Part shown: positions 1 through 26,713 of the stretch, one piece after another
Position numbering within the stretch: the first letter of the stretch is position 1
Layout: the number at the start of each line of letters is the position of its first letter
Source: a virus
IMG/VR virus record: IMGVR_UViG_3300048927_000205
Location: 1-26,713 of that record
Strand: one strand, 5' to 3'
Length of the DNA stretch: 26,713 nt
The notes under the pieces: model-generated
Told to the model about the DNA's origin: nothing
The model's database searches: none
Seen by the model: the letters and a program-made list of their open reading frames with translations, nothing else
Position numbers and translations under genes: made by a program

Positions 1-1
1 T

Positions 2-47
2 CAATGCCCCCATTATTACAGAGCTATTGAGGCGGCAACTATCCTGA
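2..47 (+). other. Possible 3' end of an upstream gene, frame ambiguous
   Basis: Reading in the frame that ends with TGA at 45-47 gives the short tail NAPIITELLRRQLS, which looks like an amphipathic protein C-terminus. A second frame is open from base 2 right through to the YopX gene but reads like non-coding sequence after about base 60. The stretch is too short to recognise a family. It is probably the truncated end of a gene cut by the window edge. Confidence 0.25.
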
Positions 48-209
48 CACTGGGGGGCCTATCGCAAGCCAGAGCATCTATTAGACCGAGAAGTCACTAT
101 CGACCACACTCCGTCAAATACCTATGGAGTCATCGGGGTTCTGATCGTCTTCGCAGTAGTGGCATTCGTTATCTACACGGCGTACACGTATCAAATCAAA
201 CCTTTATGA
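48..209 (+). CDS. Putative one-helix membrane protein, start unclear (possibly frameshifted)
   Basis: The frame after the TGA at 45-47 is open for 53 codons and ends in TGA at 207-209, overlapping the next ATG as ATGA, the junction used by most genes of this arm. It contains a convincing membrane helix (GVIGVLIVFAVVAFVIY) in its second half. No ATG, GTG or TTG precedes the helix in this frame. A run of six G at 52-57 lies where a one-base change would join this frame to the frame that is open to the window edge, so a sequencing indel, a real frameshift or a non-standard start are all possible. The C-terminal part is likely coding. No function can be assigned. Confidence 0.4.
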   Translation, partial: HWGAYRKPEHLLDREVTIDHTPSNTYGVIGVLIVFAVVAFVIYTAYTYQIKPL

Positions 210-625
210 GCCGAGAAATAATTTTTCGGGCGTGGGATACAGAGAAGAAGGAGATGATCTATTTCTTTGTCGGTATTGCGGAGATGTTCGGCTATTTCTC
301 GAACAGGGAGCAGATGCAGCGACTTCATAGATTGAAGTGGATGCAATGCACCGGACTCAAGGATAAGAACGGAGTTGAAATATACGAAGGGGATGTCATG
401 CGAGAAGATTGCGATGGCGGCTACACACTGAACACTGTGCAGTTTGGCTCTCCTGAAAAGGATAACGACATATGCGGGTGGTTCGTGCATGCGGAGAAAG
501 CATTCAAAAGCGATGGAAGCACATCGGACCACCGCTTCTCAATAAACATGCCGTTGCATTGGTACACACACAACGAAGTCATCGGCAACATTTATGAGAA
601 TCCCGAACTAATCAAACAACCATGA
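206..625 (+). CDS. YopX family protein
   Basis: A 139-residue protein that matches the YopX family, a group of small beta-barrel proteins common in phages and prophages, of unknown biochemical role. The N-terminal FRAWD motif is at residues 7-11, the central TGLKDKNGVEIYEGD block at 49-63 and the C-terminal VIGNIYEN block near 124-131; all are typical of the family and the length is usual. The ATG overlaps the preceding stop and the TGA overlaps the next ATG (622-625), so it is translated as part of the early-arm operon. No Shine-Dalgarno sequence precedes it. Confidence 0.9.
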   Translation: MSREIIFRAWDTEKKEMIYFFVGIAEMFGYFSNREQMQRLHRLKWMQCTGLKDKNGVEIYEGDVMREDCDGGYTLNTVQFGSPEKDNDICGWFVHAEKAFKSDGSTSDHRFSINMPLHWYTHNEVIGNIYENPELIKQP

Positions 626-717
626 ACAACCTCCCATTCAATGACCAGTACGAGGAAGAGAGAGAAGCCGAAGAGATTATTAACGAAGTCGAACCGGAAG
701 AGCCGGACACAATTTAA
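622..717 (+). CDS. 31-residue acidic small protein
   Basis: A 31-codon frame starting with the ATGA overlap of the YopX stop and ending with TAA at 715-717, five bases before the next ATG. The product is very acidic (many Glu/Asp, for example QYEEEREAEEIINEVEPEEP), with no Cys and no hydrophobic segment. Position and coupling support expression. It could be a DNA-mimic-like or regulatory peptide, but nothing in the sequence proves a role. I do not recognise a family. Confidence 0.55.
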   Translation: MNNLPFNDQYEEEREAEEIINEVEPEEPDTI

Positions 718-722
718 GGAGT

Positions 723-1277
723 ATGAAAACAAAAACAATCAATCTCCAGGGAAAAGAATACGCGCAAGTTCAAGATCGCCTTATAGCTTTCCGCACGGAG
801 AATCCAAACGGTCTCATTGAGACGACTCCGACGATTCAACCAGACGGGCAGATTCTATTCAAAGCTCGCATCCTCAAAGATAAAGAGAATCCAGCTTCAG
901 CAGAAGCATCGGGCCACGCACTCGGCACCAGCAAAGGACAGAAAGCTTTTGAGAAGTTGGAGACCATTGCTGTAGGTCGCGCCCTTGCTCTGCTCGGCTA
1001 CGCATCGAGCGGCGAGATCGCTTCTTCTGAAGAAATGGAAGAGTTCGAGGCATACAAGAAGCAGCAGCATGAAGAGCTGATACTTGAGAGCACGGAAAAG
1101 CTCACCGACTGTAGATCACTCGACGAGTTGAAGACTGCTTGGGCCGATTTACCAGTCGAAGCGAAGACCGCGCTTGAGAGCGTTAAGGAGGATATGAAAA
1201 AGAAGCTGTCGCAGGCAGTCAAACCAAAGGCAAAGAAGGAGGCAGAAGTTAAAAGCGATAGTCCTCTCGGCGTATGA
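723..1277 (+). CDS. Probable single-strand DNA annealing/recombination protein
   Basis: 184 residues. The N-terminal domain (about 1-105) has the pattern KEYAQVQDRLIAFR, a beta-strand region with FKARILKD, and the block ETIAVGRALALLGYAS at 80-95; this resembles a widespread phage family usually found beside recombination or ssDNA-binding genes, and the invariant VGRAL..LG helix recalls Rad52/Erf-like annealing proteins. A helical segment at about 120-160 (SLDELKTAWADLP) and a Lys-rich tail follow, as in the C-terminal region of several phage recombinases. It overlaps the YqaJ exonuclease gene by ATGA, which is the usual annealase-exonuclease pairing. The family call is from memory of motifs and neighbourhood, so annealing activity is an inference. 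The AAGGAG at 717-722 sits only one to two bases from the ATG, too close for a normal ribosome site. Confidence 0.65.
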   Translation: MKTKTINLQGKEYAQVQDRLIAFRTENPNGLIETTPTIQPDGQILFKARILKDKENPASAEASGHALGTSKGQKAFEKLETIAVGRALALLGYASSGEIASSEEMEEFEAYKKQQHEELILESTEKLTDCRSLDELKTAWADLPVEAKTALESVKEDMKKKLSQAVKPKAKKEAEVKSDSPLGV

Positions 1278-1879
1278 AGACTCTCAAATACGAGAACCGG
1301 GAGGAATGGCTTGCGGCGCGGCGCGGGAAGATCACAGGTACTCGACTCAAGGATATCGTAGTAAAACGCGGTACGGGGCGAAAATTGGGCTTCTACGAGC
1401 TTATAGCCGAGCGTCTTGCTATAGAGCCTGATTCAGAAGAAAACCCTATGGATCGCGGCCACCGCCTGGAAGAAGAGGCAATAGAGAGATTCAAAGAAGA
1501 AACGGGCAAGAAGGTCGATACCACTCTCAAAATCCTTCAGCGTGACGACAATCCGAACATGGCCTATTCCCCGGACGGGACGATAGGCAAGAAGGCAGAT
1601 GTGGAGGTGAAGTGTCTTTCATCGGCTCGCCACATCGAAGCTCTGCTCACTCAAAAGGTGCCGGATGAGTACGAGTTTCAAGTTCTTCAGGGATTCATTG
1701 TCAACGATGATCTAGAGACTCGGTACATCGTCTTCTACGATCCAAGGATTCCGATGAAGGATTACTTTGTGATCGAGGTTAAACGCGCGGACGTAGCACA
1801 GCAGATTGAAGAATATCTCGCATATGAACGCGCAGTGCTTCAGGAGGTCAATGACATTGTTGTGCAACTAAGCTTCTAG
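1274..1879 (+). CDS. YqaJ-type/lambda-like 5'-3' exonuclease
   Basis: A 201-residue PD-(D/E)XK nuclease of the YqaJ viral recombinase family, expected to resect double-stranded DNA ends so that the partner annealing protein can load. Visible motifs are the N-terminal EWLAARRGKITGT (11-23), GHRLEEEA with the G-x3-E pattern (62-69), SPDG with catalytic Asp101, EVK with Glu111 and Lys113, and the YEFQVLQ helix (133-139). Length and motif order are normal for the family. Its ATG overlaps the stop of the upstream gene, so the two proteins are probably made together. It may act in phage recombination, genome circularisation or repair. Confidence 0.92.
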   Translation: MKTLKYENREEWLAARRGKITGTRLKDIVVKRGTGRKLGFYELIAERLAIEPDSEENPMDRGHRLEEEAIERFKEETGKKVDTTLKILQRDDNPNMAYSPDGTIGKKADVEVKCLSSARHIEALLTQKVPDEYEFQVLQGFIVNDDLETRYIVFYDPRIPMKDYFVIEVKRADVAQQIEEYLAYERAVLQEVNDIVVQLSF

Positions 1880-1880
1880 T

Positions 1881-2141
1881 ATGGATATACCGGAAAACAT
1901 ACTAAGCCGAATTAGTACTCCCAAACCACACGCGCCCCGTACAGAGTGGGAGTCAACGATAGAACCCTTCTATCACAGAATAAATACTCCCGCTTCACTG
2001 AATAAGTACGGAGAGATGACCAGGGGAAGAATCGGGAAAGCACTTAAAGGGAAGTCAGCTATGGAGATCAGCAGACTCTTCAAGGACTGTTCCAAGGCTC
2101 GTTCGTTCGCGGGGTTGTTTAGATCGCTTACACACGTATGA
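1881..2141 (+). CDS. Small basic protein of unknown function
   Basis: 86 residues, starting one base after the exonuclease TAG and ending in an ATGA overlap with the next gene. The N-terminal half is Pro-rich with a Trp (PHAPRTEWEST); the C-terminal half is basic and helical (GRIGKALKGKSAMEISRLFKDC, counted as two shorter helices). No domain is recognised. Directly following the recombination pair, it could be a DNA-associated accessory factor, but this is only context. Confidence 0.65.
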   Translation: MDIPENILSRISTPKPHAPRTEWESTIEPFYHRINTPASLNKYGEMTRGRIGKALKGKSAMEISRLFKDCSKARSFAGLFRSLTHV

Positions 2142-2281
2142 AAGGACTATTGAAAACGTGGTGGCACTGCGTATGGAGGATGCACAAAGGACACCGCATG
2201 TGTCGTATCACGCATCCAGAAATTAACGGAGGTAATTATTGGGCGTGTTCATGCGAGGTATTCACCTATCACAATCTATGA
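2138..2281 (+). CDS. 47-residue Cys/His/Trp-rich small protein, possible zinc binder
   Basis: A 47-codon frame with ATGA overlaps at both ends (2138-2141 and 2278-2281), filling what would otherwise be a gap. The protein is rich in Trp, His and Cys: Cys11, Cys22, Cys37 and Cys39 plus several His. This pattern suits a small zinc-binding fold like those seen in many phage early regions. The family is not recognised. The double coupling is the main evidence that it is real. Confidence 0.6.
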   Translation: MKGLLKTWWHCVWRMHKGHRMCRITHPEINGGNYWACSCEVFTYHNL

Positions 2282-2565
2282 AACACACTCTCCAGCGAGA
2301 AAAGATGCTTACCGCTCTCAAAGGGAATGGCTGGGTATGTGTCGAAGAATTCTCAAAGCTCTTTATCGTGGACTATCGCCGTCGCCTGGTTGACATTCAA
2401 AGATTGGGCTACGAGCTAGAAAGCCAGCGCTGCACCCTCCACAGCTACCACAAGGGAGGGTCAAAGATGTGGCGGTTGATGAAGGAACCACAGAAGCAAG
2501 TTTTCTACGTGAAGCACCCCATTACCGGAGAAAAGATAACAACCGAGGAATATGCAGCTCTCTGA
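2278..2565 (+). CDS. Winged helix-turn-helix protein
   Basis: 95 residues from the ATG at 2278. A longer TTG start at 2239 is possible, but the ATG overlaps the preceding stop as ATGA, which is the rule here. Residues about 6-65 form a helix-turn-helix with wing: LTALKGNGWVCVEEFSKL, then YRRRLVDIQRLGYELE, then a beta hairpin ending in SKMWRL. This resembles small phage HTH proteins that read a DNA site or act as transcription regulators. A short beta-rich tail follows (VFYVKHPITGEKI). It is the only clear candidate for a DNA-binding regulator in this arm. The target is unknown. Confidence 0.7.
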   Translation: MKHTLQREKMLTALKGNGWVCVEEFSKLFIVDYRRRLVDIQRLGYELESQRCTLHSYHKGGSKMWRLMKEPQKQVFYVKHPITGEKITTEEYAAL

Positions 2566-2860
2566 TTTACTAGAAGCAGTGAAGGAACGGAATCTCACTA
2601 AAACGGCACTCGAAGAGTACCGAGATGAGATGACGCACCTCAATACCGCGCTTCACTTCGAGATGGCGGAACTGGAGAAGGAAGAAGCTCTTTACATCTT
2701 CAACTTCACCCACGTTGGAGAGAAGAAGAGCCAGGCCGAAGCAGAACGCGCCTGGGACATCACCGAGAAAGGAAGAAGGCAGATAGACGTGAATCGTTCG
2801 CTCAAAGCTCTTGCAAAGGAACTCGACAGTCTGAAGTCTCGTCTCTACTCGATTTACTAA
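2552..2860 (+). CDS. Helical/coiled-coil small phage protein
   Basis: 102 residues, almost wholly helical and charged, with heptad-like Leu spacing in the first 50 residues and again in LKALAKELDSLKSRLY. It overlaps the preceding gene by 14 bases. The central segment KSQAEAERAWDITEKGRRQ is a pattern I have seen in uncharacterised phage proteins. No enzymatic motif is visible. It may be a small oligomerising accessory protein. Confidence 0.7.
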   Translation: MQLSDLLEAVKERNLTKTALEEYRDEMTHLNTALHFEMAELEKEEALYIFNFTHVGEKKSQAEAERAWDITEKGRRQIDVNRSLKALAKELDSLKSRLYSIY

Positions 2861-2872
2861 TCACACAACAAC

Positions 2873-3079
2873 ATGAACGTAAAATACGAACACATAGGAA
2901 TCGCGCTGGGGGTCTTCTTAGCGGTGTCTGGAATCATATTCTGTGTGAACACTCTACTTCCACAGTATGATTATTTCGAGATTGAATGTACTACGGACAC
3001 TATAAACACTAATGCTGATCTTTGGTGTCAGCCAAAGAAAGGAGACCTGTCCCACACATTCTACGCCAACAAGATATGA
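2873..3079 (+). CDS. Small single-pass membrane protein
   Basis: 68 residues with one membrane helix at about 9-31 (IALGVFLAVSGIIFCVNTLL) and a 35-residue polar segment with two Cys (Cys39 and Cys52) that would lie outside the membrane if the N-terminus is inside. The start is preceded by an A/C-rich leader (CTAATCACACAACAAC) and no Shine-Dalgarno sequence. The stop overlaps the next ATG. It could be an exclusion or envelope-associated early protein, but no family is recognised. Confidence 0.65.
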   Translation: MNVKYEHIGIALGVFLAVSGIIFCVNTLLPQYDYFEIECTTDTINTNADLWCQPKKGDLSHTFYANKI

Positions 3080-3198
3080 ACTACCGCGCCCTCTCCGTAA
3101 AAGAAGAACGAGTAAAGCCACAGTACCTTCACACACGGAATCTGATCCCCCGGAGAATCAAACAATTACTAGAAATGGGCTTTATATGGCTTGATTGA
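3076..3198 (+). CDS. 40-residue basic small protein
   Basis: A 40-codon frame starting in the ATGA overlap at 3076-3079 and ending with TGA at 3196-3198, one base before the next ATG. The product is basic, with a helical RNLIPRRIKQLLEMGFIWLD end. No domain is recognised. Tight coupling on both sides supports it being translated. Confidence 0.55.
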   Translation: MNYRALSVKEERVKPQYLHTRNLIPRRIKQLLEMGFIWLD

Positions 3199-3199
3199 T

Positions 3200-3448
3200 A
3201 TGACACCCGCTGATGTACAAGAATTTGAAGTGTTATTCCCGAGGGGCAAGATGCATAAATGGATATCTGATTTGATCTCTCGCCGCGAACAGCAGGCCGT
3301 GGAGAAGGAGCGCGAGCGGATTGCGAGTTTGATTAACGCAGAAATTGAAGCCTATAAAACAATGCCAGAGGTTCAAGAGTATGCGCTGAATGCACGGATT
3401 TTTGCGCTCTCCGATCTCCGTACTCACATTACTCAGCCTAAAACATAA
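3200..3448 (+). CDS. Helical small protein of unknown function
   Basis: 82 residues from ATG 3200; a TTG at 3191 is in frame but overlaps the previous gene, so the ATG one base after that stop is preferred. Residues 20-50 are a charged helix (HKWISDLISRREQQAVEKER) followed by ERIASLINAEIEAYK; this resembles uncharacterised phage proteins with an E-K-E-R-I-x-x-L-I helix. No catalytic motif is seen. Confidence 0.65.
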   Translation: MTPADVQEFEVLFPRGKMHKWISDLISRREQQAVEKERERIASLINAEIEAYKTMPEVQEYALNARIFALSDLRTHITQPKT

Positions 3449-3452
3449 AAAC

Positions 3453-3572
3453 ATGAACAACAACATAGACCACAAAGAACCCGAATACATGCGTGACTGG
3501 ACATTCTTCGCGCCTGTAGATGAGAGAAAGCCGAGAGGAGTTAAGCAGTTTCTTCTAAAGCTGTTGGTATGA
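3453..3572 (+). CDS. 39-residue small protein
   Basis: The ATG at 3453 follows an A-rich leader (CCTAAAACATAAAAAC), and the TGA overlaps the next start as ATGA at 3569-3572. The N-terminus is polar and acidic (NNNIDHKEPEYMRDW) and the C-terminus is a short basic amphipathic helix (GVKQFLLKLLV). An in-frame ATG at 3390 lies inside the preceding gene and is unlikely to be used. The function is unknown. Confidence 0.5.
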   Translation: MNNNIDHKEPEYMRDWTFFAPVDERKPRGVKQFLLKLLV

Positions 3573-4033
3573 ACACACCTTGCTGCGATAAGTGCGTGCT
3601 GCGATGTCGGTGTCCTGATCGTGAGCATCATCCTTGGAAGTGCATTAATACTGACTGTGAATGTCATCGCACCTCGGCTACGACAGAGATCGAGAACTCA
3701 CCGCAGAAAAAAAATTTAGACCGTAACTTCAATCTCATTCAAGACGCTGCCGCGCTTTCGTCGAGTCCTATTCCGTATGTGGAAGAGAAGCCGCAGACCT
3801 CTTGGGAGGAGGAGTTCGAGGAAGAAAGTCCGCTTGCTTTCTCGGGACGTGATTGGGCTAAAGCCTTCATTACCAAAGTAGTCGCCCAAACCCGTAACGA
3901 GACCTACCGTCAGGCGGCGGAGGATGTGTGTAGCTTCTTAGAAACGATACGAAAGCCAAATGGACTCTGCAATGGTCGATGCATACACGTAGAAGATTTT
4001 GAAGCGGCCCGCGCTCTTAAGCCTAAAGAATGA
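3569..4033 (+). CDS. Protein with N-terminal Cys-rich (zinc-binding) segment
   Basis: 154 residues. The first 33 contain Cys5, Cys6, Cys9, Cys13, Cys15, Cys25, Cys30, Cys32 and His20, 21 and 33, a dense metal-binding-like cluster. A polar linker (35-90, with the acidic stretch WEEEFEEE) and a helical C-terminal region (about 93-150, RDWAKAFITKVVAQTRNETY) follow, with two more Cys in NGLCNGRCIH. The ends overlap both neighbours by ATGA or four bases. It may be a multi-domain early protein that binds nucleic acid or host protein through the zinc segment. This is inferred from composition only. Confidence 0.65.
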   Translation: MNTPCCDKCVLRCRCPDREHHPWKCINTDCECHRTSATTEIENSPQKKNLDRNFNLIQDAAALSSSPIPYVEEKPQTSWEEEFEEESPLAFSGRDWAKAFITKVVAQTRNETYRQAAEDVCSFLETIRKPNGLCNGRCIHVEDFEAARALKPKE

Positions 4034-4404
4034 GTATGAGAATCCAACAAGCTATAGAGAGTGCGATTAAGGGAGGGTACAACCTTCGTGGAAATTACAA
4101 GAACGACGAAGGACTCGGATTCCCTGAATGGAAATACGATAGCTCGTATATCTACTTCTACCAAACACGTTTAGGTTTTGGCGGAGATCCGGGTCGTGCA
4201 AAGTGGACGATGCCTTTTGAGGTTATCCTTCTCGATACCGACTTCTGGCGTGCGCTTGGGAGGGGGCTCGGGTGGGAGAAGTACGAAGATGAAATGAGTT
4301 TAAATACAACTCTCCGACATCACTATCTTGAGCAATGGCACAGATTTATCGACCATCTCGCCACAGGAAAGAGCATCGAATCCTTCTTTGACGAACTAAA
4401 ATAA
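4030..4404 (+). CDS. Conserved-looking phage hypothetical protein
   Basis: 124 residues, aromatic-rich (SSYIYFYQTRLGFG, DTDFWRALGRGLGW). The pattern of an N-terminal IQQAIESAIKGGY helix, a short beta region, then W-x-x-ALG-x-GLGW and a C-terminal HRFIDHLATGKSIESFF helix is one I associate with an uncharacterised phage family that sits among early genes. The predicted fold is alpha/beta. Residue FFDELK ends the protein six bases before the next ATG. No activity can be assigned. Confidence 0.7.
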   Translation: MSMRIQQAIESAIKGGYNLRGNYKNDEGLGFPEWKYDSSYIYFYQTRLGFGGDPGRAKWTMPFEVILLDTDFWRALGRGLGWEKYEDEMSLNTTLRHHYLEQWHRFIDHLATGKSIESFFDELK

Positions 4405-4410
4405 TATCCT

Positions 4411-4647
4411 ATGTCGAAACAAACTGAACAGGAGAAGGGATGGGAGTTTCAAGTGCATCTGTTAGTGCGCGGCTTGGCTACCGAAAAGAAAAGCGCACTG
4501 ATAGAACTGATCCGCAAAGAACGTGAAGAGGCGTATAGGTTGGGAAGGAAGGAAAAGAAGGGTGAAATTATTAAAATGCTACATGAAGACGGAAATCATA
4601 TTGGAGCCAATCTTGTGGCCCGCGACACAGGGAGCTTAGCAAATTAA
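4411..4647 (+). CDS. Small charged helical protein
   Basis: 78 residues, dominated by Lys, Glu and Arg, with a long helix at about 25-55 (KKSALIELIRKEREEAYRLG) and a C-terminal LHEDGNHIGANLVARD segment. It starts after AATAATATCCT with no Shine-Dalgarno site. No domain is recognised. Confidence 0.6.
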   Translation: MSKQTEQEKGWEFQVHLLVRGLATEKKSALIELIRKEREEAYRLGRKEKKGEIIKMLHEDGNHIGANLVARDTGSLAN

Positions 4648-4658
4648 TTGAGTTGGAT

Positions 4659-4874
4659 ATGATATTCGGAGATTGCCCATACGAAGATTGCGATGGAACG
4701 CACGCGCTCGGTGTGCCCGATCAGACACCGAAGTTTGGGAAAGAGAAATGCGAGAAATGCGGACGCGAATACTGGCTTTACTATTCTCGCTTTGAGCCAA
4801 CGGCGTACACACTCGAACAGTTCGCGCAGAAGTTCCGCGTGGACGAAGCAAATAAAACAATCACAGAGATATGA
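4659..4874 (+). CDS. Small zinc-ribbon-like protein
   Basis: 71 residues from ATG 4659 (a TTG at 4653 is the alternative). Two Cys pairs, Cys6-x4-Cys11 and Cys31-x2-Cys34, give a zinc-ribbon pattern, followed by an aromatic strand (REYWLYYSRF) and a helix. The same C-x4-C ... C-x2-C spacing recurs in the minus-strand gene at 23977-24225. The stop overlaps the next ATG. The likely role is nucleic-acid or protein binding, unproven. Confidence 0.6.
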   Translation: MIFGDCPYEDCDGTHALGVPDQTPKFGKEKCEKCGREYWLYYSRFEPTAYTLEQFAQKFRVDEANKTITEI

Positions 4875-5182
4875 AATCCCCCACCACCCGAAAGGTGCGG
4901 AAGGTGAAGCAGCTCGTATTCAAACGGAGATTCGTCGCTCATTATGAGAAAGGATTTGTATCGGCTGGGCATTTTTCCGTTGAGGATGCTCTGAAATCCT
5001 CGTTGTTAAAGAAAGGGTATGTTGTCAGCGGATTGACGAGCCGCGAGGTTATTCAGGTAACTTGTAATATCGCACGGGCAAATATTCCTCTTGAAGAGCG
5101 CGAGAATTTGCAGAAGCAAATAGACGGAATACCGCCAACGAATACCTACCACCTCAAAGAGAAGCGCGTAACAAAAAACTAA
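4871..5182 (+). CDS. Small basic protein of unknown function
   Basis: 103 residues starting in an ATGA overlap. The N-terminus is strongly basic (TTRKVRKVKQLVFKRRF), and an alpha/beta region follows with VEDALKSSLLKKGY and the motif EVIQVTCNIARANIP. It could bind nucleic acid. No family is recognised. Only one base separates its stop from the next small ORF. Confidence 0.6.
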   Translation: MKSPTTRKVRKVKQLVFKRRFVAHYEKGFVSAGHFSVEDALKSSLLKKGYVVSGLTSREVIQVTCNIARANIPLEERENLQKQIDGIPPTNTYHLKEKRVTKN

Positions 5183-5183
5183 T

Positions 5184-5285
5184 ATGGAACATCTAATATT
5201 TCCTATCTTTGCAGTAGCTTGTTATTACCTAGGTTTGTTCATCGGCATGTCTTCTAAGGAAGAGGATATGACCCGTACCACTTGA
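5184..5285 (+). CDS. 33-residue putative membrane peptide at the convergent arm junction
   Basis: ATG at 5184, one base after the previous TAA, with TGA at 5283-5285. The first 23 residues are hydrophobic (LIFPIFAVACYYLGLFIGM) and a short polar tail follows. Its last 32 bases overlap the 3' end of the convergent lysozyme-like gene on the minus strand. Coupling and composition favour a real one-helix peptide. There is no homology to support it. Confidence 0.45.
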   Translation: MEHLIFPIFAVACYYLGLFIGMSSKEEDMTRTT

Positions 5286-5625
5286 TCGTAACTCTTCCGC
5301 AATTCCACCAGTCGGTCCAACCTTTCGTTTGCAATATGTATTCGGCTATCTGCTTCTGTAGTTCATCGTCTTTAATATTTTCCTCAGTGGCACCAAACTG
5401 TTTTCCATAGTAGAGCCAGGTCGGCATTTGAAAACTCACATACCCATACGAGTATTGACCATTGGTATCTAAGATGCGCGGGATGTTCGTCGGATTCTCA
5501 CATTCGTGTAAATGCTGTACCCAAATATCTTGGGGAGTCGTTGTAGCGACTTCTGCGATCTGTGGCGTTAAGACACTCGGCGTGAAGGTTGCCGACATCA
5601 TCAAACTAATTGCGAGCGGCAACAT
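5254..5625 (-). CDS. Exported lysozyme/transglycosylase-like protein
   Basis: 123 residues: a hydrophobic N-terminus (about 1-24, signal peptide or short anchor) and a compact domain whose pattern HECENP ... ILDTNGQYSYGYVSFQMPTW resembles soluble lytic transglycosylase/Rpf-like lysozyme folds, in which a Glu near the start of the domain (Glu41 or Glu43 here) is catalytic and the YSYG..SFQ segment lines the cleft. Cys42 and the Cys in WWNCG near the end could form a disulfide, fitting an exported enzyme. It is the last gene of the leftward operon, after the holin candidate and a second lysozyme-like gene. Role: peptidoglycan cleavage for lysis or entry; the exact enzyme class is inferred. Confidence 0.7.
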   Translation of the reverse strand: MLPLAISLMMSATFTPSVLTPQIAEVATTTPQDIWVQHLHECENPTNIPRILDTNGQYSYGYVSFQMPTWLYYGKQFGATEENIKDDELQKQIAEYILQTKGWTDWWNCGRVTIKWYGSYPLP

Positions 5626-5647
5626 GGCCGCGAGAGGTTAGTGCCTT

Positions 5648-5884
5648 TTAATATTTAGGTGCGCTCCAGCGTCCGAGACTTATCTTTCGCATCGCGCCCC
5701 AGATTGAAACAGCAGCAGCAATAACAATTCCGCCATTGGTTATGATGGTGAGGATGTCATTCTGAATCGAAGCGACAATCGTATTATCCACTCCCAATAG
5801 AACAGCGACAGCGGCAAGACCTTTAAGAAATAGTGAGACGTTCTCAGGATTCGCGGAACTCGCAAGCCATGATGGTATGTTCAT
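5648..5884 (-). CDS. Putative holin
   Basis: 78 residues with two hydrophobic segments, about 20-32 (LFLKGLAAVAVLLG) and about 45-65 (TIITNGGIVIAAAVSIWGAM), separated by a short polar loop, and a basic C-terminus (RKISLGRW). Size, topology and the position between two wall-degrading enzymes suit a holin that permeabilises the membrane for lysis. Holins have little sequence conservation, so the call rests on topology and context. Confidence 0.65.
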   Translation of the reverse strand: MNIPSWLASSANPENVSLFLKGLAAVAVLLGVDNTIVASIQNDILTIITNGGIVIAAAVSIWGAMRKISLGRWSAPKY

Positions 5885-5935
5885 ATGTCATTCACGATAC
5901 CAAGGAATTTGGAATATCCACATGGTTATGCACAG

Positions 5936-6466
5936 CTAGAGATACGCTTTATATGAGCCATTTTTATACGCTACCCAGAGATTCCGCTGCCCCCTCTTCC
6001 AGTATTGGCACATGAGGCGGACTGCTTTCTCGGGATTGTTCATCGCCTCTCCGTCAAAGCCTCCGCTGATCTCCTTTCCGTGGTAGTAGTCGTTCCATTG
6101 GCAAAGACCCCAATCAGTACTACCGAGTACCTGCTTGCCGTTCTGCACGTAGTAGTTCCGGCGTACTGCTTTTGTGTTGTATTGGGATTCGCCGCCGATG
6201 GTGGCACATAGGGTGTTCTTCTGTTCGAGGTCTAGTCCTTCATCGTCGCAAATCACTCGAATAGAGTGCTTTATATTGGCCGTGGTGTCCCAAAGGAGCT
6301 GTGGGGCCGGGGCGGGGGGTAAAGTCGCGTCCTGGGGCGTTTTAGGCGGTTCTACGGGGTCGGAAATGGGCTCATGCGGGTTATAGATTCCCCCTTTTCT
6401 GAAGAAGAAGGCCGTAGCCCCGATTCCCGCTGCGATGATCGCTCCCATGATCGAGAAGAAGTTCAT
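5936..6466 (-). CDS. Membrane-anchored lytic transglycosylase/lysozyme-like protein
   Basis: 176 residues: an N-terminal membrane anchor (6-22, IMGAIIAAGIGATAFFF), a Pro-rich linker (28-56), then a lysozyme-fold domain with the catalytic-type motif ATIGGESQYN (Glu93) and the supporting STDWGLCQWN motif (116-125), as in phage lytic transglycosylases and tape-associated lysozymes. The C-terminal part (AVRLMCQYWKRG) is helical. The anchor and linker would place the enzyme on the wall side of the membrane. It sits between the papain-like peptidase and the holin candidate. Role: peptidoglycan cleavage; anchored rather than freely secreted. Confidence 0.78.
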   Translation of the reverse strand: MNFFSIMGAIIAAGIGATAFFFRKGGIYNPHEPISDPVEPPKTPQDATLPPAPAPQLLWDTTANIKHSIRVICDDEGLDLEQKNTLCATIGGESQYNTKAVRRNYYVQNGKQVLGSTDWGLCQWNDYYHGKEISGGFDGEAMNNPEKAVRLMCQYWKRGQRNLWVAYKNGSYKAYL

Positions 6467-6470
6467 GGGA

Positions 6471-7286
6471 TTAACTAAGCCCGAGAATTCTCCAAAAGAG
6501 AGAAACGAGCTTCTGAGCTATCGTGCTGTCGATCCGCTGCGGCACTTCCCCTTCCCGGAGCTTGTCGATCACATAAGCCCCGGTGCCTTTGATCGCCATG
6601 AGCCGGTTAAAGTCGGCTCGATTGAAATAGCAGAATCCTCCGTCTCCGTAGTTCTTGCCGATCCACGGCTTTCCGATGAGATAGGGGACGTTGTTGATCG
6701 TCTTCCAGCCTTTGATATTCCAGCAGTGCCAGGACGCAGAGCCGAGGAGCCAGGTCAGAGATGCGCGGATGATGCCCTCGATAGGACGCATGAACTCAGG
6801 GAACCAGGGCGTACCCACAGAAACGGCACGATGCTCCAACGTTCCTAAGACAAGCGCGGCCCGTACCGCATCGAACCAGTCGGTGACACCGCCCTTGTCG
6901 ATATCAGGAACTACTGCGAAGTACGCGGGATGATCGGGATGGAGTTTCACCGCTGCTTTCATAGCGGATCGTTGGTCGGTGCCGCCATTCGCGTTTGCGT
7001 GGGTTATTGCTTCGATCTCCATTGGGTTTGAGAGATGCCCGTCTTCGTCAGTGAGAATGTCTGCGACGGAATAATCAGTGCATGCATAGGGCATTGGAGG
7101 AACGGGTGGAGTGAACAGATTGCATCCAGCATTTTGATCCGGCATCCAGAGTCCACGATCGGTCGAGTAGTTGTCCGGGAGAGTTGGGACAAGAGCGCCG
7201 AGTCTGTGCTTGTCGATGTTTTTCGTTTTGAAGAAGCTGAAATCTCGATGATCGTGTTTGTTAGGTTGCGTGCCAGATCGAATCAT
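6471..7286 (-). CDS. Papain-like (C1A-type) cysteine peptidase
   Basis: 271 residues. Matches the papain fold by motif order: a short N-terminal HDHRDFSF region, LPDNYSTDRGLWMPDQNAGC with a Gln (51) in the oxyanion position, PYACTDYS carrying the likely nucleophile Cys69, SASWHCWNIKGW with the catalytic His near 186, and GKPWIGKNYGDGGFCYF near 205-222, which corresponds to the Asn/Trp block NSWG..WG..GY in the family. There is no signal peptide or propeptide of classical length. It overlaps the upstream membrane gene by ATGA and lies in the lysis cassette, so it may cleave cell-wall peptides, host surface proteins or virion proteins. The fold is fairly sure, the substrate unknown. Confidence 0.78.
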   Translation of the reverse strand: MIRSGTQPNKHDHRDFSFFKTKNIDKHRLGALVPTLPDNYSTDRGLWMPDQNAGCNLFTPPVPPMPYACTDYSVADILTDEDGHLSNPMEIEAITHANANGGTDQRSAMKAAVKLHPDHPAYFAVVPDIDKGGVTDWFDAVRAALVLGTLEHRAVSVGTPWFPEFMRPIEGIIRASLTWLLGSASWHCWNIKGWKTINNVPYLIGKPWIGKNYGDGGFCYFNRADFNRLMAIKGTGAYVIDKLREGEVPQRIDSTIAQKLVSLFWRILGLS

Positions 7287-7555
7287 AGATGGGAAATTAT
7301 TGATACGAGCGAGGTTCCTTGCGTGAATCCGAGACCGATGACAATTCCACCGACAAGGATGAGAGCCATGATGAGCTTTCGTACTTTGCCGTTGGTGAAA
7401 GCGACTTGAGTTTCGATGCGTGCGAGAGAGTCGCGGGTGTCTTTTTCAAACTCCCCCATGCGGAGTTCCAAGACGTTCTGAAGGTTGCCGATCTTTTCCA
7501 GAACTAGAGCGTTCTTTCCATCGATCTCCCCATCTGTATATTTTCGGTCACTCAT
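7283..7555 (-). CDS. Coiled-coil protein with C-terminal membrane helix (XhlA-like lysis protein)
   Basis: 90 residues from the ATG at 7555 (an in-frame GTG two codons earlier is the alternative). A coiled-coil region at about 15-58 (ALVLEKIGNLQNVLELRMGE, then RDSLARIETQVAF) is followed by a single membrane helix near 64-80 (LIMALILVGGIVIGLGF). This arrangement matches XhlA-type proteins and other small phage lysis accessory proteins. Overlap by ATGA with the peptidase gene supports a shared lysis or envelope role. Confidence 0.7.
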   Translation of the reverse strand: MSDRKYTDGEIDGKNALVLEKIGNLQNVLELRMGEFEKDTRDSLARIETQVAFTNGKVRKLIMALILVGGIVIGLGFTQGTSLVSIISHL

Positions 7556-7637
7556 AGTCACAGCGACAGCGATAGCCTAATTGCAGGCGTTCGCAGTTGT
7601 GGAAGAGGATGTCGCGGATCTTCTGAAAGAAAGTCAT
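7548..7637 (-). CDS. 29-residue Cys-containing small ORF
   Basis: An ATG three bases after the tail-fibre stop opens a 29-codon frame ending in TGA at 7548-7550, which overlaps the next ATG by eight bases. The product is basic with three Cys (HNCERLQLGYRCRCDYE). It fills the only gap between the fibre and lysis genes. The pattern recalls very short phage peptides, but evidence is only position and composition. Confidence 0.4.
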   Translation of the reverse strand: MTFFQKIRDILFHNCERLQLGYRCRCDYE

Positions 7638-7639
7638 AG

Positions 7640-10600
7640 CTAGTTACAAGTCGCCAAACTTCCGGTATGAACTTTCCCGAAGACCGCTCCTGCCTGCGTA
7701 TAGACTTGAGTATATGTTGCTGGTCCCGATCCTACGTCCTTGATGATGATGCAGCCTCCCTTTGAGACGCTTTCAAGAAGAAGAGGAGTGGTTGAGGCGA
7801 CTGAGGTGTAGATATCGACGCTTCCCACAGGCGTAGAGGTTGCGAAACCAGTAGAACCCGTTGAGTTGAGCATCGTTATGACGTTCGTACCCGCGTCATC
7901 TCGGTCAATGAGGAGGTTTCCGGTCGGGAAGGTGATGCGGCTCTGATTATCCTGGGCCTTGAATTTGAGTTGTGCGCCGTCAGCACGAGTGATGTACTCC
8001 TCGACGTTCGTTCCTCTATCCCACAACTGAAGGTTTGCGGCAGGCGTTGAAGTTCCGATACCGAGGGCAGAGAGACCCGAGATGTTTGCACCGTTTTCGT
8101 CAAAGAGGAACGGAGTGGAAGAAGTGGCAAAAGTAGTGACGGTTTTAGTTCCGCTGTTCACGTCCTTGTATCCGTAGACAGAAGCACGTCCGCCTCCGTA
8201 GTTGTTCACTGCTGCGGCCATCGAAATTGAACCTCCTGTGTTGTTGTCGAAGGTGACGCCCCGGAGAGAAAGCTGCCCGCCGTTGAGAATGAATTGATTC
8301 GGAGAGTTTCCGACTGAATTAGCTCCGTTCATGAAGTCGCCGCCAATGATAGTAGTCTGCATGAATCCGCCTGAGTCAAGCGTCATGTAGTTGTAGCGAC
8401 CTATGACCGAAGCATTGGGATTCTCGAACTTCGGTGCAGTGAATGTGTTGTTGAGGTTTCCGTCCAGAAGGTGAATACCCGCGTCATCCCACACATCGTG
8501 ATCGAACGAGAGACCATCCGAGCCGTTTATTTCGGAGTAGAAGCAGTCGTTGTAGTTCGTGCTGCAGTCGGCATAGGTGTTCCCACGGAACCGGAACCCT
8601 TCACCGGAGTTGTTGGCAGATTCGATATGTACTGCCTGTTTGTTAGTGCCGAACCAGTTGTTGAGGATGTTTATATTCCAAGTATTCGCTTCTGTTCTCA
8701 GTCCCACATTCCCGAAATTACCTATGTCATTTCCTTCGATGACGGCTCCTTGTCCGCCGTTCGAACCTCCGAGCTGTATACCTACCTGCCCTGACCCTCC
8801 AGTACCGCGAATAGTACAGCCCTGTATACCCCACCCGGCATACAGATTGTTTATATCTGTTGCGTTGAGGATCGTGCTCGTTGCCGTTCCGGTCCAAGTG
8901 AGAACGACACCGGGAGAACATACTATCGTGCCCACTTTCCCCGCTGTGCTCATGCTCATTGGATTTGTACCCCAGGTGCTAGATGCGGAAATAATATATT
9001 TGGAACCATTCGGGGCCTGTGCATAGGCATTGTTGAATTTCGCTCCGAGGTCACTTCCCGGGAAATTTTGCACGTAGTAGGTCATTTCGAGAATCGAAGA
9101 GGAGGCTGTGGTGAAGTAGGTTGACGAGGAAATAATCATCTTCTGCGGAAGATACAGGCTCGTGGTTGTGGAGTTGTTGGCGAATCCTCCATAGGTTGAA
9201 GGAGTCCAAGGGAAACTGAATGAGTTTCCGCTTCCTGAAGTCGTTGACATCCACGCAATACCTCCGTTACTGAATGCAAGGACCTGACCAGGCGTAGCTG
9301 CTCCGTAGAGAGTTGACGTGGCGATTGAGGAGAGGACGCCGGTTGAGCTTGCGACTAGGACACCTTGACCGAAGTTCGAGAACTGAACGGTCGAAGTAGC
9401 AAGGAGAGAACCCCCGAGATAGGTAGAACCGACCACTGAAAGTTTCGATGCGGGAGAGGATGTGCCTATTCCCACATTCCCTGCACCAGTAAGAACCATT
9501 TGTATTGCATCCGTCGGTGTTGAGGCGGCGTTGTTTATGTACCAGTGCAGTTTGCTGTTCGCCTGCGTGGCGACAATTTCAGCCGCCATCACAGCATCCC
9601 AGTTCGTTGAGTCGGTGAGGAAGAATTTAGGCGCTCCGTTTACGTTAGATACTCTAAATGCGCCTGGCACCGTTCCCCATACTCCAGATGCCCCATTGGA
9701 GATGTGCAAGGGGCTGAGAGGATTTGCCGTACCTATCCCAACAAATCCATTGTTTGCAATGGAGATGCCGGGTGTACTGGTGGCGTAGAGATCGGTCGAG
9801 GTTCCGATGTACAGATTCCCTCCCATTGAGGAGAAGAGCCAGTGACGCTTGTTTGCTCCGCCTACCGCGTCAGAAAGGGCAATTGAGGGGCGCGTACCAG
9901 AGACTTGCGTGAGCCAGTTTGGCGTCGTGGTGCCTATACCGATGTTGCCCATCGTTCCAAGGCCGGTGTTCGTTATACGCATCGCCTCCACGCCGCCTGT
10001 ACCGAAGCGCAGATAGGCATTTGGATTTGTGGAAGAGGCAGTTTCTAGTGAGAATGAACCATCGCTGTTATAGAGGTAACTACCGTTCTGATCTCCGAGG
10101 AATCCTCCCATAGTATTACCCGAAGAATTTTGTCCGAGGTCGGTGTAGTAAGAGGGAAGCGCGGTTGTTTTATCTGTGTTTATGAGTAGGTCTGCCGAGG
10201 CTGAGGTTCCAGCGTTGACGTTGCGAACGGTGATGCCTGCATAGCCGTTCTGATTGCCATTGAAGTCGGCAATCTCATTAGGAAGATATGCCGATGGAGA
10301 GCTGCTGCCCACTTGGAGATATCCGCTCACGGTGACGCTGCCGCTTGGGATGAGCGCAGGAGTGGCGAGATTCCCGACGTTCAACTGATCGAAGTATGAG
10401 GTTGAGGAAGCGATGAAGCCTTGCGTGTCGCTGATCGCGGTAGAGGTGGCCGAGGTCTTAGTTGCGCCGAAGGTTCCGGGAGTAAATGAATAACTAGCCC
10501 CGCTCGCAGAGCTAGTAGTTGAGACCCATGCAATTCCGCCATTTGAATAGCCGAGTACTTGGCCGGGTGTGGCGGCCCCATAGAGTGAACTGGTCGCCTG

Positions 10601-11062
10601 GCTAGTAGGCACTGCTCCGTTTGTTACTGCCCCGAGAACTCCGGCGTTTATCGTTGCGAGACCGAGAGAACCTGTTGTGCCTACATGCGTAAAACTGCCT
10701 GTGAGGCCGTTATTAGCGGTGAGGGTGGAGGTAGATACGCCGTACACCCCTGCCGCGCCATTTGAGACAAGAATCTGGCTCGAAGTGGGCTGAGAGGTAG
10801 TAGAAAGACCCCAATAGGTGACGGTGGAGTTTGACCCGCCTACGAGTGCGCCGAGGGTGCCTGAGATAGTGAAGGGACCGGAGATCGAGTAGGTGGTTGT
10901 AGCGACCGAGCTGAGAGCAGCGGTGCCGTTACCATAGAGGAGCCTGGAGGATGTGAAAGTCGAGTTGCCTGTGCCGCCTGAAGGGACGTTTTGAACAGGA
11001 GTCGCAGCGTATGCGATTCCGGCGAAGGTGAGTATTGAAAGAGCGATAAGTATAAATTTCAT
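7640..11062 (-). CDS. Large tail fibre/spike with signal peptide and beta-helix domain
   Basis: 1140 residues. A signal peptide (1-20, ending AYA before ATPV) is unusual for a virion protein. The body is Ser/Thr/Gly/Ala-rich, with GIGT-x-x-P-type repeats near residues 373, 441, 529 and 1000, which are typical of trimeric fibre shafts. Two related blocks of about 65 residues begin near 160 and 585 (both start LYGAATPGQVL). Residues about 650-970 contain a right-handed beta-helix pattern (IQGCTIRGTGG, VIEGNDIGNFGNVGL, FRGNTYADC, LRGVTFDNN), as in pectate-lyase-like spikes that bind or cleave surface polysaccharide. The end has a Cys pair (GGCIIIKD ... ATCN). It follows the coiled-coil fibre gene by ten bases with a CTAATTACAACAAC leader. 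Role: receptor recognition. No autocleavage chaperone domain is seen. Confidence 0.82.
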   Translation of the reverse strand: MKFILIALSILTFAGIAYAATPVQNVPSGGTGNSTFTSSRLLYGNGTAALSSVATTTYSISGPFTISGTLGALVGGSNSTVTYWGLSTTSQPTSSQILVSNGAAGVYGVSTSTLTANNGLTGSFTHVGTTGSLGLATINAGVLGAVTNGAVPTSQATSSLYGAATPGQVLGYSNGGIAWVSTTSSASGASYSFTPGTFGATKTSATSTAISDTQGFIASSTSYFDQLNVGNLATPALIPSGSVTVSGYLQVGSSSPSAYLPNEIADFNGNQNGYAGITVRNVNAGTSASADLLINTDKTTALPSYYTDLGQNSSGNTMGGFLGDQNGSYLYNSDGSFSLETASSTNPNAYLRFGTGGVEAMRITNTGLGTMGNIGIGTTTPNWLTQVSGTRPSIALSDAVGGANKRHWLFSSMGGNLYIGTSTDLYATSTPGISIANNGFVGIGTANPLSPLHISNGASGVWGTVPGAFRVSNVNGAPKFFLTDSTNWDAVMAAEIVATQANSKLHWYINNAASTPTDAIQMVLTGAGNVGIGTSSPASKLSVVGSTYLGGSLLATSTVQFSNFGQGVLVASSTGVLSSIATSTLYGAATPGQVLAFSNGGIAWMSTTSGSGNSFSFPWTPSTYGGFANNSTTTSLYLPQKMIISSSTYFTTASSSILEMTYYVQNFPGSDLGAKFNNAYAQAPNGSKYIISASSTWGTNPMSMSTAGKVGTIVCSPGVVLTWTGTATSTILNATDINNLYAGWGIQGCTIRGTGGSGQVGIQLGGSNGGQGAVIEGNDIGNFGNVGLRTEANTWNINILNNWFGTNKQAVHIESANNSGEGFRFRGNTYADCSTNYNDCFYSEINGSDGLSFDHDVWDDAGIHLLDGNLNNTFTAPKFENPNASVIGRYNYMTLDSGGFMQTTIIGGDFMNGANSVGNSPNQFILNGGQLSLRGVTFDNNTGGSISMAAAVNNYGGGRASVYGYKDVNSGTKTVTTFATSSTPFLFDENGANISGLSALGIGTSTPAANLQLWDRGTNVEEYITRADGAQLKFKAQDNQSRITFPTGNLLIDRDDAGTNVITMLNSTGSTGFATSTPVGSVDIYTSVASTTPLLLESVSKGGCIIIKDVGSGPATYTQVYTQAGAVFGKVHTGSLATCN

Positions 11063-11072
11063 GTTGTTGTAA

Positions 11073-11939
11073 TTAGCCTAGTCCATAAATGTCCCCTCCA
11101 GCGCCGACAGCATCATCGAGAGTTGCGGTGGTGCCCGAGATTGTTACGCCGTGTCCGTTGCGGTATGCATTGCCGTTTACTACAACGAGGGTAGGAGCAG
11201 ATGCGAAAGTGAATACTTTGTTTGAATCATCGACAGTTCCCGTTGCTGCGAGGACGGACATCGAGCCGCCAGAAGCAGATGCACTAATCGTTATGTCGTT
11301 CCTACCGCTCGCATAGGCGTAGGAAAGGGAAATACCCGTGCCTGCGACAAGATTGAGAGTTTGAGCGGTGAGAAGTTTCTTAGAGCCATCTACATAGAGT
11401 CCGATACCCTTTGCTCCCCCGCGCCCTCCTGTGGGTCTGAGTTCGATTTGTTTAACTTTTGTCTGAAGTTCCGGCAGACCTTCGACAGCCTTTGAGACAA
11501 TTAGAGCCTGAGTGTCCTGATTGATCTTGCGAACGATCTCATCGGCTGTTAATGGTGCAGGAAGTGTCGGAATCTTCGCGGCGAGTTCTGCAATGCGTTG
11601 TTCAAACGGGCCGAGGTCTGTTGAATCTGGAATGAGAGCTTTGAGTACTGCCATCTGCTCGTCGATGTATCGCATTGTGGTGCGAGCATCGGAACGAGAG
11701 TTGTTCGTGGCGTCGCTTGATACTTGTTCGATGCGCTTCTGAAGATTCTCGATGAGAGCTGACGCTTCCTGCTGCGCCTTTTGAACATTTGAGCTCAATT
11801 CACCCTTATGAGCCTGAATCTGCTCCTGAAGTTTGGCGTGGAAGGTTGAAAGTTGATCAAGCAATCCTTTGATAAGCAGCCCCACATCCTCTTTAGAAGC
11901 GAGTCCGTTCAGGAAGTCTTGGAATGAAGGTGTAGCCAT
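11073..11939 (-). CDS. Coiled-coil tail fibre/baseplate-type protein
   Basis: 288 residues: a helical, Gln/Glu-rich coiled coil over about 25-125 (LQEQIQAHKGELSSNVQKAQ and following), more helix to about 165, a glycine linker (GGRGGAKGIG near 172), then a beta-rich C-terminal head ending in VVVNGNAYRNGHGVTISGTT, a pattern common at the ends of phage fibre and receptor-binding proteins. It probably forms a trimeric stalk with a beta tip and works with the large fibre immediately downstream. Leader CTAAACTAACACC, no Shine-Dalgarno sequence. The promoter of the hidden plus-strand gene lies just upstream, facing away. Confidence 0.75.
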   Translation of the reverse strand: MATPSFQDFLNGLASKEDVGLLIKGLLDQLSTFHAKLQEQIQAHKGELSSNVQKAQQEASALIENLQKRIEQVSSDATNNSRSDARTTMRYIDEQMAVLKALIPDSTDLGPFEQRIAELAAKIPTLPAPLTADEIVRKINQDTQALIVSKAVEGLPELQTKVKQIELRPTGGRGGAKGIGLYVDGSKKLLTAQTLNLVAGTGISLSYAYASGRNDITISASASGGSMSVLAATGTVDDSNKVFTFASAPTLVVVNGNAYRNGHGVTISGTTATLDDAVGAGGDIYGLG

Positions 11940-11957
11940 GGTGTTAGTTTAGCGTGC

Positions 11958-11984
11958 TTGACAGGATTCTAGCCTGGGTATAAA
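11958..11984 (+). promoter_or_regulatory. Sigma70-like promoter for the plus-strand ORF at 11993
   Basis: A perfect -35 hexamer TTGACA (11958-11963) is followed after 15 bases by TATAAA (11979-11984). Predicted transcription starts at about 11991, one or two bases before the ATG at 11993, so the message would be nearly leaderless. It points against the direction of all surrounding structural genes. The spacer is two bases shorter than optimal, which lowers certainty. Confidence 0.5.
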
Positions 11985-11992
11985 GGGAAGGT

Positions 11993-12145
11993 ATGAACAT
12001 CTTATTTGTGGCAGTCATATTCTTCATTGTGATGCCTTTGCTGGTACTGTTTGCCGAATGGCTTGAGTCGCGCCCGCTCGAACGAGCTGTGAAGAGATAT
12101 TTGCCACGTTTTTGGCATTTCTTGCGACCGCACCAACCACTCTAG
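11993..12145 (+). CDS. Hidden 50-residue membrane protein, antisense to the structural operon
   Basis: An ATG frame of 50 codons on the strand opposite to all neighbours, ending in TAG at 12143-12145. The first 21 residues form a clear membrane helix (MNILFVAVIFFIVMPLLVLF), followed by an amphipathic basic tail rich in Arg, Trp, His and Pro (RAVKRYLPRFWHFLRPHQPL). A promoter-like TTGACA/TATAAA pair sits directly upstream. Its last 122 bases overlap the 3' end of the putative ejection protein gene on the other strand. Composition, start, promoter and intergenic 5' part together argue it is real. It could be an independently expressed moron-type protein (for example exclusion or envelope modification). 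No family is recognised. Confidence 0.55.
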   Translation: MNILFVAVIFFIVMPLLVLFAEWLESRPLERAVKRYLPRFWHFLRPHQPL

Positions 12146-13493
12146 GAGAGAAGAGTGGCAGCAATAGAAGACTCATCGGATTAGAAGCCACCGCCCCTAC
12201 TCCACCCACGCTGCCAACGGCAACGGCACTTCGGATATATCCGGGAAGGAATCTCTGAAACTCGCCTCCGGCCAGGAGGGAGAGGTAGTCAACTCCGCTT
12301 CGCTTTCCAAGCTCTCGGATGATGTTTACATACTCATCCTTATTCTCTTTGAAGATGTTATCGAGTCGAGTAACTGAAGACTGAATCTGTGTGGGCGTCT
12401 GTGCGCTCGAACCAAGCACGTTTCCTATCTCATCAAGCACTGCTCGATTCTTTGAATAGTTCTCGTTGATCGTGGAAAGTTCAGGTGCGGTCTCTTTTAT
12501 TACATCGCCTATCGCGTTATGAATCTTTCCTATGATCGCGCTCGATTTTGACACGCCGGAGCTGTCGAAATTCTTCAGGGCATTGACTCGCTGATTGAGT
12601 GCTTGAAGTCCTTTTGGAGAAAAGTCATCCCATGTACTGACAGTGTCTAGTGCCTTCTGGACTGCTGACTGCTCAGAACTGTTTACAATCGCGCTCTTAC
12701 TGAAGTCTGCAACAATTCCGTCACTGCTAGCCGCAGTAGGAACTTTGAATTGAGTTGTAACGTCCTTAGCTTTCTGAAGAAGCTGCTGGGCGATTGAACT
12801 TGTATCTTGAGCTGCTGTTGAACTGAGTGCGCTCGAAGCCGCGCTGTGTTCCGCATTGAGGTCGTTATAAAGGCTTTGAAGAGACGCGTCGGCTTTTGCT
12901 CGTATCTGAGCGACCGACATTCCGAGTCCTTCCTTAGCAGCTACAGGATTAGCAGCGGCCTGCTCGATTGCGGCTTTTGGAACTCCTGATGTAACTGAGG
13001 CGACAGACGGTGCGAGTTTTTTGGTGGCGTAGCTGATGCCTTTTCCGAGTAGATTGAAGACAGCTCCAGTTGCCGCGCTCGCTGCCCCTCCTTTGAGAGC
13101 GTCTGTGCCGACTTGGGGAAGGCTATTGCCTTGCTCAAGAGAAGCTCCGGCTGCGGAAGTTGCTCCTAAACCTCCGTATTGAGCTGCTGCGCCTACTAAC
13201 GATGCAGGAGCGGCTGCGCCGATACTCACCGGCAGCGATCCGGCTTCGAGTATTCCCCCGGCCATCTTTGGCACGTTCACAGGGATGTTAGGATTCTTCC
13301 CTTGTGCAACCCGTCCAATGTTCGCAATCGCTGTTCCGAGTCCTTCACCAATCGCACCAGTGCCCGGAAAGATCGAGGTAGCCACGTTAGCTGCTTTCGA
13401 GAGAAAGTCACCGCTCGGAGCGGGTGGCGGAGTAGGTGCGGAAGGATGAACTCCGACGACTGTATATTTCCCTTTTAGGTCGTTGATCGTCAT
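12024..13493 (-). CDS. Putative internal virion/DNA ejection protein
   Basis: 489 residues, Ala/Ser/Gly-rich and mainly helical. A Pro-rich N-terminus (APTPPPAPSGD near 19-30) precedes long hydrophobic Ala/Gly segments (about 80-125) that could insert in membranes, a helical coiled region (about 190-400) and another hydrophobic stretch near the end (VAVGSVGGVGAVASNPM, then LLLLPLF). Large Ala-rich helical proteins in pairs, next to tail genes of short-tailed phages, are usually internal core or ejection proteins that help DNA cross the envelope. It overlaps the next upstream gene by ATGA. The function is inferred from composition and position; its last 40 codons are antisense to the small ORF at 11993. 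Confidence 0.6.
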   Translation of the reverse strand: MTINDLKGKYTVVGVHPSAPTPPPAPSGDFLSKAANVATSIFPGTGAIGEGLGTAIANIGRVAQGKNPNIPVNVPKMAGGILEAGSLPVSIGAAAPASLVGAAAQYGGLGATSAAGASLEQGNSLPQVGTDALKGGAASAATGAVFNLLGKGISYATKKLAPSVASVTSGVPKAAIEQAAANPVAAKEGLGMSVAQIRAKADASLQSLYNDLNAEHSAASSALSSTAAQDTSSIAQQLLQKAKDVTTQFKVPTAASSDGIVADFSKSAIVNSSEQSAVQKALDTVSTWDDFSPKGLQALNQRVNALKNFDSSGVSKSSAIIGKIHNAIGDVIKETAPELSTINENYSKNRAVLDEIGNVLGSSAQTPTQIQSSVTRLDNIFKENKDEYVNIIRELGKRSGVDYLSLLAGGEFQRFLPGYIRSAVAVGSVGGVGAVASNPMSLLLLPLFSPRVVGAVARNAKNVANISSQLVRAGATQAIRQTVPAKASQ

Positions 13494-14890
13494 AGTGGAG
13501 TGAGCGTTACGCCATCATCACCTACTTGGTACTGTTTTCCATTTGCATCTTGAATCACCTGGCCGGGTAGTGCAGACCTTTGGACATTTGATTGCTGGTA
13601 GAGGTTGTTAATCACCTGTTGGCGGTTTTCTGCTTTCTGTTGGATGACCGCAGGGCTGTCCCCCGGTTGAGGGAAATATTGCGCGTTGGCATTGTCGAAC
13701 TCGCTTTGACTGATTGCTGCGCCCGATTCCCGACGAAGGACGGCGTTCACAAAGTTTCGCTGCGCTTGTTCATACTGCTGGCGGTCTGAAGACTTAAAGA
13801 AGTTCGTAGGATTCTTTGAACCGAGGATATTGCCCAAGCTTGTAGAGGCGAATTGACTCCCAAGTTTCGTAAGAATGATGTCTGCTGAATTGGTACGGTC
13901 TGCATAACCCTGTACCTGAGATTGGACGGCGGTCTGAGGCTTTCCATTTAAGGTTTGATTCGACTGGCTGGAAGCAATATCCGCATAGGTTTTGGCAAGC
14001 TGTGCTCTGTAGAGCGGATCGCTTTGCTTCAGTTGCTCATCGAGCTTTGCTTTCTCTACTTCTCGGTTGTAGGCGATTGTGTCTCGTTGCGTCTGGTATG
14101 CCTGTGCGTTTGCGGTCCTTTGGGCGTCAAGCTTTGCTTGCTGTTGCTTGTCGGCGAAGTTATATACGGCATCTATCACTTTGTTCCTGTATTGGTACTG
14201 AGCCTGTGCGTCCTGTTCGTGGATTTGAAACAGAGTGTCGAGATGGGTCTTTGCTTGTTCGAGGATGGATTGGGAGAGCTGCTGATCTCCCTGAGCCGAA
14301 GCAACCTCCGCCTGGTTCGCTAAAGCCTGGACTTGAAGAGGAAGAGCCTGAATCGCTGCCTTTCTATTATTCTCTGCCTGGATGCCTGAAAGCTGCCCTA
14401 CAAGTCCCCCCTGGCCTTCTGCGGCGAGATTGCGTTGCTGCGCCTGGGCGGTGATGCCTGCGATCTGCGCGGTTGTTGCTGCGAGCTTGCTCTGAGCTGC
14501 TTTTACGACTGCTGCTTTGGCGTTTACGTCGTTCTGCGCCTGGGGGATGCCAGAAGCGGCGAAATCCTGATTGTATTGATCGGTGGATGAAGGGGGCGGA
14601 GCAAATTGCTTAAAATAGTTTGAGAAAAGATTGCTTGAGCTTGTGTCTGTCGGGTTCGGGTCCGTAGGAGGAGTGAGGGTGGCAGCATTTGCACCGATGA
14701 CCGCCATGCCGTTGGCGATGTGTGGCGTAGGATCAGTGAGAGTTGGAGCAGGAGGAAGCTGGATAGGTGCGGTGGGTGCAAGGCTTGCAGAAGTGATAGG
14801 GCCAATGGGTTGCCCTGTCTGTGAATTGAAAGAAGATTGCGCTTGCCCCGGTAGAAGCTCTTTTCCTGTGTTGTAGTCGTAAGTCGCCAT
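13490..14890 (-). CDS. Putative internal virion protein (ejection protein)
   Basis: 466 residues. The N-terminal 90 are disordered and Pro/Thr-rich; residues about 115-320 are a long Ala/Gln-rich helical region (AQSKLAATTAQIAGITAQAQ and following); the C-terminal domain has the block NFVNAVLRRESGAAIS followed by QYFPQPGDSP and a Gln-rich helix, which I have seen conserved in internal virion proteins of short-tailed phages. It is coupled by ATGA to the second large helical protein downstream, which fits a pair assembled in the capsid and ejected with DNA. Leader CTAATAACAAAACT. Confidence 0.72.
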   Translation of the reverse strand: MATYDYNTGKELLPGQAQSSFNSQTGQPIGPITSASLAPTAPIQLPPAPTLTDPTPHIANGMAVIGANAATLTPPTDPNPTDTSSSNLFSNYFKQFAPPPSSTDQYNQDFAASGIPQAQNDVNAKAAVVKAAQSKLAATTAQIAGITAQAQQRNLAAEGQGGLVGQLSGIQAENNRKAAIQALPLQVQALANQAEVASAQGDQQLSQSILEQAKTHLDTLFQIHEQDAQAQYQYRNKVIDAVYNFADKQQQAKLDAQRTANAQAYQTQRDTIAYNREVEKAKLDEQLKQSDPLYRAQLAKTYADIASSQSNQTLNGKPQTAVQSQVQGYADRTNSADIILTKLGSQFASTSLGNILGSKNPTNFFKSSDRQQYEQAQRNFVNAVLRRESGAAISQSEFDNANAQYFPQPGDSPAVIQQKAENRQQVINNLYQQSNVQRSALPGQVIQDANGKQYQVGDDGVTLTPL

Positions 14891-14905
14891 AGTTTTGTTA
14901 TTAGT

Positions 14906-15127
14906 CTACGTCATGCTGATTGCTCTCCAAGCGTTGTTCACATGGTCGTACACGTAAAGACGGTAGGTCGTACCGTTCTTGTAGATCGCAAATGAATCCC
15001 TGAATGTTTTTGGCGTCCAAGTCGGCGCACTGGTGACATAGGGGAACGTACCAGAGATACTTTCTAGTCTGTTTGTCTCAGGCTGCGGTGTGAGATTCGG
15101 TTCCTGGTAGTCGTGTTTTAGTTCCAT
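14906..15127 (-). CDS. Small tail-associated virion protein
   Basis: 73 residues with a disordered acidic/Pro-rich N-terminus and a beta-rich C-terminus (RDSFAIYKNGTTYRLYVYD, ending VNNAWRAI). Patterns such as Y-x-x-G-T-T-Y-R-L-Y-V-Y-D occur in small phage structural proteins and fibre caps. It is placed between the beta-rich tail protein (one-base gap) and the internal virion protein, so a virion role is likely. Confidence 0.55.
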   Translation of the reverse strand: MELKHDYQEPNLTPQPETNRLESISGTFPYVTSAPTWTPKTFRDSFAIYKNGTTYRLYVYDHVNNAWRAISMT

Positions 15128-15128
15128 A

Positions 15129-16601
15129 TCATTCAGTTTTAGGCTCCATCGGCTCTCCGTACACCTCGATTGCTTTCACTTTCACCGAACCGGCTGTATA
15201 TGTAAGTAGAAGTGAGAGCTGGTCTTCACAGTAGATTGACGCATCAAGACTCTTGCGGCGGATCGCTCCATCGACTGCATAAGAAGCGGTGCCGAAGGAT
15301 TTAACCACGGTGTCTTCGTCCTTAAAGACTCCTACAGAGATAGAATCTCCCGAGGCAAGTGGTTCACCGAAGACAAGATCAATGCGGCTGATCTCAAACT
15401 TGGTTTGAAGAGAGAAGTATGCTGTCTGTGCGGTGACGCCTATAGCTGGTGAGTTTGCAGTGCTGAAGGGATAGGCTTTGAGAAGTGGAGTGTCATCAGC
15501 AACAAACACGTACCCTTTCATCAATTGACCATCGACAAAGGTGATGTTCTTTGAAGCTGTTGAGAGGAAGGGATGAAGATACGCAGTAGGTGCGTCGCCG
15601 TCGAGCTTTCCGAAGGTTTTTACGGCCTTGTTGCTGCCGCTCGTTCCGCCCCAGAGCAACGCATCACCATAATGAGAGGTCGCGGGCCTGCCGTACTGAA
15701 GCGCACCTGACGTATTCACCGAGTAAATGCCTGTTGCACGTGAAAAGACCTTTTTCGGCTCCATTCCGAACGCTACTTGCCAGATTCCCGTAACTCCGTA
15801 AGCAAAAACACCGATTGGCGTGTGTTCGAGAGCATAGATGTAGGGATCGGGGATCGAATACTCTCGGAGTGGGAGTGTTGAGTAGGTGTCCCAGAAGAGA
15901 ATCGTAGAACCTTCCATTGAATTGGGATCACATGCCACGTTTTTTGTGAGAGCGATTACCAAATTCAATCCATCATCAGAAATATCGGTGCAAATGCCGT
16001 ATCTGCCGATTGCAAATGCGCTTGAATCAAGATTGTCTGAACCTGAAGAACTCATGTCACCCGAATTGTCGAAAATCTTTCCGATATAGCCGGAATTTCC
16101 GAACCATATCTTGCTGAATGCGTAGTGAGAAGCGTGAATGTCATCGGAGTTTATAGTTGCCCATGAATCGTTGTATGAACCGGAGAGGTTGCAGTAGCCG
16201 ATTCTGGTACTCATGAAGTAAAAGAGATTTGATCCTCCGCTTACTTGCGTGAAAATCTCTAGCCCTTGTCGTGCGGAGAAGGATTCTGTATGGGCATCGG
16301 TCAAAGTAGTGGCAAAACCTGTATCTAATACGAGCGTGAAGATGTGTCCGGTGCTGGTTACGAAATAAGCTGTCCCGTTGGAGTTTTTTGCGGCAATGAT
16401 CGTTCCGTTAAGACTTCCAGAAACCTGGGTCGCTGAAGCTCCAGCCATAAGAAGACCGTTGTTGACGCTTTGAGAAGCACCAGCCTCGAAGAGCGATGTG
16501 ATGCCGTCTCCTTTGAAGAAAATCCCTCCTCTTCCAAGATGAGCACCGAACGAAAGTCCTGTAAGAAAGTCTTTGCTGGTTAAGGTGAGGATGGGTTTCA
16601 T
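15129..16601 (-). CDS. Beta-rich tail protein, possibly tail nozzle/propeller
   Basis: 490 residues, almost entirely beta with recurrent strand pairs such as GTAYFVTSTGHIFTLVLD, IWFGNSGYIGKIF, LLWGGTSGSNKAVKTFG and a C-terminal jelly-roll-like region. The repeated G-x-x-Y/F-x-x-D-x-G-type loops suggest a beta-propeller, as in tail tubular protein B/gp12-like nozzles and other podovirus tail hub proteins. There is no enzymatic motif. It lies between the glycine-rich adhesin and the internal virion proteins. The nozzle assignment is a fold-level inference. Confidence 0.6.
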   Translation of the reverse strand: MKPILTLTSKDFLTGLSFGAHLGRGGIFFKGDGITSLFEAGASQSVNNGLLMAGASATQVSGSLNGTIIAAKNSNGTAYFVTSTGHIFTLVLDTGFATTLTDAHTESFSARQGLEIFTQVSGGSNLFYFMSTRIGYCNLSGSYNDSWATINSDDIHASHYAFSKIWFGNSGYIGKIFDNSGDMSSSGSDNLDSSAFAIGRYGICTDISDDGLNLVIALTKNVACDPNSMEGSTILFWDTYSTLPLREYSIPDPYIYALEHTPIGVFAYGVTGIWQVAFGMEPKKVFSRATGIYSVNTSGALQYGRPATSHYGDALLWGGTSGSNKAVKTFGKLDGDAPTAYLHPFLSTASKNITFVDGQLMKGYVFVADDTPLLKAYPFSTANSPAIGVTAQTAYFSLQTKFEISRIDLVFGEPLASGDSISVGVFKDEDTVVKSFGTASYAVDGAIRRKSLDASIYCEDQLSLLLTYTAGSVKVKAIEVYGEPMEPKTE

Positions 16602-16602
16602 A

Positions 16603-17649
16603 CTAATGCTTGGTGTCGTTCATCAGCGTCGTGGAATGTGAGGCTGCGTTGGCGATAGTCGCGGTGTGTTTCGTGTTGTTACTGAGCGAAGCTGAATGAA
16701 TTGCTTGGTTTATCGCGCCAGTGATCTTGAAAAGAATGTTTGAAGTGCGGGTGAGCGTATAGGTTGCCTGAGCGAGAGGCATTGAAATGGCGAAGCCAAG
16801 CGTCTTGAGACTCAGGGTGTAGCTAGCTTGAGCTGCTGCGAGGTAGAGGAACGTGGGCGACCAGGTGCCGCTTGAGTTGAACACCCAGATATCATTGCCC
16901 CCCGAAGTGGTGTGCGTGCCGCCGCAGGTTGTGGGATTGAGCACGACTCCAATTTTCGCTGAGAAGATCACAACGCCTGAAGCACCGCTGCCTGCCGTAG
17001 CTCCATTACTCGCCCCACCTCCGCCGCTGCCTGTGTTCGCAGTGCCATCCGCTCCATTTGTAGAGCCGTCAAAAGCACCTGCGTTTCCACCCCCTCCTGC
17101 GCCTCCTGTGCCTGCCACCCCGCCACTGCCAGGGGAAATATCGGTCGCACCTCCCCCTCCAGCCGCTCGGGTGACTGAGGAGCCCGTAATCGAACTAGCA
17201 GTGCCATCTCCGCCGTTTCCAGCCACCTTTCCATTCGTGCCGCTGGCATTGCCGCCCGCAGTGCTCGATCCACCCCCACCTCCGGCACCATTCGTGCCGC
17301 TATTCCCTCCCACATGCCCCGTTCCGGTCGTTGCTGTGCTGGAACCACCGTTGTGGTTGTTATCCCCTGCGCCGCCGCCTGAAGCTCCATTGCTACCATC
17401 GAAATTGTCTCTACCGCCGCGCCCGCCTCCCAAAGCAGTGATTCCAAGAGCCGATGACGTATTGCCATCATTACCCGGCGTAGCTGTTGCAGCCACAGTG
17501 ATAGCGAAAGGACCAGCCCCGAGAGCTGCGTCCGTTGTAGTGCCAGGAATGTACTCACCAGCCCCTCCGCCGCCGCGAGCCGAAGTGACATTGGTCACAC
17601 CTCCTGGTGCTCCTCCTCCTACGATCAGATAAGTAATGTTATTCGCCAT
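16603..17649 (-). CDS. Glycine-rich adhesin-like virion protein
   Basis: 348 residues from the ATG at 17649, one base after the previous stop; an in-frame ATG at 17730 is inside the previous gene and would give an odd N-terminus. It begins NITYLIVGGGAPGG, the usual opening of the phage glycine-rich domain, and continues with about 210 residues of GG/GGG/GNGG repeats (to about residue 255), resembling the polyglycine-helix adhesins of T-even-type phages. The pattern ends in VVIFSAKIG and IWVFNSSGTW. The C-terminal 80 residues are Thr/Ser/His-rich with a repeat ending NDTKH/NNTKH. Likely a receptor-binding or fibre-tip protein. Confidence 0.72.
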   Translation of the reverse strand: MANNITYLIVGGGAPGGVTNVTSARGGGGAGEYIPGTTTDAALGAGPFAITVAATATPGNDGNTSSALGITALGGGRGGRDNFDGSNGASGGGAGDNNHNGGSSTATTGTGHVGGNSGTNGAGGGGGSSTAGGNASGTNGKVAGNGGDGTASSITGSSVTRAAGGGGATDISPGSGGVAGTGGAGGGGNAGAFDGSTNGADGTANTGSGGGGASNGATAGSGASGVVIFSAKIGVVLNPTTCGGTHTTSGGNDIWVFNSSGTWSPTFLYLAAAQASYTLSLKTLGFAISMPLAQATYTLTRTSNILFKITGAINQAIHSASLSNNTKHTATIANAASHSTTLMNDTKH

Positions 17650-17650
17650 A

Positions 17651-18067
17651 TCATGCGAGTTGGAACACACCATTAGTCCCATCGAAGTCCAGGGTGAATG
17701 AAACACCGTCCGCGATTGAGACCTGAGCACCGTAGTCGTACCAGCCGATCAGTTCATTATTCGTAGCGGTGTCGTTGTAGAGGACGATGTACTGAAATGG
17801 GCCGACCGTGCCGCCCGTTGCCGTTAGAACAAGATCAGCAATAACAAGTTTGTACGTACCGCTCGTCTGCACTGAAGATGAGACAGTGAGAGCGCGGGAA
17901 GACAGGTTTGTGTACGAGATTTCAGTGAGATCAGAGAGCTTTGTATTAGATGCTGAGGGAGGGTGAGCAGCGTTTAGGAGAGCGACTTTGAGAGAGTCTG
18001 ATCCTAGATTGTGGACCTTCTCCATCGCTGCTTCGACGAACGAATTGAATTTGTTGAGTGATGCCAT
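17651..18067 (-). CDS. Conserved small phage virion protein
   Basis: 138 residues matching a widespread phage family that starts LNKFNSFVEAAMEKVHNLGS, with SLKVALLN, SVQTSGTYKLVIADL and GPFQYIVLYND blocks and the closing SFTLDFDGTNGVFQL strand. The fold is predicted beta with one N-terminal helix. Members are found among structural genes, often near head or tail fibre genes, but their exact virion position is not settled. It lies between the adaptor and the adhesin genes with five- and one-base spacing. Confidence 0.7.
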   Translation of the reverse strand: MASLNKFNSFVEAAMEKVHNLGSDSLKVALLNAAHPPSASNTKLSDLTEISYTNLSSRALTVSSSVQTSGTYKLVIADLVLTATGGTVGPFQYIVLYNDTATNNELIGWYDYGAQVSIADGVSFTLDFDGTNGVFQLA

Positions 18068-18072
18068 ATCTC

Positions 18073-18819
18073 CTATAGGTAGCTAATAGGCTTTGGCTTC
18101 ATAACAGATCGGTGAGGGAATCTGCCCTCGATGGCGCGTCGCAATTCCTTTTCACGTCGGGCTATCTGCGCTTCCAGGCGCGTGATGAGCGTTCCATTGT
18201 CCGGTTTGTTGACCAGAAGCCAGTCGTAAGATGCATAAAGAGGAAGAAGATCATGGAAAGGACGAGGAATACCGGGAGTTTTCGTAGTGTCAGACGAGAC
18301 GAAGTAGCTTTGTGTGCGCTCGAAGAAGATTTTCCCTCCTGCGGTGGCTGCGTAGTTAGGTTTCGGAAACAGATGAATCGTATTTCCGCGCTTGAGCCAT
18401 TTGTATGGGATGCCAGTAATGCTTGAGTTGGGCGACATCGCTTCAATAGCATCGGGATCGTCGCTCGTCATCTCCTGAAGATCGACATACACTGTCGAGG
18501 TAGATGAGGCGAGGATGCGGACGGCAGTAATATTCAGGATATCGAGCGAGTTATCATCCTGCGCGATGGTGTAGTCAGCCTGGCCTGATACTAGGTTGTA
18601 TGTACCTACAGGAAGATCGGTCTGGTTGGCGTCGTCCCATTTCAGATAGTCTGAGAACGAGAGAAGTATCGGCATGAGTCGTTCAAATGCCGAGTTCACG
18701 CGGGCGGTGAACATTTTTAGAAGCGTAGAATCTCCGGTGATTTCACCGTCATTCTTGCCAATCCAAAACTCGATCATCTGAAGGATGCCGTTCTTATTCG
18801 TAGTATCAGAAAAAGGCAT
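18073..18819 (-). CDS. Head-tail adaptor-like protein
   Basis: 248 residues with an N-terminal helical region (about 1-60), a central beta region (YNLVSGQADYTIAQDD; ITAVRILASSTSTVYVDL), IPYKWLKRGNTIHLFPKP and IPRPFHDLLPLYASYDWLL, then a basic helical C-terminus (LEAQIARREKELRRAIEGR). This order resembles the adaptor/gp4- and SU10-adaptor-like proteins that sit under the portal in short-tailed phages. It follows the capsid gene after a 72-base structured intergenic stretch. The position supports the adaptor role. Confidence 0.7.
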   Translation of the reverse strand: MPFSDTTNKNGILQMIEFWIGKNDGEITGDSTLLKMFTARVNSAFERLMPILLSFSDYLKWDDANQTDLPVGTYNLVSGQADYTIAQDDNSLDILNITAVRILASSTSTVYVDLQEMTSDDPDAIEAMSPNSSITGIPYKWLKRGNTIHLFPKPNYAATAGGKIFFERTQSYFVSSDTTKTPGIPRPFHDLLPLYASYDWLLVNKPDNGTLITRLEAQIARREKELRRAIEGRFPHRSVMKPKPISYL

Positions 18820-18844
18820 AGAAAGTAGTTAGGCTTGTAATGTT

Positions 18845-18893
18845 AGTTCCCATATCCCGCCCTCCACACGCGTGAAGAGCAGAGATGAGAACT
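18845..18893 (-). repeat. Inverted repeat after the capsid gene stop
   Basis: On the transcribed strand AGTTCTCAT (18893-18885, overlapping the capsid stop codon) can pair with ATGGGAACT (18853-18845), nine pairs with one G-U. Inside it, the perfect palindrome CACGCGTG (18867-18874) forms the centre of a second hairpin. No T-run follows, so a simple rho-independent terminator is unlikely. An mRNA-stabilising or processing structure, or an attenuator, is more plausible. Confidence 0.5.
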
Positions 18894-19773
18894 ACGCGAC
18901 GTTGATATCGAGAATAACCCCCGACAAAGTGTTGGGAGTCAAGTGACCGATATCAATGCGGCTGTAGAACGCCTGGCCCGAGAAGAACATGTTCGTATCG
19001 GCTGCCGGGAAGTCGATCGTGTGAGCACGACCGTAGGTTCCGCGGAGGATGCCGAGACGCTGGCACTTCTTCACGCCTGCCATAACGTGGCCTGCGGTGA
19101 AGTCGTTAGACCAGTAATGGTCTGCGCCGAGATAATGCAGTCCTTCTACCGTGCCTTCTTTGAGTGCGCTATCGGCAGTCGCAAAGCCGTTGGCCTGTAC
19201 GAATGCTTCAAGGAACTCAAAGTCAGCGGGGCGCCAGACGAATCCGACGCCTCTCTCATTCATCAATGACTGGCCGTTCGCGGTGCGTATGACACGCTTG
19301 GTGCCGCGAATGATGTCATCAATGTTCGATGCAGAGACCGTGATCGGAGTAGTGTCCGCTGCCGGGCCTACCGCGTTCAAGTCACCGACACCGAAGTTCG
19401 CCCAGCCCGCGTGCTGTCCGAGAACAGCACCCTCGACGTACTCATTGAGAAGCGCTCCAATGCGATTGAAGAGTTCCGCTGGTTTCGTCCAGTTGCTCTG
19501 TGCGAGATCACCCCAGTCCACGACGAGACCCAAGTCGCGTCCTGTAGAAATCGTGAACGAGTCGGCGGTTTCTGCAAAGAGCTGAAGGGATGCGCCAGTA
19601 CCACGAGTAACCGTTTGCACGGAAGGCGTGGTGGACATGTACGAAGAGGAAATAGTGCGCGTATCAGTGATCGTGATGTCGCACATCTCCTTCCACGTAG
19701 TCGGATGGTCAAGACGGTCCTGAAGAACATCTTCATAGAGCGTCTGGTAGGTAATTGTATTTGCTACTGACAT
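18892..19773 (-). CDS. Major capsid protein (HK97-like fold)
   Basis: 293 residues directly after the scaffold gene. Features seen in phage capsid proteins: an N-terminal helix (NTITYQTLYEDVLQDRLDHP), an early beta region (TVTRGTGASLQLFAETADS), a spine-helix-like LFNRIGALLNEYVEGAVLGQ, and a later FVWRPADFEFLEAF / GVKKCQRLGILRG region. It lacks strong sequence similarity to textbook capsids, but the size, order (portal, scaffold, capsid, adaptor) and composition make the call firm. It begins three bases after a perfect hairpin and ends in another inverted repeat, consistent with special control of the most abundant protein. Confidence 0.82.
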   Translation of the reverse strand: MSVANTITYQTLYEDVLQDRLDHPTTWKEMCDITITDTRTISSSYMSTTPSVQTVTRGTGASLQLFAETADSFTISTGRDLGLVVDWGDLAQSNWTKPAELFNRIGALLNEYVEGAVLGQHAGWANFGVGDLNAVGPAADTTPITVSASNIDDIIRGTKRVIRTANGQSLMNERGVGFVWRPADFEFLEAFVQANGFATADSALKEGTVEGLHYLGADHYWSNDFTAGHVMAGVKKCQRLGILRGTYGRAHTIDFPAADTNMFFSGQAFYSRIDIGHLTPNTLSGVILDINVA

Positions 19774-19776
19774 GAT

Positions 19777-19802
19777 GGTTGTTAGTTAAATTTCTAACAA
19801 CC
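19777..19802 (-). promoter_or_regulatory. Perfect hairpin/operator next to the capsid start codon
   Basis: On the transcribed strand the arm GGTTGTTAG, an eight-base loop AAATTTAA and the arm CTAACAACC form a perfect 9-bp inverted repeat ending three bases before the capsid ATG. There is no Shine-Dalgarno site; the 3' arm itself carries the CTAACAAC leader motif found before other genes here, so folding would hide the likely ribosome entry region. It could be a translational switch, an mRNA-stabilising 5' end, or a DNA operator. Confidence 0.6.
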
Positions 19803-19822
19803 AGAGGGGGTCTGTATCGACC

Positions 19823-20383
19823 TTAGTCGTTGTAAAACTTCTTGCCGTTTTTGGTGTTGTCCATCATCGCGCGGACGATCTTCATTCTGATCTTGCGATC
19901 AGGAACATCGGTCGGAGACGGCGGAGTACCTTTGGCGATCCAGTACTCCGGGGTGTTCTTGGCTTGGCTCGGGCCGTTGCCGCCGCGAACATTGCTGGTC
20001 GCTACTGCATTAGCCTTTGCGGTGCGGAGTTTTTCAAGTTTGACCGTGAAATCCTCATCATCGACGAGCTTGTCAATATCCATGCTCCATTTCTTGGCCG
20101 TTGAAAGAGCAAGGTCTACTTCTTCTTCCGAGGTAATACCTGCGGCACGAAGATACGCTTTCTGTAAAAGACTGGAATCCTCTGGTTTGGTTTGAGGAGT
20201 CTCGTGCGTTTCCTTTCCGGCCTTTTTCAAGTCCTTGAGTTCACGCTTGAGTGAGCCAAGAGTCTGATTGAGCGTGTCGTAGTCCTTTTTTGGGACGGAG
20301 ACCGTTTCAATTTCGGTGCTTGTCTCGCCTTCTCCTGCGGATGTTTCAGTTGCCGCTCCTGTTTCGGTTGTTTCAGTGTCCAT
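19823..20383 (-). CDS. Capsid scaffolding protein
   Basis: 186 residues, acidic Thr/Glu-rich N-terminus (1-30), a coiled coil at about 31-58 (KDYDTLNQTLGSLKRELKDL), a helical central region (ITSEEEVDLALSTAKKWSMD; VKLEKLRTAKANAV) and a basic C-terminus (PDRKIRMKIVRAMMDNTKNG) suited to capsid binding. Charge distribution and the place just before the capsid gene are typical of phage scaffolds. Confidence 0.82.
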   Translation of the reverse strand: MDTETTETGAATETSAGEGETSTEIETVSVPKKDYDTLNQTLGSLKRELKDLKKAGKETHETPQTKPEDSSLLQKAYLRAAGITSEEEVDLALSTAKKWSMDIDKLVDDEDFTVKLEKLRTAKANAVATSNVRGGNGPSQAKNTPEYWIAKGTPPSPTDVPDRKIRMKIVRAMMDNTKNGKKFYND

Positions 20384-20484
20384 AACTGTTGGGTGTTCTT
20401 TATTTACGAGTAAGAATAAACGCGATTCACTTTTAAGGAGTGAGAACCTGGGTCAATTTTGGACGGGTTTGAGAACCGTAGAAC
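20384..20484 (-). promoter_or_regulatory. Intergenic region before the scaffold-capsid pair, with repeated octamer
   Basis: A 101-base AT-rich stretch without an ORF. It carries two copies of TGAGAACC on the plus strand (20441-20448 and 20470-20477, 29 bases apart) and a partial third copy (TAGAACC at 20479-20485). A TTGACC lies between the copies on the minus strand, but with no good -10 at normal spacing. This is a plausible site for a promoter or operator controlling scaffold and capsid expression. Confidence 0.3.
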
Positions 20485-20994
20485 CTAGATGCTGCTAAAG
20501 ATAGCCTCACAGAAGCCAGTCAGCGCAAGTGGAGCTGTGCCTCCAGAACCACCTACGTTAAACCAATCGCTCGTGTTGAAGTTGTATGCCGGGTCTCCGG
20601 GAGTAGATGACGCAATGACAACAAGCGGCGTAGTTCCAGTCGAAGAGGCACCTATAGCCGTGGTGGTGGCGTATTGGGTGCCTGCCTTGAACATGCGATA
20701 GGTAAGCGCTGTTGAACTGCCGTACGTGCTGCGGATAGCGGCGAACCGAAGCGTGGAACTTGCTGGGAAATCACGACCAATCGGGAAAGAACAGAGCGGG
20801 CCTGTAGTCGTGGCCGTGTTGAAGGCTGAACGATAGTGACAGGTGGTAACGCCTGCATTGCTCATACAGGTGTTGGTGTTATCAGTTCCCGGCGTCGCTC
20901 CGAGAGTGGGTGCCGGAATCGGCCGGAGGAACGCGAGAAGTGAAAGGATTACCGCGACCGCGATTCCTGCTACTAAAAGTATAGTGTTTTTCAT
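20485..20994 (-). CDS. Exported or membrane-anchored protein in the virion block
   Basis: 169 residues with an N-terminal signal/anchor helix (4-23, TILLVAGIAVAVILSLLAFL), a Pro/Ala linker, then a Ser/Thr-rich beta domain containing four Cys (two in TCMSNAGVTTC, one in GPLCSFP, one in LTGFCEA), which could form disulfides outside the membrane. It sits upstream of scaffold, in the place where head genes are expected. Whether it is displayed on the host, on the virion, or is an immunity-type protein is unknown. The style (short anchor plus Ser/Thr-rich domain) resembles small surface proteins of CPR bacteria. Confidence 0.65.
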   Translation of the reverse strand: MKNTILLVAGIAVAVILSLLAFLRPIPAPTLGATPGTDNTNTCMSNAGVTTCHYRSAFNTATTTGPLCSFPIGRDFPASSTLRFAAIRSTYGSSTALTYRMFKAGTQYATTTAIGASSTGTTPLVVIASSTPGDPAYNFNTSDWFNVGGSGGTAPLALTGFCEAIFSSI

Positions 20995-21012
20995 ATGTGT
21001 GATGGTTAATAG

Positions 21013-21147
21013 TTATTTCTTTTTCTCCTTCTTAGCGCGTTTCCCGGCACTTTCTACCGCTGCTAATTCTGCTTCGAGTGCCGTCTTCTCCGCCTTTAGG
21101 TGTTTGTCGCGGAGAGCTGACATTCGAGCATTCTCTAGTGTTGCCAT
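21013..21147 (-). CDS. 44-residue charged helical protein
   Basis: A 44-codon frame between the two exported-protein genes. The product is one long charged helix (RDKHLKAEKTALEAELAAVE) with a Lys-rich tail (GKRAKKEKKK). The A-rich leader (CAATTAACAATAAATACAAACGCAT) matches the leader style of neighbouring genes. It could be a small coiled-coil assembly factor. Confidence 0.6.
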   Translation of the reverse strand: MATLENARMSALRDKHLKAEKTALEAELAAVESAGKRAKKEKKK

Positions 21148-21165
21148 ATGCGTTTGTATTTATTG

Positions 21166-21546
21166 TTAATTGTCTGTCACAGTGATCTGCGTTTGAACGA
21201 AACCGAACACTTTCACCTTTCCGCACCCGTACTGCCCACTGTCGTAGGCGACGGTGGTAGAGGCAGGCTGAAGATGGCCGAAGGTTCCGGTTGGAGTGTA
21301 GGTATCGCTGAAAGTGAGCATTACAGGGCTTGCATAGGTCGTGACGATGCGAGCTGAGCATGTGCTCGTTGAGACGATAGTAGTTGCCGTAGTGCCTGCG
21401 GTTTCTGAGGTGGTGCTTGCTACTCCTGCCGGAAGTCCAGAGGGAGCACTAGCCTGCGCCTGTGTTGCGTATAGAAAGGAAAGCGTTGCAATTGCGAGAA
21501 CTAAAGCCCCGACGAAAATCGCACTGATTTTGGAGGTTTGAGTCAT
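21166..21546 (-). CDS. Small secreted protein with signal peptide
   Basis: 126 residues with a clear signal peptide (hydrophobic core 8-27, IFVGALVLAIATLSFLYA, cleavage likely after AQA near 31). The mature part has a Ser/Thr-rich linker and a beta domain with two Cys (STCSARI and YGCGKVK), probably a disulfide, in a pattern PVMLTFSDTYTPTGTFGHL typical of a small beta sandwich. A second exported protein in the head module is surprising. No family is recognised. Confidence 0.65.
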   Translation of the reverse strand: MTQTSKISAIFVGALVLAIATLSFLYATQAQASAPSGLPAGVASTTSETAGTTATTIVSTSTCSARIVTTYASPVMLTFSDTYTPTGTFGHLQPASTTVAYDSGQYGCGKVKVFGFVQTQITVTDN

Positions 21547-21567
21547 AAGTGTTGTGGTTACACTTCC

Positions 21568-21593
21568 ATCCTAGCACCCACTTTTTAAGTCAA
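21568..21593 (-). promoter_or_regulatory. Possible promoter before the secreted-protein gene
   Basis: On the minus strand TTGACT (21593-21588) and, 14 bases later, TAGGAT (21573-21568) preceded by TG, an extended -10-like pattern. A start at about 21561 would give a 15-base A/C-rich leader (GTAACCACAACACTT) before the ATG at 21546. The short spacer makes this tentative. The 63-base gap it occupies is among the larger ones in the operon. Confidence 0.3.
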
Positions 21594-21609
21594 GAGGTTA
21601 TCCACTGTT

Positions 21610-21846
21610 TTATACACCGATGTTTGTAGCTTCTCCGGAAGAGCTTTTGTCTATGACCGTGTTCTTTTTGAGTTCTTTCCATGCATCTTGAAGAAGCGAG
21701 ATCGCAATGCGCTCTGCGGCGAGTACATTCACATCTTCCGACCCCTGAGATTTGAGGAACGACGAAAGAATCACGTCATACACGGAGCTCGACATCACCT
21801 CATCCTGAAGAAACCTTTGAATCTTCTGTTTCTGGTGGTCCTTCAT
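21610..21846 (-). CDS. Small helical protein after portal
   Basis: 78 residues, helical (QKIQRFLQDEVMSSSVYDVI; AAERIAISLLQDAWKELKKN), overlapping the portal stop by ATGA. Similar-size helical proteins in this place in other phages are often uncharacterised head accessory proteins. No domain is recognised. Confidence 0.65.
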   Translation of the reverse strand: MKDHQKQKIQRFLQDEVMSSSVYDVILSSFLKSQGSEDVNVLAAERIAISLLQDAWKELKKNTVIDKSSSGEATNIGV

Positions 21847-23720
21847 TGTGCTGTTGGCTGAGCTGCCTGAGTCTGAATTCCCGCGAGGGTGAGGAACTGC
21901 TTTTGTATGTCATTCGGCTCTCCGGCGAGGTCTTTGTAGCTCAGCGTCTCGGTAATCTTCCCTGCAGAGGACTGAGGCATGTTGAGTTGACTTAGATCAA
22001 TAGGTTCGAGTCCACTGGATTCGATGATCTGATTGAAGAGTTTGGCGATAGGGGCACTCTGGAGGATGTACGGGTTCGTCATGATCTTGTTGAATACATT
22101 GACGAGCTTGTCAGTCATTGCCATGAGGTCCTTGCGCTTGCCCGCAACGTCTATCTGCACACCAAACGACTTATCAGCAAACTCTCCCTTGAGTATCTCA
22201 AGGAGATGGATGTTTCCTTTCTTCTGAAGTTGCTCGAGCGTCTGCTGCTTAAATGCGGCAATGGACTGAGGATTGAGTGCGGTGAATTCTTTAGTGAGAA
22301 CCTTATCGATGATGTACTCGTTTACCTTCTTGGTAACAAGCGAATCTATGACGAAGTGCAATTCATCGAGAGAGAGCTTGGCGAGGAATTTAGTACCCTT
22401 GGTAATCTCCTTATCGATGTATGGAATGATCCAGTCGCGGTAAATCTCTTCGATGAACTTGGCTCGCTGGCCGCGTCTGCGCTCGTGGAGTCCGCTACCC
22501 TGTGCGACCGTTCTTTCCTGTCCTCTGAATGTCTGGCCGGAAGGCTGCTCCTTTCCGAGAAGTGGATCGAATGCGGAGCTTGCGAGCTGGGCGTGCGCCT
22601 GCCATTCATCAATGCTGCGATCAAGGAGCTGCACATTCGCGGGGGCGGCGGTCGGGACCTGGTGAATCTGCTTCCCGTCCTCAATGGTAGTGATTTCAAG
22701 ATTCTCCATGTCCTGAATCTTGTTCCGTTCGGTATAACTTGCGTCATCGGTATAGAGAGGAATCTTTGAGGCAGACTCAAGCATGTTCTGCTTGTGGATG
22801 GTGAGAAAATTCGTCCATACCTGGGGATGGAGGAGAGCTTCACCCGCTCCTCTGCCGAGTGCTCGATTGTGAACCTTCTTTGAAGTGAAGAACTTAATCG
22901 TGTGCTCGTCGTCTTCTTTGCGGTAGAGCGTTACGCCCTGACGATCCCCATTTTTATCCTGATAGAACGCGATGATTTGGCACTGGTAGTACCAGTCGTC
23001 CATATTGTCGTTATCAAGAAGGTAGTGTTCGGGCAGCGTCCCTTTAACTATGTAGACTTCTATCTGTTTGCCTGGTGTTTGATTCTTTTTTGTCTGCATT
23101 AAACCATCGGGAGACTTGTTCGTATCCGCGAGTGTAATGAGTTCATCAATGCTGACAGTCGCACCGTTCTTTTCATCGCCCCAGCCGTACTGACTCATCT
23201 TGCGAAGGCTGTCGGGAGCGAAGTTGTGCTTGAAGCCGAGCGGGGCGCCGAGAAGGTTTGTTTGGTCTCCGAACGCTAAGGTCTGGAACTGCAATACTTC
23301 AGGCTTTGGAGTGTCGGTCTTCTGTACTAAAACACCTCCGTAATCAAGATCGGTCTCGGTTATCTCATCAAATAGCTCGTCGAGGTCGTATTCTTTTGTA
23401 AAGACTTCATCGTGGTACTTCTTCACAAGAAATGAGAGTGCGCGGTCATCATCCTCTTCGACAAACGGCACTACATCCTTCACTTCTATATCTTCGGACC
23501 AGTATGAAAGGTTTAACATCGGTTCCATGATGTTCTTAAACGCGCGAGTCATCGTCTGCCAGGCATTAGAGCCGGTGAAGAAGACTCCGTTCTTCAGGTG
23601 AAAGATGAGCTGGACGTGATTGCGGAGATTCCAGGACCAGTTGTCCCCTACCTGAATCTCTTCTGTTTCAAACTTACTCTCCTCACTCTTAACGTATGCG
23701 TAAATGGAAGGCTCGATCAT
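21843..23720 (-). CDS. Portal protein
   Basis: 625 residues, the size of podovirus-type portals. Characteristic regions: an N-terminal helical domain with NLRNHVQLIFHLKNG and AFKNIMEPML, a wing region, YQCQIIAFYQDKNGDRQGVT, the stem-like SIDEWQAHAQLASSAFDPLL, followed by GKEQPSGQTFRGQERTVAQG near 385-405, a conserved loop-and-helix in this family, and a helical C-terminus (KEFTALNPQSIAAFKQQTLE). It forms the dodecameric DNA channel at the capsid vertex and docks terminase and adaptor. It overlaps the upstream and downstream genes by ATGA. Confidence 0.85.
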   Translation of the reverse strand: MIEPSIYAYVKSEESKFETEEIQVGDNWSWNLRNHVQLIFHLKNGVFFTGSNAWQTMTRAFKNIMEPMLNLSYWSEDIEVKDVVPFVEEDDDRALSFLVKKYHDEVFTKEYDLDELFDEITETDLDYGGVLVQKTDTPKPEVLQFQTLAFGDQTNLLGAPLGFKHNFAPDSLRKMSQYGWGDEKNGATVSIDELITLADTNKSPDGLMQTKKNQTPGKQIEVYIVKGTLPEHYLLDNDNMDDWYYQCQIIAFYQDKNGDRQGVTLYRKEDDEHTIKFFTSKKVHNRALGRGAGEALLHPQVWTNFLTIHKQNMLESASKIPLYTDDASYTERNKIQDMENLEITTIEDGKQIHQVPTAAPANVQLLDRSIDEWQAHAQLASSAFDPLLGKEQPSGQTFRGQERTVAQGSGLHERRRGQRAKFIEEIYRDWIIPYIDKEITKGTKFLAKLSLDELHFVIDSLVTKKVNEYIIDKVLTKEFTALNPQSIAAFKQQTLEQLQKKGNIHLLEILKGEFADKSFGVQIDVAGKRKDLMAMTDKLVNVFNKIMTNPYILQSAPIAKLFNQIIESSGLEPIDLSQLNMPQSSAGKITETLSYKDLAGEPNDIQKQFLTLAGIQTQAAQPTAQ

Positions 23721-23980
23721 ATTCCAAAGAGGATGCTCGCGTTCTTCAGTGCTACTTCCTGAGTCAAACCTCGGCAGTTGAAGAGACGAAAGGCAGCTAT
23801 AGGCATGAGGATGCGTTCTTGCTTGGTATCCCCCTTCGAGATGGTGAGGATTGCCCTACCTTTAACATTACCCGGCTTCAGTGCGGAGATTGAATCGGTG
23901 ATGGTGGTGCCTGATGCCTCAAAGGTCTTGCCCATGATCTTGACGGTAGCGGTGTAGAGCTTCGGGTTCTTCTTTTTCAT
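23717..23980 (-). CDS. Small basic beta-rich protein before portal
   Basis: 87 residues, basic N-terminus (KKKNPKLYTATVKIMGKTFE), mostly beta, with one Cys. It overlaps both neighbours by ATGA. No family is recognised; the ordered YTATVKIMGKTFEASG...GRAILTISKG pattern is a small beta-sheet fold common in phage packaging-region hypotheticals. Confidence 0.65.
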   Translation of the reverse strand: MKKKNPKLYTATVKIMGKTFEASGTTITDSISALKPGNVKGRAILTISKGDTKQERILMPIAAFRLFNCRGLTQEVALKNASILFGI

Positions 23981-24225
23981 GAATTGAGTGTTGTCTTCAT
24001 AAAGCTTGCGGTAGTGCCATCAGGACGCTTATACACTTTAGCGACCGCATCAAACTCTTGGAGAGGTCCGCTCGGCTGCTGTCCTATCGTTGAGCCGTAT
24101 TGCTTATCAATCTGCCGCGCTAATACTTTCTTCTGCTCTTGGCATGAGGGACAGTAGTACGCATCGGGATCAGAGTCTTGATAGGTATTTTCACAGCCTG
24201 GCTTAATGCAAGTGTGGGTATTCAT
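23977..24225 (-). CDS. Zinc-ribbon-like small protein
   Basis: 82 residues. An N-terminal zinc-ribbon pattern, Cys6-x4-Cys11 and Cys25-x2-Cys28 (CIKPGC ... YYCPSC), is followed by a Lys-rich helix and a C-terminal VAKVYKRPDGTTASF strand region. It overlaps the next gene by ATGA. The same Cys spacing occurs in the early gene at 4659-4874. Possible nucleic-acid binding role in packaging; not proven. Confidence 0.65.
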   Translation of the reverse strand: MNTHTCIKPGCENTYQDSDPDAYYCPSCQEQKKVLARQIDKQYGSTIGQQPSGPLQEFDAVAKVYKRPDGTTASFMKTTLNS

Positions 24226-24228
24226 GTC

Positions 24229-24256
24229 TGCATAGTACCACTCAGGATTTTGTCAA
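24229..24256 (-). promoter_or_regulatory. Weak promoter-like site inside the SET gene end
   Basis: On the minus strand a perfect TTGACA (24256-24251) is followed after 16 bases by TATGCA (24234-24229). A start would fall at about the ATG at 24225, giving a leaderless message. The -35 hexamer is within coding sequence (Leu-Thr codons of the SET protein) and the -10 is poor, so chance is likely. Confidence 0.2.
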
Positions 24257-24655
24257 CCACGGAAAGACCTGTGCATAGCCGTTAATGGCGCGATAGTTCT
24301 CAGTGATCTCCTCTCCCTCTTTGACACTCTTCAGCATCACATCGTTGACTGCATCGTAGTTAGCATCTTCCGAGTGATTCATGTATGCCTGTATGTTTGT
24401 GTCGGGCCACATGAACTGAGAGCCGTTCACAATGTTCGGCCAGCGTTCAAGAAGAAGCTTTGACACTTCTGGTCTGAGCCACCCAAAGAAAGCGTGTTTG
24501 GTTCTATAGATAACCGGAAAGCGATCTGCGTACAGCTTCTCTCCTTTGTGGAGGTCTCTGAGCGCGAACACTCCCACGCCGTGAATCTTTGAGGGCGCAA
24601 TCCGCGTCTTTACTTCCTCGTTCAATCGTTCTGTATCAGTAAGTTTGTCAGTCAT
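24242..24655 (-). CDS. SET-domain protein lysine methyltransferase
   Basis: 137 residues, a minimal SET domain. Motifs: KIHGVGVFALRDLHKGEKL (23-41, the HGxGxF..R.I..GE cofactor-binding strand), NHSEDAN (93-99, matching the NHSxxPN motif that binds S-adenosylmethionine), and GEEITENY (114-121) with the catalytic-type Tyr121. Pre-SET and post-SET domains are absent, as in short viral and bacterial SET proteins. It transfers methyl groups to Lys of a protein substrate, here unknown: candidates are virion proteins, terminase or a host DNA-binding protein. It sits in the packaging module next to two Cys-rich genes, overlapping the upstream one by eight bases. Confidence 0.85.
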   Translation of the reverse strand: MTDKLTDTERLNEEVKTRIAPSKIHGVGVFALRDLHKGEKLYADRFPVIYRTKHAFFGWLRPEVSKLLLERWPNIVNGSQFMWPDTNIQAYMNHSEDANYDAVNDVMLKSVKEGEEITENYRAINGYAQVFPWLTKS

Positions 24656-24968
24656 TGTAGTAGGCGAGCGGGACTCTGCGCTTGATCTGCGCGTGTACTT
24701 TCTTCCAGGCGAAATACTGCGCGGGTGAACGGAATCCTAAAAGTCTGACTGCTTCAGCGTGTTGAGCGAACTTTATCTGACAGTGATAGCAGGAGGCCCA
24801 TTCGATCATCTCTCCATGAGAATGACTGCTCGCTAGAGTATCGAGTAGATCGCGCTGTATCTTCTCGTAGTTCTTGGGGTCTTTGAGATATTCAGGCAGT
24901 CCGTCTAGAACATGCACCTTCGCGCTTTTGAATTCAGATACATCCGGCTTCTGTTCTTCTTCATTCAT
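24648..24968 (-). CDS. Small protein with CxxC motif, packaging module
   Basis: 106 residues: an acidic N-terminus, a helical middle (EYLKDPKNYEKIQRDLLDTL), then CYHC (Cys60, Cys63) followed by KFAQHAEAVRLLGF and a basic C-terminus (KKVHAQIKRRVPLAYYND). The CYHC plus His residues could bind zinc. I have seen this type of W-x-x-C-x-x-C-Q helix protein beside terminase genes in other phages, function unknown. Confidence 0.65.
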   Translation of the reverse strand: MNEEEQKPDVSEFKSAKVHVLDGLPEYLKDPKNYEKIQRDLLDTLASSHSHGEMIEWASCYHCQIKFAQHAEAVRLLGFRSPAQYFAWKKVHAQIKRRVPLAYYND

Positions 24969-25078
24969 AGTCCGATGTTGGTCTTAATCTTCTTCTGTCT
25001 CGGTACTACATGAGGACAGGTCTTCCATCCTTCTCTGCAACACTCTGGGATTCTGATGCTCTCCAGTTCTCGAATCAT
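24965..25078 (-). CDS. 37-residue Cys-rich small protein after terminase
   Basis: ATG in an ATGA overlap with the large terminase stop (25075-25078) and TGA in an ATGA overlap with the next ATG (24965-24968). The protein has a CC pair, a third Cys and His (IPECCREGWKTCPH) and a basic tail (RQKKIKTNIGL), a possible metal-binding peptide. The exact fit between two genes, with coupling at both ends, makes it convincing despite its size. Confidence 0.65.
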   Translation of the reverse strand: MIRELESIRIPECCREGWKTCPHVVPRQKKIKTNIGL

Positions 25079-26346
25079 ACAGCTATGTTAGCACGCTCTT
25101 TTCGCGGTCCTTTCATGGTGGGTATATCCATCTGTTTATTATGTAGGTCTGCGATTGGATAGCCTAACGCATCCATTGCATGAGACCACATGTGCTGCGG
25201 CTCTCCTTTCGGATTGCCGTCCTTGTCTTCAGCCCATGCGTAGTTCTCGTATGACTGCCAGACGTTGGTACTGCGACGGGTTACAAATATCTTTTTTTGC
25301 GAGACGACTTTGATGCGGAAGTTCACGCTATCTTTCCCCTTCTCACATCCTTTAACTGAAATGCCGTACTTGTTCTGTTCGGCGATGCTCTTAGGTTCAG
25401 CGGAGTCAGCGATAGTAACTGCCGCTCCCGCGTTCTTAATCTCTCCGGCCAGGAACTCGTTGGTTAGCTCAGTCCCGTACGCGAGTTCATCTATCACATA
25501 TCCCCCATTCCAGTAGTAGATGGCTACAGCGCAGGCAGGATCGGGATACCAACCAAAGTCCTCACCGAAGCGAACCAGGCGAGCACCTTGAGGTACAGAA
25601 TCAATGAGCTGCCAGCCGCTATAGATTCTTCCTCGCACCACTTCCGGCACATAGCCTTTGATGACTTGGTAGTAATAGGATGGCTTGGTGTTTTCGTACG
25701 ATTGATAGCGGCGAACCGTCTCTCTGTCCAGATTCGCCAGGTTATCGAGATGCGTACCGCCGATGTATACAGCATTAGTTCCTTCCTTAAGCCTTGGAAT
25801 GAAGAACCCTTCGACGCCGCTCGGTTCGAGATCGAAGAATCGCCTAATGATCCAGTGGTTCTTAGGCGGAGCATTGAGGGTGAGGATGATCTTTATGTCG
25901 CCCTTCACCGTACGCAGAGAGTCATCGAGAGTCATGAACTCCTGCTCGCCTACTTCATCGGCTTCCTCGATGTGGACTGTGTTGTAGTTTGCTAAAGATT
26001 TGAGCTTTGCAGTATGCGAACCGCTGGATGCTTTGAAGCCGTGCGCCTGGATTGTATTCAGTGCGTACTCGACGCGCATATCGTTGTCGGTGATCTTGAG
26101 TTGGTCGCGTATGCCCTGTTCGTCAATGCGGTCATTGAGTTCGCGCCAAATAGAATGGCGAATGTCCGAGTGGATCGCACGCATGAGAGCTGCACGATAG
26201 AACTCAGGAGCTAGGAGCCGTGAGAGTGCGTATTGAGAGCTGGCGGTAGAACCCCCGCGTCCGCGCCCGCCCATGAGGATGTAGTACCGTGCATTCTGTT
26301 CCCAGAGCGGAGCAAATAGCTCACTTACTTTCTGGACTACCTTCAT
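25075..26346 (-). CDS. terL: Terminase large subunit
   Basis: 423 residues: N-terminal ATPase and C-terminal RNase H-like nuclease that package DNA through the portal. The Walker A region is GGRGRGGST (26-34), where the usual Lys before Ser is Gly32; the Walker B is VHIEEADE (124-131) and the coupling motif is ILTLNAP. Nuclease acidic residues are in FGEDFGWYPDP (near 261), TIADSAEP (near 311) and HAMDALGYP (near 390). The ATPase start at ATG 26346 overlaps the small subunit gene by 26 bases. The missing Lys is the odd feature; Arg28 or Arg30 may take its role. Confidence 0.92.
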   Translation of the reverse strand: MKVVQKVSELFAPLWEQNARYYILMGGRGRGGSTASSQYALSRLLAPEFYRAALMRAIHSDIRHSIWRELNDRIDEQGIRDQLKITDNDMRVEYALNTIQAHGFKASSGSHTAKLKSLANYNTVHIEEADEVGEQEFMTLDDSLRTVKGDIKIILTLNAPPKNHWIIRRFFDLEPSGVEGFFIPRLKEGTNAVYIGGTHLDNLANLDRETVRRYQSYENTKPSYYYQVIKGYVPEVVRGRIYSGWQLIDSVPQGARLVRFGEDFGWYPDPACAVAIYYWNGGYVIDELAYGTELTNEFLAGEIKNAGAAVTIADSAEPKSIAEQNKYGISVKGCEKGKDSVNFRIKVVSQKKIFVTRRSTNVWQSYENYAWAEDKDGNPKGEPQHMWSHAMDALGYPIADLHNKQMDIPTMKGPRKERANIAV

Positions 26347-26698
26347 TGTAGCGTTGGAGAATAACGGTGTTCGATTCTATCTTTTGTCCGTCTGATGTGA
26401 TGTCCTGCGATTCTCTATAACCTTCATGTCCGAGAAGAAGCTTTGCAACAGAAGCGTTCAGTGTGTTATCTAATCCTCCGTTCTGAAGCGTTCTTGACTT
26501 TGCTGTTCTTAGTAGCGCAACGATGTCGGAAAATTCTTTATGCTCCTTTGCCCATTCATAGACTGTATCGCGCGAAATACCCAAGAAATAAGCCATTCCT
26601 TCGACGCTCGGAATAACATCACCATGATCTTTGTAGGTATCGAAATAAATTAGTGCTTTCTTCACTAATTTATTTGTGTATTCAGTTGGTCGTGCCAT
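26321..26698 (-). CDS. terS: Terminase small subunit
   Basis: 125 residues. A helix-turn-helix lies at about 31-50 (SVEGMAYFLGISRDTVYEWA), which should bind the packaging site, followed by helical assembly regions (LLRTAKSRTLQNGGLDNTLN; VAKLLLGHEGYRE). It resembles the gp3-like packaging proteins, whose typical pattern is S-x-x-G-x-A-x-x-L-G-x-S-x-x-T-x-Y-x-W. It is the first gene of the packaging module and overlaps the large subunit. Confidence 0.85.
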   Translation of the reverse strand: MARPTEYTNKLVKKALIYFDTYKDHGDVIPSVEGMAYFLGISRDTVYEWAKEHKEFSDIVALLRTAKSRTLQNGGLDNTLNASVAKLLLGHEGYRESQDITSDGQKIESNTVILQRYNEGSPESK

Positions 26699-26713
26699 GT
26701 ATGTAAGTGCTGA

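Follow-up and report, generated by a model that had tools for sequence, protein, structure and literature searches.

A candidate small membrane-protein gene antisense to the 3′-end of a phage ejection-protein gene, with a possible role in exclusion

Gene content around the opposite-strand ORF

The window, i.e., the whole 26,713-nt stretch of DNA that was analysed, is organised in two arms, a plus-strand arm (~206–5182) and a long minus-strand arm that carries the terminase, portal, capsid, ejection, tail and lysis genes (Table 1). Within the minus-strand arm, an ATG in the 84-nt gap between the ejection gene and the gene downstream of it opens a plus-strand frame of 50 codons. The frame runs into the 3′-end of the ejection gene on the opposite strand, and their overlap of 122 nt is the same figure as that given by an earlier, sequence-only reading of this DNA. 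That reading had also called the frame the only plausible plus-strand gene of the minus-strand arm, which holds in the sense that the other, longer plus-strand ORFs (e.g., 22206–22769) lie wholly within minus-strand genes. The strong membrane helix that it described is borne out by two predictions: the best 19-residue Kyte-Doolittle mean of the ORF product is 3.19, and AlphaFold2 places a helix at residues 2–26 (mean pLDDT >90 over residues 1–20), followed by a low-confidence second helix at residues 29–44. The 50-aa protein had no match in viral contigs, a phage collection, Pfam or PHROGs, nor among the viral fold models of BFVD.

Table 1. Features of the window discussed in the text.
Feature	Position	Strand	Basis or remark
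Source record IMGVR_UViG_3300048927_000205	1 to 26,713		26.7-kb virus record
YopX-family gene and YqaJ recombinase gene	206–625 and 1274–1879	+	
Lysis genes	5254–7561		Minus-strand arm
1140-aa tail fibre/spike-like protein	7640–11062	−	Composition and place; no family match
288-aa gene next after the ejection gene, with N-terminal coiled coil	11073–11939	−	Probable tail part
Promoter-like pair TTGACA-15-TATAAA	11958–11984	+	Not above chance, not conserved
Shine-Dalgarno-like AAAGGGAAGG just before the ORF ATG	11982–11991	+	
50-codon ORF, predicted single-pass membrane protein with basic tail	11993–12145	+	Candidate exclusion gene
Block conserved in L002	12002–12070	+	ORF residues 4–26: helix and EW[LI]ES
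489-aa ejection (internal virion) protein gene	12024–13493	−	Similarity to L063 protein, then phiM5 protein
SET-domain protein of the packaging module	24242–24655	−	PF00856, E 9.7e-7

The assignment of the 489-aa product as a putative ejection protein is sound, although it is made through sequence likeness in two steps. The protein matches one from a bacterial genome (L063; E = 1e-20), and over 82% of its length the L063 protein in turn shares ~30% identity with the internal virion protein of phage phiM5, which has been detected in particles. The hosts are probably tiny bacteria of Patescibacteria type, judging from genome size and protein character. The portal family is present in 2 of 21 genomes from a family whose genome sizes are 0.5–1.2 Mb, one of the two being the metagenome-assembled genome nzgw467. 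Elsewhere in the minus-strand arm, the SET-domain protein is 50–58% identical in two relatives (L042 and L040). The late operon of another relative holds an opposite-strand ORF of 209 aa whose product has a hydrophobic segment at its N-terminus and also a coiled coil (L045, 10599–11228, minus strand).

Promoter-like pair and translation start

Upstream of the ORF, TTGACA (11958–11963) and TATAAA (11979–11984) are separated by a 15-nt spacer and followed by GGGAAGGT and the ATG at 11993. These letters had been taken as the ORF's own promoter, which is possible but unsupported because the match is at chance level and is not conserved. Chance alone would give 0.37 matches of 11/12 with a spacer of 15–19 nt per window, given the window's own composition and counting both strands together, and no TTGACA/TATAAA pair is found at the aligned place in the close relative L002. 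Promoters usually have spacers of 16–18 nt, so that 15 nt falls outside the range, and the pair was not listed by a stricter scan with spacers of 16–18 nt. The leaderless message previously proposed has this assumed promoter as its sole basis and competes with the Shine-Dalgarno-like AAAGGGAAGG, and is likewise unsupported. The place in L002 that aligns with AAAGGGAAGG reads AGGAAGG, and lies there inside the antisense ORF. In this feature the ORF contrasts with the minus-strand late genes (starts at, e.g., 11062, 11939, 14890, 18819 and 19773), which mostly have no Shine-Dalgarno sequence. Their leaders are A/C-rich, often with CTAA and then CAAC or similar right before the ATG.

Conservation of the antisense frame

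The search for close relatives gave a single one, L002 (IMGVR_UViG_3300002098_000145), with an ejection protein 58% identical to that of the window. At the same place it carries an antisense ORF of 55 codons (11540–11373, minus strand in L002), which overlaps the L002 ejection gene by 62 nt. The two antisense proteins share 44% identity across 34 residues (AVIFFIVMPLLVLFAEWLES aligned with AIILFIVTPLIVVSVEWIES). The start codon is not conserved, as L002 has no start at the window's ATG and its ORF opens 25 codons earlier, and neither is the C-terminal tail; the L002 ORF ends soon past the EW[LI]ES motif.

At third codon positions, identity between the two phages is near-random in the ejection gene (36% overall), and codon choice has almost reached saturation, with a retained fraction of 0.06. 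Over the last 15 ejection codons, 12 of the 15 third positions are identical, which is the highest of 469 codon windows (p = 2.2e-4), while just 9 of the 15 second positions are. The overlap is phased such that each third position of an ejection codon falls on the second position of an antisense codon. When synonymous codons were redrawn for the L002 ejection protein, the antisense likeness was matched in 1.5 of 10,000 trials (p = 1.5e-4). Random scattering of the 21 mismatches over the 69-nt conserved block left the antisense protein equally conserved in 0.6% of cases (p = 0.006) and the ejection frame equally conserved in 68% (p = 0.68). The third-position constraint, the synonymous-codon null and the outcome of mismatch scattering thus point to selection on the antisense protein rather than on the ejection frame, in tests that share one sequence pair and are not mutually independent. 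The sequence-only reading was to be given up if relatives had no homologous ORF, or if conservation followed from the minus-strand protein only; in this one pair, the ORF is present and the block is conserved in the antisense frame. A small minus-strand gene within the gap was considered and rejected, as the 24-aa frame of the window and the 41-aa frame of L002 do not align (frame p = 0.07).

As a background sample, 88 gaps of 40–300 nt between same-strand genes were taken from 17 records. In 30 of the 88, an ATG within the gap opens an antisense ORF of 24 codons or more, and the two most hydrophobic antisense ORFs of the sample are those of the window (3.19) and L002 (2.78). Weaker membrane ORFs occur at the same junction in two further relatives (L037, 39 aa; G429, about 26 aa), and are not counted as strong evidence because composition can yield such ORFs. 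The ejection-like genes of four others (L047, L038, G411 and G430) have no clear counterpart of the ORF. No close ejection homologue was found among 29 portal-based relatives or among relatives of the L002 portal.

These data bear on the possibility that the frame is open by accident and that its likeness to L002 has survived by luck from shared DNA, the A-rich leader and gap of the late strand reading as hydrophobic codons in the complement. Such an origin would be in keeping with the variable start codon, tail and promoter, with conservation that rests on a single sequence pair, with the weaker hydrophobic antisense ORFs of other gaps and with the many relatives, most of them in fact, that have no such ORF at this junction. 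It is nevertheless less likely than not in view of the third-position constraint and the frame tests (p = 0.006 to 1.5e-4), and of the top two hydrophobic ORFs of the 88 gaps coming from the same junction in two phages. On the evidence of the frame itself, its L002 counterpart, the codon-level selection signal and its position, the ORF is probably a real small gene.

That gene could also serve another purpose, as a small membrane protein acting in lysis timing, in membrane takeover or in host toxicity and expressed early from the plus strand. The coding evidence (third positions, codon null and mismatch scattering) would be the same, small membrane proteins of phages serve many roles, and holin-like genes are found elsewhere in the same arm. 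An alternative role of this kind is somewhat less likely than exclusion, however, as the ORF lies on the strand opposite the lysis genes and several kilobases away from them, and the P22 parallel discussed below favours exclusion. Least likely is a nucleic-acid element (a processing site, terminator or regulatory antisense RNA of the late transcript or DNA), which would suit a conserved block that runs across the ejection stop codon into the gap but has neither an Rfam match nor an unusual fold (z −0.63) to its credit, while the mismatches lie such that the antisense protein is better preserved than under random scattering. The antisense-RNA function once suggested for the transcript is not supported, given the same RNA results and a promoter that is at chance level and not conserved; the only terminator candidate found is a weak hairpin within the ORF (12102–12117).

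Proposed exclusion role and comparison with known systems

The product of P22 sieA blocks DNA injection by other phages. In P22, the injection protein gene 16 is followed after 22 bp by the convergent sieA with its promoter, and then by immI and the tailspike gene 9. The window has a comparable order of ejection gene, convergent membrane ORF and tail genes, and its ORF likewise lies directly downstream of an ejection-protein gene in convergent orientation. A small convergent membrane ORF also follows the ejection homologue at two more distant loci. Ejection-profile searches of genomes from one phylum and class yielded a single distant match, L063, in which the ejection stop codon is directly adjoined by a membrane ORF of 62 aa in convergent orientation; profile comparison of this ORF with that of the window detected no homology. 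In phiM5, the gene for a protein of 56 aa whose membrane segment is C-terminal lies convergent 30 bp past the internal virion protein gene (gene 32; L074, 1585–1755, minus strand), at the end of an operon that contains the integrase. Caulobacter phage RW was set aside: a convergent ORF does follow its homologous gene, but encodes no membrane protein.

Because of the P22 gene 16/sieA parallel and the convergent membrane ORFs of L063 and phiM5, an exclusion role is proposed. Provided that the ORF is a gene, the chances of such a role are about evenly balanced; the joint reading, a real gene encoding a minimal, SieA-like but unrelated exclusion protein, is the favoured one, though tentative, its function being judged from position and topology only. 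The lysogeny- or exclusion-type role of the sequence-only reading is to this extent reasonable on the exclusion side. Of the plus-arm proteins tested, none was recognisable as an integrase or a repressor, which counts against the proposal. The protein would be made in the infected or lysogenic cell and would reside in the cytoplasmic membrane, presumably as a single-pass inner-membrane protein with its short N-terminus outside and its basic tail inside, following the positive-inside rule. There it may stop incoming related phages from finishing DNA injection, by interfering with the conduit formed by their ejection proteins. It is quite improbable, as a specific claim, that the ORF is a blocker gene overprinted in antisense on the part of the ejection gene that encodes the C-terminus and directed at that same kind of ejection protein, but blocker and target gene would then be physically locked together and have to evolve jointly. 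If the proposal is correct, convergent injection-blocking membrane genes at ejection genes recur far outside the P22 group, reaching phages of an uncultured bacterial group, and their overlap with an opposite-strand late gene is the reason that annotation misses them. New cases could then be sought by a simple rule, namely to look where an ejection-protein gene ends for a small membrane ORF in convergent orientation.

Known SieA proteins are 162–164 residues long with three membrane segments, their types are sequence-diverse (<30% identical), and mutations that allow escape lie in the C-terminal regions of the ejection proteins gp16 and gp20 (PMC10883804). The window ORF, with 50 residues and one membrane helix, is much smaller; it overlaps the ejection gene where sieA stands 22 bp from gene 16, and no promoter is supported for it whereas that of sieA is annotated. 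Searches of Pfam, PHROGs and the phage collection returned no SieA match. Having neither SieA sequence nor three membrane segments, the ORF falls outside the SieA family, and likeness to SieA is put forward for function, as a hypothesis.

The HK97 protein gp15 is cited in PMC10883804 as a moron-encoded exclusion protein that blocks injection. The role proposed here is similar, namely a phage-encoded block on DNA injection by related phages, but a moron is a separate inserted gene, whereas the window ORF overlaps its neighbour by 122 nt. It has neither the terminator nor the clean insertion of a moron, and an own promoter is unsupported. Overlapping genes with exclusion activity have been described as gene 10 and olg1 of phage Fc02 (PMC9936078). 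The Fc02 pair, backed by transcript evidence, is located in the lysis-lysogeny region and not at an ejection gene, yet in both cases a phage gene of established or proposed exclusion function overlaps a gene on the opposite strand.
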